Shown piece by piece: positions 1 through 64,000 of a stretch of 64,000 nucleotides of DNA (its first letter is position 1; each line of letters starts with the position of its first letter). Location: the NCBI RefSeq assembly GCF_000711295.1, contig NZ_JOMJ01000003.1:323001-387000 (forward strand), written 5' to 3'. This stretch comes from Desulfohalovibrio reitneri. GTDB lineage: Bacteria; Desulfobacterota; Desulfovibrionia; Desulfovibrionales; Desulfovibrionaceae. The notes below the pieces were generated by a model, which made no database searches, was not told the origin of the DNA, and saw nothing but the letters and a program-made list of their open reading frames with translations. The translations under genes were made by a program, and so were the position numbers.

Positions 1-2045
1 TTGATGACCCCGCGCGGGTCCACCTTGGCCTTGTAGCGCCTGAGCGCGTCCAGCTTGCCTTCCTCCAGGAAGCCGATCTTGGTGATGCCGATGCCGTGCT
101 CGCCGGAGACCGCGCCGCCCAGCTCCATGACCTTGCCGAAGACCTTGCCCACGGCCTCGTGCACCAGGGCCAGCATGTCCGGGTCGTTGGAGTTGGCCGG
201 GAAGTTGACGTGGCAGTTGCCGTCGCCCGCGTGCATGTGGTTGGCGGCCATGACGCGGGTTTCGCCCATCTTCTTGCGGATGGACTCCAGCTCGTCCGCC
301 TCGCCCGGGTAGATGGTGGCCAGGTGGCGGAAGAAGTAGTTGGCCTGGACTTCCAGCTCCTGGTCGGAGAGGTCGCAGATGGTGGTCTTGCCCCGGAAGA
401 TGTTCTTAACGAAGTCGAACTCCTGGTCCACGTACTCGTCGCCGGGGTCCACGCCGGGCAGGTCGGTGGCCTGCTTCAGGGCGCGGCGATAGGCCACGGC
501 CATGTAGTGCAGGTTCAGCCCCTCCAGGAAGTCGGAGAACTCGGGGATGACCTCCAGGGGGATGACGATGTCCTCGTTGATCTTGAACCCGGAGGTGCGG
601 CGGGCGATGGCCGACAGCTTGTGCCGGTCCTCCCAGAAGTGCTCCGCCTCCTTGCGGCTGGTGGCGGCGAAGACGTCCACGTTCTCGAAGGCGTGGGCGA
701 TGTCCATGATGGTGCCCGCGGCCTCGTCCAGGGCGGCCTCGTCGTCCGAGTCCAGCTGGATGAGCAGCACGGAGATGGGTTCGCCCTCGTACTTCTCCGA
801 CTTCTTCTCGTAGCTGATGGCCTGGACGTACTTGGAGCCGAACTCCTCCAGGGCGGAGATCTTGACCAGGTCCCCTTCTTCGCGGATGCGGTCGCGCAGG
901 GCCACGATGTCCTTGATGACCAGCATGGCGTTGTGCATGGAGCGGCCGAAGAATTCCAGGCACAGGGTGCGGGACAGCTCGGGGCGGGGATGCAGGGTGA
1001 AGCAGCCCTCCACGATGATGCCGTCCACGCCCTCCTTCTGCACGCCGGGCAGGCCGCCCAGGAACTTGTTGGAGACGTCCTTGCCCAGGGCGGTGCCCCG
1101 GATGTCCGCACCGGAGAGGGTCACGGTGTGGGAGTACTCGCCGTTCTCCCCGTACACGTCGAAAGAGGCCTCGTCGCCCTCCAGGATCTTTCGGCGCGGG
1201 TGGTCCCGCCGTTTGACCTCGATGAGTTCGCCTTTGGGCGTGACCATGCGGTAGGAGGCGATGTTGTCCAGGGTGACGCCGTACTCGAAGGCGAAGGGGC
1301 CGCCGGAGTTCTCTGAGATGTTGCCGCCGATGGACGATCCCGCCTTGGAGGCAGGGTCCACGGTGAAGAGCAGGCCGTGCTCCTCCGCGGCCTTGATGGC
1401 CGTGAGGGTGATGACCCCGGCCTCGGCGCAGATGATGCGGTTTTCCTCGTCGATGTCCTCGATGCGCTTGAGCTTGGAGAGGGAGACGATGGCCGTGCGG
1501 GTCAGGGCGGGAATGGCCCCGCCGGTCAGCCCCGTGCCGCCGCCCCGGGGAATGATGTGGAAGCCCATCTCGTCCGCCAGGCGGACAATGTCGCGCACCT
1601 GCTCCGGGGAATCCGGAGTGAGCAGGACCATGGGCAGTTCCATGCGCAAATCGGTTGCGTCGGTGGCCGTCTCGATGAGCGAGCCGCGCGAGGAGACAAT
1701 GGCTTCCGGCGGCAGCAGCTTGCGCAGGCGTTCCAGCACCTGGTCCTTGAACTCCTGGTCCTGGTCGAAGTCGCGCCAGAAACCGGCCACGGCCTTGTGC
1801 AGGGCGTCGGCGTAGTCGTTGGAGAGGGAGGGCAGGATCTTGCTCATGCGCTCGCGCACCGAGGTGCGCACCATCTCGGGGTCGATGAAGGGGTTGTAGC
1901 GCACCAGGAACAGTTCGCCGGCCACCTGCGCGGCCAGGCCGCGGACGCCTTCCGGCCAGGTGTCCAGCTCGGCTTTGGGGATTCCAAGCACTCGAGGGGC
2001 GAGCCGATCATAGGAAATGGAAATGTGAGGGCCTTTTTGGGGCAT
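1..2045 (-). CDS. FAD-linked 2-hydroxyacid (D-lactate/glycolate type) oxidase, 3' end beyond window
   Basis: About 681 codons are visible from the ATG at 2045, and the frame runs off the left edge. A short N-terminal extension is followed by the FAD_binding_4 fold, with PRGGGTGLTGG near residues 164-174. The FAD-oxidase C-terminal domain ends with an HGIGITK signature near residue 655. The family oxidises D-lactate or related 2-hydroxyacids at the cytoplasmic face of the membrane. In Desulfovibrio such proteins usually carry a further C-terminal 4Fe-4S module; the open frame at the edge fits that, but the module is not visible. In a sulfate reducer the role would be lactate oxidation feeding electrons to the respiratory chain (inference). 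Confidence 0.9.
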   Translation of the reverse strand, partial: MPQKGPHISISYDRLAPRVLGIPKAELDTWPEGVRGLAAQVAGELFLVRYNPFIDPEMVRTSVRERMSKILPSLSNDYADALHKAVAGFWRDFDQDQEFKDQVLERLRKLLPPEAIVSSRGSLIETATDATDLRMELPMVLLTPDSPEQVRDIVRLADEMGFHIIPRGGGTGLTGGAIPALTRTAIVSLSKLKRIEDIDEENRIICAEAGVITLTAIKAAEEHGLLFTVDPASKAGSSIGGNISENSGGPFAFEYGVTLDNIASYRMVTPKGELIEVKRRDHPRRKILEGDEASFDVYGENGEYSHTVTLSGADIRGTALGKDVSNKFLGGLPGVQKEGVDGIIVEGCFTLHPRPELSRTLCLEFFGRSMHNAMLVIKDIVALRDRIREEGDLVKISALEEFGSKYVQAISYEKKSEKYEGEPISVLLIQLDSDDEAALDEAAGTIMDIAHAFENVDVFAATSRKEAEHFWEDRHKLSAIARRTSGFKINEDIVIPLEVIPEFSDFLEGLNLHYMAVAYRRALKQATDLPGVDPGDEYVDQEFDFVKNIFRGKTTICDLSDQELEVQANYFFRHLATIYPGEADELESIRKKMGETRVMAANHMHAGDGNCHVNFPANSNDPDMLALVHEAVGKVFGKVMELGGAVSGEHGIGITKIGFLEEGKLDALRRYKAKVDPRGVI

Positions 2046-2218
2046 GATGTAAACGCAATGGTTTGGTGAGGATGGTGGGCGACGGACCGTGGTCCTCGTC
2101 CGGCAAGGGTAAGACGGTAAGGCTTTGTCCGCTGAATGGCAAGGCCGGGGCCGAAGCCTTGTCAGAAGCGGCCCGCCGGGCGTATAGGGGTGTGAACCCC
2201 AGCCTATGGGAGCAGACC

Positions 2219-2710
2219 ATGCCGCTCACCGATTACGGACAGGTTCTCGAACGACTGCAGCGGGGGCTGGCCAACCAGTACGCCCGGGCCGAAGGCATCC
2301 TCAACGAACCGGGCAAGTCCGTGGCCTGCAAGCTGGACCCGAACTACTACCTTGCCGTGGAACCGTTGTTCACCTCCTCCCTGGCCAAGTGGGCCGGTGT
2401 CTTTCCCAAGCGCGCCCTGAACTCCCTGGTGCGCACCGGCAACCTGCTCAGCCGTGGCGAGGACCGCGAGCACGTGCTGCGGATGCGGGTGGTCTGGCCC
2501 GCCAGGCCCGAGGGCATGGAGATAAGGGCGGCCTTCGTGCTGGCGGACTTCATCGAGCGCGGCTTGGCCATCCACGGCGGCGGCGATGTGGAAATGACCG
2601 TTTCCGACCTCAAGATAGCCGAAGAGGAGCGGGAGAAGGTGGACGCCTTCTTCGAGGGCAAAACCCCGCTGGGTCGCTGGGCCTTCGAGGGGGCCGTGGA
2701 CACGGCCTGA
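2219..2710 (+). CDS. Conserved hypothetical protein, 163 aa
   Basis: I chose the ATG at 2219 because GGGAG sits 6 bases upstream at 2208-2212. The frame is open further upstream but that stretch reads as non-coding. The product is soluble and mixed alpha/beta, with no signal peptide or membrane segment and no motif I recognise. It is divergent from the FAD oxidase on its left, so the 170 bases between must hold both promoters. Function unknown. Confidence 0.7.
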   Translation: MPLTDYGQVLERLQRGLANQYARAEGILNEPGKSVACKLDPNYYLAVEPLFTSSLAKWAGVFPKRALNSLVRTGNLLSRGEDREHVLRMRVVWPARPEGMEIRAAFVLADFIERGLAIHGGGDVEMTVSDLKIAEEEREKVDAFFEGKTPLGRWAFEGAVDTA

Positions 2711-2853
2711 AGCGGCCGCGACGTCCGGCTTTCAGCGTATTCGCAATTTTTCCGTGTGCTTCCGAATCCACTCCCGTTGCGGCCTCCTTGCCAACTCCCC
2801 GCCGAGCGGGTAACTAACTCCAAAAACCTGTCCTCCATCTTGAAGGCGTACCG

Positions 2854-4050
2854 ATGATTCGCAGGATCAAGCTCGACGAGCTGAAAATCGGCATGTTCGT
2901 GGAACGCTTCGGCGCGGGCACGTGGGACGAGCCCGTGTCCAGCCCGCGCATGCCCATAACCACTATTGAGCAGATCGAATCCCTGCGGCGGCGCGGCGTG
3001 GTGGAGGTGGAGATCGACACCGAGAAGGGCCTCGCCCTGGACGACGCCGTGCGGGACAAGGGCGGGGATGCCCTGCCCTTCGTCCAGGTGCCGCCGAAGG
3101 TTCCCTTCGCCGACGAGATTCCCGTGGCTTCCAAGGTGTACACCGAGGGGCTGCGCTACGCGAGGCAGATCATGGAGTCCGCCCGGCGCGACGGCATCAT
3201 CGACCAGGCCGCGGCCGAGGCCGTGGTGGACGACCTGGGCGACAGCGTGCGGCGCAACGAGTCCGCGGCCGTCTCCTTGACCAGGCTGCGCTCCACACTG
3301 GAATATGAATACCATCACGCGGTCAACTGCAGCATTCTGGCCCTGGTTTTCGGCATGCACCTGGGCATGGACGGCGAGGACCTGCGCCGCCTGGGCGTGG
3401 GCGCGCTGCTGCACGACGTGGGCAAGGCCCGCCTGCCGGAGAACCTGCTCTCCAAGCCCGGGCGGCTGTACGGCGAGGAGTTGCGGCGCGCCTACGATCA
3501 CGCCCTGGAAGGCTACAACCTGCTCAAACGGCAGCGCAAATCCGACGCCAGGGTGCTGTCCGTGGTGCTGCAGCACCACGAACGGTACGACGGCCAGGGC
3601 TACCCAACCGGCCTGCGGGGCGAGGATATCCACCCGGCCGCCCGCATCGTGGGCGTGGTGGACGCCTACGACGCCATGACCTCCGAGCGCCCATACGCCC
3701 GGGCGCGCACCCCGTCCGAGACCTTCCGCGTCATGTACCAGCAGCGCGACAAGCAGTTCCAGGGCGCGTACGTGGAGCATTTCATCAAGTCCATGGGCAT
3801 CTACCCCGTGGGCAGCTTCGTACGCTTGTCCAACGGCCACTACGGCGTGGTCTGCGAGACCAACGCCCAGCAGCCCCTGCGCCCCTCGGTGAAGATCGTT
3901 TTCGACGACAAGATGCGGCAACGCCGCGCCGAGGTCGTGGACCTGGCCGAACGCGCCAGGGGCCCCGAGCCCCAACGCCTGGAAATCGCCGAGTCCCTTG
4001 ACCCGAGGGACTACAAGATCGACGTCATGCGGCTGCTGGGCAGCGGATAG
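2854..4050 (+). CDS. HD-GYP domain protein, probable cyclic-di-GMP phosphodiesterase
   Basis: 398 aa. The N-terminal 100 residues look like the DUF3391 region found before many HD-GYP domains (starts with IKLDELKIGMFV). The HD-GYP core follows: a His pair near 155, HDVGK near 187, HHERYDGQGYPTGL near 240-253 and DAYDAMTSERPY near 270-280. All the metal-binding and GYP residues that define active c-di-GMP hydrolases appear to be present. There is no membrane segment, so it acts in the cytoplasm. The start is ATG with GAAGG 7 bases upstream. A second HD-GYP protein lies at 61419-62501. The substrate is inferred from the family. Confidence 0.93.
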   Translation: MIRRIKLDELKIGMFVERFGAGTWDEPVSSPRMPITTIEQIESLRRRGVVEVEIDTEKGLALDDAVRDKGGDALPFVQVPPKVPFADEIPVASKVYTEGLRYARQIMESARRDGIIDQAAAEAVVDDLGDSVRRNESAAVSLTRLRSTLEYEYHHAVNCSILALVFGMHLGMDGEDLRRLGVGALLHDVGKARLPENLLSKPGRLYGEELRRAYDHALEGYNLLKRQRKSDARVLSVVLQHHERYDGQGYPTGLRGEDIHPAARIVGVVDAYDAMTSERPYARARTPSETFRVMYQQRDKQFQGAYVEHFIKSMGIYPVGSFVRLSNGHYGVVCETNAQQPLRPSVKIVFDDKMRQRRAEVVDLAERARGPEPQRLEIAESLDPRDYKIDVMRLLGSG

Positions 4051-4052
4051 CG

Positions 4053-4078
4053 AAAAAAACGCCGGGGAATTCCGGCGT
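4053..4078. terminator. Hairpin between convergent genes
   Basis: A perfect ACGCCGG/CCGGCGT stem at 4059-4078 with a 6-base loop is preceded on the + strand by seven A residues. For the leftward nucleotidyltransferase gene this reads as stem plus T-run, a good intrinsic terminator. The rightward HD-GYP gene ends three bases before it. Confidence 0.7.
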
Positions 4079-4228
4079 GAACTGGGCCGAGCCTGGAGCG
4101 TCCCAGAGGGCCCCCGGACAGGGGGATACGGAGAGCGCTTCCACCCCTGCCCGGGCAAAAGCGAGAATAGCCCCTCGCGGTCGCATCGGCAACCCCTTCT
4201 CAACGCGCTCTTCTCGCGCGCGCCCCTC

Positions 4229-5053
4229 TTATCCTTCTTTTCCGCGCCTGTATTGCGCATACACCGCCCGGCAGGCCGCGTACCCCTCCGGCGTGCCCAC
4301 GTCGTACACCGGGCCTGGCAGGCGCCTGGCGCGGAAGGTCACTCCCGCCGCCAGCATCAGGCGGCGGACCATGGAGTCGGTGACTTCGCCCTCGGGGTGG
4401 CGGCGCACGGCTTCGTCCAGATATGCGGGGTAGTCCGGCCCGGCCAGATGGATGCCGCAGGTGCGCAACTCGCCGGGGAAGCGCGGGGTGAAGTGGCCCC
4501 TGCCCTTGGGCAGGAAGCGGGTGATGCGCCGCGATTCGTCCTCGCTCCGCGCCAGGTCCACCCGGCCGGAGTCGCCCACGCCCGGCACGCCCTCCGGATC
4601 CATCAGTCCCACCACGTGCTCCTCCGGGGCCGCGCCTTCGGCCAGGGCCGCCAGCGCGCCGCCGCGCGGGGCGACGTTGTCCGGGTAGTGCACCGCCAGG
4701 GGGAGGCCTGGGCAGGCTTCCGCCGCCCACAACATCGCGTCCGCCTCGCCGCGCGGGGCGGGCTGGTTCACGAAATACAGGGGGAGGATGTCGCGCAGCC
4801 GGACCATGCGCTCCACGGAGCCGGGAAAGGCGTCGCGGTAGGCGTCAAGGTCGGTCAGCAGCCGGGCGATGCCCTCTTTGCCGGGGCGGACGACCACCAC
4901 GGCCAGCTCCGCCCCCAGGGCCGCGCCTTCCTCCATGGCCCAGAGTATGGCCGGGCGGCCGCCGATTTCCAGGAGCTCCTTGGCGCGGCCGCCGGTGAGG
5001 GAGGCCATGCGGGTGCCGAAGCCCGCGGCCGGGACGATCAGCGCGCGGCCCAC
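4229..5053 (-). CDS. Sugar-1-phosphate nucleotidyltransferase (GalU/RfbA-like fold)
   Basis: 274 aa starting at GTG 5053. The N terminus, IVPAAGFGTRM followed by AKELLEIGGRPA, is the signature of NTP-transferase enzymes that join a nucleoside triphosphate to a sugar phosphate. A PDNVAPRGG stretch near residue 120 corresponds to the usual metal-binding D-D/N motif, and VYDVGTPEGYAACRA near 250 is the typical C-terminal DIGTPEGY motif. It is shorter than GalU but similar to RmlA-type proteins. It stands alone with no surface polysaccharide genes nearby, so the sugar substrate cannot be named. It is divergent from trmO, with only 35 bases between the two start codons. Confidence 0.85.
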   Translation of the reverse strand: MGRALIVPAAGFGTRMASLTGGRAKELLEIGGRPAILWAMEEGAALGAELAVVVVRPGKEGIARLLTDLDAYRDAFPGSVERMVRLRDILPLYFVNQPAPRGEADAMLWAAEACPGLPLAVHYPDNVAPRGGALAALAEGAAPEEHVVGLMDPEGVPGVGDSGRVDLARSEDESRRITRFLPKGRGHFTPRFPGELRTCGIHLAGPDYPAYLDEAVRRHPEGEVTDSMVRRLMLAAGVTFRARRLPGPVYDVGTPEGYAACRAVYAQYRRGKEG

Positions 5054-5088
5054 TTGACCCGCTCCCGCGCCGGGAGGAAAGTGCGGCC

Positions 5089-5571
5089 ATGGACGCCATC
5101 ACCTACCATCCCATCGGCGTGCTGCGCTCGCCCCACGCCCAGCCCGAGGGCATGCCCATCCAGCCCGCCGGGGCGCGCGGCGAGCGCGGCCGGGTGGAGC
5201 TGGACCCGAGATACGCCCCGGCCCTGGCCGATCTGGACGGCTTTTCCCACGTCTACCTCCTGTACCACTTCCACCGCGCCGGGCCGTACAGCCCGGAGGT
5301 GACGCCTTTTCTGGACGGGGAGCCCAAAGGGCTGTTCGCTACCCGCGCGCCAACCCGGCCCAACCCCATCGGCATCTCCGTGCTGCGGCTGGAGCGGGTG
5401 GAGGGCGGCGTGGCGCATCTGCTGGACGTGGACGTGCTGGACGGCACGCCGGTGCTGGACATCAAGCCGTATGTTCCCCGCTTCGACGCGCCCCACGGCG
5501 AGGTGCGCTCCGGTTGGCTCGAGGCGCGCGAGGGCGAAGAGTCCGCCCGCTCCGACGGCCGATTCGCCTGA
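5089..5571 (+). CDS. trmO: tRNA (N6-threonylcarbamoyladenosine37-N6)-methyltransferase TrmO family
   Basis: 160 aa, the length of the single-domain TrmO/TsaA family (UPF0066). Characteristic stretches are YHPIGVLRSP at the N terminus, LDGFSHVYLLYHFHR near 50-64, RAPTRPNPIGISVLRL near 86-101, and DVLDGTPVLDIKPYVP near 115-130. The family uses S-adenosylmethionine to methylate t6A37 of tRNA-Thr, fine-tuning decoding. The start is ATG at 5089 with GGGAGG upstream. It ends exactly at the A-run of the shared terminator. The family call is firm; activity on t6A is inferred from E. coli. Confidence 0.92.
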   Translation: MDAITYHPIGVLRSPHAQPEGMPIQPAGARGERGRVELDPRYAPALADLDGFSHVYLLYHFHRAGPYSPEVTPFLDGEPKGLFATRAPTRPNPIGISVLRLERVEGGVAHLLDVDVLDGTPVLDIKPYVPRFDAPHGEVRSGWLEAREGEESARSDGRFA

Positions 5572-5602
5572 AAAAAGGGCGGCCCCGGCCGGGACCGCCC
5601 TT
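5571..5602 (-). terminator. Intrinsic terminator of the por operon
   Basis: An inverted repeat of 14 bp with one mismatch spans 5575-5602 (AAGGGCGG core). It is followed, in the leftward direction, by six T residues (complement of 5571-5576). It sits 20 bases after the porB stop and just after the trmO stop, so it can serve both. Confidence 0.85.
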
Positions 5603-5621
5603 GGCGACGCCGCGCGGGAGG

Positions 5622-6584
5622 CTATTCCTCGTCCTCCACGCTGTCGGTCATGGCCGCCAGCCGTTCCAGCCGGGCGTACTCCCAGTCCACGTGCTCCTGG
5701 ATGATCGCGATGTCGTCCGGGGTCAGGTGGCGGAAGCGGCGCTGGGTCTTGAGGTATTCCTCCACCGGCTTGGGCTTGGCCGTCTTTTTCAGGTGCCACT
5801 CCCCGCCGATGACCTCGTACAGGGGGAATACCTTGGAGGTGACCGCCAGCTTGGCCACCTCGATGGACTGTTCCGGCTTGCAGCGCCAGCCCGTGGGGCA
5901 GGGCGAGTAGATGTGCAGGTAGGCCGGGCCCTCCACGCTGACCGCCTTGCGCACCTTGTTCATGAGGTCCAGGTGGAAGGCGGGCGAGGCCGTGGCCACG
6001 TACGGGATGTCGTGCGCCGCGGCGATGGCCGGCATGTTCTTCTTGAAGGTGCGCTGCCCCTTGGACTTGCTGCCCGCCGGGGAGGTGGTGGTGGACGCGC
6101 CCCACGGCGTTGAGGAGGAGCGCTGGATGCCGGTGTTCATGTAGGCCTCGTTATCCAGGCAGACGTAGACGAAGTTGTGCCCGCGCTCCAGCGCGCCGGA
6201 AAGCGACTGCAACCCGATGTCCGCCGTGGCCCCGTCGCCGCCGAAGGCGATGACCGAGGGCATCTCCCCCTGGACGCGGCCCTTGCGGTGCAGGGCCTTG
6301 AGCCCGGCCTCAATGCCCGAGGCCACGGCCCCGGTGTTCTCGAAGGCCACGTGGATCCAAGGGCACTCCCAGGCGGACTGGGGGTAGGGGGAGGTGACGA
6401 TCTCCATGCAGCCGGTGGCGTTGGCCACGATGGCGTCGCGGCCCACGGCCTTCATGACCATGCCCATGGCCAGTATCTCGCCGCAGCCCTGGCAGGCGCG
6501 GTGACCGGAGGCCACCACCTTGTCCCAGGGCATGTTCTTGGCGGTGATCTTCTTGAAGCCGGGGAACTGAATTTCTTTATGCAT
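5622..6584 (-). CDS. porB: 2-oxoacid (probably pyruvate):ferredoxin oxidoreductase, beta subunit
   Basis: 320 aa. The beta subunit binds thiamine diphosphate and a 4Fe-4S cluster and decarboxylates a 2-oxoacid to acyl-CoA with transfer of electrons to ferredoxin. Visible motifs: CQGCGE near 33, NATGC near 57, the ThDP motif GGDGATADIG near 116-125 continuing to NEAYMNTGIQ, and CPTGWRC near 221. The four cluster-binding cysteines typical of PorB are therefore present. The start overlaps the end of porA by 8 bases, so translation is coupled. Substrate choice between pyruvate and a branched-chain or other oxoacid cannot be settled by eye; pyruvate is most likely in a sulfate reducer. Confidence 0.92.
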   Translation of the reverse strand: MHKEIQFPGFKKITAKNMPWDKVVASGHRACQGCGEILAMGMVMKAVGRDAIVANATGCMEIVTSPYPQSAWECPWIHVAFENTGAVASGIEAGLKALHRKGRVQGEMPSVIAFGGDGATADIGLQSLSGALERGHNFVYVCLDNEAYMNTGIQRSSSTPWGASTTTSPAGSKSKGQRTFKKNMPAIAAAHDIPYVATASPAFHLDLMNKVRKAVSVEGPAYLHIYSPCPTGWRCKPEQSIEVAKLAVTSKVFPLYEVIGGEWHLKKTAKPKPVEEYLKTQRRFRHLTPDDIAIIQEHVDWEYARLERLAAMTDSVEDEE

Positions 6585-7749
6585 AACTCTTGACCCCCCA
6601 GACGGTGTAGCCGCCGTCCAGCTCGCCGCCGGACGCCCGGGCGTATATTTCGCGGAAGTCCTCGGTGGTCACGTCGCGACCGCCCAGCCCGGCGATGACG
6701 TTGACGATCTCCGGTGCGTCGTCGCGGCCGTAGAAGAGGCTTTTGATGTCCACGGCCAAGGGGCCGTTGATGCAGCCTGGGGAGAGGGCGCGGTCGATGA
6801 CGATGATGCGTTCCGCGCCCCGGCAGGCCTCGAGGAACTCCTCCTCGGGGAAGGGCCGCCACAGCCGCAGCCGCACCTGCCCCACGTCCTCGCCGTCCTT
6901 GATGAGGCCGTCCACGGCGGTCATGCAGGTCTCGCCCAGCGCGCCCATGGTCAGGAAGAGGGCTTTGGCGTTCTCCTTGCCGTTTTTCTCCACCAGCTCG
7001 TAGCGTCGGCCGAACTGATCTGCGAAGCGGTCCAGCACTTCCTTGACCACCGGCTTGGAGCCGAGCAGGGCCTGCTCGCATTGCACCTTGGCCTCGGTGT
7101 AGACCTCGGGCATGCCCACCGGCCCCATGGTCACGGGGTTCTTGGGGTCCAGCCGCATGGCGGGCTCGTAGGCCGGCAGGAAGGCGTCCGCCTCCTCCTG
7201 GTCCGGCACCACCATGGGCTCGATCATGTGGGAGAGGATGAAGCCGTCCATGTTCACGGCCACCGGCAGCAGCACGCGGTGGTCCTCGCCGATGGCGAAG
7301 GCCGCCAGGGTCAGGTCCAGCGCCTCCTGCCCGTTTTCCACGAAAAGTTGCACCCAGCCGATGTCCTTTTCGGCCATGATGTCGGAATGGTCGTTCCAGA
7401 TGGAGATGGGGCCGGAAAGGGCGCGGTTGGCCACGGTCATGACCATGGGCAACCGCATGGAGGAGGCGATGAAGAGGATCTCGTGCATCAGGGCCAGTCC
7501 CTGCGCGGCAGTGGCCGTGTACACCCTGGCCCCGGCCGCGCCCGCGCCCACGGCGGCGCTCATGGCCGAGTGCTCGGACTCCACCGGGATGAACTCGGCG
7601 TCCAGATGGCCGTTGGCCACGTACTCGGAGAGTTCCTCGACAATATGGGTCTGCGGGGTGATGGGATAGGCGGAGACCACGTCCACGTTGGCCAGCCTGG
7701 CCGCCTCGGCCACACCAAGGGAGACTTCGGTGCCGATGCGCTTGCCCAT
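6577..7749 (-). CDS. porA: 2-oxoacid (probably pyruvate):ferredoxin oxidoreductase, alpha subunit
   Basis: 390 aa, the usual length of a separate alpha subunit. The N-terminal pyrimidine-binding domain has SAYPITPQTHIVEEL near 25-39 and the catalytic glutamate region PVESEHSAMSAAVGA near 55-69. The C-terminal transketolase-type domain ends with IVNVIAGLGGRDV near 350. It pairs with PorB to form the ThDP active site in the cytoplasm. It overlaps porD by one base upstream and porB by 8 bases downstream, giving the order delta-alpha-beta in one operon. No gamma subunit gene is present within or next to it (see findings). Confidence 0.92.
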   Translation of the reverse strand: MGKRIGTEVSLGVAEAARLANVDVVSAYPITPQTHIVEELSEYVANGHLDAEFIPVESEHSAMSAAVGAGAAGARVYTATAAQGLALMHEILFIASSMRLPMVMTVANRALSGPISIWNDHSDIMAEKDIGWVQLFVENGQEALDLTLAAFAIGEDHRVLLPVAVNMDGFILSHMIEPMVVPDQEEADAFLPAYEPAMRLDPKNPVTMGPVGMPEVYTEAKVQCEQALLGSKPVVKEVLDRFADQFGRRYELVEKNGKENAKALFLTMGALGETCMTAVDGLIKDGEDVGQVRLRLWRPFPEEEFLEACRGAERIIVIDRALSPGCINGPLAVDIKSLFYGRDDAPEIVNVIAGLGGRDVTTEDFREIYARASGGELDGGYTVWGVKSYA

Positions 7750-8042
7750 TAGTCGTCCTCCTCAAGCACCATGGTGATGGCGTCCTTGGGGCACTCGTTG
7801 GCGCAGATGCCGCACCCCTTGCAGTAGAAGGGATCGGAGTGCCAGTAGCCCTCCTCGTTCTCGGAGATGCAGAATTCGGGGCAGTACACCCCGCACAAGG
7901 CGCACTTGATGCATTTTTCCTCGTCCACCTTGGGCCGCAGCGTTTTCCAGTCCCCGGTCTTCAGATCGGCCGCGCTGCCCGGCCTGGTGATGGCCGCGCC
8001 CAGGGCCAGGTCCCGCCAGGCGGTAAGAGCCTTGTCCGACAT
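7749..8042 (-). CDS. porD: 2-oxoacid:ferredoxin oxidoreductase, delta (2x 4Fe-4S ferredoxin) subunit
   Basis: 97 aa from the ATG at 8042, which has an excellent AGGAGG a few bases upstream. A longer open frame reaches 8429 but has no comparable ribosome-binding site. Two bacterial ferredoxin motifs are visible: CIKCALCGVYCPEFC near 44-58 and CKGCGICANECP near 74-85. The delta subunit accepts electrons from the catalytic beta subunit and passes them to soluble ferredoxin. It is the first gene of the operon and shares one base with porA. Confidence 0.93.
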   Translation of the reverse strand: MSDKALTAWRDLALGAAITRPGSAADLKTGDWKTLRPKVDEEKCIKCALCGVYCPEFCISENEEGYWHSDPFYCKGCGICANECPKDAITMVLEEDD

Positions 8043-8104
8043 GTCATCCTCCTTGCTTGGGCCGGCGCGCGCGAGGGGCGGGCCGGAGACATCCACGGAC
8101 TCGC

Positions 8105-8133
8105 AGAATAGCAGAAGGCTGCGGATGCGGCAA
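8105..8133 (-). promoter_or_regulatory. Possible promoter of the por operon
   Basis: On the minus strand TTGCCG and TATTCT are separated by 17 bases, each matching four of six consensus positions of a housekeeping promoter. They lie about 65 bases upstream of the porD start. This is weak evidence by itself, but the 142-base gap before porD has no better candidate. Confidence 0.35.
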
Positions 8134-8184
8134 AGCTCTTCGGTAAACGGCCGGGCTGGCCGGTTGAACGGATGCGGCCGGGAA

Positions 8185-8973
8185 TCAGGCCGCCAGCAGG
8201 GCGGAGGCGGCGGCCTGCATTTCCTCCAGTCCGGCGCTGGAGAGGCCCAGGCGGCGGCAGAGCTTGTCCGCCTCGCGGGCCGGGTCGAAAAGGGGATAGT
8301 CGCTGCCGAAGAGGATGCGCTCGCGCGGATGGCGGCGGAAGATGTCGCGCAGCACGGCGTCTTCGATGAAGTCCAGGCTGGAGGAGGTGTCCAGGTAGAC
8401 CCTCTCCCCGGCCAGCACCTCGGCGGCATGCGGCCAGTGCAGGTAGCCGCCGAGGTGGGCGGCGATCATGGGTGTGTCCGGAAAGGCGCGGACCAGGTCG
8501 CGCATGGTGTAGGGGCAGGATGGGTTCTCCCCGGGAGGGAGTGTGTCGCCCACGTGGAACATGACCACGAAGCGGTCCCCGGCCAGCTCCAAAAGCCGGT
8601 ACAGCCGGGGGTCGTCCAGGCGGAACCCCTGGAAGTCGGCATGGAATTTCAGGCCGCGCACGCCTGCCTCGGCCAGGCGGTCGAACTCGGTGGCCGGGTC
8701 GGGGAAGTCCGGGTGCATGGCTCCGAAGCAGATCAATTCCGGGTGGGCGGCGGACAGCTCGCGGGACCAGGCGTTGGCGGGAATCACCTGGGAGGGGTCG
8801 GTGGCCGCGGTGTGAACCACGGCCCCGTCCAGGCCTGCCGCCCGCAGCCGGGTCAGCAGATCGTCCGGGGTGCCGTCGCCCATGGGCTCGATGCCGTAAT
8901 GGCCGTTGAGCTGGGCCAGGACCTTGTGGGCGATCTTGGGGTGAAAGGCGTGGGTATGGACGTCCAGGAGCAC
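8185..8973 (-). CDS. Amidohydrolase 2 / TIM-barrel metal-dependent hydrolase
   Basis: 262 aa from a GTG at 8973 that follows AAGGAT 7-8 bases upstream. The open frame extends another 78 codons but that part reads through the thioesterase gene in another frame. It starts with LLDVHTHAF, the HxH metal ligands of the amidohydrolase superfamily. Further ligands fit IAAHLGGYLHWP near 170 and FGSDYPLFDP near 230. Family PF04909 includes decarboxylases and lactone or amide hydrolases; the substrate is not evident. The neighbouring upstream gene is a thioesterase read in the same direction with 40 bases between, so co-transcription is likely. Confidence 0.85.
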   Translation of the reverse strand: MLLDVHTHAFHPKIAHKVLAQLNGHYGIEPMGDGTPDDLLTRLRAAGLDGAVVHTAATDPSQVIPANAWSRELSAAHPELICFGAMHPDFPDPATEFDRLAEAGVRGLKFHADFQGFRLDDPRLYRLLELAGDRFVVMFHVGDTLPPGENPSCPYTMRDLVRAFPDTPMIAAHLGGYLHWPHAAEVLAGERVYLDTSSSLDFIEDAVLRDIFRRHPRERILFGSDYPLFDPAREADKLCRRLGLSSAGLEEMQAAASALLAA

Positions 8974-9013
8974 GTCGCGCAAATCCTTTACCGGATGATC
9001 CGGGGAAGGGCGG

Positions 9014-9457
9014 TTAGCTGGTGAACAACTCCCGCAGCCAGCCGGGCACGGCGGTGGGCTTCCAGTCCGGGCCCACGGCAGAGTGTTCGGTTTCGCCAAC
9101 GGCCAGCAGGGTGGATTCCTCCGGCGGCCCCCAGATCTGGTAGGCGAAGGTGACGCGGGCGCGCCCCCACTCGCAGATGGCGCAGCGCACGGCCACGGGA
9201 TCGTCATAGCGGGCGGGGCGCAGGTAGCGCAGGTTGGCTTGGCGAACCGGAAGCAGGATGCCGCGCTCCTCCACTTCGGAGTAGCTCATGCCGCGCTCGC
9301 GGATGAGCTGGGAGCGGGCGCGCTCGAACCAGTGCAGGTATTCGCCGTAGTAGGCCACCCCGGCCTTGTCTGTCTCGCCGTAGGATACGTGCAGCCGGAA
9401 AAAGGCGTCGGGCGTCGGAAACTCATCTTTGTGACGCAGTGGATCGGTTTGGGGCAT
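9014..9457 (-). CDS. Acyl-CoA thioesterase, YbgC/4HBT hot-dog family
   Basis: 147 aa from the ATG at 9457 with GGAGG 6-7 bases upstream; longer open frame upstream is rejected because it overlaps the next gene. The signature ETDKAGVAYYGEYLHWFERARS near 34-55 carries the catalytic aspartate and the Y-x-x-W-F-E-R-A-R pattern of the 4-hydroxybenzoyl-CoA thioesterase family. These small cytoplasmic enzymes hydrolyse acyl-CoA or aromatic-CoA thioesters. Substrate unknown. It probably forms an operon with the amidohydrolase downstream. Confidence 0.88.
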   Translation of the reverse strand: MPQTDPLRHKDEFPTPDAFFRLHVSYGETDKAGVAYYGEYLHWFERARSQLIRERGMSYSEVEERGILLPVRQANLRYLRPARYDDPVAVRCAICEWGRARVTFAYQIWGPPEESTLLAVGETEHSAVGPDWKPTAVPGWLRELFTS

Positions 9458-9525
9458 GTGATCCTCCAAAGGGAGGGAGACATACCGCAAACAGGCGGGA
9501 AATGCATCCCCGGCCTGGAAGCGGA

Positions 9526-9888
9526 TCAGCGGCGGGGGCGCAGGTCGCGCAGCGGGGGCAGGCTGACGCCCATCTCGCGAAGGCGTTGCGACTTGGCGTC
9601 CAGGTCGCGCCTGGCGGTGCGCAGTTTCGCGTTGGTGCGCAGGGTGAGCAGAACGCAGAATACGGCCAGGGGCAGGCAAGCGATGACAGCCAGCCTGCCG
9701 GTGAGGACGAAGTCGAAACCGGTGGCCACGTAGAGTCCCAGCAGACAGGCCACCCCGGCGACCACCCGCAGGGTGCAGGCCTGGTTGCGTCGCAGTTCGC
9801 CGATGACCAGCGCCGAGACAAGCAGGTCGGCGTTGAGTTCCTCCGGTGCTCGGGAGTCGGGGGAGTGGGTATGGTCGCTGTCCGACAT
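9526..9888 (-). CDS. Small inner-membrane protein with two TM segments
   Basis: 120 aa if started at ATG 9888; a TTG at 9924 would add 12 residues, and neither start has a clear ribosome-binding site. A polar N terminus is followed by two hydrophobic segments near residues 38-55 and 63-81. A basic, coiled-coil-prone C terminus (RTARRDLDAKSQRLREMG) comes next. No family recognised. It lies 68 bases upstream of the thioesterase gene and divergent from the S24 repressor gene. Confidence 0.6.
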   Translation of the reverse strand: MSDSDHTHSPDSRAPEELNADLLVSALVIGELRRNQACTLRVVAGVACLLGLYVATGFDFVLTGRLAVIACLPLAVFCVLLTLRTNAKLRTARRDLDAKSQRLREMGVSLPPLRDLRPRR

Positions 9889-9962
9889 GGGAAAAAGGTA
9901 CAGAGTGGCGCGGGATGGCAACAATGATTATTGGTGAAAAAAAGCTTGTCCATGAATCGAGG

Positions 9963-9976
9963 CTTTGTTAACAAAG
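9963..9976. promoter_or_regulatory. Perfect 14-bp palindrome, probable operator of the S24 repressor
   Basis: CTTTGTTAACAAAG reads the same on both strands and lies 17 bases before the GTG start of the repressor gene. Its core TGTTAACA recurs at 10652-10659 in front of the next gene. Position and symmetry suggest autoregulation by the dimeric repressor. Confidence 0.65.
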
Positions 9977-9993
9977 GTGAACAGGGAGTTGTC

Positions 9994-10626
9994 GTGAGCG
10001 ATTTCGATGAATTTTATCAGCGTCTGACCCACAAGGGGTTGATCGGTTCCCAGCAGGAGCTGGCCGGTATGCTCGGGGTCAACCGCTCGGCCGTCACCCA
10101 GGCCAAGCGGCGCGGGGTGGTGCCCGAAGGCTGGGTCTGGAAGCTGGCCAAGCGTCTTGGCGTGGACCCGGACTGGCTTGAGGGCGGCGTGGAGGGCGGT
10201 CGCCTGGCGGGGGAGGATTTCGCCGCGGTGCCCAAGGTCCAGGCCAGGCTGTGCGCGGGCGGCGGCTCTTTCGAGGTGGAGGGCTGTGTGGAGGGATACC
10301 ACGCCTTCCGCCGGGAGTGGCTGAACCGCAAGGGCGATCCCGCCTCCATGGTGCTCATGGACGTATTCGGCAATTCCATGGAGCCGGAGGTCCGCGAGGG
10401 GGATACCGCCTTGGTGGATCAGAGCCAGCAGCGCGTGCTGGCCGGGGGCATATACGCCGTGGGCCTGGAGGACACGGTCATGCTCAAGCGTGTGGAAAAG
10501 CGCCCCGGCGCGGTGGTGCTGCACTCGGACAACCCTGACTACGCCCCGGTGGTGCTGCGCGGCGACGAAGCCATGCAGGCGCGGATCATCGGCAAGGTTG
10601 TCTGGCTCGGCCGGGAGTACCGCTGA
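9994..10626 (+). CDS. CI/LexA-like repressor: helix-turn-helix plus S24 self-cleaving peptidase
   Basis: 210 aa from GTG 9994, chosen because GGGAG lies 5 bases upstream and because the palindromic operator would otherwise sit inside the coding sequence. Residues 1-65 hold a phage-CI-type helix-turn-helix (SQQELAGMLGVNRSAVTQAKRR). The C-terminal domain has an Ala-Gly cleavage site in ARLCAGGGS near residue 85 and the nucleophile serine in GNSMEPEVREGD near 127. The general-base lysine lies in MLKRVEK near 164. Such repressors cleave themselves when RecA is activated by DNA damage. No prophage genes are seen around it, so it is more likely a stand-alone chromosomal regulator of itself and perhaps of the zinc-ribbon gene. 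Confidence 0.9.
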   Translation: MSDFDEFYQRLTHKGLIGSQQELAGMLGVNRSAVTQAKRRGVVPEGWVWKLAKRLGVDPDWLEGGVEGGRLAGEDFAAVPKVQARLCAGGGSFEVEGCVEGYHAFRREWLNRKGDPASMVLMDVFGNSMEPEVREGDTALVDQSQQRVLAGGIYAVGLEDTVMLKRVEKRPGAVVLHSDNPDYAPVVLRGDEAMQARIIGKVVWLGREYR

Positions 10627-10651
10627 ACGGGCGAAATTTTTTTGGCGGGTC

Positions 10652-10667
10652 TGTTAACATGTATAAA
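10652..10667 (+). promoter_or_regulatory. Second TGTTAACA operator-like site beside a TATAAA box
   Basis: TGTTAACA at 10652-10659 repeats the core of the palindrome in front of the repressor gene. It is followed by TATAAA at 10662-10667, a good -10 element. A protein bound here would block that promoter. The larger arrangement CTGTT-N10-AACAG (10651-10670) adds further dyad symmetry. Confidence 0.5.
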
Positions 10668-10703
10668 CAGAAAGTTGCCAGCAAAGAACATTGGAGGGAC
10701 GCC

Positions 10704-10871
10704 ATGCAACGTCGTCGCTGCACCTGCGGCCGGGACATCTGGGTTCAGTACCGTCTCAACGGAAACCGGGGGGTACGCCCGGTGTTTTGGTCCGTGAGCC
10801 TGCACTCCGGCCGTACGCTCCATGTCTGCCCCTCGTGCGGCTCCATGCTGCACATCGACGCCCTGAACTAG
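10704..10871 (+). CDS. Small zinc-ribbon protein, 55 aa
   Basis: ATG at 10704 follows GGAGG at 10693-10697. The product has two cysteine pairs, CTCG near residue 6 and CPSCG near 45, spaced as in a small zinc ribbon, with a basic N terminus. Function unknown. Location directly after the S24 repressor, with a copy of the repressor's putative operator in front, suggests it belongs to that regulon (inference). Confidence 0.7.
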   Translation: MQRRRCTCGRDIWVQYRLNGNRGVRPVFWSVSLHSGRTLHVCPSCGSMLHIDALN

Positions 10872-11139
10872 GACGGGCGCGCGCCCGAAGCGTACCGACC
10901 CTGTTGGAAGGGCAGGGTGGAAAAACCGCTCTGCGCGGAGGACCTTCGCAAGGTGTCCGCGCATGGTCGGGTCGCTGGCGTGGTTGTCTGAAAAGGATCG
11001 GGCAGGAAGGATTCTCCGCCGGGTACGGCCGAACTCGGAGGCGGGGGAGCGGCTGAAAGGCGCTCCCGACCTTGCCGGAAAGCCCGTGGGTGGGTAGAAG
11101 GGAGGAAAACGCGGTCGCGCGTCCGAAAAGGAGAACTCC

Positions 11140-11625
11140 ATGACCCGCACGCTCTCGCTGACATCGGCCCTCGCCTTCTTCCTCGTTTTGCTCCTGGCCG
11201 GTTTGGCCGCGGCGCAGGGCCAGGTTTCCATCCGTGGATGGGAAGAGGGCAGCCGCTACAACCGGTACTACGACCCGGAGAGGTACGAGAGCCTCAAGGG
11301 CGAGCTGGTGGAATTCTTCGACGTCAAGCCCCTGGACGGCATGACCACCGGCCTGGGCGTCGTCATGGACACACGGGAGGGGGAGCGGATCACCATCCAC
11401 CTCGGCCCCAAGGGCTTCCTGGATTTCGTGCCCGTGGGCTTCAAGCCGGGCGACCGCATCAAGGTCAAGGGGGCGTTCGCCGAGATCGACGGCAGGCGGG
11501 TGTTCATGGCCGCCAAGATCCGGCTCAAGGAGCTTTTCGAGGTGAAAATGCGCTCCTCGGAGACGGGGCGGCCCTACTGGGGGCTGAGCGAGGCGGAGTT
11601 GGTCAAGGAGGAGCTGGAGGACTAG
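11140..11625 (+). CDS. Secreted protein of unknown function, 161 aa
   Basis: A clear signal peptide (MTRTL then a leucine-rich core, cleaved after AAA near residue 25) sends the product to the periplasm. The mature part starts with a tyrosine-rich GSRYNRYYDPERYE segment. A beta-rich region follows with VVMDTREGERITIHLGPK near 75-92 and KPGDRIKVKGAF near 105-116, which resembles an OB-fold. The start has AAAAGGAG upstream. No enzyme motif is seen. Preceded by 268 bases in which I see no gene. Confidence 0.75.
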   Translation: MTRTLSLTSALAFFLVLLLAGLAAAQGQVSIRGWEEGSRYNRYYDPERYESLKGELVEFFDVKPLDGMTTGLGVVMDTREGERITIHLGPKGFLDFVPVGFKPGDRIKVKGAFAEIDGRRVFMAAKIRLKELFEVKMRSSETGRPYWGLSEAELVKEELED

Positions 11626-11626
11626 T

Positions 11627-12085
11627 TCAGGAGTTCTTCTTGGCCTCGCGGCCCAGCTCGGCCATGCGGGCGCGGATGTAGGTGGCCGCGGCCGAGCCGC
11701 CGTCCTCGTCCCGGGCGTGTTCCAGGCCATAGGCGGCAAGATCCTCGGCCATCTGCTTCTCCATGGTGGCCGACTCCAGGTACATGATGTAGACCAGCGT
11801 AAGGGCGGCGGTGTTCTCCCTGTCGCCCTTGCACAGTTCCTCGACCTGCTCCATGGGCACCGTCTCGAAGAGGCGGTCGCAGAACATGCCCACCCATTTC
11901 TCGTACAGGTCGGGCAGGGTCTCGGGCACCATGGCCGCCAGGTTTTCAGCTGCCTGGGTCTCCAGGCCGGGCACGCTCACGGCCAGATAGTCCCGCACCG
12001 CCTCCTGGCGGCGGTCCTCCTCATTGTCCAGCCGGTTCATGAGCACGGTGCGGATGTGTTCGCGCAGTCCGGCCTCGCGGCTCAT
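11627..12085 (-). CDS. Hypothetical cytoplasmic protein, 152 aa
   Basis: The product is mostly alpha-helical and acidic, with no signal peptide, no membrane segment and no motif I recognise. Its ATG overlaps the stop of the upstream gene (ATGA at 12082-12085), so the two are translationally coupled and probably act together. It converges on the secreted-protein gene with a single base between stop codons, so termination signals must be shared or lie inside the neighbour. Confidence 0.7.
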   Translation of the reverse strand: MSREAGLREHIRTVLMNRLDNEEDRRQEAVRDYLAVSVPGLETQAAENLAAMVPETLPDLYEKWVGMFCDRLFETVPMEQVEELCKGDRENTAALTLVYIMYLESATMEKQMAEDLAAYGLEHARDEDGGSAAATYIRARMAELGREAKKNS

Positions 12086-12621
12086 GCTTTGGCTCCCTGA
12101 TTCCGGGTGGTGCTCTTGAGGCAGGAGTCCTTGAGGTGGCAGATGGGGCAGCCTCCGGCGTAGGGCAGGGGGGTGAATACGGCGTACTGCCGGTTGACCG
12201 TGCCTTCCTCGTTCCAGACCAGGCCGAGCCGCTTGAAGGCGCGCTGCAGATCCTTGCTTGGCCGAACAACCGGGGCGCAGCCGCCCGCGTCGAGCTCCGG
12301 CACCATGTCGGCGGCGGCGGACATAACCAGGGCGATGGCCAGGTTGTGGGCGAAGAGGCCGTCGGCAGGGGAGTCCTGCCAGACCGCTTCCACGTCATCC
12401 TCCACCTGCTTGTCCAGATGCAGGAGCAGATGTCCCTTGGCGCGGGGCCCGACATCGGGGGAAAGCTTGTACGCCTTGAGCAGGGGAACCCACTTGTTCC
12501 ACAACTCTTCCATCTTCTCCAAAACGCCTGATTCCATGCGTTCCTCACCGCATATGGAAAGGAAGTAGAAGAGGTCGAACTCCGGTTCGGGGTCGAGGTC
12601 GGTTATGTGTATTTTGCTCAC
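12082..12621 (-). CDS. Hypothetical protein with C-terminal cysteine cluster, 179 aa
   Basis: The C terminus contains CPICHLKDSC near residues 158-167, a C-x2-C-x5-C arrangement that could bind zinc or an Fe-S cluster; a lone cysteine lies near 116. The rest is soluble and largely helical. It is the first gene of a coupled pair with the 152-residue protein. Family not recognised. Confidence 0.7.
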   Translation of the reverse strand: MSKIHITDLDPEPEFDLFYFLSICGEERMESGVLEKMEELWNKWVPLLKAYKLSPDVGPRAKGHLLLHLDKQVEDDVEAVWQDSPADGLFAHNLAIALVMSAAADMVPELDAGGCAPVVRPSKDLQRAFKRLGLVWNEEGTVNRQYAVFTPLPYAGGCPICHLKDSCLKSTTRNQGAKA

Positions 12622-12642
12622 GGAATGTCCAAGGGAAAGCGG

Positions 12643-13236
12643 TTAGAAGGAATACCCTTTGAAGAGGTTGGGCCTGTCGCGTTCATATTCCCAGGGGTCC
12701 AGACGGCCGTTGGCGTTGTCGTCCAGGAGTTGCAGCTCCTGGAGGCTGATGCGCCGCTTGGCGGCCTCCTCGTGGGTCACGGAGCCGTCGCCGTCCGTGT
12801 CCAGCTCGGCCAGTTCGGGGGCGTGCTTGGCGGGGTCCACGGAGCGGCAGACGATGTGCCGGCCGTCTCGGGCGTAGTCCACCTCGATGGTTTCGCCCGG
12901 CTTGATGCGGGGTTTGCGGCAACCTGTGCCGGAGAACTCGTCCAGACCGTTGGGGTCCGGCCGGGTGAACTTGACCTTGGCCACCCCGCCGGTGAGGTCG
13001 AAGCACAGCGACGATGCGGCGGGGCAGCACACGGAGTCCAGGCTGCGGGGGGCGATTCCGCCACGCAGCAGGCTGCCCGTCTTGGAGGCCATTTCAATCC
13101 GCTCGTGGGTCAGATTGGCCACGCCGATGCACGCTGGCCCGTCCTCCTCGGCGGCGGTTGGCTGCGAAAGCAGACAGAGGAGGCAGAACAGGGCGATGCC
13201 GAGCGGGCGCGGGGAGCGGGAATTTGGTGTATGCAC
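12643..13236 (-). CDS. Secreted EF-hand calcium-binding protein
   Basis: 197 aa with an N-terminal signal peptide (basic start, then LGIALFCLLCLLSQPTAA, cleavage near 29). The mature part has several cysteines suited to disulphides (CCPAASSLC, GTGC, VC). The C terminus has two EF-hand calcium loops, DTDGDGSVTHEE near 144-155 and DDNANGRLDPWE near 171-182. The role is unknown; proteins of this kind often act as periplasmic calcium sensors or as cell-surface components. It ends 21 bases before the upstream start of the cysteine-cluster gene, on the same strand. Confidence 0.8.
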   Translation of the reverse strand: MHTPNSRSPRPLGIALFCLLCLLSQPTAAEEDGPACIGVANLTHERIEMASKTGSLLRGGIAPRSLDSVCCPAASSLCFDLTGGVAKVKFTRPDPNGLDEFSGTGCRKPRIKPGETIEVDYARDGRHIVCRSVDPAKHAPELAELDTDGDGSVTHEEAAKRRISLQELQLLDDNANGRLDPWEYERDRPNLFKGYSF

Positions 13237-13359
13237 GGTGGTGAGCCGTAGCCGCTTTGCCCTGGAGAGTCAACCTGTGGTTGTGGTCGCGCGGGGGAGG
13301 TGATAGAAACCACCACGTTCCGCATCGCTTCCCGCATAGTCCCCCGAAAGCGCGACGCA

Positions 13360-13602
13360 ATGAGCACACTCGGTTTCTTTCTGATGACGATCGTCATGGG
13401 CCTGATACTGGCCCTGTATGTTCTCGCGCGCTATTCCCAGTTCGACAACGAGATCAAGAACCGCTCCGCCGACCTGGAGGAGAAGGAAGAGAAGACCCAG
13501 CAACGCCTTGAGGCCTTGAGCCGGGAAATCCAGGATAAGAAAATCGACCTCAAGACCACCGAGGACAGGATCGAGTCTATCAAGAGGGAGATAGATTTCT
13601 AG
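13360..13602 (+). CDS. Membrane-anchored coiled-coil protein, 80 aa
   Basis: The ATG at 13360 gives a short N terminus, one transmembrane helix (GFFLMTIVMGLILALYVLA, residues 5-23) and a charged coiled coil (residues 30-80) rich in E, K, D and R. Upstream codons to 13300 remain open but would put a polar stretch before the helix. It lies two bases before a second gene of the same design, so the two products may pair through their coiled coils. Function unknown. Confidence 0.7.
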   Translation: MSTLGFFLMTIVMGLILALYVLARYSQFDNEIKNRSADLEEKEEKTQQRLEALSREIQDKKIDLKTTEDRIESIKREIDF

Positions 13603-13604
13603 CC

Positions 13605-14117
13605 ATGGGCGTCGGTTTCCTCATAATCTGCTTGGTCATCCTGGTGATGGCGCTGTACGTCAACCGCTACATCTTCCAGTGGCACCGCAAGCGTATGCGC
13701 GTCATCCGCAGACGCGAGGCGGAGTTGGAGCTGATGCTGGAGCGCAAGCGCCGCACCCTGGAGAAGATCAACGAGCGGTTGCGGGATTCGCGGGAGTCGC
13801 TGCGCATGTTCGAGCGGCTGGCCGCCAGGGAACAGCTTGAAGGCAAGGAAGAGGGCGTGGATTGGCTGCTCAGGAGCCGGGCAATCAGCCTCAACCAATA
13901 CATCCAGGCCAAGAAGCTGGCCGAGAAGAGCGGCAAGGACCCGGTGGAAGCCTGCCTGGAAATGAACTACATCGACCACCACACCGCCCGGCTGGCCATG
14001 CAGCAGGAGCAGCAGGGCGGGAGCCCCCCGAAGCTGTCCGACGCTCCGGCCGCCGGGTCCGGCGAGGAGGAGCCCGTCGGGAAGGGGGAGACTCCGGAAG
14101 GGGACGCTACCCCTTGA
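13605..14117 (+). CDS. Membrane-anchored coiled-coil protein, 170 aa
   Basis: An N-terminal transmembrane helix ([16 protein letters not shown], residues 5-20) is followed by a basic coiled coil to about residue 90. A globular helical part comes next ([30 protein letters not shown]), then a disordered acidic tail. It follows the 80-residue membrane protein by two bases and is surely co-transcribed. Its last 11 bases overlap the 3' end of recQ on the other strand. No family recognised. Confidence 0.75.
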
Positions 14118-16467
14118 ACGCCAGAGCCACCCGCAACGGTCCGAAGTCGTAGGTTCCGCTCAATTCGTCGCGCAGCCAGGTAAGCGGTTTGGGTTCGTCC
14201 CGGGCGATGGCTTCGGACGCCTCCCGGATGCGCTCCACGTCCTCCGGGGAGAGCCCCACCTCGTCCGGGGAGAGCCGTCCGCTTTCCGCGGCCTTGGCCA
14301 GATGGTTCCAGATGGTGTTCTCGGCCATGCCCCGTTTGTCCGCCACCTCGCGGGCGTCGCCGCATTCCCGGAACAGGTGCAGGCTGGTCTCGGCCGTTCC
14401 CCCGGATGGCCCGCGCGCGTATCCACCCGGTTTGTCAGGCAGTTCCGATTCCCCAAGCTCCCCGCGCTCCACCGCCCGCGAAAGATGTTTCCAGGCCGTT
14501 GATGGCTTGAGACCGCGCCGCCGCGAGGTCTCGATGAGGTCGCCGCACTGTCCGAAGACATCCAGTGTGCGCTCCACCGCGCCGAGTTTGGACTTGGGGC
14601 GGGCGGGTTCGTCCTGGCGCTCCTGGTCCGGGTCCACCCCGTGGGCGCGGTAGTGGTCAAGCAGTTCGTCCAGAAAGGCCCGGCCGTGCTTGTCCAGCCT
14701 GCCCTTGCCCACGCCGCCTATCTCGCCCAGCTCGGTCAGGCTGGTGGGCTGGCGCAGAACCATGTCCATGAGGGTGCGGTCGTGGAAGATGACGTAGGGC
14801 GGCACCCCGGCGCGCTCGGCCAGTTCCTTGCGCAGCCCGCGCAAACGCTCGAACAGCTCCACTTGGCGCTCGTCGGTTAGGTCGTCCAGGGCGCGCGGTC
14901 GACGGGTGCGGGTGGTCTTGCGGCGGGGGGGCTTGGCGTCGCGGCGCAGCCGCACCTCCTTTTCGCCGCGCAGCACGACCCAGCTTTCCGCGTTCAGCCG
15001 CAGCACGTGGCGGCCGTGGCCGATGATCTCGAAATCCAGGCCGCCAAGGGCGGTGAGCTGCCTAAAGACCGACCGCCAGCCGTCCTGGTCCAGCTCCGTT
15101 CCCACTCCGAAGGTGGGCAGCTGGTCGTGCCCCCACTTGGCCATGGCCGGGGTGTCGCGGCCCAGCAGCACGTCGATGAGATGGCGGGAGCCGAACTGCT
15201 CCCCGGTGCGGTAGATGGCGGACAGGGCCTTCTGGGCGGCCACGGTGCCGTCCCAGGCGTCCACCGGCTGCAGGCAGGTGTCGCAGTTGCCGCAGCCCGC
15301 ATCCGGTGGTTCCCCGAAATATTCCAGCAGGGCGCAACGGCGGCATCCTGCGGTCTCGCAAAAGCCCAGAAGCGCTAGCAGCTTGAGCCGCTCCACCTTT
15401 TTATGCGGCTCGTCCCCCTCGCCCACGCCCAGGTTCTTGCGCAGGGCCACCACGTCTTGCAGTCCGTAGGTCATCCAGGCGTCGGCGGGCAGGCCGTCGC
15501 GCCCGGCGCGGCCGGTTTCCTGGTGGTAGGCCTCCAGGGACTTGGGCGGTTCCAGGTGGGCCACGAAGCGCACGTCCGGCTTGTCCACGCCCATGCCGAA
15601 GGCCACCGTGGCCACCATGACCAGGCCCTCCTCGCGCATGAAGGCCTCCTGCGCCAGCCGCCGTTCCTCGGAGGACAGCCCGGCGTGGTAGGCCAGGGCG
15701 CGCACGCCGTTCTTGTTCAACTGGGCGGCGGTGGCCTCCACGCCCTTGCGGGTCATGCGGTAGACGATGCCTGATTCGCCGGGGTGCTCGCGCCGGATGA
15801 AGTCCAGCAGCTGGCGGCCGGGATGGTCCTTGGGCACCACGGTGTAGCGGATGTTGGGGCGGTCGAAGCCCTGGGCGAAGACCCGCGCCGATTCCATGTC
15901 CAGCTGGCGCAGGATGTCGTCGCGGGTGATGGCGTCGGCCGTGGCGGTCAGGGCCAGCCGGGGCACGCCGGGGAAACGTTCGGCCAGCACGGCCAGCTGG
16001 CGGTATTCGGGGCGGAAGTCATGCCCCCACTGGGAGACGCAGTGGGCTTCGTCGATGGCCAGCAGGCTGGGCGAGAGCCCGGCCAGGAAATCCAGGAACC
16101 TCGGCTGCATGAGCCGCTCCGGGGCCAGGTAGAGTACGTCCAGCTTCCCGGCGCGCAGGCCGTCGAACACCGCCCGCTGGGCCTCGGCGGCCAGGGAGGA
16201 ATTGAGGGTGGCCGCGCGCACGCCCGCCTGTAGCAGCCCGGCCACCTGGTCCTGCATCAGGGCGATGAGCGGCGAGACCACCACGGCCGGGCCGGGCCTG
16301 AGCAGGGCCGGTATCTGGTAGCAGACCGACTTGCCGCCGCCAGTGGGCATGAGCGCCAGGGCGTCGCCCCCGTCCATGATGTGGGAGATGATCTCCTCCT
16401 GGCCGGGGCGGAAGGCGTCGAACCCGAAGACGGTCTTGAGTATTTCGCGGGGTGTGGCTTGCCTCAT
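14107..16467 (-). CDS. recQ: ATP-dependent DNA helicase RecQ with duplicated C-terminal helix-turn-helix
   Basis: 786 aa, longer than the about 610 of E. coli RecQ. Helicase motifs: [15 protein letters not shown] (Walker A) near 41-55, [17 protein letters not shown] near 140-156, LTATAD near 175, and [10 protein letters not shown] near 317. The RQC zinc site is CRRC plus CGNCDTC near 367-391. An HRDC domain lies near 540-605. The tail (about 620-730) contains two similar helix-turn-helix units, [20 protein letters not shown] and [20 protein letters not shown], as in the HTH_40 extension of some RecQ proteins. RecQ unwinds DNA 3' to 5' in recombination and fork repair. Confidence 0.95.
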
Positions 16468-16513
16468 GGGTGCTGGCAGGGCAAGCTACGCAAGCCGGGG
16501 GCGGAGGTAAAGC

Positions 16514-16768
16514 ATGCGAGGACACCTTGTGGCGCTGGGACTGGGCTGCGTGGCCCTGGGCCTGGGCGGGGAGTGGCTTGCCACCCGCGCCCTGGGCGGG
16601 GAACTGCGCGCCGTGCTGGCCGAGCCCGCCCTGGACCTCGGCCTCTCCGACCATCCGGCACTGCCCTGGCTGGTCTGGTTCCGCGCCCACGGCCACACCC
16701 TGGCCCTGGTGGGCGGCGCGGCCGCTCTGCTGGGGCTGGTCATGCGCCGCAAACGGCGCCGCCGCTGA
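16514..16768 (+). CDS. Small membrane protein, 84 aa
   Basis: ATG 16514 follows GGAGG at a good distance. Two hydrophobic segments (residues 3-20 and 60-77) flank a polar loop, and the C terminus is an arginine/lysine stretch (RRKRRRR), as in inner-membrane proteins with both ends in the cytoplasm. Divergent from recQ and 36 bases before the MATE gene. Function unknown. Confidence 0.65.
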   Translation: MRGHLVALGLGCVALGLGGEWLATRALGGELRAVLAEPALDLGLSDHPALPWLVWFRAHGHTLALVGGAAALLGLVMRRKRRRR

Positions 16769-16804
16769 ATCCGCCGGCCCGAACCCCCGCAGCGAAGAAT
16801 ATCC

Positions 16805-18190
16805 ATGAGCGAAAAACCCGCAGCCGCGCGCAACCGGGGCGATTTGACCCGCGACCCCGTCCCCGGACTTATCCGCCGGGTGGCCGTGCCCGTCTCCGTG
16901 GGCTTTTTCTTCCACACCATGATCAACGTGGTGGACACCTTCTTCGCCGGAAGGCTGTCCACCGACGCCCTGGCCGCCCTGTCCCTCTCCTTTCCCCTGT
17001 TCTTTATCATCACCTCCCTGGCAACCGGCCTGTCCACCGGAGCCACGGCCCTCATCGGCACCGCCCTGGGCGAGGAAGACGAGGGGGAGGCGGCCATGTT
17101 CGCCGCGCAGGGGGTGGTCTTCGGCGGGCTGGTGGGGCTGGCGCTGATGTTCGTCGGCCCGGCGGCATCCCCTTTCCTTTTCCGGGCGCTGGGCGCGCAG
17201 GGGAACTATCTGGCCATCTGCCTGGAGTACATGGACACCATTTTCCTGGGCGCGCCGCTTTTCATCTGGGTCAACATGCTCAACGCCGCGCTGCAGGCCC
17301 AGGGCGACACCCGCGCCTTACGCAACTTCCTGGTCCTGGCCTGCCTGCTCAACGCCGCCCTGGACCCGTGGTTCATCTTCGGCGGGCTGGGGCTGCCCGC
17401 CATGGGCGTGCGCGGCATCGCCCTGGCCACCCTGGCGGTGGAAGTCATGGGCTGCGTCTACCTGTGGCGCAGGCTGGCGGCCACCGGGCTGACGCGCGGC
17501 CATTGGCGCGGCAACCTCATGCCCAGGCGGCGGGCCTTCGCGGACATCTCGCGCCAGGGCTTCCCATCGGTGCTCAACTTCATGACCATTGGCCTGGGCA
17601 TCTTCGTCATAATCTATTTCGTGGCCAAGTACGGCCAGGAGCCGGTGGCCGCCTACGGCATCGCCACCCGGGTGGAACAGATCGTGCTGCTGCCCACCAT
17701 CGGGCTCAACGTGGCCGCCCTGGCCATCGTTGCCCAGAACATGGGGGGCCGTCGGTTCGAGCGGGTGCACGAGGCGCTTGGACTGTGCCTGCGCTACGGC
17801 TTCTGGATCATGGCCGGGGGCACGGTGGTGGTCTTCACCATCGCGGAACCGGCCATGCGCCTTTTCGCCGACGACCCGGCCGTGGTGGAGGCGGGCGTGT
17901 CCTACCTGCGCATCGCCGCCTTCGCCCTGTACGGTTACGTCATTCTTTTCGTGCACGTGGCCGCCCTGCAGGGCGCCAAACGGCCCTTCTTCGCCATCTG
18001 GATCGGGCTGTTCAGGCAGGTGGCCGCTCCTGTGGCCGTTTTCTGGCTGGCCACCGAGGTCTTCGACGTGGGGCTTGCGGGCATTTGGTGGGGCATTTTC
18101 GGCATCGTCTGGTTCTCCGCCGGTGGCACCATGCTCATCGCCCGGCGCATCCTTGCCCACGAGATCCGGCGCAGGGGAGGCGAATCATGA
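16805..18190 (+). CDS. MATE-family multidrug/Na+ efflux transporter
   Basis: 461 aa with about twelve hydrophobic segments arranged as two homologous halves. Family marks include GLIRRVAVPVSVGFFFHTMINVVDTFFAG near 20-48, where the N-terminal N-x-x-D-T-F-F sits, and QGDTRALRNFLVLACLLNAALDP near 165-187. The second half repeats this as LQGAKRPFFAIWIGL. MATE proteins expel organic cations or drugs in exchange for Na+ or H+. The 3' end overlaps arfB by four bases (ATGA). Confidence 0.93.
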   Translation: MSEKPAAARNRGDLTRDPVPGLIRRVAVPVSVGFFFHTMINVVDTFFAGRLSTDALAALSLSFPLFFIITSLATGLSTGATALIGTALGEEDEGEAAMFAAQGVVFGGLVGLALMFVGPAASPFLFRALGAQGNYLAICLEYMDTIFLGAPLFIWVNMLNAALQAQGDTRALRNFLVLACLLNAALDPWFIFGGLGLPAMGVRGIALATLAVEVMGCVYLWRRLAATGLTRGHWRGNLMPRRRAFADISRQGFPSVLNFMTIGLGIFVIIYFVAKYGQEPVAAYGIATRVEQIVLLPTIGLNVAALAIVAQNMGGRRFERVHEALGLCLRYGFWIMAGGTVVVFTIAEPAMRLFADDPAVVEAGVSYLRIAAFALYGYVILFVHVAALQGAKRPFFAIWIGLFRQVAAPVAVFWLATEVFDVGLAGIWWGIFGIVWFSAGGTMLIARRILAHEIRRRGGES

Positions 18191-18621
18191 GCGGCGGCAC
18201 GTTGCGTCCGCATCCGGGTGTGGTCATCCCGGCGGACGAGGTGGAGTTGTCCTTTTCCCGCTCCGGCGGACCGGGCGGGCAGCACGTCAACACCTCGGAC
18301 ACTTCGGTCACGGCCCGGCTGGACGTGGCCTCCTCGCCGTACCTCACCGAACAGCAGCGCGAGCGGCTGCGGGAAAAGCTGGCCTCCAGGATGACCGCCA
18401 AGGGGGAGCTGCTGGTCACGGCCTCGGATTTTCGGTCGCAGCACCGCAACCGGGAACTGGCATTGGAGCGGCTGGAAGAATTGCTGCGGTTCGGCTTGGC
18501 GCGAGCCAAGCGGCGCAAGCCCACCAAGCCTAGCAAGGCGGCCAAAAAGCGCCGTTTGGAGGCCAAGAAGCAGCGGGGGAGAAAAAAGGCCCTGCGCGGC
18601 AAGGTGGACAGGGACTCCTGA
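18187..18621 (+). CDS. arfB: Peptidyl-tRNA hydrolase ArfB (YaeJ), stalled-ribosome rescue factor
   Basis: 144 aa from the ATG at 18187. The class I release-factor catalytic motif appears in SRSGGPGGQHVNTSDTSV (GGQ near residues 30-32). The C terminus is strongly basic (KRRKPTKPSKAAKKRRLEAKKQRGRKK), as needed to sense an empty mRNA channel. ArfB enters the A site of ribosomes stalled without a stop codon and hydrolyses the peptidyl-tRNA. No codon-recognition domain is present, which separates it from RF1/RF2. Translation is coupled to the MATE gene through ATGA. Confidence 0.95.
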   Translation: MSGGTLRPHPGVVIPADEVELSFSRSGGPGGQHVNTSDTSVTARLDVASSPYLTEQQRERLREKLASRMTAKGELLVTASDFRSQHRNRELALERLEELLRFGLARAKRRKPTKPSKAAKKRRLEAKKQRGRKKALRGKVDRDS

Positions 18622-18941
18622 ATGCCATTCCAAAAAGGTCTGAAAGCGCCCATGAGGCGGCGATTTGGAGGAAAATCCAGGTTTTCGCTTTACAGCCCTG
18701 GCCGCGAATCGTAAAAAGGAGTCAATGCCTGAGACGGCCTTGGGCAGGCTGGCTTGGACACGAAACGGAGGGTAGCCACCGTTAATCACCAGGCCCATAC
18801 GCGGCGAATGAGCGCCGGAAAGAATTCGCCAAGATGCGCGTGAACTTTCAGCCTCCCCCCGGATTCCCGGCCTGGGAGGCACGGAAAGGGGCCGGATAAC
18901 CGGTACAGCGCCTCAGGGCGAATTCTCTCGTTTTCGCGCGT
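18622..18941. other. 320-base intergenic stretch, no gene recognised
   Basis: Lies between the convergent arfB and AEC transporter genes. I see no conserved reading frame with a ribosome-binding site, no tRNA fold and no obvious terminator with a T-run. A leftward open frame across it (to 18882) continues into the antisense of arfB and reads as a shadow. It could hold the 3' ends of both transcripts or a decayed element. Confidence 0.4.
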
Positions 18942-19853
18942 TTATGGAACCACACGTTCCAGCACCCACCACCATACCGGCAGCGTGGCCAGCGACAGCG
19001 GAATGCCCGCCCCCAGCAAAACGGGCGGCAGGTCGGCTTCCAGGTCGTATTCCATGGCCAGTACCGAGCCCAGCACGATGGGCGGCATGGCCGCCTCGAA
19101 CAGCGTCACCCGCACCGCATCGCCCGAGAGGTCCAAGAGCCCCACGTACAGCCCCAGCATCATGACCGGGGCCAGTAGTAGCTTGTAGGTCAGCCCCAGG
19201 CACAGCGCGCGCCGCGCCGAGGCGGGAAAGACCGGTCGCAGGGAGCAGCCCACGGCCAGCATGGCCAGCGGGGTCAGCGTGTGGCTGAGACCCTCCAGCA
19301 ACCCGGCGAACCAGTCCGGGTAGGCCAGGGGACGTGTGGCCAGCCCCAGCAACATCCCCCAGAAGGGCGGAAAGGTGGCGATGCGCTTGAGGGACGCGGC
19401 CAGGCTGGGCCTCTTGCCCGCAAACCAGGTGGCCAGGAAAAGGCCGGGCAGGCTGAGCACCAGGAAGGTGCCGGTCTGGTCGCAGAGCACTCCCACCCAC
19501 ATCCACTCCTGGCCGTAGAAGGCCTCGATCATGGGCAGGCCCACGAAGCCGGTGTTGCCCATGGCGCAGGTCAGGGCCAGGCTGGCGTAGGTGGTCCGGT
19601 CCAGGTTCAGGGCGCGGCAGCCCAGCCACAGCAGGGGCAGGCCGAGGAAGAAGGTGAGCCAGGGCATGAGGCCGGCGAAGAGCAGGTCCGCCCGCAGGGG
19701 GAGTTGGTGGGCATAGCGCACGGCCACCGCAGGCAGGGCCAGGTTGAGGACCAGGGCGGTCAGCACCTTGGGAGCGGAGTCGGGCAGCACGCGCAGGGCG
19801 CGGAAGAGGGCCCCGGCCGCCAGGCAGACGGCCACCAGCAGGATGTTGTCCAT
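18942..19853 (-). CDS. AEC (auxin efflux carrier) family transporter
   Basis: 303 aa with about ten membrane segments in two inverted halves. Characteristic glycine/proline-broken helices are seen: NLALPAVAVRYAHQ near 37-50, CAMGNTGFVGLPMIEAFYG near 95-113, and LFEAAMPPIVLGSVLAMEY near 250-268. Bacterial members move malate, malonate or other organic acids. A second AEC protein is encoded at 62568-63494. Substrate unknown. Confidence 0.9.
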   Translation of the reverse strand: MDNILLVAVCLAAGALFRALRVLPDSAPKVLTALVLNLALPAVAVRYAHQLPLRADLLFAGLMPWLTFFLGLPLLWLGCRALNLDRTTYASLALTCAMGNTGFVGLPMIEAFYGQEWMWVGVLCDQTGTFLVLSLPGLFLATWFAGKRPSLAASLKRIATFPPFWGMLLGLATRPLAYPDWFAGLLEGLSHTLTPLAMLAVGCSLRPVFPASARRALCLGLTYKLLLAPVMMLGLYVGLLDLSGDAVRVTLFEAAMPPIVLGSVLAMEYDLEADLPPVLLGAGIPLSLATLPVWWWVLERVVP

Positions 19854-19864
19854 GGCCGTCCAGC

Positions 19865-20443
19865 CTACCTCACACCGGAGGCATCCGCCACGCGGATCAG
19901 CCAGGCGGTTATGGCGGGGCGGGCTGGGTCCTCCAGGCGCAGCAGGCGGGATTCGTGCAGATCGTCGATCCAGGCGGCAACCGCCTCCCGCTCCGCCTCG
20001 CCGCCGGGATGCCCGGCGTAGGCCACCACGGACAGCAGCCCGCCGGGGGCCAGCAGGTTCAGGGCGGCATCCAGGGCGGGCAGGGTGGACTCCGGCCGGG
20101 TGATGATTGAGCGGTCCCCGCCGGGATGGAAGCCCAGGTTGAAGGTGACGGCCCGCACCCGTTCCCGCAGCGGGGCGGGAAGTTCCCCGGGCAGGCGTTC
20201 GGCCAGGGTCTCGTGTCCGGCGTGGAGCAGACGCACGCGGGGCGAGACGCCCTCGCGGTCCAATCTGGTTCGGGCGCGGGCCAGGGCCGCCTCCTGCACG
20301 TCGAAGCCGCAGACCAGCCCCTCGTCCCCCACGGCACGGGCCAGGGCGAGGGTGTCGCGGCCGTTGCCCACGGTGGCGTCCACCGCGGCGTCGCCGGGAT
20401 GGATGGCTTGCTGGAGCAGGGTGTGGATGGATTCCAGGAGCAT
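19865..20443 (-). CDS. SAM-dependent methyltransferase, MnmM/YtqB (rRNA_methylase) family
   Basis: 192 aa from the ATG at 20443, which has GGAGAG upstream; a GTG at 20470 is a less likely start. The SAM site is DATVGNGRDTLALARAVG near 27-44, followed by GFDVQ near 50. The family block VTFNLGFHPGGDRSIITRPE lies near 106-125 and VVAYAGHPGGEAEREAV near 150-166. YtqB/MnmM proteins methylate the wobble-uridine side chain nm5(s2)U34 of tRNA in bacteria. The family match is good; the exact RNA substrate is inferred. It follows 11 bases upstream of the AEC gene on the same strand. Confidence 0.85.
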   Translation of the reverse strand: MLLESIHTLLQQAIHPGDAAVDATVGNGRDTLALARAVGDEGLVCGFDVQEAALARARTRLDREGVSPRVRLLHAGHETLAERLPGELPAPLRERVRAVTFNLGFHPGGDRSIITRPESTLPALDAALNLLAPGGLLSVVAYAGHPGGEAEREAVAAWIDDLHESRLLRLEDPARPAITAWLIRVADASGVR

Positions 20444-20479
20444 CTTGCCAATCTCTCCGTGGCGTCTCACAATGCGGCC

Positions 20480-20728
20480 ATGCAGGATATCGGGCGCGTC
20501 ATCATGGTCGTGGGGCTGGTGCTGGTCGTCTTCGGCGGCGCGCTGTGGCTGGGCGGCAAGGTCGGGCTGCCCCAGGGCTGGCCGGACTGGCTCCGCCCCG
20601 GCCGCCTGCCGGGCGACATCGTCATCGACCGCCCCGGCTTCAAGTTCTACTTCCCCCTGGCCACGGGCGTTCTTCTCAGCCTGGTGGTCTCACTTGTCAT
20701 CTGGATCATTCGTTTTTTCGGCCGCTAG
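20480..20728 (+). CDS. DUF2905 family membrane protein
   Basis: 82 aa. The design MQDIGRVIMVVGLVLVVFGG, then GKVGLPQGW, then LPGDIVIDRPGFKFYFPLATGV and a final hydrophobic segment is the DUF2905 family (one TM helix at each end and a conserved LPGDI motif). It is widespread and of unknown function. Divergent from the methyltransferase by 36 bases; its 3' end overlaps the RlmM-like gene on the opposite strand by 39 bases. Confidence 0.88.
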   Translation: MQDIGRVIMVVGLVLVVFGGALWLGGKVGLPQGWPDWLRPGRLPGDIVIDRPGFKFYFPLATGVLLSLVVSLVIWIIRFFGR

Positions 20729-21640
20729 CCGCACCCAGGTCAGTTCGTGCTTGTTGTGCCAGAGGTGCAGCAGACGCGAGCCGTGGGCGTCGCGGAAGGG
20801 GGCCAGTTCCGTCCAGTCCGTGACCTCGCCCTGCAATTTGACCGTGCAGGCCAGGTTCAGCCCCGGCGCGGCCTCCATGACGCGGGAAAGCAGCTTCCAC
20901 AGCCTTCCGGGGTAGCAGATGACGTCGGAGAAGAACCAGTCCGCCCGGGCCGCCTCGGCCGGGTCCAGGGCGAAGGCGCTGCCCAGTCGCTCTTCCACGC
21001 CGGGCAAGGCGGCCACCTTGGGGTCTAGCGGGGCCTTGTCCAGACTTACGACCCGCGCCCCCAGGCGCGCCAGCACCCAGGCCCAGCCGCCCGGGCTGCC
21101 GCCCAGGTCCAGGCACATCTCGCCAGGTTCGGGCGCGCGGCCCAGCAGGGTGAACAGCTCCCACAGCTTGAGATAGGCGCGGTTGGGCGGCCCCTCGCGG
21201 TCCTCCTCGAACAGAACGCGGCCCTGCGGAAAGGGGCTGCTCGTGGACGGCGAGGCCAGGATAGAGTCGGGTTTCCACAGGGTCCAGGCCCCCAGCGGGG
21301 CGGTGGGCGCGGGGTGGCCGAAGGGCAGGGGCCGGGCCTTCACCGGCGGAAGCTTCTGGCGGATGAGCTCAGCCCGGCGGCGTTGTCCCGCCTCGTCCGT
21401 CTCCACCATATCCCAGTTGCGCTGGATGGACTTGAGGCCGGCGGCGCCCTTACCGATGGACGGCGCGGGCAGAAAACGCGGCTCGAGCCAGGTGTTTTGC
21501 GCCCAGGCAACATCACGCACAGGGCCGGGGGTCAGAAAGAGGGGGTCGCGGCGCTCGATGACGTCCACGCCCAGAAAGTCCAACTCCGCGGCCAGTTCAA
21601 AGGCGAAGCCGGGCGCGGCCTGGTATACGGCCAGGGACAG
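20690..21640 (-). CDS. RlmM/FtsJ-type SAM-dependent rRNA 2'-O-methyltransferase, probable CTG start
   Basis: 316 aa if translation begins at the CTG at 21640, which has GGAGGG 7 bases upstream (21648-21653). The first standard alternative is a TTG at 21583 with no such site, and it would remove SLAVYQAAPGFAFELAAE, typical of the RlmM N terminus. The catalytic FtsJ fold shows CLDLGGSPGGWAWVLARLGA near 175-194, SLDKAPL near 197 and FFSDVICYPGR near 236. Lysines of the K-D-K-E tetrad are plausible at CTVKLQG near 268. RlmM methylates 23S rRNA C2498; the substrate here is inferred. Confidence 0.82.
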   Translation of the reverse strand: MSLAVYQAAPGFAFELAAELDFLGVDVIERRDPLFLTPGPVRDVAWAQNTWLEPRFLPAPSIGKGAAGLKSIQRNWDMVETDEAGQRRRAELIRQKLPPVKARPLPFGHPAPTAPLGAWTLWKPDSILASPSTSSPFPQGRVLFEEDREGPPNRAYLKLWELFTLLGRAPEPGEMCLDLGGSPGGWAWVLARLGARVVSLDKAPLDPKVAALPGVEERLGSAFALDPAEAARADWFFSDVICYPGRLWKLLSRVMEAAPGLNLACTVKLQGEVTDWTELAPFRDAHGSRLLHLWHNKHELTWVRLAAEKTNDPDDK

Positions 21641-21705
21641 GGTTCAGCCCTCCGCCCGGCGCTCGGCGGGCAGGCCGCGAATTGGTGCTGGATGTGGCGG
21701 CATGT

Positions 21706-21748
21706 GGTTCTCCGGCGGCGGGCTTATCACCCGCCAAGCCGGAGAACC
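21706..21748. terminator. Long GC hairpin between minus-strand genes
   Basis: The arms 21706-21722 and 21730-21748 pair over 17 bp, with a two-base AA bulge and a 7-base loop. The outer stem is GGTTCTCCGGC/GCCGGAGAACC. It lies downstream of the 55-aa membrane protein gene and upstream of the RlmM-like gene. No T-run follows, so it may be a processing or attenuation hairpin instead of a classical terminator. Confidence 0.55.
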
Positions 21749-21779
21749 TAGGACAAAACCGAAGGCGAGCCAAGCCCGT

Positions 21780-21947
21780 TCAGACCAGGTGAGTGCTCCG
21801 CATACGGTTGAGATCGCAAGCGGGCCCCTCCTGGGAGGTCTCCTCCTCGTCCTTGTTCCGTTCATCTTCCTCGCGGAACAGAAGCAGAGCGGCCGCGACC
21901 ATGACACCGGCCTGCAGTATGAGCAAAGCGATGACAGCCGTTTGCAT
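21780..21947 (-). CDS. Small membrane protein, 55 aa
   Basis: ATG 21947 has a G-run (GGGGGG) 7 bases upstream; upstream in-frame ATGs lack one. One transmembrane helix (AVIALLILQAGVMVAAALLLF, residues 4-24) is followed by a highly charged acidic tail (REEDERNKDEEETSQEG). Function unknown. It belongs to a set of short single-helix proteins with the next gene upstream. Confidence 0.6.
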   Translation of the reverse strand: MQTAVIALLILQAGVMVAAALLLFREEDERNKDEEETSQEGPACDLNRMRSTHLV

Positions 21948-22026
21948 GGAACTACCCCCCATGCCGCGTCCGCGGGAAATGGCGGCTACGGCGGTGTGCA
22001 TCACTGACCCCGGGTGAGATGGGCCT

Positions 22027-22191
22027 CTAGGTGCGTCCGGCCAGACCGCGCTGGTTCAGCTCACGTTTTTTGTAGAGTTCGAAATCGAGCCGTCGCAAGG
22101 GGGTCCTGCGTTGGTCGGTGCGCGAGGCGAAATGCAGAGCCATGCCCCAGGCCAAGGCGACGATCGCTGCCAGGATGATGAAGTAAACCAT
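22027..22191 (-). CDS. Small membrane protein, 54 aa
   Basis: ATG 22191 follows GGAGGG 7 bases upstream. One N-terminal transmembrane helix (VYFIILAAIVALAWGMALHF, residues 2-21) is followed by a basic cytoplasmic tail (RRTPLRRLDFELYKKRELNQR). No family recognised. The next gene downstream encodes a similar protein but with an acidic tail. Confidence 0.6.
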   Translation of the reverse strand: MVYFIILAAIVALAWGMALHFASRTDQRRTPLRRLDFELYKKRELNQRGLAGRT

Positions 22192-22466
22192 TGCCTTACC
22201 CTCCAGCAAGTCCCCCGAATATACGACTTCGCGCCGCTGCCGCTCAGTCTTTGTCCGGGTAAAAAAGGCTTACTTCCAGCATTACATCATTTTGGGGAGC
22301 ATGTCTGCATGCGGTGTTCATTTTTTCACCTCGAACGGGAGGATTCGACGGTCCTATTTCCATGAACCGTCTGGCTCCCTAGTGAAAATCATGCGGAGGG
22401 GAGGCGGAAAAAAATGTACGCTCCGGTTTGGCGGCAGAATGTATCCAGCAGTCTATTGCGGGGTGA

Positions 22467-22874
22467 TCAGGCGTTGGCTTCCGGAGGGTGGAACGGAGGA
22501 AGGAAACCCAGGCGATACAGCATGTTTCGAACCTGCTCCGGTTCGTTCCGCAGCAGGGCGGCGGCCAGTTCCAGCCCCGCCCCGCACAGGGACAGGGCGA
22601 AGTCGTGCAGGCGCAGCCTGCGCACGTCGTGGGCCAGCTGCTCCACGGCCGGAACCAGATGGGCCGACTCTTTTCCCAGCTCCACGTCCAGCAACTCCGG
22701 GGTGAGGTTCTCCGCGAGTTCGCTCAGGGCGCGCCTGCGGCGGGCGGCCCGCTCCCGCGCCTCGGCGTCGTCCGGCAGCCCTCTGCGTCCGAGAAACGCG
22801 TCCAGGGAGCGGGCCAGTTCGCCATAGCCCTCGGCCAGGGCGTTCACTTGGCCGGTGGAAAGGCGGCCCATCAT
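22467..22874 (-). CDS. Hypothetical helical protein, 135 aa
   Basis: Starts at the tandem ATGATG (22874/22871) placed just after GGGGAGG. The product is almost wholly alpha-helical and arginine/leucine/alanine-rich, with no signal peptide and no recognised motif. Its start overlaps the stop of the 98-aa gene by four bases, so both are co-translated. The 257 bases downstream of the 54-aa gene hold no feature I can name. Confidence 0.65.
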   Translation of the reverse strand: MMGRLSTGQVNALAEGYGELARSLDAFLGRRGLPDDAEARERAARRRRALSELAENLTPELLDVELGKESAHLVPAVEQLAHDVRRLRLHDFALSLCGAGLELAAALLRNEPEQVRNMLYRLGFLPPFHPPEANA

Positions 22875-23167
22875 TCCTCCCCTGCTTCCGCCGCCCACTT
22901 GTGCAGCGTTTCGGCGATGAGATTCGCCTGCTTGGCGTTGGATATGATGAACTTGGACTGTGGCTTGAACGTGCCGCCCATTTTGCGGTAGCGGCGGATG
23001 GCGTACTTGTCCGGGCCAAAGCCGTCCAGCTTGGCCTCGTACTGGCGGAAGCGGAAGAGGATGGTCGTCCAGGCCCCGCGGGTCAGGACAACCTTATCCA
23101 GCTCCTCGACGAGCTGTTCGCCGTTTTCCTCGTAATTGACCGTGATGTCGTCGATGTTCTCGAACAT
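22871..23167 (-). CDS. Conserved hypothetical protein, 98 aa
   Basis: A compact alpha/beta protein. Landmarks are VVLTRGAWTTILFRFRQYEAK near 26-46 and KYAIRRYRKMGGTFKPQSKFIISN near 54-77, which look like a structured DNA- or protein-binding unit, but I cannot assign a family. ATG at 23167 has GAGAGA upstream. First gene of a coupled pair with the helical protein. Confidence 0.7.
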   Translation of the reverse strand: MFENIDDITVNYEENGEQLVEELDKVVLTRGAWTTILFRFRQYEAKLDGFGPDKYAIRRYRKMGGTFKPQSKFIISNAKQANLIAETLHKWAAEAGEE

Positions 23168-23410
23168 GCTTCTCTCTCGTTGTATTTCCTGGTGAAGCCC
23201 GGCCGGCGAGCCGGGAAGGCCATTACATCCATCCCGGCAGCGCGCTTGGCTGGGGCGGCGCGGAGCAGGTCGCGGGCGGACTCATAGCGTCCTCTTACCC
23301 GCCATGAGGAGGTGGAGGCAAGACCGTTGCCTTCCATCCGTACTGAAGGTATGCCCAAAGAGCGGTCCGGACCATCCGGGGCGCGAGGCAGAACCGGGCA
23401 CCGAGTGAGC

Positions 23411-24295
23411 ATGCCGGAACAGGACGCCAACCCCCTTCCCGCCACCGATCCGTGGAGCAATCTGGGGGAGATTCTCCACCTCTTCGAGGAGATCGACCCG
23501 GAGACGGACACCGAGGCCATGCGCTTGGCCTACGCCGACGTGGTCCGCCTGTTCCGGGGCGAGTATCCGGGCTACCGCGCCTGTACCACCGCCTACCACG
23601 ACCTCGATCACACCCTGGCCGTCTCCCTGGCCTCCGCCCGGCTGGCGCACGGAGCCTTCGTTTCCGGCCGTCCCTTTCCCGCCCGGGATCTGCTTCTTCT
23701 GCACATGGCGGCTATCTTCCACGACGTGGGCTACATCCAGCGCGATGACGACACAGAAGGTTCCGGTGCGAAGTACACCGTGGGCCACGAGGAACGGGGC
23801 ATCCAGTTCCTTTCCGACTATCTGGGCCGGCGCGGCGCGCGGGGGAGGGATATCCGCGACTGCGCGGGCATGATCCGCTGCACCAACCTGTCCGTGTCGC
23901 CTTCCGATCTGTCCTTCTCCACCCCGGGAAGAGAGACGCTGGGGAAGATGCTCGGCGCGGCCGATCTGCTGGCCCAGGTGGCAGACCGCTGGTACCTGGA
24001 GAAGCTCTTTTACCTCTACCGCGAATTCCACGAGGCCGAGGTGGAGGGCTTCGAGTCGGAATTGGACCTGCTACGCAAGACCCAGGGGTTCTACGAGCAC
24101 GTGGCCCGCCGCCGCATGGACGAGGAACTGGACGGCGTGGACCGCTACATGCTGCCTCACTTCCGGGCCCGCTGGGACCTGGAGGTGGACCCCTACCAGG
24201 ACTCCATCCGGCGCAACCTGGAGTACCTCCAGACCGTGCTGGCCACCTGGCGCGACAGGGCGGCTGAAAAACTCAATCCCGAAAACGGCGGTTGA
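23411..24295 (+). CDS. HD-domain metal-dependent phosphohydrolase
   Basis: 294 aa from ATG 23411; earlier in-frame starts exist. HD-superfamily residues are visible: TAYHDLDHTLAV near 60-71, MAAIFHDVGYIQRDDD near 97-112, GHEERGIQFLSDYLG near 122-136 and GAADLLAQVADRWYLEKL near 182-199. No regulatory or RelA-type domain accompanies it. HD enzymes hydrolyse nucleotides or cyclic nucleotides; the exact substrate is unknown. The preceding 243 bases hold its promoter and that of the divergent 98-aa gene. Confidence 0.85.
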   Translation: MPEQDANPLPATDPWSNLGEILHLFEEIDPETDTEAMRLAYADVVRLFRGEYPGYRACTTAYHDLDHTLAVSLASARLAHGAFVSGRPFPARDLLLLHMAAIFHDVGYIQRDDDTEGSGAKYTVGHEERGIQFLSDYLGRRGARGRDIRDCAGMIRCTNLSVSPSDLSFSTPGRETLGKMLGAADLLAQVADRWYLEKLFYLYREFHEAEVEGFESELDLLRKTQGFYEHVARRRMDEELDGVDRYMLPHFRARWDLEVDPYQDSIRRNLEYLQTVLATWRDRAAEKLNPENGG

Positions 24296-24442
24296 AGCCC
24301 GCGAAAAGCCTCCTGACAGGCCGCGTCGCGCACTCGTCGCTTCCGCGTCGATGTATACCCCCTTGCCATTTCCGGTCGAACAAGCCAGCCTGCTTTGGCC
24401 GCGCGCCCCGGTGGCAGCGCGGAAGAGGGGGAGATACGGACC

Positions 24443-25237
24443 GTGACGCATGGGTTCGACGCCGGCTTCAAAGGCGCGTTTTCCATTTCGTCCGCCTCCA
24501 GAGTGGGGGAGGGGGCCACCAAGCGCAAGAACGTGCAGGTATTTTACGTTTTGGCTGAGAAACGCCAGGACGGCCAGTTCGACGTGCGCTATCTCAACGA
24601 CAACTCCGTTCCCTCTGGCAACTCCTGGCGCGTGCCAGAGGAGGATTTTCTGCGGCAGTACACGCCGGAGCCGGATCTTTACCACAACGCGGTCTACCCG
24701 GCCATGCGCAGCCTGGAAAAGACCATCGCCAAGGCGGACCGCTATCGGGACAACAAGCAGAGCTTTTCCGCGGAGATGGAATACAAGAAGGCCCTGCGCA
24801 TCGACGAGGACAACGTGCGGGCCACCTTCGGCTTCGGTCTGAACTACCTGGACAGGGGGGACACCGAGAAGGCAGATCTTGTTTTCCGCCGCCTTGTCAG
24901 GCTGAACGCGGCTTTCGAGCCGGAGCACAAGCACCTTTTCAACGAATTCGGCATCAAGCTGCGCAAGGCGGGCCTGTTCAGCCAGGCGGTGAAATACTAC
25001 GCCCGGGCCAGGCAGTTCACCAAGGACGACGAGAACCTGCTGTACAACTTCGCCCGGGCGCTGCACGCCAAGGGGCGTTCGGACAGGGCGGTCCACTTTC
25101 TGGAAAGGGCCCTGGAGATGCGGCCGGACTTTCCCGAAGCCAAAGGCTTCCTGAAATATCTTGTGAAACCTCGCGGAGAGGAATCGGAAGGGGAGCGGGA
25201 TTTCGGCCGGGACATCTTTCTGGAGGAAGACTGGTGA
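24443..25237 (+). CDS. Tetratricopeptide-repeat protein
   Basis: 264 aa from a GTG at 24443 with GGGGGAG about ten bases upstream. The N terminus is a small beta-rich region (VQVFYVLAEKRQDGQFDVRY) containing a serine-glycine stretch. From about residue 105 there are three to four TPR helix pairs (SAEMEYKKALRIDEDN, AVKYYARARQFTKDDENL, AVHFLERALEMRPDFPEAK). TPR proteins act as docking platforms. Its stop overlaps the next gene's GTG start, so it is coupled to the GspE-N/CheX-like protein. Confidence 0.8.
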   Translation: MTHGFDAGFKGAFSISSASRVGEGATKRKNVQVFYVLAEKRQDGQFDVRYLNDNSVPSGNSWRVPEEDFLRQYTPEPDLYHNAVYPAMRSLEKTIAKADRYRDNKQSFSAEMEYKKALRIDEDNVRATFGFGLNYLDRGDTEKADLVFRRLVRLNAAFEPEHKHLFNEFGIKLRKAGLFSQAVKYYARARQFTKDDENLLYNFARALHAKGRSDRAVHFLERALEMRPDFPEAKGFLKYLVKPRGEESEGERDFGRDIFLEEDW

Positions 25238-26073
25238 GCGCGGACGTCAACTTCATTGGCCTCTACCTGTTGGCGCGCGGGGCTGTGGAGCCCGGGCAGC
25301 TTCAGGAGGCCGTGCGGGTGCAGCGGGAGCGCAACCGCCGCATAGGAGCCCTGGCCGTGGCGCGGGGGCTGCTCACCGAGGAACAGGTCGAGGAGGTCCT
25401 CGCCGCCCAGAGCCGCGAGGACTGCCAATTCGGCGACCTGGCCGTTCGCAGGGGGCATATCGAGCGGGGCGACCTCGACGACCTGCTCTTTTCCCAGAAC
25501 GTGACCAACATGCTCCTGGGCGAGGTTCTGGTGGAACTGGGCCATGTGGATCCGGAGACAATGGGCGCCCTGCTGGACGAGTTCGCCGCGCTGGAGGAGC
25601 GCCGCGGCGATCTTCTCGGGCGCGTGCTCCAGGGGCAGGCGGAGTACGTGGTCACGCGCGCCATGCTGCGGGCGGTGGGCACGGCATTTCCGCGCTTTTT
25701 GGGCATCAGCGTCAAGGCCGACCCCCTCGGCCGGGTGCCGGAAAAGGCCGGACCCGGGGACTTCCGTTGCAGTTCCGATCTGGACGTGGAGGGCATGGGA
25801 TGCTTCCGGTTCACTTTCCTGTTGCGATCGGACATCCTGAGCGGCATGGCCGGGGACGGTCCGGCGGATGGGCTGTCCCTGGTGAACACGGTCATGCGCT
25901 ACGCCCGGGGACGCCTCGCGCGGCGGGGCCTCTCCGCCACATGCGCCGGGGCTCGGCCCGGCCGCGTGGACTGGCCGGTGGACGGCGCGGCAATGCGGCT
26001 GGTTACTCCAGCCGGGGCCATGGCACTGTTCTGGGTGGCTCCCTGGCAGGCCGAGGGGGCCGGGACCGAATGA
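25234..26073 (+). CDS. GspE-N-like repeats plus CheX-like domain, function unknown
   Basis: 279 aa from GTG 25234. Residues 5-115 contain three repeats of the type LLxRGxxxxxQLxEAxxxQ..IGxLAVxxGxLTxEQV, as in the N-terminal c-di-GMP-binding region of GspE/PilB/MshE ATPases. The C-terminal half (GDFRCSSDLDVEGMGCFRFTFLL near 175-197) resembles CheX/CheC-type phosphatase sheets. No ATPase follows. Together with the upstream TPR protein this could be a second-messenger-responsive adaptor, but that is inference only. Confidence 0.65.
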   Translation: MSADVNFIGLYLLARGAVEPGQLQEAVRVQRERNRRIGALAVARGLLTEEQVEEVLAAQSREDCQFGDLAVRRGHIERGDLDDLLFSQNVTNMLLGEVLVELGHVDPETMGALLDEFAALEERRGDLLGRVLQGQAEYVVTRAMLRAVGTAFPRFLGISVKADPLGRVPEKAGPGDFRCSSDLDVEGMGCFRFTFLLRSDILSGMAGDGPADGLSLVNTVMRYARGRLARRGLSATCAGARPGRVDWPVDGAAMRLVTPAGAMALFWVAPWQAEGAGTE

Positions 26074-26176
26074 CCGGGGCGGTCGTTTTCTTTTTCCCAC
26101 CGGTCTGCCATAAGATGTCCTGGAAGCGTCATGCCCGGCGTCCAGACCGGGCCCGGCGCCCGCGCAAGGAGACAAC

Positions 26177-26506
26177 ATGGTGAACGAACGGCCGGGATTC
26201 GCGGTATTGGGACGGGAAGACGTCGCCAGGACGTCGACCCTGTCCGTGTTCAGAATGCGTATAGGGCCTGGGCAGAGTGTGCCGACCCACTACCATTCCT
26301 GGGTCGCGGACCACTTTTTCTGCCTCAAGGGGCAAATGGTGCTGCGGGTCCACGACCCAGAGGAGCGATTCGAGCTTCTGGCCGGGGATTCGGCCACCGT
26401 GGAGCCCGGCAGAGCGCATGCCCTGCGCAACGAAAGCGGAGAGGAATGCGTGTTCCTGCTGGTGCAGGGCGTCGGCGAGTACGATTTCAACCACGTGGAG
26501 ATGTGA
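26177..26506 (+). CDS. Cupin-domain protein
   Basis: 109 aa. The conserved cupin motif 1 reads PTHYHSWVADHFFCLKGQM near 36-54 and motif 2 PGRAHALRNESGEECVFLL near 76-94, giving the His/Glu metal-binding set of a small beta-barrel. Members range from dioxygenases to sugar epimerases and simple ligand binders; the substrate is unknown. ATG has AAGGAG at a good distance. It is followed two bases later by a membrane-protein gene. Confidence 0.88.
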   Translation: MVNERPGFAVLGREDVARTSTLSVFRMRIGPGQSVPTHYHSWVADHFFCLKGQMVLRVHDPEERFELLAGDSATVEPGRAHALRNESGEECVFLLVQGVGEYDFNHVEM

Positions 26507-26508
26507 GC

Positions 26509-26832
26509 ATGGATGAACTGCGCAAGAAGGGAAGCATCACCGCGGGCATCATCTGGATGGCCGTCATTTCCCTGCTTCTGTTCTGGTTGCCGGTGCTGGG
26601 GCCGCTTCTGGCCGGACTGGTGGGAGGCAAGAAGGCCGGCGGCGTGGGTAACGGCCTGCTGGCCGCGCTGCTGCCGGGCGTCATCCTGGCCCTGATGGTG
26701 ATGCTCTTCTCCTCCTTCCTCAGCGGGCTGGCCCTGGTGGGGGTGGTCTTCGGCGGCATTGGCCTGGTCTTCTATTTGGCCAACATCGGCATGCTGCTGC
26801 TGGGGGCCGTTATAGGCGGGTTGCTGGCCTAG
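26509..26832 (+). CDS. Small inner-membrane protein, 107 aa
   Basis: A short charged N terminus (MDELRKKGS) is followed by three or four hydrophobic segments with many glycines (LPVLGPLLAGLVGGKKAGG, then LLAALLPGVILALMVMLF, then LGAVIGGLLA). The layout recalls the DUF5518 type of small membrane proteins. Co-transcribed with the cupin gene. Function unknown. Confidence 0.7.
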   Translation: MDELRKKGSITAGIIWMAVISLLLFWLPVLGPLLAGLVGGKKAGGVGNGLLAALLPGVILALMVMLFSSFLSGLALVGVVFGGIGLVFYLANIGMLLLGAVIGGLLA

Positions 26833-26890
26833 CTGGACAGCCCCCGGGGCCGGGGGGTATTTACGCCTCTTCCCAAAGCGAGGAGACGAC

Positions 26891-28051
26891 ATGCCCCTGG
26901 AAGAATTCGACGACCTGCGACTTTTCATCACCGGCCCCACCTACGTCCGCCCGGAAGTCCGCCGGGCCGGGGCGCTGCCGGAGTTCGGCCACCGCGACAG
27001 CGAGAACGCCAAACGCATGGGGCCCATCCAGACCCACCTGCGCGCCCTGGCCGGGGCCGGGGAGGAGTGGCTGCCTATGCTTCTGGGCGGCTCCGGCACC
27101 ACGGCCATGGAGGCCGCCATCCGCAGCCTGTCCGCCCCTGGAGAGAACGTGCTCAACGTGGTGGTGGGGGCCTTCGGCGAACTGTACCACACCATCACCC
27201 GCGCCTGCGGGCGCAAGGCGGCCGCCCTGCGCTTCGCTCCCGGCCAGCCGGTGGACCTGGAAGTGCTTGAGGCCTCCCTGGCGGAGCACCGTCCGGACGT
27301 GGTCACCCTGACCCACAACGAGACATCCACCGGCGTTATTTCCGACGTGGCCGCCGCCTGCGGGGTGGCGCGCGAGCACGGGGTCCTGCCCCTGGTGGAC
27401 GGCGTCAGCCTGCTTGGCGGCGCGCCGGTGGACCTGGAGTCCATGGGCGCTGCCTGCTACTGCTCCTCCACTCAGAAGAGCCTCGCGCTGCCCGCCGGCT
27501 TCGGCATCGCCTTCGTCTCGGACGAGGCCCTGGACAAGGCGGGCCGGGTGGCTGACAAGGGCTACGTCACAGACTTCGCCCGCCACGCGGCCAAGGCCCG
27601 CGCAGGGCAGACTCTGACCACGCCCAACACGACCCTGCTCAACCAGATGGCCGTGCAGCTGACGTACATCATGGAGGAGGAGGGCATGGAGAACCGCTTC
27701 GCCAGGCACAAGCGCATGCGGAGCATGGTGGAGGAGTTCGCCGATTCCCTGGATGGTTTCGACATGCTGGCCGCCCCGGGGTCTCGTTCGCCCACCCTCA
27801 GTTGCTTGCGGGCGCCGCGCGGGGCCGGGGTGGCCGATCTCAAGGCCCTCAAGGAGACCATGCGGGCCAAGGGCTACCTGTTCGACCCCGGCTACTCCAA
27901 ACTCAACGTCGCCCTGGAGGAAAGCGGTGAGCGGGTCTGCTTCCGCATCGGCCACATGGGCGACATGACCGAGGACATGCTGTCCGCCTACCTCGACGAC
28001 CTGCGCGGCCCGCTGTGTGAGCTGGCCGAAATCGCCGGAGAAAACGCATGA
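26891..28051 (+). CDS. Class V pyridoxal-phosphate aminotransferase (serine/alanine-glyoxylate type)
   Basis: 386 aa. Motifs: LFITGPTYVRPEVRRA at the N terminus, LGGSGTTAMEAAIRSL near 64-79, THNETSTGVISDVAA near 139-153, and the PLP lysine in CSSTQKSLALPAGFGIA near 191-207. The C-terminal CLRAPRGAGVADLKAL region is also typical. The family includes alanine-glyoxylate and serine-pyruvate aminotransferases and the large subunit of soluble hydrogenase misnomers. It starts after GGAG at 26880. Its stop overlaps the cyclophilin start by four bases. Confidence 0.92.
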   Translation: MPLEEFDDLRLFITGPTYVRPEVRRAGALPEFGHRDSENAKRMGPIQTHLRALAGAGEEWLPMLLGGSGTTAMEAAIRSLSAPGENVLNVVVGAFGELYHTITRACGRKAAALRFAPGQPVDLEVLEASLAEHRPDVVTLTHNETSTGVISDVAAACGVAREHGVLPLVDGVSLLGGAPVDLESMGAACYCSSTQKSLALPAGFGIAFVSDEALDKAGRVADKGYVTDFARHAAKARAGQTLTTPNTTLLNQMAVQLTYIMEEEGMENRFARHKRMRSMVEEFADSLDGFDMLAAPGSRSPTLSCLRAPRGAGVADLKALKETMRAKGYLFDPGYSKLNVALEESGERVCFRIGHMGDMTEDMLSAYLDDLRGPLCELAEIAGENA

Positions 28052-28656
28052 AACGCATTCTGTTCTGTCTGCTTCTGCTGGCGGCCTTGGCCGCGCACGC
28101 CTGGGCGGCCGACGAGTCCGCCGCTGGGAAAGCCGAGCGTCCCCTGGTGCGCATCGAGACCACCATGGGGAACATCCTCATCGAGCTGTGGCCGGGCAAA
28201 GCCCCAATAACCGTGGAGAACTTTCTGGCTCATGTGGAGTACGGCCACTACGAGGGAACAATTTTTCACCGCGTGGTGGAGGACTTCGTCATCCAGGGCG
28301 GCGGCTTCGAACCGGGTCTGGAATTCCGCGAGCCGCCTTTCCCGCCCATCGGGAACGAGGCCCGCTCCGATGTGCGCAACACCCGTGGCACCGTGGCTAT
28401 GGCCCGCACGGAAGACCCCCACAGCGCCCGGGCGCAGTTCTACATAAACCTCATGAACAACGCCGCCCTGGACCACAGGGGGGAGGCCAGGGGGCGCTGG
28501 GGCTATACCGTGTTCGGCCGGGTCAAGCGCGGCATGCGAACGGTGGAGGCCATCCACCGGCTGCCCACCACCACGGTGCGCGGCATGCCGGACGTTCCCG
28601 AGGAGCCGCCGGTCATCACCGCCGTGCGGGTGATAGAGTCCGGGCAGGTTAATTGA
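28048..28656 (+). CDS. Periplasmic peptidyl-prolyl cis-trans isomerase, cyclophilin type
   Basis: 202 aa with a signal peptide (MKRILFCLLLLAALAAHAWA). The mature enzyme shows ETTMGNILIELWPGKAPITVENFL near 44-67, YEGTIFHRVVEDFVIQGGGF near 75-94 with the catalytic FHR, and RTEDPHSARAQFYINL near 123-138, then VFGRVKRGM. It speeds proline isomerisation in exported proteins. It is translationally coupled to the aminotransferase upstream. Confidence 0.93.
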   Translation: MKRILFCLLLLAALAAHAWAADESAAGKAERPLVRIETTMGNILIELWPGKAPITVENFLAHVEYGHYEGTIFHRVVEDFVIQGGGFEPGLEFREPPFPPIGNEARSDVRNTRGTVAMARTEDPHSARAQFYINLMNNAALDHRGEARGRWGYTVFGRVKRGMRTVEAIHRLPTTTVRGMPDVPEEPPVITAVRVIESGQVN

Positions 28657-28685
28657 ACGTGGGAACCGCAACAGCGGGAGGGCGC

Positions 28686-29231
28686 ATGGCTTCAGGCAAG
28701 GAACCGGACCCGGATCGGCTGCTGCAGACGCTGGACGAAAAGGCCGAGTCGTCCCGACAGAACGCCTTGGCCGAATTGCGCGACCTGAAGAAGGATCTGC
28801 AGTCCCTGGAGCGCGTCCTCACCGGCCGCAAGAAGGCGGACGAGTTTCCGCTTCTGGACATGGTGCAGGGCGCGCTGGAGGTCTTTCGGAGCTCGGAGAC
28901 CTTCTTCACCGCCAGCAATCTGGCCAGGGATGCGCGGCAATCACTCTCCGGCTCCCTTGCCCGGGCGGAACTGGAGCGCGAGGGCGCGCGGCTGCTGAAA
29001 AAGCCCGCTGGCTGGCACTGGATATCGCCCAAGGGCGAGATGCACCACCTGGGTGCCTCGGGCGAGGAAGAGAAGGCGGCCAAGGCGTTGACCCGCCTGA
29101 AGAACCGCCAAAAGGGCGGCAAGGCCAAGACGGCCAACCCGGATGGGCCGGGGAAGGGGGCGGAAAACCAAGCCTCCGCGCGGGGCGGGGCCCAAAAAGG
29201 CGTGAAGAAAAGCGGAAGCGGACAGGGTTAG
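28686..29231 (+). CDS. Hypothetical protein with coiled-coil N terminus, 181 aa
   Basis: ATG 28686 follows GGGAGGG 4-5 bases upstream. A TTG at 28653 overlapping the cyclophilin stop is a weaker start. Residues 10-50 are a charged helical segment. The middle has a small globular region (LEVFRSSETFFTASNLARDARQSL, then GWHWISPKGEMHHLG). The tail is lysine/glycine-rich and disordered. No family recognised. Read in the same direction as the cyclophilin gene. Confidence 0.7.
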   Translation: MASGKEPDPDRLLQTLDEKAESSRQNALAELRDLKKDLQSLERVLTGRKKADEFPLLDMVQGALEVFRSSETFFTASNLARDARQSLSGSLARAELEREGARLLKKPAGWHWISPKGEMHHLGASGEEEKAAKALTRLKNRQKGGKAKTANPDGPGKGAENQASARGGAQKGVKKSGSGQG

Positions 29232-29644
29232 CCGCTTTCCTCTGTCCAGCGAATGGTCCGCGTCTGCCGTCCGAACTCGCGGGCGCGGCTGTAGTCGTCG
29301 CCGAAATAGAGGTCGATGCGGCGCTCATAGCGACGGTTCATCTTGTCCCGCACCTCCCAAGGCTTGTCGAAGCCCTCGATCCAGACCTTTTCCCCGTTTT
29401 CCAGCCCGTGCCGCAGCAGGTCGCGCGACACGGCAATGGCCCGCTCCCCGGGCGTGAGGCGGTTGTTCCAGGCGCCAACGTACGGGTCGCCCTGGGTCTG
29501 TCCGGGAGTGGAGGTGTAGGCCGTGACCGTGACCTCCATCTCGCGCCACCCCGTGCGGGGGTCGGTATGGTGGAGAAAGGCGGCCTGGACGGCCACCAAG
29601 GCCAGGGCGGAGAATACGGCGATGGCGACCCGGTTTTTTTGCAT
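29228..29644 (-). CDS. 3D-domain protein (MltA-like beta-barrel), membrane anchored
   Basis: 138 aa. An N-terminal hydrophobic segment (VAIAVFSALALVAVQAAF, residues 6-23) acts as signal or anchor. The rest matches the 3D domain named after three aspartates: TAYTSTPGQTQGDPYVGAWNN near 41-61, PGERAIAVSRDLL near 65-77, and WEVRDKMNRRYERRIDLYFGDD near 95-116. The domain is shared with MltA transglycosylases and Rpf/YabE-like proteins, but the catalytic part of a transglycosylase is missing. A role in cell-wall binding is likely. Confidence 0.85.
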   Translation of the reverse strand: MQKNRVAIAVFSALALVAVQAAFLHHTDPRTGWREMEVTVTAYTSTPGQTQGDPYVGAWNNRLTPGERAIAVSRDLLRHGLENGEKVWIEGFDKPWEVRDKMNRRYERRIDLYFGDDYSRAREFGRQTRTIRWTEESG

Positions 29645-29719
29645 GCTCTGTCTGGTAGCGGGTGAGGGCGGCCGCCCCGCGCGCGCAAGGGCTGGAGGCG
29701 GCCGTTCCCATGGGAATGG

Positions 29720-30169
29720 CTACTTGATGATCTGCACCGGAACCGGAGATTGCTCCACGACCTTGCGGGCCACCTCGGAGAACTGGACGTGCCCCGAGTC
29801 GATGTGCTCGTAGTCGCTGCCGGTCATGGCGATCATGTCCACGTCCTCGGCCTTGGCGGTTTGCAGAATGGATTCCGCCGCCTTGCCGGTGACAAGCTTC
29901 ATCTCAAGGTTCGGGCAGGCCTTGAATTCTTCCTCGCAGACTTTCTCCAGTCGCTTTTTGGCGTTCTCCATCTCCCAACTCTGGAATTTCTCGATTTCCT
30001 GGCCGCTGGGATAGTTTCCGTAGGCAGGGAAATAGGAACACAGGTCGACGGCCACATAGAGCACGACCACCTTAGCGCCATACTTCTGGGCCATCTCGAC
30101 CACGTGGGGGGCCGCCTTGACTGACTTCTTGGAAAGGTCGGTGGGCCAGAGAATAGTCTTCACGTCCAT
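29720..30169 (-). CDS. Universal stress protein (UspA family)
   Basis: 149 aa. MDVKTILWPTDLSKKSVKAA opens the Rossmann-like fold. A 50-residue insertion of charged helix (YPSGQEIEKFQSWEMENAKKRLEKV) is followed by DVDMIAMTGSDYEHIDSG near 110-127 and the C-terminal strand PVPVQIIK. The usual ATP loop G-x2-G-x9-G-S/T is not intact, so nucleotide binding is uncertain. ATG at 30169 has GGAGGT upstream. A single-domain cytoplasmic protein, often induced on growth arrest. Confidence 0.9.
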   Translation of the reverse strand: MDVKTILWPTDLSKKSVKAAPHVVEMAQKYGAKVVVLYVAVDLCSYFPAYGNYPSGQEIEKFQSWEMENAKKRLEKVCEEEFKACPNLEMKLVTGKAAESILQTAKAEDVDMIAMTGSDYEHIDSGHVQFSEVARKVVEQSPVPVQIIK

Positions 30170-30561
30170 GAACGATCACCTCCGATGCTGATTGAAACGT
30201 CTGGCTGGTACAGTTGCCTCCTGCCTAGCACAGAAATCGCGTCAAGCAAACATGCGCCGCCATAAGGGCGGTTCGAGCCCCGGGGCCAACCAGACGGGGC
30301 GGCGTGGTGACAAAAGCGAAGCACGTTTCGGGCCTGTTCCTTCATTTTTGCAAATGCAAGCAATGCACTGAAAATATTCAGTATATATAGCAATAGCCGA
30401 AAGGGAGTGATTTCGAGTGAGTATGTAATGCTTTGGAAATATTTGTTTTTTAATTCATGTATCTACGCAGTTTTTTGAAATGTATATGCTTTAACTTTTT
30501 GGTAAAAAGTAGAGCAAGTCTCAATTTCAATAAAGTCAACAATTTCATTTTTGTATTGGTA
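30170..30561. other. AT-rich intergenic region upstream of amtB
   Basis: About 390 bases with no gene, between the divergent usp and amtB genes. Positions 30350-30560 are clearly more AT-rich than the rest of the window (for example TATATATAGCAATAG and TTTTTTAATTCATG). This suits an upstream enhancer-binding and bendable region for a sigma-54 promoter. A leftward open frame across it (30160-30393) overlaps the usp start and lacks a ribosome-binding site, so I do not call it. Confidence 0.5.
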
Positions 30562-30577
30562 TGGCATGGGCCGTGCT
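30562..30577 (+). promoter_or_regulatory. Sigma-54 (RpoN) promoter of amtB-glnK-glnD
   Basis: TGGCATGGGCCGTGCT has the GG and GC of the -24/-12 elements exactly 12 bases apart and matches the TGGCAC-N5-TTGC consensus at nearly all informative positions. It lies about 48 bases upstream of the amtB start, which has AAGGAGG. Nitrogen-regulated amtB operons are commonly RpoN dependent. Confidence 0.8.
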
Positions 30578-30624
30578 AGTCCGCCCCTTGTGTTTGACAT
30601 GGTTGCATAAGGAGGCAGACGACA

Positions 30625-31827
30625 ATGAACGCGGCCGATACCGGTTTCATCCTCATCTGCGCCGCCCTGGTCATGTTCATGACCCCGGGGCTGGCGCTGT
30701 TCTACGGCGGAATGGTCCGGGCAAAGAACGTGCTCGGCACCCTCATGCAGAGCTTCATCCTCATCGGCGTGGTCAGCGTCGTCTGGGCCGTGCTGGGCTA
30801 CTCCCTGTCCTTCGGAACGGATATCGGGGGCTTCATCGGCGGACTGGATTTCGTCGGCCTGTCCGGCGTGGGCATGGGCGTGGAGAACTCCCCCGCGGAC
30901 AACCTCTCCCACCTGACCTTCATGATCTTCCAGTGCATGTTCGCGGTAATCACCCCCGCGCTCATCACCGGCGCGTTCGCCGAGCGCATGCGCTTCCCCG
31001 CCTTCCTGGCCTTCTCCGTGGCTTGGCTGCTGGTGGTCTACGCCCCCATGTGCCACTGGGTCTGGGGCGGCGGCTGGATGGGCGAGATGGGCGCGCTTGA
31101 CTTCGCGGGCGGCGCGGTGGTCCACATGAGCTCCGGCGCGGCCGCGCTGGCGGCCTGCCTGGTCATCGGCCCGCGCAAGGGCTTCCGCAAGGAGCCCCAC
31201 ATGCCGCACAACCTGCCCATGACCCTGCTTGGCGGCGGAATCCTCTGGTTCGGCTGGTTCGGCTTCAACGCGGGCAGCGCCCTGGCCGCGGACGGCCTGG
31301 CCGCATCCGCCTTCGTGGCCACACACCTGGCCGCCTCCGCCGGAGCCCTGGGCTGGATCGCCGTGGAGTGGAAACACGCGGGCAAGCCCACCACCCTGGG
31401 CGCGGTCTCCGGCGCGGTGGCGGGACTGGTGGCCATCACCCCGGCCGCAGGGTTCGTCACTCCCATGCCCGCCATCGTCATCGGCTTGTTTGCCGGCGGC
31501 ATCTGCTACGGCGGCGTGCTGCTCAAGACCAAGCTCGGCTACGACGACTCCCTGGACGTGGTCGGCATCCACGGCATCGGCGGCACCTGGGGCGCTCTGG
31601 CCACGGGCCTGTTTGCCTCCATCGGCGCCGAGGGCCTGTTCCACGGCAACCCGGAGCAGCTCTGGATCCAGTTCGTCTCCGTGGTGGCCACCTGGGTCTA
31701 CTGCTTCGCCGCCAGCTTCATCCTGCTCAAGCTGGCCGACGCTTTCTTCGGCCTGCGTGTGAACGACGAGGACGAGGTGCGCGGCGTGGATGTTGCCGAG
31801 CACTCCGAGGCCGGGTACCAGATCTAA
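30625..31827 (+). CDS. amtB: Ammonium transporter AmtB
   Basis: 400 aa with eleven membrane segments. Amt marks are present: MTPGLALFYGGMVRAKN near 13-29 (outer gate Phe/Trp region), the first pore histidine in GAVVHMSSGAAALA near 165, and the second in VGIHGIGGTWGALATGLF near 312-329. The trimer conducts ammonia across the inner membrane and is closed by PII binding to its cytoplasmic face. The gene order amtB-glnK is the ancient and near-universal arrangement. Expression is probably RpoN dependent (promoter at 30562). Confidence 0.97.
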   Translation: MNAADTGFILICAALVMFMTPGLALFYGGMVRAKNVLGTLMQSFILIGVVSVVWAVLGYSLSFGTDIGGFIGGLDFVGLSGVGMGVENSPADNLSHLTFMIFQCMFAVITPALITGAFAERMRFPAFLAFSVAWLLVVYAPMCHWVWGGGWMGEMGALDFAGGAVVHMSSGAAALAACLVIGPRKGFRKEPHMPHNLPMTLLGGGILWFGWFGFNAGSALAADGLAASAFVATHLAASAGALGWIAVEWKHAGKPTTLGAVSGAVAGLVAITPAAGFVTPMPAIVIGLFAGGICYGGVLLKTKLGYDDSLDVVGIHGIGGTWGALATGLFASIGAEGLFHGNPEQLWIQFVSVVATWVYCFAASFILLKLADAFFGLRVNDEDEVRGVDVAEHSEAGYQI

Positions 31828-32178
<351 letters not shown>

Positions 32179-32183
32179 GGGGC

Positions 32184-34613
32184 ATGTCCCCCCTGGCCGT
32201 GGAGCGACTGCTGGCCGGACGGCGGGCCCTGTTTGAAACCAGGGCTCGCGGTCCGGCCGCTTTGCGTTCTCTGGCCGGAGACCACGCCCGGCTGGCGGAC
32301 GCCTGCTTGGCCGAGTTGGCGGGCGGGGACTGGGGAGGCTCCCTCTGCCTCGCCCAAGGCGGCCACGGACGGGGCGCGCTCTGCCCGGGCTCCGACCTGG
32401 ACCTGCTTTTCCTGTTCCCCGAACCACCCGGCGAGGAGGCCGCCGCCAAGCTGACCCGCCGCCTGATACGCCCCCTGTGGGACGCGGGACTGCGGGTGGA
32501 CTACAGTTTGCGCGGCCTGGAGGAATGTCTGGATCTGGCATCCTCCGATCCCAAGGTGGCGGCCGAACTGCTGGATGCCCGCCCCCTCCCCGGCCAGGAG
32601 CGGTCCGGCCTCGTTCGCGACCTGCGGCTTGGGCTGACGCGGCGGGTGGACCCCGGCGCGTTCCGCGACTGGCTGCTGGAGCGGCGCAGGCCGTATTCCC
32701 TGCTTTCCCCGGACCTGAAGATGGGCCGGGGCGGCTGGCGCGACGCCGCCTCCATCGGCTGGTTGGCCCGGCTTTCCGGCCGTCCTGTGCCGCCCCTGGA
32801 AGCCGGGGCCCTGGACCGGGCCGAGGCGATGCTCGTGGCCGCCCGCTGGGCGCTGCACCTGCAGCGGGACAAGCCCGCCGAGCGGCTGGAACACCCCCAC
32901 CACCGGGCAGTGGCGCAAGCCATGGGGTTCGCGGGGGAGGAGGTCCCCTGGATGCTGGGGGAACTGCACCGGGCCATGGAAACCGTGCACCTGGGGCTGG
33001 AGTCCGTCCTGTACGGCCGCGCCCCCTCCTACGCGCGGCTGCGTTCCTTCCCCCGTCTCTGCGGCCTCCTGGCCGACGGGCCGCCCCCCGGCCTTGCGGA
33101 GCGCGAGGCGATTCGATCCTCTCTTTCCCGAACCGCGCGGTTGGGCCCGGAATCCCAGGTATCTCTGGACGCCCTGCTGGACCTGCTGGCCGCGCCCAAC
33201 GGCTGGGAGCGGGCCTGCCGCCTGTTGGATTTGGGCGGGCTGGACGGGCTGCTGCCGGAGTTCACTGCCACGGCCCACTTCACTCCCATGGACGGCCTGC
33301 ACGAGCTGGCCAACGGCCGCCACGCCCTGCGCACCGCGGCCCGGCTTGCCGCGCCAGATGACGACACGCCCCGGACGGTGCGGGAGATGCTGCCCCGCGC
33401 CGGGAGCCGCCGCGCCCTGGTGCTGGCCGGACTGCTGCATGACGCGGCCAAGGGCGGGGAGGAGCACGAGCATCGCGGCGCGGACTTGGCGCGGGTGGTG
33501 CTGGGCCGATTGGGCGAGCCGGAGGGGGTGATCGAGGAGGTGGCCTTTCTGGTGGAGCGCCATCTGCTGCTGCCCCTGGCCGCCCAGCGGGGCGACCCTT
33601 CGGATGAGACGTCCGCCGCCCGCGCGGCCGCTTTGTGCGGTTCCCCGGAGCGGCTGGCCTCCCTGGCCGCGCTTGCGGCGGCGGACGGCTCGGCCACCGG
33701 GCCGCGCGCCTGGGGCGACTGGCAGGAGCACCTGCTGGGCGACTTCGTCCGCCGTGCTCTGGCCCAGTTTACCTCCGGGGCGCTGGCCGAGCCCCACGCA
33801 GCGGAGACCATCCTTCGCCGCCGCGACCGCTTCCGGGTCCTGGCCCCGGACAAGGCCGAGGCGGAACGCTTTCTGGACGCCGCTCCGCCGCGCTATCTGC
33901 TGCGCACCCCGGCGGAGGAGATGGCGGCCCATCTGGACCTGTACCGTGACTACCTGCGGGCGGCGGAGGAGGACCGGGCGCGGCGCACCTCACGTTTCGC
34001 CGGACTGGGGCTGGTGGTGCAGCGCGCCAGGGATCGCCTGGATCTGGGCGCGGTGGAGCTGACCATCGTCGCCCCGGACCAGCCGCGCCTCTTCGCCATG
34101 CTCTGCGGGGCCTGCGGCCTGCACGGGGCGTCCATCCTGGAGGCCTCGGCCCACACCTTTTCCCCGGGCGGGCAGGGCATGGCCCTGGACGTCTTTCTGG
34201 TGGAGCCGCCCCCGGCGGCAGCGGAGGAGTTCGGCGAGCGGGTGGCCCGCGACGTGCGCTGGGCCGCCACGGGCAAGCTGGACCTGGCCTACCGGCTGGC
34301 CCAAAAGCGGGCCTCGCCCCTGGCCCCCGGCCCGGACGCGCCCGCGCCCGGGTCCGTGGTGCGGCTGTCGGACGGGGAGGATGGGGCTCCGGCCACCATT
34401 GAAGTGGAGGCCGGGGACAGGCTGGGGCGACTTTTCGATCTGGCCAGCGTGCTGGCGGATTTCGACCTGCGCATTCTTTGGGCGCGGGCCTCCACGTCCG
34501 AGGGGCGCATTGGCGATGTATTCCGGGTGCGGGGGCCGCAGGGGGCCAGCCTGGGGCCTCCGGCCCTGCGGGAGGAGCTGCGCCGCGCCCTGCTGGACGT
34601 CCTGGCGGAGTGA
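32184..34613 (+). CDS. glnD: PII uridylyltransferase/uridylyl-removing enzyme GlnD, divergent
   Basis: 809 aa, slightly short for GlnD. The nucleotidyltransferase site is GGHGRGALCPGSDLDLLFLF near 58-77, with the two aspartates, and LLDAR near 130 is also typical. SPDLKMGRGGWRDAASIGW near 173-191 corresponds to KEGPGGLRDI. The uridylyl-removing HD domain has HDAAKGGEEHEHRGADLA near 419-436, but the usual H-Y-T-V-D-x-H stretch is replaced by HFTPMDGLHELANG near 371-384. Two ACT domains (about 615-690 and 735-805) sense glutamine. GlnD uridylylates PII when glutamine is low. Confidence 0.9.
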   Translation: MSPLAVERLLAGRRALFETRARGPAALRSLAGDHARLADACLAELAGGDWGGSLCLAQGGHGRGALCPGSDLDLLFLFPEPPGEEAAAKLTRRLIRPLWDAGLRVDYSLRGLEECLDLASSDPKVAAELLDARPLPGQERSGLVRDLRLGLTRRVDPGAFRDWLLERRRPYSLLSPDLKMGRGGWRDAASIGWLARLSGRPVPPLEAGALDRAEAMLVAARWALHLQRDKPAERLEHPHHRAVAQAMGFAGEEVPWMLGELHRAMETVHLGLESVLYGRAPSYARLRSFPRLCGLLADGPPPGLAEREAIRSSLSRTARLGPESQVSLDALLDLLAAPNGWERACRLLDLGGLDGLLPEFTATAHFTPMDGLHELANGRHALRTAARLAAPDDDTPRTVREMLPRAGSRRALVLAGLLHDAAKGGEEHEHRGADLARVVLGRLGEPEGVIEEVAFLVERHLLLPLAAQRGDPSDETSAARAAALCGSPERLASLAALAAADGSATGPRAWGDWQEHLLGDFVRRALAQFTSGALAEPHAAETILRRRDRFRVLAPDKAEAERFLDAAPPRYLLRTPAEEMAAHLDLYRDYLRAAEEDRARRTSRFAGLGLVVQRARDRLDLGAVELTIVAPDQPRLFAMLCGACGLHGASILEASAHTFSPGGQGMALDVFLVEPPPAAAEEFGERVARDVRWAATGKLDLAYRLAQKRASPLAPGPDAPAPGSVVRLSDGEDGAPATIEVEAGDRLGRLFDLASVLADFDLRILWARASTSEGRIGDVFRVRGPQGASLGPPALREELRRALLDVLAE

Positions 34614-34614
34614 G

Positions 34615-34791
34615 TCAGGACTCGTCGTCGTCGCGGTCCTCGTCCCGCTTCTTCTCCTCCACCATGCGGTCTCCGCAGCTGGGGCACCGCTCACGGTGCT
34701 CCTGGCTGTCGTGGCGCTTGCCGCAGGTGGGGCAGACCTTGGTGGCCAGCTTGCGGACGAGGTTGATCATGTTGAAAAAGAGGGGGTTCAT
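34615..34791 (-). CDS. Small zinc-ribbon protein, 58 aa
   Basis: ATG 34791 overlaps the stop of the antiporter gene (ATGA at 34788-34791), so it is translationally coupled. Two CxxC knuckles, CPTCGKRH near 20-27 and CPSCGDRM near 36-43, form a zinc ribbon. The tail is strongly acidic (RDEDRDDDES). The N terminus MNPLFFNMINLVRKLATK is amphipathic and could touch the membrane. It is too short to be noticed by many gene callers. A role with the antiporter is suggested by the overlap only. Confidence 0.75.
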   Translation of the reverse strand: MNPLFFNMINLVRKLATKVCPTCGKRHDSQEHRERCPSCGDRMVEEKKRDEDRDDDES

Positions 34792-36764
34792 GCCGTCTCC
34801 GGGGAGGCGAAAAGGTTGCGTCGGGCCTGGCGCACCTGCTCCGGTTCACCCGCCAGAAGGAGCAGGTCGCCCACCTCCACCAGGTCGTTGGCCCCCGGCG
34901 TGAGCCGGACGTTCTGTCCTTGCTTGCGTATGGCCAAGATGGATACGGAATGCTCCTTGCGCAAGGCCAGCTCGCCAAGGGTTTTGCCTTCCGCCCCGGC
35001 GCCCGGTTCCACCCGCACGTGCGCCACCTTCATGTCCGGCAATCTGGTTTCCACCAACTCCGGGCGCACCGTGGGGCGGGCCATGGCGTCCCCGGCGCGC
35101 AACTCCTCCAGGAACCCGTCGATTTCCCGCTCCGGCACCAGCCAGGTGCGCAGCATCCGGGCCACCATCTCCACCGAGGCCTCCATCTCGGAGGTTACCA
35201 CGTCGTCCGCGCCCATGTCGCGGAATTCCTTGAGATCGGTGAGAAAGGTGGAGCGCACCAGGATGCGCACACGCGGGTTGAGGCGGCGCACTTGGTCGAC
35301 GGCCCTGCGGGATGCCACCGGGTCGGACACGGCCACGGCCACCATGCGGGCGTTCTCGATCCCCGCCTCCTCCAGGATGTGGGAGGAGGTGGCGTCGCCG
35401 AAGGAGATGGGCTCGCCGTGGGAGGCCTCGGTGCGCACGGTGTCCGGATTGCCCTCGATGATCCAGTAGGGCACCCGCCAAGCCTTGGCCGCCTGCACCA
35501 CGTGGCGGCCGGTGGGGCCGAAGCCGATGACCACCAGATGGTCGCGCAACTCTTTGTGCCCGCCCGTGTGGGGGCGTCCGGGAGCGGGCAGGTGCAGTCG
35601 GCTGGTGGCCCTGGCCACCCGCGACCCGGCGGCCAGCACAAAGGGCGTGGCCACCATGGTCAGCACGGCCGCAGCCAGGAAAAGCTGGTATTCCCGCTGG
35701 GGCAGAAGCCCCACCGCCTCGCCCTGCCTGGCCAGCACAAAGGAGAACTCCCCTACCTGGAAGAGGGCGAAGCCTGTCAGCAGGCTGGCCGCCAGTGGGA
35801 GGCCCGCCAGCCGTCCCGCCCCGGCCGCCAGGGTGAACTTGAGCACCCCCAGCCCCAGAGCCAGCCCCAGCACCAGCCAGGGGTTGGAGAGGACAAAGCC
35901 CACGTCCAGCAGCATGCCCATGGAGACGAAGAAGAAGCTCAGGAACACGTCGTGGAAGGGCAAAATGGAGGCCGCGGCTTGGTGGCTGTACTCCGACTCG
36001 GATATGGTCAGCCCGGCCAGGAAGGCCCCAAGGGCGAAGGACATGCCCAGGGCGTTGGACAGCGCGGCCACGCCCAGGCAGATGCCCACGATGGCCAGCA
36101 GAAAGGTCTCGTTGGAGCGGGTGCGGGCCACCTGGTGCAGGAGCCAGGGCACGGCGGTGTTGGTCAGCACCAGCACGCCGCCCACCAGCAGCCCCGCCTT
36201 GCCCACCATCACCGCCAGGTCCCACATGGGGCTGCCGCCGCCTTGCCCGGCCAGAAGCGGAATCAGCAGCATCATGGGCACCACGGCGATGTCCTGGAAG
36301 ATGAGTATGGCCAGGCAGGCGTTTCCGTGGGGCGCGTCTATCTCGCCTCGGTCCTTGAGCAGCTTGAGCACGATGGCGGTGGAGGACAGGGCGGTGATGA
36401 AACCGATAAAGACGGCCCCGGGCAACTCCCGTCCCGCCAGCAACAGGGCCAGCAGGGCGGCCGCTCCCAGGGTGAGCAGCACCTGCCCGCCGCCACCGGC
36501 CAGGGCCAGCCGCTTGATGGAGCCCAGCCGCTTGACCGAGAACTCCAGGCCGATGACGAAGAGCAGGAGGATGACGCCGATTTCGGCAAGGATTTCGATG
36601 TCGTGGGCGGAGTGGACCACCTCCAGCCCGTGCGGGCCCATGGCCACGCCCGTCAGCAGAAAGCCAACGCTGGCGGGCAGGCGCAGCCGGTGGCAGAGAA
36701 AGACCATCCCCGCCGAGACGCACAGGACCAGGATTATGGCGTCGAGCAGCGGCGGCGCGTGCAT
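34788..36764 (-). CDS. CPA2-family monovalent cation:proton antiporter with TrkA-N and TrkA-C domains
   Basis: 658 aa. Residues 1-385 hold about twelve membrane segments with the Na_H_Exchanger fold (SVGFLLTGVAMGPHGLEVVH near 32, VILLLFVIGLEFSVKRL near 68, SSTAIVLKLLKDRGE near 130). Residues 405-520 form a RCK/TrkA-N Rossmann domain with VVIGFGPTGRHVVQAAKAW. A TrkA-C domain follows near 570-650. KefB/YbaL-type proteins export K+ or Na+ in exchange for H+ under nucleotide control. It is three bases after the octaheme cytochrome stop, in one operon. Confidence 0.93.
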   Translation of the reverse strand: MHAPPLLDAIILVLCVSAGMVFLCHRLRLPASVGFLLTGVAMGPHGLEVVHSAHDIEILAEIGVILLLFVIGLEFSVKRLGSIKRLALAGGGGQVLLTLGAAALLALLLAGRELPGAVFIGFITALSSTAIVLKLLKDRGEIDAPHGNACLAILIFQDIAVVPMMLLIPLLAGQGGGSPMWDLAVMVGKAGLLVGGVLVLTNTAVPWLLHQVARTRSNETFLLAIVGICLGVAALSNALGMSFALGAFLAGLTISESEYSHQAAASILPFHDVFLSFFFVSMGMLLDVGFVLSNPWLVLGLALGLGVLKFTLAAGAGRLAGLPLAASLLTGFALFQVGEFSFVLARQGEAVGLLPQREYQLFLAAAVLTMVATPFVLAAGSRVARATSRLHLPAPGRPHTGGHKELRDHLVVIGFGPTGRHVVQAAKAWRVPYWIIEGNPDTVRTEASHGEPISFGDATSSHILEEAGIENARMVAVAVSDPVASRRAVDQVRRLNPRVRILVRSTFLTDLKEFRDMGADDVVTSEMEASVEMVARMLRTWLVPEREIDGFLEELRAGDAMARPTVRPELVETRLPDMKVAHVRVEPGAGAEGKTLGELALRKEHSVSILAIRKQGQNVRLTPGANDLVEVGDLLLLAGEPEQVRQARRNLFASPETA

Positions 36765-36767
36765 ACC

Positions 36768-38267
36768 CTATTCGCGCTCCACTCCGGTCCGCAGGTCGCG
36801 CCAGTCCTCAAGCTGGCGGATGGTGCGCATGAGCTGGTAGCGGCCGTCGGCGAAGACGCCGTAGTCACCGCCCCCGGCCATGGCCGAGGAAAAGCGCACC
36901 GTATTTGCGTAGAACAGCCACGTGGTGCTCCAGGTGCGCTCGATGTATTCGTCGAAGATGGAGTCGCCCTGGGCGAGGCCCTTGGCCAGTCCGTCCTCCC
37001 AGATGGACTGCATGATCCGCGTGCCCGCCAGTGTGGTCTGGTTGGTCTCCTGGATGACCTGCTCGAAGTTGTCCCAGTGGCCGTCCACCCATGCCTCGCC
37101 GTGGCAGGAGCGGCAGACCGCCTGCATGGTTTCCCGCCGCTCGTCCATGGTCTCCTTGTCGATGAGGAACTCGGAGGCGGGTTCGTTGTCCAGTGTCGTG
37201 GGCAAGGGCAGCCCGTTGGCGTTTTTAATGGTGTGGGTGGTGGGCTCCTTGGGCTGGGGGTGGGCGTAGGGCAGCCCGAAGATGCGCCAGGGCAGGCGGT
37301 CGCTGACCGCGTGGGTTCGCTCGGCCACCACCTCGCCCTCGGGAGTCGTTACCAGGGAGATGTGACAGGTGGCGCAGGTGGGGGCGGTGAAGTCCTTGCC
37401 CACGGTCCATGGCACATTGGAGAAGTTCCAGCGCTTCTTCCCGATTCCCTCGTAGATGTTGCCGTGCTTGGAGGCGGAATAGACCTTGTAGGCCGGCACG
37501 TCCGGGCCGTTATGGCACTCCTTGCAGGTGGCCGGGGAGCGGGCCTGCTCAATGGCGAAGGTGTGGCGGGTGTGGCAGGCCGCGCAGGATCCCTTGGAGC
37601 CGTCGAGGTTGACGCGGCCCACTCCGTTGTTGGGCCAGCCCTTGATGACCGGAAAGTCCATGGGGCCGTACATGGTGTCGCGCGTTTTGGTGCCGGTCAC
37701 TTCCAGCTCGGTGCCGTGGCAGTAGAAGCAGGCGTCCGCGTTGGCCGCGTGGCTGGGTTCGGCCTGCACCATCTCGCCCTGATCGTTGCGCGAAGGCACG
37801 CCGTTGATGGTTCGCACCAAGTCGGTGAAGACCGGGTTTTTCGTAAGGTTGGCCCGGGCGTGGGCCATGATGTTGTCGCTGTACTGCTCCCGCTCGGTGG
37901 CGTGGCAGGTGGCGCAGTCGTCCGGGCTGGTGGCGATGTGTACCTGGTAGCCCATGTGGTCGAAGGTGTCGGCGTGGGCGTCGTGCCGGATAGTGTGGCA
38001 TTCGGCGCAGCCCACTGCCGTGCCCCGCAATTCCTCGGGCACGTCCTCGCTGGACACCTTGCGGGCGTTTCCTTCCACTTGCATCGCCTCGCCCGGGGTC
38101 ACGGCCCGGTGGCGGGAGGAACGCCATCCTTCAACGATGCCCGGGTGCAGGGTCTCGTGGCAGGACAGGCAGTCCTGGGTGGCGCTGGACAGGGAAGGCG
38201 CGTCGGCGGACTGGGCGGACGCGGGCATAACGAGAAAAGCAAGCAGGAAAAATGGAAGAAATCGCAT
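36768..38267 (-). CDS. Octaheme c-type cytochrome, hydroxylamine oxidoreductase (HAO) family
   Basis: 499 aa with a signal peptide (MRFLPFFLLAFLVMPASA). Eight CxxCH heme sites are visible: CLSCH, CAECH, CATCH, CFYCH, CAACH, CKECH, CATCH, CRSCH. After the last heme comes a helical tail with TWLFYANTVRFSSAMAGGGDY near 448-468, typical of the HAO fold. The periplasmic family includes hydroxylamine oxidation with P460 and the reductive epsilon-type enzymes acting on nitrite or hydroxylamine. Whether a P460 cross-linking tyrosine is present cannot be judged without an alignment; in an anaerobe a reductive role is more likely. Confidence 0.88.
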   Translation of the reverse strand: MRFLPFFLLAFLVMPASAQSADAPSLSSATQDCLSCHETLHPGIVEGWRSSRHRAVTPGEAMQVEGNARKVSSEDVPEELRGTAVGCAECHTIRHDAHADTFDHMGYQVHIATSPDDCATCHATEREQYSDNIMAHARANLTKNPVFTDLVRTINGVPSRNDQGEMVQAEPSHAANADACFYCHGTELEVTGTKTRDTMYGPMDFPVIKGWPNNGVGRVNLDGSKGSCAACHTRHTFAIEQARSPATCKECHNGPDVPAYKVYSASKHGNIYEGIGKKRWNFSNVPWTVGKDFTAPTCATCHISLVTTPEGEVVAERTHAVSDRLPWRIFGLPYAHPQPKEPTTHTIKNANGLPLPTTLDNEPASEFLIDKETMDERRETMQAVCRSCHGEAWVDGHWDNFEQVIQETNQTTLAGTRIMQSIWEDGLAKGLAQGDSIFDEYIERTWSTTWLFYANTVRFSSAMAGGGDYGVFADGRYQLMRTIRQLEDWRDLRTGVERE

Positions 38268-38316
38268 GGTCGGTCCGGGGTGGTTTGCCCACGCGGGGCG
38301 TTACGGTACAGATATA

Positions 38317-38345
38317 TATATGACCTGCGAAACGGATGATGTCCA
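38317..38345 (-). promoter_or_regulatory. Candidate promoter of the octaheme cytochrome operon
   Basis: On the minus strand TGGACA (one mismatch to TTGACA) is followed after 17 bases by CATATA, inside the run ATATATATA that also allows TATATA at 19 bases. It lies about 50 bases upstream of the cytochrome start. The AT run is the only one in this gap. Confidence 0.45.
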
Positions 38346-38440
38346 GGGGAACCGGGGCGGATGCCCTCGGAGGCTGAGAGGAAGGGGGGCGAAGCGCCGT
38401 CCCCGCTCATGCGGCGGGGACGCGCAGGTCGCGTGGGCCG

Positions 38441-38632
38441 CTACAGGTCCAGCAGCTTTGCCACGCGGTCCGGATCGATGGGGTCGTGGGCTTGATCCAG
38501 GCCGTTTTCCCGGGGGTGCCCGGGCTGCTCTTCCCGGTTGTCGCGCAGGGCTTTGACCAGACGTGCGGGCGCGGGGCCCTGGCGGCGCACGCAGGGGATG
38601 TCGGGCTGGTGGTCGAGTGGACGGGCGCTCAT
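38441..38632 (-). CDS. Small hypothetical protein, 63 aa
   Basis: ATG 38632 has GGAGGT 8 bases upstream, a stronger site than most nearby genes. The product is hydrophilic, rich in proline, arginine and aspartate, with HQPDIPCVRR near 8-17 and a DPIDPDRVAKLLDL C terminus. No membrane segment or family is evident. It lies downstream of the ComFB gene on the same strand but behind a terminator, so it may have its own promoter in the AT-rich stretch at 38695-38730. Confidence 0.6.
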   Translation of the reverse strand: MSARPLDHQPDIPCVRRQGPAPARLVKALRDNREEQPGHPRENGLDQAHDPIDPDRVAKLLDL

Positions 38633-38725
38633 GGGATATACCTCCGCTGGGATGTTCGTTCCGGGGTGCGAACTCCCATGCAGGATCGGAGCCGAGTGAA
38701 AAAAAGTTATACATTATGGTATCAT

Positions 38726-38778
38726 AAAAAAACAGCCAAGGGCGGTCAGCAAACCCTTCCCTAGTCCGCCGGCTGTTT
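38726..38778 (-). terminator. Intrinsic terminator of the comFB-like gene
   Basis: AAACAGCC (38730-38737) pairs with GGCTGTTT (38771-38778), with an inner GGCGG/CCGCC stem. In the leftward direction it is followed by a run of seven T residues. The hairpin overlaps the last codons of the comFB-like gene. Confidence 0.7.
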
Positions 38779-39063
38779 CTGGCCGTGTTTGGGGTGTTTG
38801 CGCACTTGCGTCGCGGCCCGCCGCAACTCGTCGAGAATGTCCTCATCGTCCACCGGCTCCCGCAACACGATGCTGCCGGTCTGCACGTAGCGCGGCCTGA
38901 GGTTGTTCAGGCAGAGGGCATAGATATCCTCCACGTCGAGCGGGTCCGGCGCGTCGCCCAAAACCTCGCGGATGACACCGGGCATGAGCCGGGCCACGCG
39001 CTGTTCGTTTTTGTTGCGCACCTTGGACACGCACTTGCCGCAGAGCAACTCGATGTCTTCCAT
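38761..39063 (-). CDS. ComFB-family protein, probable cyclic-dinucleotide receptor
   Basis: 100 aa from ATG 39063 with GGAGG upstream. MEDIELLCGKCVSKVRNKNEQRV opens the late-competence ComFB fold. DVEDIYALCLNNLRPRYVQTGSIVL near 43-67 is the family block, and the first half has two zinc-type cysteines (CGKC). ComFB proteins were recently shown to bind c-di-AMP and c-di-GMP. It is divergent from a diadenylate-cyclase-like gene with 119 bases between, which would let the messenger maker and reader be regulated together (inference). Confidence 0.85.
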   Translation of the reverse strand: MEDIELLCGKCVSKVRNKNEQRVARLMPGVIREVLGDAPDPLDVEDIYALCLNNLRPRYVQTGSIVLREPVDDEDILDELRRAATQVRKHPKHGQKQPAD

Positions 39064-39182
39064 GGCTCGTTCCTCCATGCATCCCCATACCGCACATGGC
39101 GGTCCGGGCAAAGGGAAATGCGCCGGGGAACGGCTTGTCCACAGAGCGCAATTGGGCAATACTGCGGCCCGCGAGGCACACC

Positions 39183-40625
39183 ATGACCGGAACCTCTTTC
39201 GTCAATCTCTGCATCTTCCACATTCTGGACGGCCTGTCCGACGGGCTGTCCCATTTCTCGCAACCCAGCCGCGCCGCCCTGGTCTACGCCGTGTCCCCGG
39301 ACGACCACCCCCGGGTCTACGATCCCCAGAACCTGCTGGCCGGGCACGAGCGGAAGCTCAAGGAACTCTACCTTGACTCGGACGAGTGGCGGGAGACCGC
39401 CAGGGCCATGACTTCGGCTCGCCGCACCGAGATGGTCCCCCGCGAGCCGCTGTCCCTGTCCGGACTCATCGCCTTCGGCGGCGCCTCCCCGGCCATCGCC
39501 CACCAGATGTGGTTCACCGAGCACCACCCGGACATGTGTTCCGTGGGGCCCACCCGGCGCTGGCTGGAGCACGCCGCCAGGCTGCTGGCCCAGGACCTGG
39601 CCACGGACAACGTTATGTGCCTGGGCACCTCGGGGCACCTGCTGCAGGGCTACACACCCCACGCCGTGCGCGACCACATTGTGGACGAGCGCAATATGCG
39701 CATGGGCTGGGACACCCAGCTGCGCATCTACCCCACCCTGGACGCGGTGCTGAACATTTCCAAGACGGTGGAGGAGGGGAAGTGGCCTCGGGGCAGACTC
39801 CTCTTCGTGGAGCCGGAACTGATGGGAACCATGGAGTTTCTGGCACGTTTCCCGAGGATGGAGGAGCCGGAGTTGGCCAACTCCAAGCATGTGCGCAAGA
39901 TGCTGACCTCTGTGGAGGACAACCCCGCCCTGGCATTGGTTTCCGACGGCAAGCGCATCATGGGCGTGGCCGGGGACGAGCCGCCGCCGGGGAGCTTGAT
40001 CGCGGACTTCCGTGGGAACCACGGCTTTTTGCTGCTGGACGGCGAACCTGTGTGCAGCTTCTCTGACGGGTCCTTCCAATCCACCACCCGCAAGGCCAAG
40101 ATGGTGCAACTGGAGGAGATTCTGCTGGAATCGGACCTGGATCCCTCCACCTCCAACGAGTTGTTCAAGATCGTGGCCGGAATCGTGCACGCAGCCCAGG
40201 ACCGGGGGCACGGCACCACCGTGGTGGTGGATCTGGGCGGGGCCTCCACACCTATGACCGGCCACCATCTCACCGAGCCGCTGGACCTGGGGCAGCCTCA
40301 CGCGCGCTACCTCGCCAGTTCCCTGGCCCGCGTGGACGGCGCGCTGCACATCGGCCGCGACCTGCGGCTGCACGGCTTCGCCTGCCTGCTGGACGGCGCC
40401 AGCGTGCCGGGCGAAAGCCGGGCGCGTGGGGCGCGCTACAACTCCGCCCTGCGCTTCACGCAGATGCATCAGGACATGGTGGTCGTCGTGGTGTCGTCGG
40501 ACAGGCCGGTGTCCATCCTGCAGGGCGGGGTGGAGCTGACGGCCAGGTGCGCCTGGAAACCCCTCTCCAGCCTGCTGGCCCCGCCGCCGCGCCTGGACGC
40601 TTGGCTGCGCCAGGCGGGATTCTAG
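39183..40625 (+). CDS. Diadenylate-cyclase-like (DisA_N/DAC) protein with large N-terminal domain and variant RHR motif
   Basis: 480 aa from ATG 39183 (GAGG upstream). The last 150 residues match the DAC fold of c-di-AMP synthases: VVVDLGGAS near 349-357, then VDGALHIGRDLRLHGFACLL with the DGA motif at 385-387. ARGARYNSALRF follows with RYN at 418-420 where DisA has RHR, and finally VVVVVSSDRPVSIL. The distance from D to R is 33 residues, as I recall for DisA. The N-terminal 320 residues are a distinct domain, perhaps a sensor, with no membrane segment. Catalysis is uncertain because of the RYN variant. Confidence 0.8.
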   Translation: MTGTSFVNLCIFHILDGLSDGLSHFSQPSRAALVYAVSPDDHPRVYDPQNLLAGHERKLKELYLDSDEWRETARAMTSARRTEMVPREPLSLSGLIAFGGASPAIAHQMWFTEHHPDMCSVGPTRRWLEHAARLLAQDLATDNVMCLGTSGHLLQGYTPHAVRDHIVDERNMRMGWDTQLRIYPTLDAVLNISKTVEEGKWPRGRLLFVEPELMGTMEFLARFPRMEEPELANSKHVRKMLTSVEDNPALALVSDGKRIMGVAGDEPPPGSLIADFRGNHGFLLLDGEPVCSFSDGSFQSTTRKAKMVQLEEILLESDLDPSTSNELFKIVAGIVHAAQDRGHGTTVVVDLGGASTPMTGHHLTEPLDLGQPHARYLASSLARVDGALHIGRDLRLHGFACLLDGASVPGESRARGARYNSALRFTQMHQDMVVVVVSSDRPVSILQGGVELTARCAWKPLSSLLAPPPRLDAWLRQAGF

Positions 40626-40647
40626 GGGCGTCGGAAAAACGACGCCC
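40626..40647. terminator. Hairpin between convergent genes
   Basis: GGGCGTCG and CGACGCCC form a perfect 8-bp stem around a GAAAAA loop, immediately after the DAC-like gene and 29 bases beyond the stop of the lysozyme-like gene. No strong T-run follows on either side, so termination efficiency is uncertain. Confidence 0.55.
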
Positions 40648-40675
40648 GCGCGCAGGACGGGTCGGCCTTTCAGGC

Positions 40676-41725
40676 TTACCCGAGCATGGAGTCGCCCGAG
40701 AGCATGGCCAGGGCCATGTTCCGTTCGCTGGCGAAGCGGTTCCGCACCGCCTCCTGAACCCGCTCGGTGGAACCGCCGAACTGTCCGGAACGGATCTCGT
40801 AGACCTTGTCGATGAGGGAGCGGACCAGGTTGCCGTCCAGCCCGCCGGAGTCCAGCCCGCCCAGGGACTCCAGGGCGCGGTTGAAGATGGATTGCGCTCC
40901 GCCCGCGCCGTGCTGCACCGAGGTGGAAAAGAGCACCTCGCGCAGGGCTTCGGGGAGTTGTGATTCCTTCAGCCCGCTCAGGCCGAGGTTTTCCAGCACG
41001 CCCTCCAGGGCGGGCCGGTAGTGGGAGTCGCCCACAAAGGCTCGCTGCAGCTCGGCGAACCGCTCGGGCAGGTCCTGGGCCAGCTCCCGCCAGGCGTCGG
41101 GCATGGCTCCTTGGGTGGAGCCGGTGTTCCCCTCGCCCGCGCCCTCCAGCCGGGAGGCCAGTTCCGGCGCCTGCTGGCGCAGAAAGCCGATGAAGTCCTC
41201 AAGCGTGCCCTGTCTGGAGGAAAGCTGGAAGATGCCGTAGGAGGTGCCTCCCATGCGGTCCCAGCCGATGCGGCCCGGGTCGCCCCCGGACTCGAACAGG
41301 GTGGCCAGCCTGCCGGGAATGTCCTGCTTCCCCGTCTCCTCGCCGGTTTGTTCGGCGGATTGGGCCGCGTTGTCCGCAGATAGCGCGTGTTCGGCCGGGT
41401 TCGTCCCGTCTTGCGTGGACTGCTTCGGCTGGTTCTCGGCCTGGTGTGACTCCTGCAGCTTGGTCAGGGTGGCCAGCATGTCCATGCGCATGGAGGAGCC
41501 CATGTCCTGCGGAGAGAAGGGGGTGCCCGAGGCGGCCGTGCCGCCTCCTTCCTGGGCCATGGACTGCTCCAGGAACCGGTTGGCCATGGAAAGTTCCATG
41601 TTGGCCTGCACCGACTGCAGCGTGGCGCCGAAGTCCGCTTGAGGCGACTGGCGTCGGTTTTCCGGCAGTTCGACGGCGTGGTCGAAATGGTTGATTTGCG
41701 TGGCTTTCAGGGGGATGTGGCTCAT
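40676..41725 (-). CDS. Putative peptidoglycan hydrolase (lysozyme/chitosanase-like C-terminal domain)
   Basis: 349 aa. The first 140 residues are low-complexity, methionine- and glutamine-rich and look disordered. From about residue 145 a globular domain begins with LFESGGDPGRIGWDRMGGTSYGIFQLSS, which has the E plus GGTSYG(I)FQ pattern of lysozyme-like and chitosanase-like folds, the glutamate being a candidate catalytic acid. No signal peptide is evident, so export would need a dedicated pathway. The gene may serve flagellar or secretion machinery or cell-wall remodelling; this is inference. Confidence 0.65.
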   Translation of the reverse strand: MSHIPLKATQINHFDHAVELPENRRQSPQADFGATLQSVQANMELSMANRFLEQSMAQEGGGTAASGTPFSPQDMGSSMRMDMLATLTKLQESHQAENQPKQSTQDGTNPAEHALSADNAAQSAEQTGEETGKQDIPGRLATLFESGGDPGRIGWDRMGGTSYGIFQLSSRQGTLEDFIGFLRQQAPELASRLEGAGEGNTGSTQGAMPDAWRELAQDLPERFAELQRAFVGDSHYRPALEGVLENLGLSGLKESQLPEALREVLFSTSVQHGAGGAQSIFNRALESLGGLDSGGLDGNLVRSLIDKVYEIRSGQFGGSTERVQEAVRNRFASERNMALAMLSGDSMLG

Positions 41726-41768
41726 GCTTCACTCCGCTTGGGGCAGGAGGAAGCAAAGAGCGTGCCGC

Positions 41769-42494
41769 TTACTCCGAGGCCGCGCGGAGGGCGCGCATCA
41801 GCGGGCGGGCGGACCCGGGCACGGCCGCGCCGTGGCCCAGCGCCACTCCGCGCATGGTGGCGTTGTCCCCATAGGACTGGCGAACACCGCTGCGGGAGGC
41901 CGTGATCAGCTGCGTCTTGACCTGCGCGCCCAGCTCGTATCCGGTGGCGTCGGTGAAGAGCACCACCCCGCCCAGGGCCTCGCTCAGGGCCACCTGGTCG
42001 CGGGCCATCTCCTCGCCGCTCACCTGACGCACGTCAGCTCCCAGGTCCATGGAGTTTTCCACCAGTCCGTCCAGGGTGTCGTCGTCCATGACGAGATAGA
42101 GCAGGGATGTCTTGCTGAACCCGGCTTGCACGCCCGCGCCCAGCCAGGTGAGCTTGTAGAATACCGGCGGGCCGAAGCCGCCGTCCACCCCGACTCGCGC
42201 CGTGAGTACACCCCGGCCCGAGCCGCCTTGGAAAACGATGCCCGCGCCGGTGACTTCCGGGAATACCATCACGGCGCGCGCGTTGGGCAGCAGTTCGGCC
42301 AGGGCGGCGTTTTCCGGCTTGGCCGCCAGCCGTTCCACGGCCAGTGCGGATTGCTCCAGCACGTCGGCCAGATGCGGCGGAATCTCCGGCTCGGGCGGCG
42401 GGGTTCCGGAGTTCTTGGCGGAGCAGGCGGCCAGGAGAAGGACCGCCAGCAACAGCGGCAGCGGCGAGCGGATTCGACGCGGAATTATGATCAT
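41769..42494 (-). CDS. SYLF-domain (Ysc84/DUF500) lipoprotein
   Basis: 241 aa. The signal peptide ends in a lipobox (LLLAVLLLAAC, cysteine near residue 24). The mature part has LPNARAVMVFPEVTGAGIVFQGGSGRGVL near 68-96 and a long SYLF domain with LGAGVQAGFSKTSLLYLVMDD near 113-133 and LITASRSGVRQSYGDNATMRG. SYLF proteins bind lipids or membranes. It is likely anchored in the inner or outer membrane by its lipid. Divergent from the heme oxygenase gene. Confidence 0.88.
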   Translation of the reverse strand: MIIIPRRIRSPLPLLLAVLLLAACSAKNSGTPPPEPEIPPHLADVLEQSALAVERLAAKPENAALAELLPNARAVMVFPEVTGAGIVFQGGSGRGVLTARVGVDGGFGPPVFYKLTWLGAGVQAGFSKTSLLYLVMDDDTLDGLVENSMDLGADVRQVSGEEMARDQVALSEALGGVVLFTDATGYELGAQVKTQLITASRSGVRQSYGDNATMRGVALGHGAAVPGSARPLMRALRAASE

Positions 42495-42572
42495 GACTGC
42501 ATACTACAGCCTGCGGCCGGACAGGGAAAGAGCCTCGTATACACCAACGGTTGATTCAGGTAGGGAAGGGCA

Positions 42573-43190
42573 ATGCCGTGTCATATCGAATCGCAAGTCC
42601 CTGGTGATGTTGACGGACTGTTCAGTGTGGTGCGCGAGGCGGTCATGGACCTGCACGACCGGGCAGAATACCACAGCCCCTTGTCGCGGGTGCGGGACAA
42701 GACCGCCGGTCTGGAGGAATACCGCGATGCCCTGGCCCGCCTGCACGGGTTCGTGGCACCCGCCGAGCGGACAGTTGGCCGGGCGCTGGAGGGGCTGATG
42801 GAGTTGTCCTCCAGGCGGCGGCTTTCCCATCTTGAGGACGACCTGCTTTTTCTGGGCCTGTCGCGGGCGGAGATCGACGCCCTGCCCCGCTGCGAGAGCC
42901 TGCCCACGATGAACGAGCCCTCCGAGGCCCTTGGCGTGCTCTATATCCTGGAAGGATCCAGGCTGGGCGGCAAGGTGCTGGCCGCCGCGACCAGGGAAAG
43001 CCTCGGTCTCGCCGGACGCGGATGCGCCTATTTCGATTCCGCCGGTGCGGACGTGGCTCCCATGTGGCGGTCCTTTCGCCGGGAAGCGGCCGGACTGCTG
43101 CCCGATGCCGGCCATCGCCGCCGGTTCGTGGATTCCGCCCGGCGGGGCTTCGAGTTGGTGAACGACTGGCTTGGAGGAACGAGTGGCTGA
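42573..43190 (+). CDS. bphO: Heme oxygenase (biliverdin-forming), BphO type
   Basis: 205 aa. VVREAVMDLHDRAEYHSPL near 19-37 contains the likely axial heme histidine. The distal helix reads PSEALGVLYILEGSRLGGKVL near 112-132, matching the glycine-rich helix of bacterial heme oxygenases. It opens heme with O2 to biliverdin IX-alpha, CO and Fe2+. The start is preceded by GGGAAGGG. Its stop overlaps the bacteriophytochrome gene by 8 bases, a common bphO-bphP arrangement. O2 dependence is noteworthy in a presumed anaerobe. Confidence 0.9.
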   Translation: MPCHIESQVPGDVDGLFSVVREAVMDLHDRAEYHSPLSRVRDKTAGLEEYRDALARLHGFVAPAERTVGRALEGLMELSSRRRLSHLEDDLLFLGLSRAEIDALPRCESLPTMNEPSEALGVLYILEGSRLGGKVLAAATRESLGLAGRGCAYFDSAGADVAPMWRSFRREAAGLLPDAGHRRRFVDSARRGFELVNDWLGGTSG

Positions 43191-45435
43191 GGGGACATAC
43201 ATCGACGACGCCGGCCGCGAGGTGGACCTGTCCTCCTGCGAGCGCGAGCCCATCCACATTCCCGGAGCCATCCAGCCTCACGGTCTTTTTCTGGCCCTGC
43301 GCGAACCGGACCTGACAATCGCTGTGGTTTCGGATAACGTCCAGGATTTTCTGGGGAAGGAAGCGAAGGACCTGCTCGGGACCGGCTTCGAAGAGTTGTT
43401 GGATGAGACGGATGGCCTGCATCGCGCCCTGGCCGAGGACGACCTGGAGCGAGCCAACCCCATGCGGGTCCGGCTGGCCGCGGACGACGCGCCCTACGAC
43501 CTGGCCCTGCACCGCTCCCAGGGGCTCCTGCTGGCCGAGTTGGAGCCCTCGCGCGACCGGGACGCGATTGAATTGGCCCGCCGCATCCGTCTGGCCATGG
43601 CCGATTTGCAGCGGACCGAGGGCCTGCAAGACCTCTTCGAGGCGGCGGTGTGCGTGGTGCGGGACCTGACCGGCTTCGAGCGGGTCATGGTCTACCGCTT
43701 CGACAAGGAGTGGAACGGGCAGGTGGTGGCGGAGGACAAGGCGGATCACCTGACGCCCTATCTGGGGCTGCGCTATCCGGCATCGGACATCCCCAAACAG
43801 GCCAGGGCCCTGTACTCCCTGAACAAGGTGCGCCTCATCGCGGACAGTGCCTACCAGCCCGCCCACCTGGTCCCGGGGGGGAATCCGCTCACCGGCGAGC
43901 CGCTGGACCTCTCCCTGGTGGGGCTGCGCAGCGTCTCGCCCATCCACCGCGAATACCTGGGCAACATGGGGGTGACGGCCTCCATGTCCATCGCCCTCAA
44001 CCGCCGGGAGACACTGTGGGGCATCATCGCCCTGCATGACCACCGGAGCCCCCGCTATCCCTCCTATGAACTGCGACGCGCGTGCGAGTTGGTGGGCGAC
44101 AGCGTGGCCCTGCTCATTTCCGAGCGGGAGGCCATGCGCGAGTACGACGCCCTGCGCGAGAAGGACTCCCTGCGTCGGGAACTGACTGGGCGGATGCAGC
44201 AAGCCGATGATTTCCTTGAAGCCCTGCTCACCGGCAGCCCGGATCTGCGCGACGTGGCCGGGGCCGAGGCGGTGGCCGTCATCTGGCGCGGTGAAGTGCG
44301 CGGCCTCGGACCGCTGCCGCCAGAGAAGCGGCTGCGCGAGCTGGCCGCGGCCATAGCCGAGCGCGACACCGGCGGGCTGTGGGCCAGCCAGTCCCTGCCC
44401 GAGGACCTGCCCGGGTTCGAGGACATTCAAGAGACCGCCTGCGGCGTGCTGGCCGGGGCCATAAACCGCGACCGGCACGAGTACGTGCTCTGGCTGCGTC
44501 CGGAGCGGGCGCGCGTCGTCTCCTGGGGCGGCAACCCGGAGAAACCGGTCCGGGCGAAAGAGGGGGAGTCCGGCCTGGTCCTGCATCCCCGCACATCCTT
44601 CGAGTTGTGGAAGCAGGAGGTGCGCGGGCGGGCCGAGCCTTGGAGCCGGGCCGAGGAGGAGGCCGCCTCCAGGTTGCGGGTGAACCTGGTGGACGAAGCC
44701 ATCACCCGGGCCAACCGGGAACTGCGGCTGGTCAACGAGCGCTTGCGGGAGAAGAACGCGGAGATGGACTCCTTCGCCTATGTGGTCTCCCATGACCTCA
44801 AGGAGCCGCTTCGCGGCCTGCAGTTCCATTCCAAGACCCTTCTGCGCGACCACGGAGACAAGCTGGACGAGAAAGGGATCCACAAGCTGGAGCGCATCAA
44901 GGGGCTCTCGGAGCGCATGACGGGACTGATGGACGCCCTGCTGGAATATTCGCGCATGGGGCGGACGGAGCTTCGTGTCCAGGAGTGCGACCTGAACGAG
45001 GTTGTGGAGAACGTCCTCGAGCTTCTGCGGACCTCGGTCGAGCGGAAGGGCTTCGAGGTGCGGATTCCAGAGCCCTTGCCGTGTGTCAGCTGCGATCCGG
45101 TCAAGATCGGCGAGGTCTACAACAACCTGATTTCCAATGCCCTCAAATACAATGACAAGGCCGAAAAGTGGATCAAGCTTGGCGCCGACGAATCGAACGG
45201 TGAAGCTTGGCTGTACGTCCGCGACAACGGCATCGGCATCGAGCAAGAGCACCACGGCGACATTTTCGGCATGTTCAAGCGGTTGCACGGCCGCGAGGAG
45301 TGGGGCGGCGGCACTGGTTCCGGTTTGGCCATGGTGGCCAAGATACTGGAACGGCACGAAAGTTCCATCAAAGTGGAGTCCGAACCCGGGGAAGAAACCA
45401 CATTTTACTTCAATTTACCCCTTTGCGGGGGGTGA
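43183..45435 (+). CDS. bphP: Bacteriophytochrome histidine kinase BphP
   Basis: 750 aa from GTG 43183 (GGAGG upstream). The bilin-binding cysteine is Cys19 in SSCEREPIHIPGAIQPHG. PAS (20-120), GAF (about 135-300) with RYPASDIPKQARALY near 196-210 and SPIHREYLGNMGV near 248-260, and PHY (310-490) follow. The kinase part has the H-box FAYVVSHDLKEPLRG with His near 537, a dimerisation helix, and ATPase motifs NNLISNALKYN, DNGIGI and GGGTGSGLAM. Light absorbed by biliverdin controls autophosphorylation; the partner response regulator is not in the window. Confidence 0.95.
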   Translation: MAEGTYIDDAGREVDLSSCEREPIHIPGAIQPHGLFLALREPDLTIAVVSDNVQDFLGKEAKDLLGTGFEELLDETDGLHRALAEDDLERANPMRVRLAADDAPYDLALHRSQGLLLAELEPSRDRDAIELARRIRLAMADLQRTEGLQDLFEAAVCVVRDLTGFERVMVYRFDKEWNGQVVAEDKADHLTPYLGLRYPASDIPKQARALYSLNKVRLIADSAYQPAHLVPGGNPLTGEPLDLSLVGLRSVSPIHREYLGNMGVTASMSIALNRRETLWGIIALHDHRSPRYPSYELRRACELVGDSVALLISEREAMREYDALREKDSLRRELTGRMQQADDFLEALLTGSPDLRDVAGAEAVAVIWRGEVRGLGPLPPEKRLRELAAAIAERDTGGLWASQSLPEDLPGFEDIQETACGVLAGAINRDRHEYVLWLRPERARVVSWGGNPEKPVRAKEGESGLVLHPRTSFELWKQEVRGRAEPWSRAEEEAASRLRVNLVDEAITRANRELRLVNERLREKNAEMDSFAYVVSHDLKEPLRGLQFHSKTLLRDHGDKLDEKGIHKLERIKGLSERMTGLMDALLEYSRMGRTELRVQECDLNEVVENVLELLRTSVERKGFEVRIPEPLPCVSCDPVKIGEVYNNLISNALKYNDKAEKWIKLGADESNGEAWLYVRDNGIGIEQEHHGDIFGMFKRLHGREEWGGGTGSGLAMVAKILERHESSIKVESEPGEETTFYFNLPLCGG

Positions 45436-45536
45436 CAACCCCGTTTTGGGGCATTAGACAACATTGAGGCGCTCAGCTAGAGTCGCTTACCAATTCGAGG
45501 CAGGTTTTTCCAAGAACAAGACAAGGAGTTTTTCCC

Positions 45537-45965
45537 ATGGCCCAGGCCAAAGAAGGCGACAAGGTCAAGGTCCATTATACCGGCAAGCTGGATGACGGCA
45601 CCGTGTTCGATTCCTCCGAGGGCCGCGAGCCCCTGGAGTTCAAGGTGGGCGACCAGATGGTCATCCCCGGGTTCGAGAATGCTGTGGTGGGCCTTGAGGA
45701 AGGCGAATCCACCACCATCAGCTTTGGCCCGGAAGATGGCTACGGCAATTATCAGGAAGGCCTCAGCGCCAATATCTCCAAGGAACAGATTCCCGAGCAC
45801 ATCCAGCCCGAAGTGGGCATGATGCTGCAGTTCACCACCGAGACCGGCGAGCCCGCCCACGTGGTGGTCACCGAGATCGGCGAAGAGGAGATCACCCTCG
45901 ACGCCAACCACCCCCTCGCGGGGCAGAACCTCACCTTCGAGATCACGCTGCAAGAGATCGAGTAG
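45537..45965 (+). CDS. FKBP-type peptidyl-prolyl isomerase, SlyD-like
   Basis: 142 aa. KEGDKVKVHYTGKLDDGTVFDSSEGREPLEF near 5-35 and FENAVVGLEEGESTTISFGPEDGYG near 45-69 are FKBP folds. An IF domain follows (NISKEQIPEHIQPEVGMMLQF) and then NHPLAGQNLTFEITLQEIE. The C terminus lacks the metal-binding histidine tail of E. coli SlyD. It is a cytoplasmic chaperone with prolyl-isomerase activity. A strong terminator follows directly. The start has AAGGAG upstream. Confidence 0.93.
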   Translation: MAQAKEGDKVKVHYTGKLDDGTVFDSSEGREPLEFKVGDQMVIPGFENAVVGLEEGESTTISFGPEDGYGNYQEGLSANISKEQIPEHIQPEVGMMLQFTTETGEPAHVVVTEIGEEEITLDANHPLAGQNLTFEITLQEIE

Positions 45966-45987
45966 CCTCGTTTTCCATACGGCTCGA

Positions 45988-46025
45988 AAGGCCCGTCCCG
46001 GAAGGCTTCCGGGGCGGGCCTTTTT
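45988..46025 (+). terminator. Intrinsic terminator of the FKBP gene
   Basis: A 17-bp GC-rich stem with one mismatch (AAGGCCCG arm, CGGGCCTT arm) spans 45988-46022 and is followed by five T residues (46021-46025). It lies 22 bases after the stop codon. Confidence 0.9.
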
Positions 46026-46061
46026 CATGTAGTGTCTGCGGCCTGGAAGCAAGGAGGTCGC

Positions 46062-48152
46062 ATGCTGCTGGACGAGCACCGCAGCAAGGCCCTCTTCCGC
46101 GAGGCCGGACTGCCCGTGCCCCGGGGCGTTCTGCTCAGCGCGGATGAGCGGCCGGCCGTTCCGTTTGATCCTCCCTGGGTGGCCAAGTCCCAGGTGCTGG
46201 CGGGCGGACGCGGCAAGGCGGGCGGAGTGGTGGCGGTGGAGAGGGCGGAGGATCTGGAACCCGCCCTTGACCGGTTGTGGGGCCTTCGCATCGGCGGCAA
46301 GCCCACCCGGCTGGTCCGCCTGGAACCCCGGTCGGACATCGACCGGGAACTGTACCTTTCCTTCGCGGTCTCGCGCGAGCGCGGCGGGCTGGTCCTGGCC
46401 GTGCGCGGCGCGGGCGGGGTGGATGTGGAGTCCGCGGACGACTCCCGCACTCTGGTGCAGGACATCGATCTGCCGGACGGTCCATCGCCGCATCAGGTGC
46501 GGGCCGCCTTCTTCGCCCTCGGCCTTCCCCCCCACATGTTCCGCGACTTCGCCGCCCTGGTGGGGCGGCTGTTCGAAGCGGTGCGCGATCGGGGACTGCT
46601 GCTGGCGGAGATCAATCCCCTGGCCGTCACGCCGGACGGGTCCTTCCTCTGCCTGGACGGCAAGGTGGAAATCGACGACGCCTCCCTGGCCGCCGACCCG
46701 GAGCTGGAGCGGTTCTTCGAACCCCTGCACCACACCCCGGAGGAAAGCGAGGCGCGCGCCGCCGGACTGGCCTACGTGGGCCTGGACGGCTGGGTGGGGC
46801 TGCTGGCCAACGGCGCCGGCTTGGCCATGGCCACCATGGACACCCTCAACCTGGCCGGGCTGCCCGCGGCCAACTTCCTGGACCTGGGAGGCGCGGCCGA
46901 CGTGGCCCGCATGCGCCGGGGGCTGGACCTGCTCTTTGGCGACACCCGGGTGCGGGCGGTGTTCATCAACCTGTACGGCGGCATCCTTTCCTGCGCCGAC
47001 GTGGCCCGCGCCCTGCAAAGCGCCCTGGACGGCCGAGCGCCGGAAAAGCCACTGGTGGTCCGCATGGCAGGCAATGGGGCAGAGGAGGGCAGGCGACTGC
47101 TGGCCGACCTGGACCTCAAGGGCATCCACCCGGCGGAAACCATGCCCAGCGCCCTGGAGCTGCTCGGCAACATGGGGCCCCGGGTGCAATGGAACGGACC
47201 AGCCCCCGGCGCGGAGGACGAGGCCAATCCCGGGGCCGCCTTGCCCGTGGTCCTGGACACGGGGGAGCGTTCACAGCCCGACGCGCTGCGCCTCACCGGG
47301 GAGACCCGGGTGCTGGTGCAGGGTATCACCGGCAAGGTCGCCGCTGGCCACACCCGCCGCATGCTGGATTACGGCACCAACGTCGTGGGCGGGGTGACGC
47401 CCTTCAAGGGCGGACAGACCGTGCACGGCCTGCCGGTCCACGACTCGGTGGAAGAGGCCGTGCGCGAGCACGACGTGGAACTCTCCGTGGTCTTCGTGCC
47501 AGCCTCCTTCGCCCCGGACGCCATTCTGGAGGCCGCCCGCGCCGGGGTTCCCTGGGTGGTCTGCATCACCGAGGGCGTGGCCCAGCAGGAGATGCTGCGC
47601 CTTCTCCCCAAACTCGAGCGACTCGGCACGCGGCTCATCGGCCCCAACACCCCCGGCGTCATCGCCCCCGGCCGGGCCAAGGCGGGCATCATGCCCGTGG
47701 ACCCCTTCACCCCCGGGCGCGTGGCCATCCTCTCCCGCAGCGGAACCCTTACCTACGAGGCGGCCGCCCGGCTCTCCCGCGCGGGCATCGGGCAAAGCCT
47801 GGCCCTGGGCATCGGCGGCGACCCCTTCGTGGGCGGCGGATTCGCCGAAGCCCTGGACATGCTGGCCGATGACGGGGAAACTGACGCGGTACTGCTTCTA
47901 GGCGAAATCGGAGGCCGGGCCGAGGAGCGGCTGGCCGAGCACGTGCTGCGCACCGGCTTCGCCAAGCCCCTGGCCGCCTTCCTGGCCGGGGTCACAGCCC
48001 CGCCGGGCCGTCGCCTGGGCCACGCCGGGGCCATTCTGGAGGAGTCGAGCGGCGAGGTGGCGAGCAAGATCCACGCACTGCGCTCGGCGGGTGTCGAATT
48101 GTGCCCGGACCTGGAGAGCATTCCCGGCGTCATGGCCGGGCTGCTCGAGTGA
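46062..48152 (+). CDS. Succinyl-CoA synthetase, beta and alpha subunits fused in one chain
   Basis: 696 aa from ATG 46062 (AAGGAGGT upstream). The first half (1-390) is the beta subunit: ATP-grasp with KSQVLAGGRGKAGGVV near 43-58, LLAEINPLAVTP near 182-193, and NLYGGILSCADVARAL near 302-317. The second half (405-696) is the alpha subunit: RVLVQGITGKVAAGHTRRML near 417-436 for CoA binding, GEIGGRAEE near 617-625, and the phospho-histidine in LGHAGAILEESSGEVASK near 651-668. Both active-site histidine and glutamate are kept. The enzyme interconverts succinyl-CoA and succinate with ATP or GTP; acetyl- or other acyl-CoA specificity is possible. Confidence 0.88.
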   Translation: MLLDEHRSKALFREAGLPVPRGVLLSADERPAVPFDPPWVAKSQVLAGGRGKAGGVVAVERAEDLEPALDRLWGLRIGGKPTRLVRLEPRSDIDRELYLSFAVSRERGGLVLAVRGAGGVDVESADDSRTLVQDIDLPDGPSPHQVRAAFFALGLPPHMFRDFAALVGRLFEAVRDRGLLLAEINPLAVTPDGSFLCLDGKVEIDDASLAADPELERFFEPLHHTPEESEARAAGLAYVGLDGWVGLLANGAGLAMATMDTLNLAGLPAANFLDLGGAADVARMRRGLDLLFGDTRVRAVFINLYGGILSCADVARALQSALDGRAPEKPLVVRMAGNGAEEGRRLLADLDLKGIHPAETMPSALELLGNMGPRVQWNGPAPGAEDEANPGAALPVVLDTGERSQPDALRLTGETRVLVQGITGKVAAGHTRRMLDYGTNVVGGVTPFKGGQTVHGLPVHDSVEEAVREHDVELSVVFVPASFAPDAILEAARAGVPWVVCITEGVAQQEMLRLLPKLERLGTRLIGPNTPGVIAPGRAKAGIMPVDPFTPGRVAILSRSGTLTYEAAARLSRAGIGQSLALGIGGDPFVGGGFAEALDMLADDGETDAVLLLGEIGGRAEERLAEHVLRTGFAKPLAAFLAGVTAPPGRRLGHAGAILEESSGEVASKIHALRSAGVELCPDLESIPGVMAGLLE

Positions 48153-48176
48153 ACCGAACTTGCGAGCGAGGACACC

Positions 48177-49331
48177 ATGGCGCGAATAAAGCGTTCCTAC
48201 ATCATCTACCTCCTGGCCGTGGTGGCCGCCGGCTACCTCGCCTTCTACTTCGCGGGCAAGAGCGTGGACGTGGAGCCGGACAGCGGGGCGGAGATGGCCG
48301 AAGAGGCCGAGCAACGTCCTGACACGGCCCGCGAGACCCTGGAAAAAGAGGGCGTGGACCTGCCCCCGCCCTCCTTTGACGACAACGCCACGGCTCCCTT
48401 CCAGCAGCCTTCTGGCGAAGAAGCGGAACAGGATGAGCCCGCCCCGCCGCCGCAGCCAGACCGCGAACCAACAGCCCCAAGTGGCGGGAAAAACGCCGCC
48501 GGGGAAGAAACACCGCGGCCGCCCTCCCTGCAGGGCGAGATGGTCGAGGACGCCGTGGTGCCCCTCTCCTTCGTGGACGAGCTGGCGGAGTATTGCGTCT
48601 CCCGCTACCTGCCCCCGCGCACCCGGGCCAACCCTTCGGACGAGCCCCTGAACAGGCTGACCTTCAAGGCGCTGAACATGCGCTTCGGCCTGGACCGCGA
48701 CGCCTTCGGCCGAGGACCGGATTCCGCCCTGGCCATGCGCAAGGAAATCCTTGGCTACGCCTTCCAGCCCGGCTTCATCGAATACCTGGCCGACCTCTAC
48801 TCCGCCGAGTTCGCCGACACCCTGGTGCGCCAGGCGGAGGAGGCCATGCGCGAGTATCGTCTGGGCGAGGGCGAATTCGAACGTCGCGCCCTCTCCGACG
48901 CGGACATCCGGGGCATGCTCCGCGCCTTCGCAGCCCAGGCCGACGGAGCCGGGCGCATCTTCGATGCCCTGGCCAAGGCCCCCAAGTTGATGGGCCTTGT
49001 GGCCGATCACCAGCAGGCCGCGGATATGGTCCTGGAAGCCCACCGTAAGTTCGACAGCCGCGAGAACCTCAGCCCGGAACAGGTGGACGAGCGCGGCGCG
49101 GCAATCAAACGGGCCATCGCCCGGCGCGAGCAGATGCGCGAACGACTCACCGCCCGCGTGCGCAAGGCCGCCGGAGATGTGGTGCTCTCCGACGCCGAGG
49201 TCCTCTACTTGACCACCTGGGCCTACCGCCGCCACCAGGACTTCCCGGATTGGCGGGCTTCCCTGGAGGAAGCCGGGGCGGCCCTGCGCGATCTCTCCAG
49301 GCTGCTGCTGGAAGAAGCCGGGGAGCTGTAG
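48177..49331 (+). CDS. Membrane-anchored protein of unknown function, 384 aa
   Basis: One N-terminal transmembrane helix (SYIIYLLAVVAAGYLAFYF, residues 7-25). A disordered linker rich in proline, glutamate and alanine follows (to about 120), then a helical globular domain to the end with CVSRYLPPRTRANPSDEPLN near 140-159. The large part probably faces the periplasm. No family recognised. Preceded by AGCGAGGA near the ATG. It follows the fused synthetase by 24 bases and may share its transcript. Confidence 0.75.
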   Translation: MARIKRSYIIYLLAVVAAGYLAFYFAGKSVDVEPDSGAEMAEEAEQRPDTARETLEKEGVDLPPPSFDDNATAPFQQPSGEEAEQDEPAPPPQPDREPTAPSGGKNAAGEETPRPPSLQGEMVEDAVVPLSFVDELAEYCVSRYLPPRTRANPSDEPLNRLTFKALNMRFGLDRDAFGRGPDSALAMRKEILGYAFQPGFIEYLADLYSAEFADTLVRQAEEAMREYRLGEGEFERRALSDADIRGMLRAFAAQADGAGRIFDALAKAPKLMGLVADHQQAADMVLEAHRKFDSRENLSPEQVDERGAAIKRAIARREQMRERLTARVRKAAGDVVLSDAEVLYLTTWAYRRHQDFPDWRASLEEAGAALRDLSRLLLEEAGEL

Positions 49332-49337
49332 GAAGGG

Positions 49338-49553
49338 AAAGATTTCGCCCTTCGGGCGACCAGGGCCTGCGCGGCCCTGGACCCGCAGCAAACTACGTTT
49401 GCATTTGTGTTCGCGGGTTGGCGGGCGGCAGGTGAAAAGCCAGGGAGCACCACGGCGAATTTGTTGTTGGCGCCTTTCCACCCGGAAAAACCTCGCCGGG
49501 CTTCCTGGCTGCCGATTCATGTGCCGCCCAGCCGGGCTGGAGCCTGCCGATCC
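49338..49553 (+). repeat. Diverged direct repeat, copy A (left of VKOR-DsbA gene)
   Basis: The first 115 bases (starting GATTTCGCCCTTCGGGCGA) align closely with 51226-51341 with a few substitutions and small gaps. Weaker similarity runs on to GGGCTGGA near 49535. Copy A lies right after the stop of the 384-aa gene. Confidence 0.8.
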
Positions 49554-49828
49554 TTCCAAGCGTCTCTGGCGGGGAAAAGCGGATTTTCCCCACGTTCTCC
49601 CACGCACCAGCGCCGGCCTCATGCCGTTGACACATAGGCGTTTGACACAGCTTCTCCCATTCCACACCTTTTTGCTCTTTGCTTGACAGTTTTCACAAGG
49701 CCTGTGGTATAAATTCATGCACGTGTGAGCGGTGTCCCATGTAAAAGGCTTCCGTCGCCAAGCGGTCCGGTGCTTGGCGGCTGTCCCGAGCGGAACGCTG
49801 TGTACAACCCGCTTCCCAGGGGGGCGTC
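49554..49828. other. Rest of the intergenic region before the VKOR-DsbA gene
   Basis: No gene is seen. Positions 49660-49720 are AT-richer and hold the promoter described next; the remaining part is a 115-base leader with no ribosome-binding-site-like element until just before the start codon. Confidence 0.5.
49683..49713 (+). promoter_or_regulatory. Housekeeping-type promoter of the VKOR-DsbA gene
   Basis: TTGACA (49683-49688) and TATAAA (49708-49713) are separated by 19 bases, near-consensus elements with a slightly long spacer. They lie 115 bases before the start codon. Confidence 0.7.
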
Positions 49829-51223
49829 ATGACTCTTGAATTCACCACGCGGGCCGTTCTCTTCCTTCTGCTGATCGGCTTCGGCCTCGCCATGTCCATC
49901 CTCTCGCTCCTCGAGAACAGGGTGGACTGGGTCAGCCGATTGTGCAGCGTGTTCGGATCAGGGTGCCGGCGAACGGCCCGGTTCTCGCTGCTGGCCGTTC
50001 CGGTGGCGGTATGGGGGGTGGTGTTCTACGTGGTCTTGCTCGCGGCCGTGTTCTGGGCGGACCCGTTCGTATTCTGGTTCGTCATGGCCGGTCTGGGATT
50101 CGAGCTGACCTTTGTTCGCATATTGGTCGTGGCTCGAATATTCTGCATCTTCTGCGTCCTGAACGCTGTGGCCATAGTTGGGCTGGCAGCCCTTGCGGCC
50201 TCTCCCGGAATGCTCTGGGAAGCGGCGGCCACGGCTCTCTTTTTCTACATTGTCTCAGGCGTTTGGCTGAACATTGAAAACGAGGGGGAACTGGAGTCCG
50301 AGGACGAATCGAGCGAATACGAATCCGAGGATCACGGCGTGGCGGCGAAGGTGGACGGCCGCCCCATCACCGAGGATGAAATCCAGCGGCCACTGATTCA
50401 GGACATTCACCAGCACCAGATGGAGGTATTCCGCCTCAAGCGCGACATGCTCGACACATTTCTACGCGAAGAGGTCTTGCGGCTGGAGGCGGAGCGGAGG
50501 GGCATCCAGTTGAGCAGGCTCGTCCAGGAGCACGCCCTGTGCGGACTGGAATCAGACGACGAGGAGTGTCACAAGCGCATCGAGGAATTCGCCGACGAAC
50601 TGGCCGCCAATCATGAAATCGAGATACTCATGCGCCCGCCTCCGCTGCCGTGCGTGAATCTGGATGTGACCGGCAGCCCGGCCAAGGGGCCCGACGACGC
50701 CGAGGTCGTGGTGGTTGAATTCTCCGATTACATGTGTCCCGCCTGCGGGAACGCGCACGAGGAAGCCAAGAAGGTCCAGGAGCATTTTCAGGGGCGGGTT
50801 CGCTGGGTGTTCATGAATTTTCCCCTGCCCATGCATCGGGGCGCGGACGTCATGGCCCGGGCCGCGCTCTGCGCGCGTGAGCAGTACGCCTTCTGGGAAT
50901 ACCAGGACAGGATGTTCGTCCTGGGCGGCTATCCCGGGTTCGACGGACTGGTGGACGTCGCCGGAGAGTTGGGGCTTGAAACCAAGCCGTTTCGCGAATG
51001 CCTGGAGCAGGGACGGCACAAGGACAAAGTGGATAACGACTTCCACGAGGGGCGGTCCGTTGGCGTCGTCTCCACCCCGACATTCTTCATCAACGGCCGC
51101 ATGCAGCGCGGCATGCGCTCCCACAAGGAAGCTATCCGCATCATCGAGGAAGAAGAGCAGCGATGTATCCGGCTGCGGAGAAAGAAGTCCCGGGCAAAGG
51201 ATCACAGCCATGGGCTGTGGTAA
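49829..51223 (+). CDS. VKOR-DsbA fusion: disulphide-generating membrane oxidoreductase
   Basis: 464 aa. Residues 1-150 form a four- to five-helix VKOR domain with loop cysteines Cys39 and Cys46 and the CIFC redox pair (106/109) in ARIFCIFCVLN. A linker (about 150-175) is acidic. Residues 178-270 resemble the SurA/PpiC N-terminal helical region (VDGRPITEDEIQRPLIQ). The C-terminal DsbA-type thioredoxin domain has FSDYMCPACGNAHEEAKK with CPAC at 303-306 and the cis-proline in VSTPTFFINGR. It would oxidise periplasmic thiols with quinone as acceptor. Flanked by diverged direct repeats (see findings). Confidence 0.92.
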   Translation: MTLEFTTRAVLFLLLIGFGLAMSILSLLENRVDWVSRLCSVFGSGCRRTARFSLLAVPVAVWGVVFYVVLLAAVFWADPFVFWFVMAGLGFELTFVRILVVARIFCIFCVLNAVAIVGLAALAASPGMLWEAAATALFFYIVSGVWLNIENEGELESEDESSEYESEDHGVAAKVDGRPITEDEIQRPLIQDIHQHQMEVFRLKRDMLDTFLREEVLRLEAERRGIQLSRLVQEHALCGLESDDEECHKRIEEFADELAANHEIEILMRPPPLPCVNLDVTGSPAKGPDDAEVVVVEFSDYMCPACGNAHEEAKKVQEHFQGRVRWVFMNFPLPMHRGADVMARAALCAREQYAFWEYQDRMFVLGGYPGFDGLVDVAGELGLETKPFRECLEQGRHKDKVDNDFHEGRSVGVVSTPTFFINGRMQRGMRSHKEAIRIIEEEEQRCIRLRRKKSRAKDHSHGLW

Positions 51224-51225
51224 AA

Positions 51226-51449
51226 AAGCATTTCGCCCTTCGGGCGACCAGGGGCTGCGCGCCCTCTGGACCCTGCGGCAAAGTAACTTTGCATGTGTAT
51301 TCGCGGGATGGCGCGCGGTGGGATCGCGAGCGGGAGTACCCCGGCGTTTGGGTGAGTGTGGGGCACGTCCACCCGGTTAAAACGGATGCCCCGGCTGTCC
51401 GGCTTCACATGCGTTGGACGCGGAATTGGGCTGGAAACCCCCGGCTCAC
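51226..51449 (+). repeat. Diverged direct repeat, copy B (right of VKOR-DsbA gene)
   Basis: Same orientation as copy A. The best-matched 115 bases start at 51226, with CATTTCGCCCTTCGGGCGA and GTGTATTCGCGGGATGGCG as landmarks. Weaker similarity continues to GGGCTGGA near 51428. It begins three bases after the VKOR-DsbA stop. Confidence 0.8.
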
Positions 51450-51515
51450 ATAGTATCTCGCCCCGAGCGAAGCGAGAGGTATGCGAATTTTTTGCAAGGA
51501 TGGTGGGCTGGTGTG

Positions 51516-51565
51516 GGGGAGGAAGGAAACCTTATTCAAGCGAAAAAAAGGTTTCCTTCCTCCCC
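51516..51565. terminator. Perfect 18-bp-stem hairpin, probable strong transcription stop
   Basis: GGGGAGGAAGGAAACCTT (51516-51533) is fully complementary to 51548-51565, around a 14-base loop ending in A5. It lies between the convergent VKOR-DsbA and U32-peptidase genes. A classical T-run is not found after either arm, so the mechanism (termination, RNA stability or repeat element) is open. Confidence 0.65.
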
Positions 51566-51628
51566 AGCCGCCCTGAGCTTCCACCCCGGTCGACGTCCTG
51601 TATTCTCCCCAGCCCTTCTTCCCCGCTT

Positions 51629-53593
51629 TTACAGCAGTTTCAGCCGGTAGTTGAATTCCGAGATGCGTTGGGCGTGGGGGACGGATTTGGGTTTGGACTC
51701 GTGGAGGTTGGCCAGGATGGTGTAGCCCGCCTGGCGCAGATCGGGGATTTCCTTGGACAGGTCCACGGGCCAGCCGGGGTAGACCCAGGTGGTTTCCCCG
51801 AAGGTGCGCGCCCAGAGGGGTTCGCCCTTGGGGCTGAAGTAGGGCATGCCGACCTTGACCTCGTCGGCCAGGTGGCGGGAGAGGCACAGCGGCCACATGC
51901 CGCCGACCACCAGCCCCAGCGGCAGGGGGCTGGCCAGGGGCATGGCCAGCAGGTCCTCGCGCGGCAACTCAGGCGAGACGAAGGCCCCGGAGAAGCCGAG
52001 TTCGGCCATGGCCTGCACCGCCTGGGGGTTGCCAAGGTTGCAGAAGGGACCGGCCCAGACTTCGGCCTCGGTGCCTTCCGGCAGCAGGTCCATTTGCCAG
52101 GGGGCGTTGAGCACGATGCGCCGCGCCCCGGAGGTGATGACGTCGCGCAGGGCCAGCCGGGCCCATTCCTCCTCGCCCGGCCACAGCACTGGGGGCATCC
52201 ACCACCACAGCCGCTGGCGCATGGTGCGGTTCACATCCCGTGGCGAGCCGGGCTTGAGCCAGATGCCGACCTCCCCGGCCGGCCGGCCGGAGGGCGGGCG
52301 GCGGTGCACGTCCAGACGCTGCATGCGTTTGGGTGGTGGAGCGGGTTTCAGCTTGGGTGCTTTGAACGGGCTCTTGGAGGGCTTGCGCGTGGGAATGGCC
52401 TCCAGTTCCTTGCGCATGGCCGCCAGGGCTTCCAGAAGTTCGGGCTCGCGGCGGTCGATGAGCAGCACGGGGGTGCCCGGCCGGGGCATCTTGTCTTTGG
52501 GCCGGATGTCGTAGCGGCCGCCCTTGGGCACGTTGCGCGTCACCCGCAGGGTCATGTGGCCGGGCTCGTCCTCGCTGCCCACCCGCAGCCGGTCGTCCTT
52601 GAGCAGGGGCTGACGCGGGGTGAGGGGGGCCTTGCCCTGGTATGGCTTGCCGATCTTGCCCACGAAGAGGCCGGAAGCGGTGGAGGTGGCCGGAGTGACC
52701 ACCGGATGCGGCTTCTGCGGGAGGAAGGAGCCGTGGGTGGAGGGGCGGCCAAGGGCCTGTTCCAGCAGGTCCATGGCCAGCTTTTTGGAGTCGGCCGAGC
52801 CTTGGCCGTCGCGCAGGGCGCGGTAGGCGGCCACGGTGTAGTAGACGTAGTGCGGCCCCTTCTTGCGGCCCTCGATCTTCCAGCAGGCCACCCCAGGGGT
52901 CTCGGCCAGCAGCTTCACCAGCACGTCCAGGGAGAGGTCGCGGCAGGAGAAGAGGCGGCCCTGCGCCCCCTTGCCGGAGTAATACCGGCGGCATGGCTGC
53001 ACGCAGCGCCCGCGCAGGCCGCTCTTGCCGCCCAGGAAGCTGGACCACCAGCAGCGGCCCGAGACGCCGTAGCACAGCGCGCCGTGCACGAAGACCTCAA
53101 GGTCCACTCCTTCCGGCCGGGCTTGGTCGAACTGGCGGATTTCGTCGATGGTCAGTTCGCGCGGCAGAATGACCCGCTCCACGCCCAGCCTTGCGGCCTG
53201 GGCCATGGCGGCGGGATGGGTGGCCGCGCCCAGGGTGGAGAGGTTCAGCCGCCCCTTGAACCCCGCGGCCCGGGCCAGGGCGGGCACGGCCGGGTCGGAG
53301 AAGATGAGGGCGTGGGGCGCGGCGTCGCGGCTCAGCCGGGCCAGCATGCGCCCCGCCTGCTCCACCTCGTCCGGCTTGAGCATGACGTTGAGGGGGACGT
53401 GCAATTCGGCGCCGCGTTTTTCGGCCAATTCGCGCAGCCGTCCCAGTTCGCGCACGCCGAAGTTGTCCGCCTCCATGCGGGCGCTGAAATGCTTGGGCGC
53501 GGCGTACACGGCGTCCGCCCCGGCCGCCAGGGCCGCCAGGAAGGAATCGGGATCGCCCGCGGGCGCGAGTATTTGCGGGGTGGCTGCGTTCAT
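51629..53593 (-). CDS. Peptidase U32 family protein (RNA-hydroxylation or TrhP/RlhA type)
   Basis: 654 aa from ATG 53593 with GGAGGT upstream. LAPAGDPDSFLAALAAGADAVYA near 9-31 is the TIM-barrel start of U32 proteins. The cysteine cluster CYGVSGRCWWSSFLGGKSGLRGRCVQPCRR near 168-197 probably binds a 4Fe-4S cluster. KIEGRKKGPHYVYYTVAAYR near 246-265 is the U32 signature. The C-terminal 250 residues are specific. U32 family members carry out tRNA or rRNA hydroxylation with prephenate; others are collagenase-like. Its substrate is unknown. Confidence 0.85.
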   Translation of the reverse strand: MNAATPQILAPAGDPDSFLAALAAGADAVYAAPKHFSARMEADNFGVRELGRLRELAEKRGAELHVPLNVMLKPDEVEQAGRMLARLSRDAAPHALIFSDPAVPALARAAGFKGRLNLSTLGAATHPAAMAQAARLGVERVILPRELTIDEIRQFDQARPEGVDLEVFVHGALCYGVSGRCWWSSFLGGKSGLRGRCVQPCRRYYSGKGAQGRLFSCRDLSLDVLVKLLAETPGVACWKIEGRKKGPHYVYYTVAAYRALRDGQGSADSKKLAMDLLEQALGRPSTHGSFLPQKPHPVVTPATSTASGLFVGKIGKPYQGKAPLTPRQPLLKDDRLRVGSEDEPGHMTLRVTRNVPKGGRYDIRPKDKMPRPGTPVLLIDRREPELLEALAAMRKELEAIPTRKPSKSPFKAPKLKPAPPPKRMQRLDVHRRPPSGRPAGEVGIWLKPGSPRDVNRTMRQRLWWWMPPVLWPGEEEWARLALRDVITSGARRIVLNAPWQMDLLPEGTEAEVWAGPFCNLGNPQAVQAMAELGFSGAFVSPELPREDLLAMPLASPLPLGLVVGGMWPLCLSRHLADEVKVGMPYFSPKGEPLWARTFGETTWVYPGWPVDLSKEIPDLRQAGYTILANLHESKPKSVPHAQRISEFNYRLKLL

Positions 53594-53667
53594 TGTATGA
53601 GAGACCTCCGGAAGGTGCCCGCCGGGAAAGTCCGGCGAGAGGGCGCGACACGCTAAACGAGAGCACA

Positions 53668-54459
53668 ATGGTTGACAAGCCCCGAGCCCAAGTCAAGGTC
53701 CTGGCCCGCACCGACCTGGACGAGCCGGAGGGCTGGCAGTTCCTGCTGACCCTCTCCTCGCCGGGATGGAAGGAGGCGGACTGGTCGCCCGGCCAGTTCC
53801 TCATGCTCCGCCCCTTTACCTACCGTTTCGATCCCCTCTGGGCCAGGCCGTTCTCCATCGCCTGGGCCGACGAAGAGGGGGTGAGCCTGCTCATCCGCCA
53901 AGCCGGGCGGGGCACCGCCCACATCGCGCAGATGGAGCCCGGGGACGAAGCGGACATCTGGGGGCCGCTGGGCACCTCCCTGACCGTGGAGCGCGACACG
54001 CCTACCCTTCTGCTGGCTGGGGGAGTGGGGCTGGCTCCATTCATCGGCTATACCCTGCGCCATCCCAAGCCGGAAAACCTTCATTTGCTGCTGGGCCACA
54101 CCCTGCCCCTGACCGCCTACCCCCAGGCAGTGCTGGAAGGCGACTGGAAGACCGAGACCTTCCGCCAGCGCACCAGCGAGGAACTGGAGCGTTTCGTCAG
54201 CCTGCTGGAGGAGCGCATCAGTGAATTCGCCGGGCGCGGCGGGCTGGTGCTGGCCTGCGGGCCGCACCCGTTCCTGCGCACGGCGGCCAGGCTGGCGGCG
54301 AAGTACGGCGCGTGGATGCAGGTTTCCCTGGAGAATCGCATGGCCTGCGGCGTGGGCGCCTGCCTGGGCTGCGCCGCCCACCACAAGCGCGACGGCCTGG
54401 TGCAGAGCTGCACGCGCGGCCCCGTTTTCTGGGCGGACCAGTTGGAGTGGGAGGAATAG
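53668..54459 (+). CDS. pyrK: Dihydroorotate dehydrogenase electron transfer subunit PyrK
   Basis: 263 aa from ATG 53668; a longer frame from 53593 is not supported by a ribosome-binding site. The ferredoxin reductase-like FAD domain has RPFSIAWADEEGVSLLIRQAGRGTAHI near 61-87. The NAD part has LLLAGGVGLAPFIGYTL near 114-130. The 2Fe-2S cysteines are in MACGVGACLGCAAHHKRDGLVQSC near 225-248. It carries electrons from dihydroorotate oxidation to NAD. It lies directly before pyrD and divergent from the U32 gene. Confidence 0.95.
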   Translation: MVDKPRAQVKVLARTDLDEPEGWQFLLTLSSPGWKEADWSPGQFLMLRPFTYRFDPLWARPFSIAWADEEGVSLLIRQAGRGTAHIAQMEPGDEADIWGPLGTSLTVERDTPTLLLAGGVGLAPFIGYTLRHPKPENLHLLLGHTLPLTAYPQAVLEGDWKTETFRQRTSEELERFVSLLEERISEFAGRGGLVLACGPHPFLRTAARLAAKYGAWMQVSLENRMACGVGACLGCAAHHKRDGLVQSCTRGPVFWADQLEWEE

Positions 54460-55371
54460 ATGGACCTGTCCGTTTCCGTCGGCCCCCTGCGGCTGAAGAA
54501 CCCCGTGCTGACCGCCTCCGGCACCTTCGGCTACGGCCTGGAGTTTTCCCGCTACGGCGACCTGTCCAAGCTGGGCGGCATCGTGGTCAAGGGGCTATCC
54601 CTCAAGCCGCGGCAGGGCAACCCCATGCCCCGCATCGCCGAGACCCCCTGCGGCATGCTCAACGCCATCGGCATCCAGAACATCGGGGTGGAGGCGTTTC
54701 TCAAGCAGAAACTGCCCCGCCTGCCCCACGACCGGACCGCGATCATCGCCAATCTCTACGCCTGCGACGAGGCGGAGTTCGGCGAACTGGCCGGGGTGCT
54801 GGCCGGAGAGGAGGGCATCGCCGCCCTGGAGGTCAACGTCTCCTGCCCCAACGTCAAGAGCGGCGGTGCGGCCTTCGGACGCGACCCCTCCGTGGTCCAT
54901 CGCGTGACCGAGGAGGTCAAGAAGCGGAGCGGGAATACGCCGGTGATGATCAAGCTCAGCCCCAACGTGGACGACATAGCCCTGGCCGCCCGCGCGGCCG
55001 AGGAAGGCGGGGCCGACGCGGTGTCGGCCATTAATACCCTCGTGGGCATGGCCGTGGACGTGCGCACCCGCAAGCCCGCCCTGGCCAACATTGTTGGCGG
55101 GCTGTCAGGTCCGGCCATCAAGCCGGTGGCCCTGCGCTGCGTGTACCAGATCGCCCGGGCCGTCTCCTTGCCGGTGGTGGGGCTGGGCGGCATCTCCTCG
55201 GCCGAGGACGCCCTGGAGTTCATGCTGGTCGGGGCCAGCGCCGTCCAGGTGGGCACGGCCAACTTCATCCGGCCGGACTTCGCCTTCGACTTGGTGGACG
55301 AGCTGGAAAAGCTGGCGGGCGAACTGGGCATCGAGAGCCTGGACGCCTACCGGGGCTCCCTGGAAACCTGA
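54460..55371 (+). CDS. pyrD: Dihydroorotate dehydrogenase, class 1B catalytic subunit PyrD
   Basis: 303 aa. The FMN barrel shows NPVLTASGTFGYGLEF near 14-29, NAIGIQNIGVEAF near 68-80, and the catalytic cysteine in VNVSCPNVKSGG near 125-136. SAINTLVGMAVD near 189-200 and GLGGISSAEDALEFMLVGAS near 242-261 are phosphate-binding parts. Class 1B is recognised by the catalytic cysteine and the accompanying PyrK. It makes orotate for pyrimidine synthesis. It starts one base after pyrK and shares one base with the next gene. Confidence 0.96.
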   Translation: MDLSVSVGPLRLKNPVLTASGTFGYGLEFSRYGDLSKLGGIVVKGLSLKPRQGNPMPRIAETPCGMLNAIGIQNIGVEAFLKQKLPRLPHDRTAIIANLYACDEAEFGELAGVLAGEEGIAALEVNVSCPNVKSGGAAFGRDPSVVHRVTEEVKKRSGNTPVMIKLSPNVDDIALAARAAEEGGADAVSAINTLVGMAVDVRTRKPALANIVGGLSGPAIKPVALRCVYQIARAVSLPVVGLGGISSAEDALEFMLVGASAVQVGTANFIRPDFAFDLVDELEKLAGELGIESLDAYRGSLET

Positions 55372-56855
55372 TGCGCAGCCTGCACGGTCGCAGCGACCGC
55401 CGCGTGGTCATCGACGACCGGCCCGGCCACTACCTGAGCTTTCCCGACGTGCTCGCCTTGAAGGACGGGTTGCTTCTCTGCGTCTATCGCGAGACCGAGG
55501 GGCACCATACTCCGCGCCGCCAGCGGCTGCTGCTGCGCGAGAGCCCGGACGGCGGGCGGAGCTGGGGGGAGGCGCGCATTCTCCATCCCCGCGCGGCCCA
55601 CTGCCCTCGTATCGCCCGGCTGGACGCGTGCGAGCTGGCCGTCATCAACGAAGCGGGGCGTTGCCTGCACCTTTCCCTGGACGAGGGGCGTACCTGGGCC
55701 ACCCAGGAGGCGGGAGGCCTGGCCCACGACATGCTGGACCGGCCCATGGCCCTGGACGGCGAGCGAGTCCTCACCTGCGGCCACACCCACCGGGGGCAAG
55801 CTGCCCAGCCGCGCATCGCCCAGGCCCCGGCCGAACAAATGGCCTACCTCAGCTATAACAGGGGGCGCTCCTTCCAGCCCCTGTCCGTGCTCAACCACGA
55901 CCCCTGCCTGGTGCTCTGCGAGGCATCGCTCACCCGCCTGCCGGACGGACGCATCCTGGCCCTGCTGCGGGAGAACTCCGGGGTCTACGAGCCCATGTAT
56001 TTCGTTGTCAGCGAGGACGAGGGGCACACCTGGTCCGATCCCCGGCCCACCCCGCTCATCGGCCACCGGCCCACGGTGGGCCTTACCGCCTCGGGCAAGC
56101 TGCTCGTCACCTACCGCGACGTGGGGCCGGAGCCGGGTGTGGCCGCCTGGCTGGGCGACCTCTCCGAGTTGGGGGAGTTCGCGGTGCACGGAGCGGCCGG
56201 AGGGGAGTGCGCTGTGATTGGCGATGCTCTGGAGTGCGGCGCGGGCGCGCGATACGCCCTGCGCCCCTTGACCGACCCAGCCTCGGCCCGGGCTGAGCTG
56301 GAGTTGGACGCGGAGGTCCTTTCCGGCGCGGTGCGGGTTCGCTTCGGCGGAGTGTGGTGGCGCGTGGAGCGGGACGGCGCGCGGGCCGAGGCCTCCGGTG
56401 CGCGGCGTCTGCCTCTGGAGAAAGGCGCGCGGCGGCTACATTTCTGGTATGAGCCGGGGCGGGTCGTGCTGCGTGTGGACGGCCGCCGTAGGGAGCGGCG
56501 CGTGGCCATGGACCGTGATGCCAGGCCGATCATTCTGGATTCCTTCGGGGAGAAGCCGCGCTGGTTGCTGCGCGGCATGCGCCAGCGGGTCATCGAGCCG
56601 TGCCGTCAGCGAGATTACTTGCTGGACTGGAACCCGGAGCAGGGACCGCCGGACGCCTGGGCCGCCGGACGGGTGCTGGAGCTGTGGAACCAGCGCGGCG
56701 TGTGGGGCGGCGACATGGGCTATTCCGGATGGTGCGAGCCCGAGCCGGGCCGCTTTTTCTGCGCCACCCACGTGGTCGAGCCGGGCGAGGGGTACAGGCG
56801 CGGCTTTTCGTCCAAGGTGGTGGGAATCCATTTCAACGAGGACGACTTCGCCTGA
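55371..56855 (+). CDS. Cytoplasmic sialidase/BNR-repeat-like beta-propeller protein
   Basis: 494 aa. Asp-box motifs S-x-D-x-G-x-T/S-W are seen at SPDGGRSW near 58, SLDEGRTW near 102, SEDEGHTW near 214, and a variant SYNRGRSF near 160. These give a six-bladed sialidase-like propeller over the first 270 residues, followed by a lectin-like beta domain. Sialidase members cut terminal sialic acid, but no signal peptide is present and the catalytic arginine triad cannot be confirmed by eye. It starts at the last base of pyrD (TGATG), so it is in the pyrimidine operon. Confidence 0.75.
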   Translation: MRSLHGRSDRRVVIDDRPGHYLSFPDVLALKDGLLLCVYRETEGHHTPRRQRLLLRESPDGGRSWGEARILHPRAAHCPRIARLDACELAVINEAGRCLHLSLDEGRTWATQEAGGLAHDMLDRPMALDGERVLTCGHTHRGQAAQPRIAQAPAEQMAYLSYNRGRSFQPLSVLNHDPCLVLCEASLTRLPDGRILALLRENSGVYEPMYFVVSEDEGHTWSDPRPTPLIGHRPTVGLTASGKLLVTYRDVGPEPGVAAWLGDLSELGEFAVHGAAGGECAVIGDALECGAGARYALRPLTDPASARAELELDAEVLSGAVRVRFGGVWWRVERDGARAEASGARRLPLEKGARRLHFWYEPGRVVLRVDGRRRERRVAMDRDARPIILDSFGEKPRWLLRGMRQRVIEPCRQRDYLLDWNPEQGPPDAWAAGRVLELWNQRGVWGGDMGYSGWCEPEPGRFFCATHVVEPGEGYRRGFSSKVVGIHFNEDDFA

Positions 56856-56891
56856 GCCATCAGGCGCTGAGCGAAGTGCCGCAAAGCGGAC

Positions 56892-56923
56892 GTGCCCGCG
56901 CAAGATTCGCCATGCGCGGGCAC
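56892..56923. terminator. Hairpin between convergent genes
   Basis: GTGCCCGCGC and GCGCGGGCAC form a perfect 10-bp stem with a 12-base loop, between the ends of the sialidase-like gene and the EAL-HDOD gene. No T-run is visible on either side. Confidence 0.55.
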
Positions 56924-56955
56924 ATCCGTCTTGAGGCGGGCGGCGTTGTCCCGGC

Positions 56956-58248
56956 TCACTCCTCCGCTTTTTCCTCCGCCGCGCCCGCTTCGTCCCGGCG
57001 CTTGAAACCGAAAAAGGAGTTGGCCCAGACAAGGGACTCATAGTAGTCGCGGGCAACCTCCAGCGGTTCCAGCCGCAGCTCGCGCATGAGGGTGTCCAGA
57101 CGGTCCCAATCCCCCTTTTCGAAGCAGGCGGCCAATTCCAGCCACAGGGCGTGTTCGTTCTCGTCGCCACACAGGGCGGCCTTGATGGAGTCATCCAGGG
57201 GGACGTTTTTGAGAATCCGATCCATGGGCGCGTCCAGCATGGGCTCGAGCAGCGAGAACAGGCCCAGTAGAAAAATCTCGTTGGCCGTAGCCTCCGGCAT
57301 GCCTTGCCCCAAAGCCACCCGTTCCAGGAATTTGCCCCGGATGGCCGAAAGGTAGGGAATTTCATGCGTCTTGCCCTCGGGCACGAGGTCGGTGAGGATG
57401 ATGAGGCGCAGCCAGTTGCGGACCTTGTTCCACCCCAGGATGACCACCGCCTGCTTGATGGAGGATATTTTCCGGGTAAAGGAGAAGGCTGCGGAGTTGA
57501 GGTAGGAGAGCAGACGGTAACTTATGGAGACGTCGGTCTCCACCATCCTGGCCAACTCGTCGAAATCCGGTTCGCTTCGCTCCAGGATGCGGAAGAGGCT
57601 CAGCCGGGAGGCCTCGTTGGAGGACAGCTTGCGGCCGGGCACGATCTCCGGCTTCTGGAAGAAAAAGCCGCCGAAGAGGTCGAAGCCCATGGACGACACG
57701 GCGTGGTAGCGCTGGCGGTCCTCCACGCGTTTGGCCAGCACATCCGCGTCGTACCGGCGCGCGCCGGCCAGCAGCCGCTTGAGGTCGAAGTCGTCGTTTT
57801 CCAGGGCGTCCACCACCAGCACGTCAGCCAGCTTGTAGAGGTCGCCGTACTGCTGCTCGGCCGTAAAGTTGTCCACGGCCAGCCGGTAGCCTTCCTCCTT
57901 GAGGCGGCGCAGGGCGCCCAGCAACTGGCGGGAGAGGCTGTCCGGCTCGGCGAATTTGATGACCGCCATGCCCGAGGGCAGGGCCAGCGGCAGGTCCTCG
58001 AGGATGGAGCGCTCGTCGAAGGTGATCAGGCCGAACTTGGTCTGCTGCCTGCCCGTGTCGGGATGGATGAAGGCCGAGGCGGCCACTTCCAGAGTGGCCA
58101 AGTGGCTGTCGGAAATGTTGGCGGTCTCGGCGTCCCGCCGGTCGCGGTAGAAGAATTCGTATCCCCATACCTCGGACGAGCGGGTGAAAATTGGTTGCCG
58201 GGCGAAAAATGTCGGGGTGTATGCTGTCTCGCTCGGTTGCTGAATCAT
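56956..58248 (-). CDS. EAL-HDOD signalling protein (YuxH type), EAL degenerate
   Basis: 430 aa from ATG 58248 (GGGAGA upstream). FARQPIFTRSSEVWGYEFFYRD near 15-36 is the YuxH start. The EAL region (40-190) lacks the E-x-L catalytic signature, so it should be enzymatically dead; ILEDLPLALPSGMAVIKFAEP covers the core. The HDOD domain is residues 200-400, with LARMVETDVSISYRLLSYLNSAAF near 245-268 and KQAVVILGWNKVRNWLRLIIL near 275-295. Such proteins act in chemotaxis, motility or gene regulation as adaptors. Confidence 0.9.
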   Translation of the reverse strand: MIQQPSETAYTPTFFARQPIFTRSSEVWGYEFFYRDRRDAETANISDSHLATLEVAASAFIHPDTGRQQTKFGLITFDERSILEDLPLALPSGMAVIKFAEPDSLSRQLLGALRRLKEEGYRLAVDNFTAEQQYGDLYKLADVLVVDALENDDFDLKRLLAGARRYDADVLAKRVEDRQRYHAVSSMGFDLFGGFFFQKPEIVPGRKLSSNEASRLSLFRILERSEPDFDELARMVETDVSISYRLLSYLNSAAFSFTRKISSIKQAVVILGWNKVRNWLRLIILTDLVPEGKTHEIPYLSAIRGKFLERVALGQGMPEATANEIFLLGLFSLLEPMLDAPMDRILKNVPLDDSIKAALCGDENEHALWLELAACFEKGDWDRLDTLMRELRLEPLEVARDYYESLVWANSFFGFKRRDEAGAAEEKAEE

Positions 58249-58360
58249 ATGGTCTCCCGGGCACCCCCCAGGCCCGAAACGGGACAATGGCTCACACAAG
58301 GCCTTTTTGCAAGGTCCGGCGGCTGCCGGCGCTTTTGGCGCGGCTGAAGGGCGGCGGAGT

Positions 58361-58388
58361 AAAAAGGCCCGGCCTTGCGGCCGGGCCT
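58361..58388 (-). terminator. Intrinsic terminator of the DEAD-box helicase gene
   Basis: AGGCCCGGCC (58365-58374) and GGCCGGGCCT (58379-58388) form a perfect 10-bp stem with a TTGC loop. In the leftward direction a run of five T residues follows (58361-58365). Confidence 0.85.
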
Positions 58389-58452
58389 CCGTGAATCGCT
58401 ATGGTGGTGGGGCGGGAACGCCGAAGAGGACGTCCCCGGCGCGGTGTGGAGG

Positions 58453-59735
58453 CTAGGTGCGGGCCTGCCGGCCGCGTCCCTTCTGCTGCTGGCGTTTGGC
58501 CTGGCCGCCGGGTCGTCCGCCCTTGTGTCCGGGACGCCCGCCCTTGTTGCCGGGGCGTCCGTCGCGGTCGTCGAAGCGGCGCTCACCCGGCTGCTGCGCG
58601 GGCTTGGGCTTGTCATAGTCGAAGCCGTCCACGTGGCAGCGGTCGATGCGCTTGTTCACCACCCGCTGGATATCGCTCATCAGCCGCTGGTCGTCGCGCG
58701 TGACCAGGCTGAGGGCTTGGCCGGTGCGGCCGGCGCGGCCGGTGCGCCCGATGCGGTGGGTGTAGGTCTCGGCGGTGTCGGGCACGTCGAAGTTGATGAC
58801 GTGGCTGATGCGGTCGCAGTCGATGCCGCGCGCGGCGATGTCGGTAGCCACCATGATCCGGAACCGACCGCAGCGGAAGCCGTCCAGCGCCTTCTTGCGC
58901 TGATTCTGGGTCATGTTGCCCTGCAGGAAGGTGGCCTCGCGGCCTTTGCTGCTGAGCTTCTTGGCCAGGTTCTTGGCTTTGTGCTTGGTGCGGGTGAAGA
59001 TGAGCACGGACTCGTGCTCGGTCTCGTCCAGCAGGGCTTCAAGCAGGTTGCCCTTGAGGTGCTGGGCCACGGGGTAGAAGGCGTGGCTGACGCTTTTGAC
59101 CGGCGCGGAGTGGGCCACCTGCACCGTGGCGGGGTCGTTGAGGATGGAGTCGGCCAGGGCGCGGATGTCTTTGGGCATGGTGGCCGAGAAGAGCAGGTTT
59201 TGCCGCTTTTTGGGCAACCGGCCCATGATGCGCTTGATATCGGGCATGAAGCCCATGTCCATCATGCGGTCGGCCTCGTCCAGCACCAGGGTGTCCACCT
59301 TGTCCAGTTCGACAACGCCCTGGTTGAGCAGGTCCAGCAGGCGGCCGGGGCAGGCAACCACCACTGTGGCCTGGCGGAAAGCCTTGATTTGCGGGCCGAA
59401 GCCAACGCCCCCGAACACGGCGGCGCAGCGGATGCCGGTCTGCTTGCCGAGCTCCACGAAGTTGTCGTGGATCTGCTGGGCCAGTTCCCGGGTGGGGGCC
59501 AGAATGAGGGTGCGCGCGGGCCGCGTTTGGCGGCGTCGGCATCCAGGAGGCGCTGCAGGATGGGCAGGGCGAAGGCGGCGGTCTTGCCGGTGCCGGTCTG
59601 GGCCAGGCCCAGCACATCGCGGCCGGACAGAACCTCGGGGATGGCGCGTTCCTGAATGGGTGTAGGCGTTTCGAAGCCGCAAGCGGCGATGCCAGCGCTG
59701 ATGCGCTGGTCAAAGGAAAAAGAATCGAAGGTCAC
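58453..59735 (-). CDS. DEAD-box RNA helicase (RhlE type), interrupted by a one-base frameshift
   Basis: The start is GTG 59735, in one frame ([33 protein letters not shown], then [17 protein letters not shown]). From about 59525 the protein continues in another frame with [16 protein letters not shown]. The core motifs after the break are intact: [36 protein letters not shown] and [14 protein letters not shown] basic glycine-rich tail with repeated GGRPG follows. Restoring one base in 59511-59525 gives a full-length protein of about 427 aa. The gene is therefore either a recent pseudogene or a sequencing error. Confidence 0.85.
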
Positions 59736-60067
59736 GAAGACTCCAGGGTGAAGAGGAACATCCCGCGACGGCGCGTGACGGCGGCCGCGGTTCCGGCGGG
59801 CCGGAAATGTTCTGGCAGGTCTCTGGGACGGGGGGAAAACGGGCCCGGATGGGGCCGGGGCAAGAAAATCCGCGCGTCCAGTCACGCTGAGATAGGGTCT
59901 GATGCATCAAATCGCGGGCAATGTAAAGGGCCCGGCACCACGCCGGGCCCTTCAATCCGGATTCCGCATCAGAACAGATAGAGAACTAATCTCCCGCCAG
60001 CGGAAGTCAAGCTCCTCGCCAATTTTCGTTCTGCCGCGCTTCCTCTACAGCTCCGACCAAGTCGCCT
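59736..60067. other. Intergenic region between thiC and the helicase gene
   Basis: About 330 bases without a gene. It contains the hairpin at 59926-59952 and, nearer the helicase start, a GC-rich stretch where the leftward helicase promoter must lie. I see no riboswitch fold. Confidence 0.5.
59926..59952. terminator. Hairpin downstream of thiC
   Basis: AAGGGCCCGGC and GCCGGGCCCTT form a perfect 11-bp stem around a 5-base loop, 115 bases after the thiC stop. Only three T residues follow in the leftward direction. Confidence 0.6.
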
Positions 60068-61333
60068 CTACGGCTGCTGCATTTTGAAGGCGCAGAATTT
60101 GCCGCACATGGCGCACTCCTTCTCCTGGGCGTGCGCCTCGCGGCGCTTGCGGACCATCTCGGGGTCCAGGGCCAGGGAGGCCATGCCGTCCCAGTCCAGC
60201 GCCTTGCGGGCGGCGGAGATGGCCCGGTCGCGCTCCACGGCGGCCGGGCGGCCCAGGGCCACCTCGCCCACCTGGGCGGCCACGCGGGAGGCCATGACGC
60301 CCTGCCGCACGTCCGAGGCGTCGGGCAGGGTGAGGTGTTCGGCCGGGGTCAGGTAGCAAAGGAAGTCCACTCCGGCGCGCACCCCGGTGGCTCCGCCGAT
60401 GGCTCCGGCGATGTGGTCGTAGCCGGGGGCTGAGTCGGTGCACAGGGGGCCGAGGACGTAAAGCGGGGCGTTGTTGGTCAGCCGCTTGATGGTGCGCACC
60501 TGCGCCTCCACCTCTTGCAGGGGCACATGGCCCGGCCCCTCGATCATGCACTGCACCCCGTACTCCAGGGCGCGGGCCTGCAGGCGGCCCAGGGCGATGA
60601 CCTCAAGGGTCTGGGCGGCGTCGCCCGCGTCGTGCCCCGCGCCGGGGCGCAGGCCGTCGCCCAGCGAGAGGGTGACGTTGTGCTCGCGGGCGACTTCCAG
60701 AATCTCGTCGTAGCGTTCGAAGAGGGGGTTCTCCCGGCCGTGGGCGCGCATCCAGCGGGCCAGGATGGAGCCGCCGCGCGAGACCACGCCGCAGAGCCGG
60801 TCCTCTGCCGCGGCCGCGCCCTCGCGGGTGACGCCGCAGTGCACGGTCATGAAGTCCACGCCCTGTTTGGCTTCCTTCTCGATTTCGGCCAGCAGGTCAT
60901 CCGGGGAAAGATCGGCCGCGTCCCCGCCGGAGTCCAGCAGCGGCTGCACCGCGGCGTAGATGGGCACCGTGCCCAGGGGCAGGGGAGTGGCGCGGAGCAT
61001 GCCCAGGCGAATGGCGTCCAGGTCGCCCGCGGTGGACAGGTCCATGACCGCGTCGGCCCCGGCGTCGTAGGCGGCTCGCAGCTTTTCGGCCTCCGCCTCG
61101 GCGTCCGAGGCCAGGGGCGAGGTGCCGATGTTGGCGTTGACCTTCACCCTGGAGGGCTGGCCGATGAAGCAGGGGCGCAGGTCCGGGTGGGCGGGGTTGC
61201 CCAGCAGAACCATGGTCCCGGCTTCGATGGCCTTGGATGCTTCCCGGGGGGCGAGTCCTTCCAGTGGGCAGAGTTCGGGCAGCCACCGCTGGGCAAGCTC
61301 GGCCAGGGCGGCGTTGGTGCGGAGTATGGACAT
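60068..61333 (-). CDS. thiC: Phosphomethylpyrimidine synthase ThiC
   Basis: 421 aa from ATG 61333 with GAGGAA upstream; a longer frame to 61399 is not supported. VKVNANIGTSPLASDAEAE near 63-81, VMDLSTAGDLDAIR near 94-107, PLGTVPIYAAVQ near 116-127 and EGPGHVPL near 282-289 are ThiC landmarks. The radical-SAM 4Fe-4S motif is CAMCGKFC near 407-414 at the very C terminus. It makes the HMP pyrimidine of thiamine from aminoimidazole ribotide. It is short of the long-form enzyme, similar to other bacterial short ThiC. No TPP riboswitch is apparent upstream. Confidence 0.97.
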   Translation of the reverse strand: MSILRTNAALAELAQRWLPELCPLEGLAPREASKAIEAGTMVLLGNPAHPDLRPCFIGQPSRVKVNANIGTSPLASDAEAEAEKLRAAYDAGADAVMDLSTAGDLDAIRLGMLRATPLPLGTVPIYAAVQPLLDSGGDAADLSPDDLLAEIEKEAKQGVDFMTVHCGVTREGAAAAEDRLCGVVSRGGSILARWMRAHGRENPLFERYDEILEVAREHNVTLSLGDGLRPGAGHDAGDAAQTLEVIALGRLQARALEYGVQCMIEGPGHVPLQEVEAQVRTIKRLTNNAPLYVLGPLCTDSAPGYDHIAGAIGGATGVRAGVDFLCYLTPAEHLTLPDASDVRQGVMASRVAAQVGEVALGRPAAVERDRAISAARKALDWDGMASLALDPEMVRKRREAHAQEKECAMCGKFCAFKMQQP

Positions 61334-61418
61334 GGGGTTCCTCGCGGCTGATTGATTTGCAAAGGCGGGGATAATACCCCGGTGCGAGGCCGGTGGCAAT
61401 CCCGTCCAGCCGCGAGGA

Positions 61419-62501
<1,083 letters not shown>

Positions 62502-62567
62502 GAACCCCCTCCCGGAATGCTGCGAAAATCGCCTGTTTCGGCATGAAATGCAAGACCGTCCGGACGG

Positions 62568-63494
62568 TCAGGTCCACAAAGGAGACAGAAGCGAGAGCAG
62601 CAGCGGCATGGTCGCGGCCGCGGCCAGTGTCTGGAAAGTGATGATGGAGGCCATCAATTCGTGGTCGCCTCCCAACTGCCTGGCCAGGATGAAGGAGGAG
62701 ACCGAGGCGGGGATGGCCGTGAACAGGGCGGCCACCGTTAGTGAGGGGCCGTGCACGCCGAAGGCCAGCCCCAGGAGAACGGCCGCCAGGGGCAGCACCA
62801 GCAGTTTGAGCACGCTGGAGGCGGCGATGCCGCGCGCGTCCCGCCGCAGCCTGCCGAAACGCAGCCCCGCGCCCACGGCCAGCAGGCCCAAAGGCAGGGA
62901 GGCTCCGCCAAGCACGTCCAGAATGTCGGTCGCCACTCTGGGAAGCTCCGTCCCGGACGCGTTGAGGGCGATGCCGGCCAGGCAGGCCAGGATGAGGGGG
63001 TTGCGCAGCAGGTTGCCCGGCACCTGGCGCAATCGGCCGGTGCTCCCCAGGCCGAAGTGGTTCAGCACGGTCACGCAGAGCACGTTGACCAGGGGAATCA
63101 GGGTCATCAGGGCCACGGCCGAAAGGGCCACACCCTCCCCGCCCAGCATGGCCCAGGCGGCGGAGAGCCCGACGTAGGTGTTGGGCCGGATGGAGCCCTG
63201 GAACACGGAAGTGAAGGCCGGGCCGAAGGGATGGGCCGCCTTGCGCATGGCCACCAGCGCACCGGAGACCAGGAGAACGGCGGTGGCAAGGCTGGCGGCC
63301 AGCCCGGCCACGGGCAGGCCGGACAGGTCGGCCGAGCCCAGTTTGTCCACCAGCAGGGCGGGGAAGAGTACGTAGTAGGTCAGCCGTTCGGCCAGGGGCC
63401 AGAAGTCGCGTCCGGGAAAGGAGGCCCGCTTGAAGGCGTAGCCGCCTAGTATGAGCAAAAAGATTGGGGCCAGGGAGGTGAGGACTGTCTGCAT
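62568..63494 (-). CDS. AEC family transporter (second copy in the window)
   Basis: 308 aa with about ten hydrophobic segments. Typical features: APIFLLILGGYAFKRASFP at the N terminus, FQGSIRPNTYVGLSAAWAML near 99-118 with the discontinuous helix, NVLCVTVLNHF near 137-147, and FTAIPASVSSFILARQLGGD near 260-279. Family members export or import organic acids. Not closely similar by eye to the AEC protein at 18942-19853 apart from the shared fold. It lies between the HD-GYP regulator and the Nudix gene, all on the same strand. Confidence 0.9.
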   Translation of the reverse strand: MQTVLTSLAPIFLLILGGYAFKRASFPGRDFWPLAERLTYYVLFPALLVDKLGSADLSGLPVAGLAASLATAVLLVSGALVAMRKAAHPFGPAFTSVFQGSIRPNTYVGLSAAWAMLGGEGVALSAVALMTLIPLVNVLCVTVLNHFGLGSTGRLRQVPGNLLRNPLILACLAGIALNASGTELPRVATDILDVLGGASLPLGLLAVGAGLRFGRLRRDARGIAASSVLKLLVLPLAAVLLGLAFGVHGPSLTVAALFTAIPASVSSFILARQLGGDHELMASIITFQTLAAAATMPLLLSLLSPLWT

Positions 63495-63508
63495 GCCGGA
63501 GGGTGTGG

Positions 63509-64000
63509 TTACGAGGGTTCCTCTTCGATTGCTCCTCCGGCGAGCAGTCTGTCAAGCCGCCCGGAGGCGGCCAGCTTGTCCAGCAGCTTGCGGTGCCCGG
63601 CGGGGAAGGCCAGGCCGGCCAGCTCTTCGGCTCCTGCCCAGCGGGACTCCTGGGCGGCGTGCAGGGCGGGCTGACGCGGCCGCCCGGCCAGGGTCAGCAG
63701 AAAGGGGTGCAGGGTAACGCGGTAGCGGGTGTACCCGTGGCGGACGCGGGGCAGGGGGGCGGCCACGGCGACCTCCAGCTCGGTTTCCTCCAGGAATTCC
63801 CGCACCACTGCCTGGTCCGGAGTCTCGCCCTCCTCCACCGCGCCGCCGGGGAATTCCCACAGCCCGGCCCAAACCCCGGCCGGGGGGCGTTTTTGCACCA
63901 GAATCCCGCCGTCATGGATCAGCAGGCCGCTGGCCACGTCCATGGGGATGTACTCGGCGGCCTTGGCGGGTACGGGGCGCTCGAATACCAGGTCCAGGTA
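63509..64000 (-). CDS. C-terminal part of adenine glycosylase MutY or Nudix hydrolase, start beyond window
   Basis: The frame is open to the right edge (164 codons visible). VASGLLIHDGGILVQKRPPAGVWAGLWEFPGG is typical of MutY C-terminal domains, where it reads 8-oxoG opposite A. Here the Nudix box (GAVEEGETPDQAVVREFLEE) is intact, which is also found in stand-alone MutT-like enzymes; the visible part cannot decide. Upstream residues RPVPAKAAEYIP fit a linker between the glycosylase and Nudix parts. Confidence 0.75.
   Translation of the reverse strand, partial: YLDLVFERPVPAKAAEYIPMDVASGLLIHDGGILVQKRPPAGVWAGLWEFPGGAVEEGETPDQAVVREFLEETELEVAVAAPLPRVRHGYTRYRVTLHPFLLTLAGRPRQPALHAAQESRWAGAEELAGLAFPAGHRKLLDKLAASGRLDRLLAGGAIEEEPS

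Follow-up and report, generated by a model that had tools for sequence, protein, structure and literature searches.

The window analyzed here, a stretch of 64,000 nucleotides from Desulfohalovibrio reitneri, encodes a protein of 480 amino acids that is most likely a sensor controlled dinucleotide cyclase with c-di-AMP as its putative product, as suggested by sequence, structural modelling and analogy. We consider it probable that the product of the gene is a nucleotide cyclase of the DACNH-DAC type, stand-alone and regulated by its own sensor domains, that serves chromosomal regulation, and not one half of a dedicated circuit with the ComFB receptor gene beside it. The source organism is related to the sulfate-reducing Desulfovibrio, and this gene gives it a putative signalling-nucleotide enzyme of a class that is named but unstudied. 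In brief, DACNH-DAC proteins would make up a second DAC class beside CdaA and DisA. The enzyme would most likely convert two ATP to c-di-AMP, its product could instead be another dinucleotide, and the DACND and DACNH domains would control the cyclase. Its role may lie in chromosomal regulation, with linkage to PII and ammonium genes in some lineages. In this lineage the ComFB gene would have come to separate the DAC gene from a cytochrome gene, and ComFB may bind the product of the DAC, c-di-AMP from CdaA, or c-di-GMP.

An earlier note, made from the DNA sequence, suggested that the two genes may form a self-contained cyclic-dinucleotide circuit, and pointed out a variant RHR motif. Its coordinates, gene lengths, divergent orientation, intergenic distance and motif positions proved exact to the residue when the sequence was rechecked (Table 1). 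No sigma-70-like site was reported in the intergenic region.

Table 1. Features of the 480 amino acid protein gene and its surroundings, in positions of the window.
Feature	Position	Strand	Details
amtB ammonium transporter	30625-31827	+	PF00909 2.6e-128
glnK PII protein	31840-32178	+	PF00543 7.2e-34
glnD-like PII uridylyltransferase	32184-34613	+	PF08335, HD and ACT
Kef-type antiporter	34788-36764	-	TrkA_N and TrkA_C; KhtT-like TrkA_C region (phmmer 6.4e-11)
Multihaem cytochrome	36768-38267	-	Adjoins the DAC gene in the relative L038
ComFB gene	38761-39063	-	100 aa; PF10719 2e-9, 37.8 bits, cut-off 25
Divergent intergenic region ComFB/DAC gene	39064-39182		119 bases between start codons
DACND-DACNH-DAC gene, putative nucleotide cyclase of the DACNH class	39183-40625	+	480 aa; ATG at 39183
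DACND domain, residues 5-176	39195-39710	+	PF21749 3.5e-76, 255 bits, cut-off 27
DACNH domain, residues 183-286	39729-40040	+	PF21750 2.6e-29, 101.7 bits, cut-off 27
DAC domain, residues 339-449 (Pfam)	40197-40529	+	PF02457 2.2e-11, 43.8 bits, cut-off 27
DGA motif, residues 385-387	40335-40343	+	Sequence
RYN, residues 418-420, replacing RHR	40434-40442	+	Sequence; GARYNSA context

The 480 amino acid protein matches DACND, DACNH and DAC, in that order and all over the curated Pfam cut-offs. The text of Pfam calls both DACND and DACNH a "probable sensor domain". The N-terminal part, which had been described as a large unclassified sensor, is therefore sensor-like by name and consists of two named families. 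The DAC-fold domain that had been placed at the C-terminus is borne out by the PF02457 match and by a predicted-fold match to CdaA. An AlphaFold2 model of the protein was built from 67 sequences and has a mean pLDDT of 87.9. Its C-terminal part is predicted to share the fold of solved DAC structures, with B. subtilis CdaA as the best Foldseek match (E 1.7e-5) and VIA Z scores of 13.7 against the CdaA-AMP complex (118 residues, 2.4 A) and 13.4 against CdaA-ATP. In the model the DAC fold match spans residues 318-455 and is thus wider than the Pfam domain. A sequence search of the protein against solved structures gave nothing usable, and a profile search gave a weak match to S. aureus DacA only (E 0.058). 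We found no solved structure of the DACNH class by sequence search, and the ComFB sequence likewise had no match among solved structures.

A second model, covering residues 1-304, has a pLDDT of 92.6. Residues 1-146 of this model gave longin/roadblock and GAF-like matches among others, at middling VIA Z scores of 6.5-8.5. The rows in this range include unrelated folds such as penicillin-binding proteins, and the likeness of DACND may just be one of common arrangement. For the DACNH region, four of 50 VIA rows are confined there and all four are DAC structures, namely DacM (7.8), DisA (7.3), CdaM (7.2) and CdaA (6.9), scores that the tool grades as middling. Profile comparison gave no support for a kinship of DACNH and DAC: the hhalign scores of DACNH against two DAC profiles, 13.4 and 12.2, did not surpass those of 30 column shuffles (mean 14.2 and maximum 22.5 for the first profile, mean 12.4 and maximum 19.4 for the second) or those of reversed profiles (16.7 and 17.5). 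Foldseek found no match for residues 1-304 at E <= 0.001 among PDB and viral models. We tentatively suggest from the model that DACNH is a degenerate DAC.

By the Pfam profile, DACND is present in 86 of the 199 genomes of the order, and 86 relatives of the 480 amino acid protein, at 37-61% identity, were found in the order sample. The Pfam matches together with these relatives establish the DAC locus as real, beyond chance. R418 and N420 are found in all 87 rows of an alignment of the protein with its order relatives; position 419 is F in 55 rows and Y in 32. D385 and G386 are equally invariant, and A387 is kept in 86/87. A scan of genome contigs gave 454 relatives, the best 80 of which were kept. 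The titles of these 80 carry Desulfo- names, Deltaproteobacteria, Syntrophobacteraceae and the like, and several read just "Proteobacteria bacterium". R[FY]N occurs in 80 of the 81 rows formed by the best 80 of the 454 relatives and the protein itself, a set that partly overlaps the order alignment (L171 and L266, for instance, come from the same contig), and the exception is a fragment that is gapped there. In the phylum, DACNH was found in 10 of 148 genomes, that of Desulfohalovibrio reitneri included, with GAR[YF]NSA at all 10 loci.

RHR is present in all of the 30 best-scoring loci of a DAC search, the CdaA of Desulfohalovibrio reitneri included. Fifteen further DACs, hand-picked from the remainder of that list and none of them at a position where DACNH had been found, all keep RH; nine have R as the third residue, the other six S, H, I, M or L. 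This indicates that conservation of the third Arg is loose across DACs generally. What sets the DACNH class apart is the loss of His combined with an Asn that is fixed. RYN had been taken as a special variant, a view that is not supported, since R[FY]N is class-wide and R[FYL]N is seen in plasmid relatives.

We compared 87 rows of the class with 27 canonical rows. It should be noted that the rows were picked by motif, a choice that by itself fixes RHR in the canonical rows, R418/N420 in the class and, among the seven plasmid rows, R415, whereas D385, G386, G405, R424, S438 and D440, found in 87/87 class rows, are positions unused in the picking. LPL, present in all 27 canonical rows, is replaced by LDG in the class (D404 in 83/87, G405 in 87/87), and the canonical SEE by SxD. 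The His preceding DGA in 27/27 canonical rows is V, L or I in the class. R415 and R424 are new with respect to the canonical rows and occur in all 87 class rows; these two arginines might offset the lost Arg. The class signature can be written as DG[AST]...LDG...RG[AS]R[FYL]N[SA]...R...SxD. A 2023 survey by Galperin, "All DACs in a row", reportedly treats DAC domain architectures, to go by its title.

The class extends beyond the chromosomes of Desulfovibrionales. Seven plasmid proteins of the DACNH-DAC type come from Dyadobacter, Priestia (three), Citrobacter, Gluconobacter and Phycisphaera. These belong to Bacteroidota, Bacillota, Pseudomonadota and Planctomycetota, four phyla beyond the source phylum, and in the data examined the class spans at least five phyla. 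DACNH was detected in all seven and PF02457 was reported in five; six have R[FY]N, and the Phycisphaera protein has RLN. The Citrobacter and Gluconobacter proteins pass the cut-off of 630 of the NCBI DS2_3 model NF053872, with scores of 804 and 712. Their genes each adjoin genes for a patatin-like phospholipase and a nucleotidyltransferase, and this trio is the gene set reported for the anti-phage system DS-2. The SMODS matches of the nucleotidyltransferases are close to the cut-off of 26.5 bits, at 28.9 and, just under it, 26.4 (Gluconobacter). The DS-2-like trios, with a DACNG-DACNH-DAC protein, lie at 3667-7341 of locus L242 and 3043-6713 of locus L243, on conjugative-typed plasmids of Citrobacter and Gluconobacter. 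The class thereby includes an experimentally supported anti-phage component: when two residues predicted to be catalytic in the DS-2 DAC are mutated, defence is reported to be eliminated (PMC13092281). By analogy, this result lends indirect support to R[FY]N DACs as catalytic.

The departure from RHR is real and can hardly be trivial, since the change of RHR to AAA in M. tuberculosis DacA is reported to abolish both ATP binding and activity (PMC3328451) and the DACNH class is without the His and the third residue. The earlier note offered a binding-only domain as one explanation. Such a domain would be a catalytically dead sensor of a dinucleotide or ATP that signals via the N-terminal domains. 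We regard this reading as unlikely. It would account for the loss of two RHR residues and of the His before DGA, but not readily for the strict conservation of D385, G386 and R418 and the extra invariant R415 and R424; the reported need of the DS-2 DAC, of the same class, for its predicted catalytic residues speaks against it too (PMC13092281). With R[FY]N class-wide and catalytic residues reported as essential in DS-2, a second DAC class with cyclase activity, whatever the product, seems likelier than a binding-only domain. In the literature searched we found no enzyme assay or activity for DACND or DACNH-DAC proteins. The search returned no paper with DACND, DACNV or DACNG, and the sole DACNH match was a paper on ABCG2.

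A working cyclase could also make c-di-GMP, cGAMP or a linear dinucleotide from a changed base pocket, with LDG for LPL and R[FY]N for RHR. The exchange at LPL is consistent with this. The YL of YLPL in CdaA we take to be Tyr187-Leu188; if so, in an alignment with S. aureus DacA, Leu188 corresponds to L403, adjoining D404. Adenine in CdaA is reported to be held by main-chain bonds of Leu188, however, so a change of side chain need not alter the base (PMC10167629). Nor did sequence search yield a solved structure of the class. A product other than c-di-AMP is in our judgement improbable, and we keep c-di-AMP as the putative product of the cyclase.

The genes upstream suggest a lead on what some members of the class may sense. 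The amtB-glnK-glnD genes (30625-34613) run in the same direction as the DAC gene, with three genes, for the antiporter, the cytochrome and ComFB, in between. A Desulfovibrio contig (L171/L266) has the DAC gene immediately after amtB-glnK-glnD; in L038 a single cytochrome gene separates glnD from it, and in L276 there are 2.6 kb between the two. In a genus of another family (12 loci from 11 genomes) glnD is convergent with the DAC gene, the frames ending 3-17 bases apart, and glnK and amtB come next after glnD in 11 of the 12 loci. Altogether, 17 of 149 sources have glnD close to the DAC gene, in two orientations and about two arrangements, and 132 lack the linkage; two of the 17 are one contig, the 149 contain two ComFB loci without a DAC (L267 and L268), the count does not take in 30 loci whose flanks measure about 1.5 kb (L003-L032), and some contigs end near the gene. 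Among the best 80 of the 454 genome-contig relatives, the linkage was found in L171 only. By a rough estimate the chance of direct glnD-DAC adjacency in any one lineage is about 2 in 3,000. Chance would be unlikely to produce two arrangements in two families, and the link of the DAC gene to PII nitrogen control, read from gene order, is accordingly a lead and not a result.

A neighborhood conserved across the family was sought by clustering the neighbors of 137 loci and was rejected. The largest cluster covered 41 loci at mixed positions, and the one representative of it that was scanned had no Pfam match; the others covered at most 15 loci each, one being a 10-locus glnD cluster. The multihaem cytochrome and Kef-type antiporter genes are 3 bases apart; KhtT, which the antiporter resembles in part, represents a c-di-AMP-binding family. 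Downstream of the DAC gene, and also following it in L038 and L171, is a gene (40676-41725, - strand) with a T6SS VgrG3-like C-terminal domain (PF21277 5.9e-27). Further on (42573-45435, + strand) a heme oxygenase gene (PF01126 3.1e-11) overlaps that of a bacteriophytochrome histidine kinase (PAS_2, GAF, PHY, HisKA, HATPase). Heme oxygenase requires oxygen, and the pair sits in a genome whose named relatives are of the Desulfovibrio type.

A more far-reaching reading joins several of these points: a degenerate DAC (DACNH) and a working R[FY]N DAC in one chain would form an internal pseudo-dimer, so that synthesis would need no canonical head-to-head homodimer, product or control would be unlike those of CdaA, the Desulfovibrionales class would report nitrogen status by way of the neighboring amtB-glnK-glnD genes, and its plasmid cousins would have been adapted to CBASS defence. 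Taken jointly, we hold this to be decidedly unlikely.

The proposed circuit, in which the DAC makes the ligand sensed by the divergent ComFB, fits the short distance between the two genes and the reported binding of c-di-AMP and c-di-GMP by ComFB of Synechocystis (PMC12313861). ComFB is present in 90 of the 199 genomes of the order, and together with DACND in 68. The recurrence of the ComFB-DAC neighborhood in Desulfovibrionales that the earlier note wished to see checked was not observed: by a script on PF10719 and PF21749 coordinates, the genes are adjacent in 1 of these 68 genomes, that of Desulfohalovibrio reitneri. The next closest pair is 8.2 kb apart, in G191, where the match to ComFB is a partial one, and the pair after that is separated by 32 kb. 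Both genes are on one contig in 24 of the 68 genomes and on different contigs in 44, which in draft assemblies is not full proof of distance. A neighborhood test with a ComFB profile found only the ComFB gene of Table 1 in DAC loci. That profile caught only 14 of 30 PF10719 loci (L091-L120), so the adjacency is judged from the genome coordinates instead.

The closest comparison comes from L038 (genome G117), whose protein is 61% identical. Its cytochrome and DAC genes are divergent with about 190 bases between them, and the same two genes follow the DAC gene as in Desulfohalovibrio reitneri. ComFB is absent from this gap (tblastn best E 0.49) and is encoded on another contig of G117. The ComFB gene of Desulfohalovibrio reitneri thus occupies a gap that is empty in L038. 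Both an insertion here and a loss in L038 fit; an insertion is the simpler of the two given L171, where glnD and the DAC gene had no gene seen between them, and ComFB may then have arrived late.

Within the family, ComFB is found in 56 of 61 DACND genomes and in 36 of 88 others, more than expected. Counted by genus, uncorrected for ancestry, this is 15/19 against 11/25 (Fisher p 0.03). Such co-occurrence would allow the two to be functionally linked without being adjacent. ComFB was, on the other hand, unmatched in 18 of the 86 DACND genomes of the order, and outside the family 17 of 19 genomes with DACND had no ComFB match in the order sample. The ComFB gene is the sole PF10719 match found in the genome. 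The same genome encodes a canonical CdaA with RHR, in a folP-cdaA-ybbR-glmM-like context (gene names read from sequence, without family search), a 7TMR-HD match of the PgpH type about 8.5 kb from it, and 23 GGDEF matches. ComFB consequently has other possible ligand sources and the locus is not self-contained. With a single adjacency in 68 genomes, matching flanks without ComFB in L038, and these other sources, we find a self-contained circuit very unlikely; from gene order, ComFB looks like a chance neighbor of the DAC gene. A striking divergent gene pair in a single genome can be an accident of synteny.

An anti-phage role like that of DS-2 is extremely unlikely for the 480 amino acid protein: it has the common signature and a weak match to NF053872, but at 53.1 bits this is far below the cut-off of 630 and the protein is not a DS-2 member, no CD-NTase or phospholipase was matched among the scanned neighbors at 30625-45435, and a DACND gene occurs in 86 of 199 order genomes. 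A search of phage records gave no match. A PADLOC match to a CARF model (E 0.01) was taken as chance.

Returning to the stand-alone, sensor-regulated cyclase, anything new sits at the level of the DACNH class and not of this locus. If R[FY]N is the active site with which the class works, enzymes of this kind would be overlooked or misjudged by annotation rules that rely on RHR. The linkage to PII genes would offer a starting point for learning what is sensed by some members in Desulfobacterota.

Compared with known systems, the protein is a full-length member of the Pfam DACND, DACNH and DAC architecture, and we found no difference from it. With CdaA and DisA it shares the DAC fold, DGA and the first Arg of RHR. 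CdaA and DisA have RHR, LPL and SEE, whereas its class has R[FY]N, LDG and SxD, and their N-terminal domains differ from DACND and DACNH; with RYN in place of RHR we do not file it as a CdaA or DisA. The ComFB protein, over the Pfam cut-off, is a member of the ComFB/CdgR receptors (PF10719), for cyanobacterial members of which dinucleotide binding is reported. It has a CxxC (CGKC) near its start that is absent in 14 aligned relatives, a possible metal or redox site. With the third gene of DS-2 (NF053872; DefensePredictor, PMC13092281) the 480 amino acid protein has the DACNH-DAC core and R[YF]N in common; the DS-2 protein has DACNG where this one has DACND, and CBASS neighbors accompany DS-2 only.
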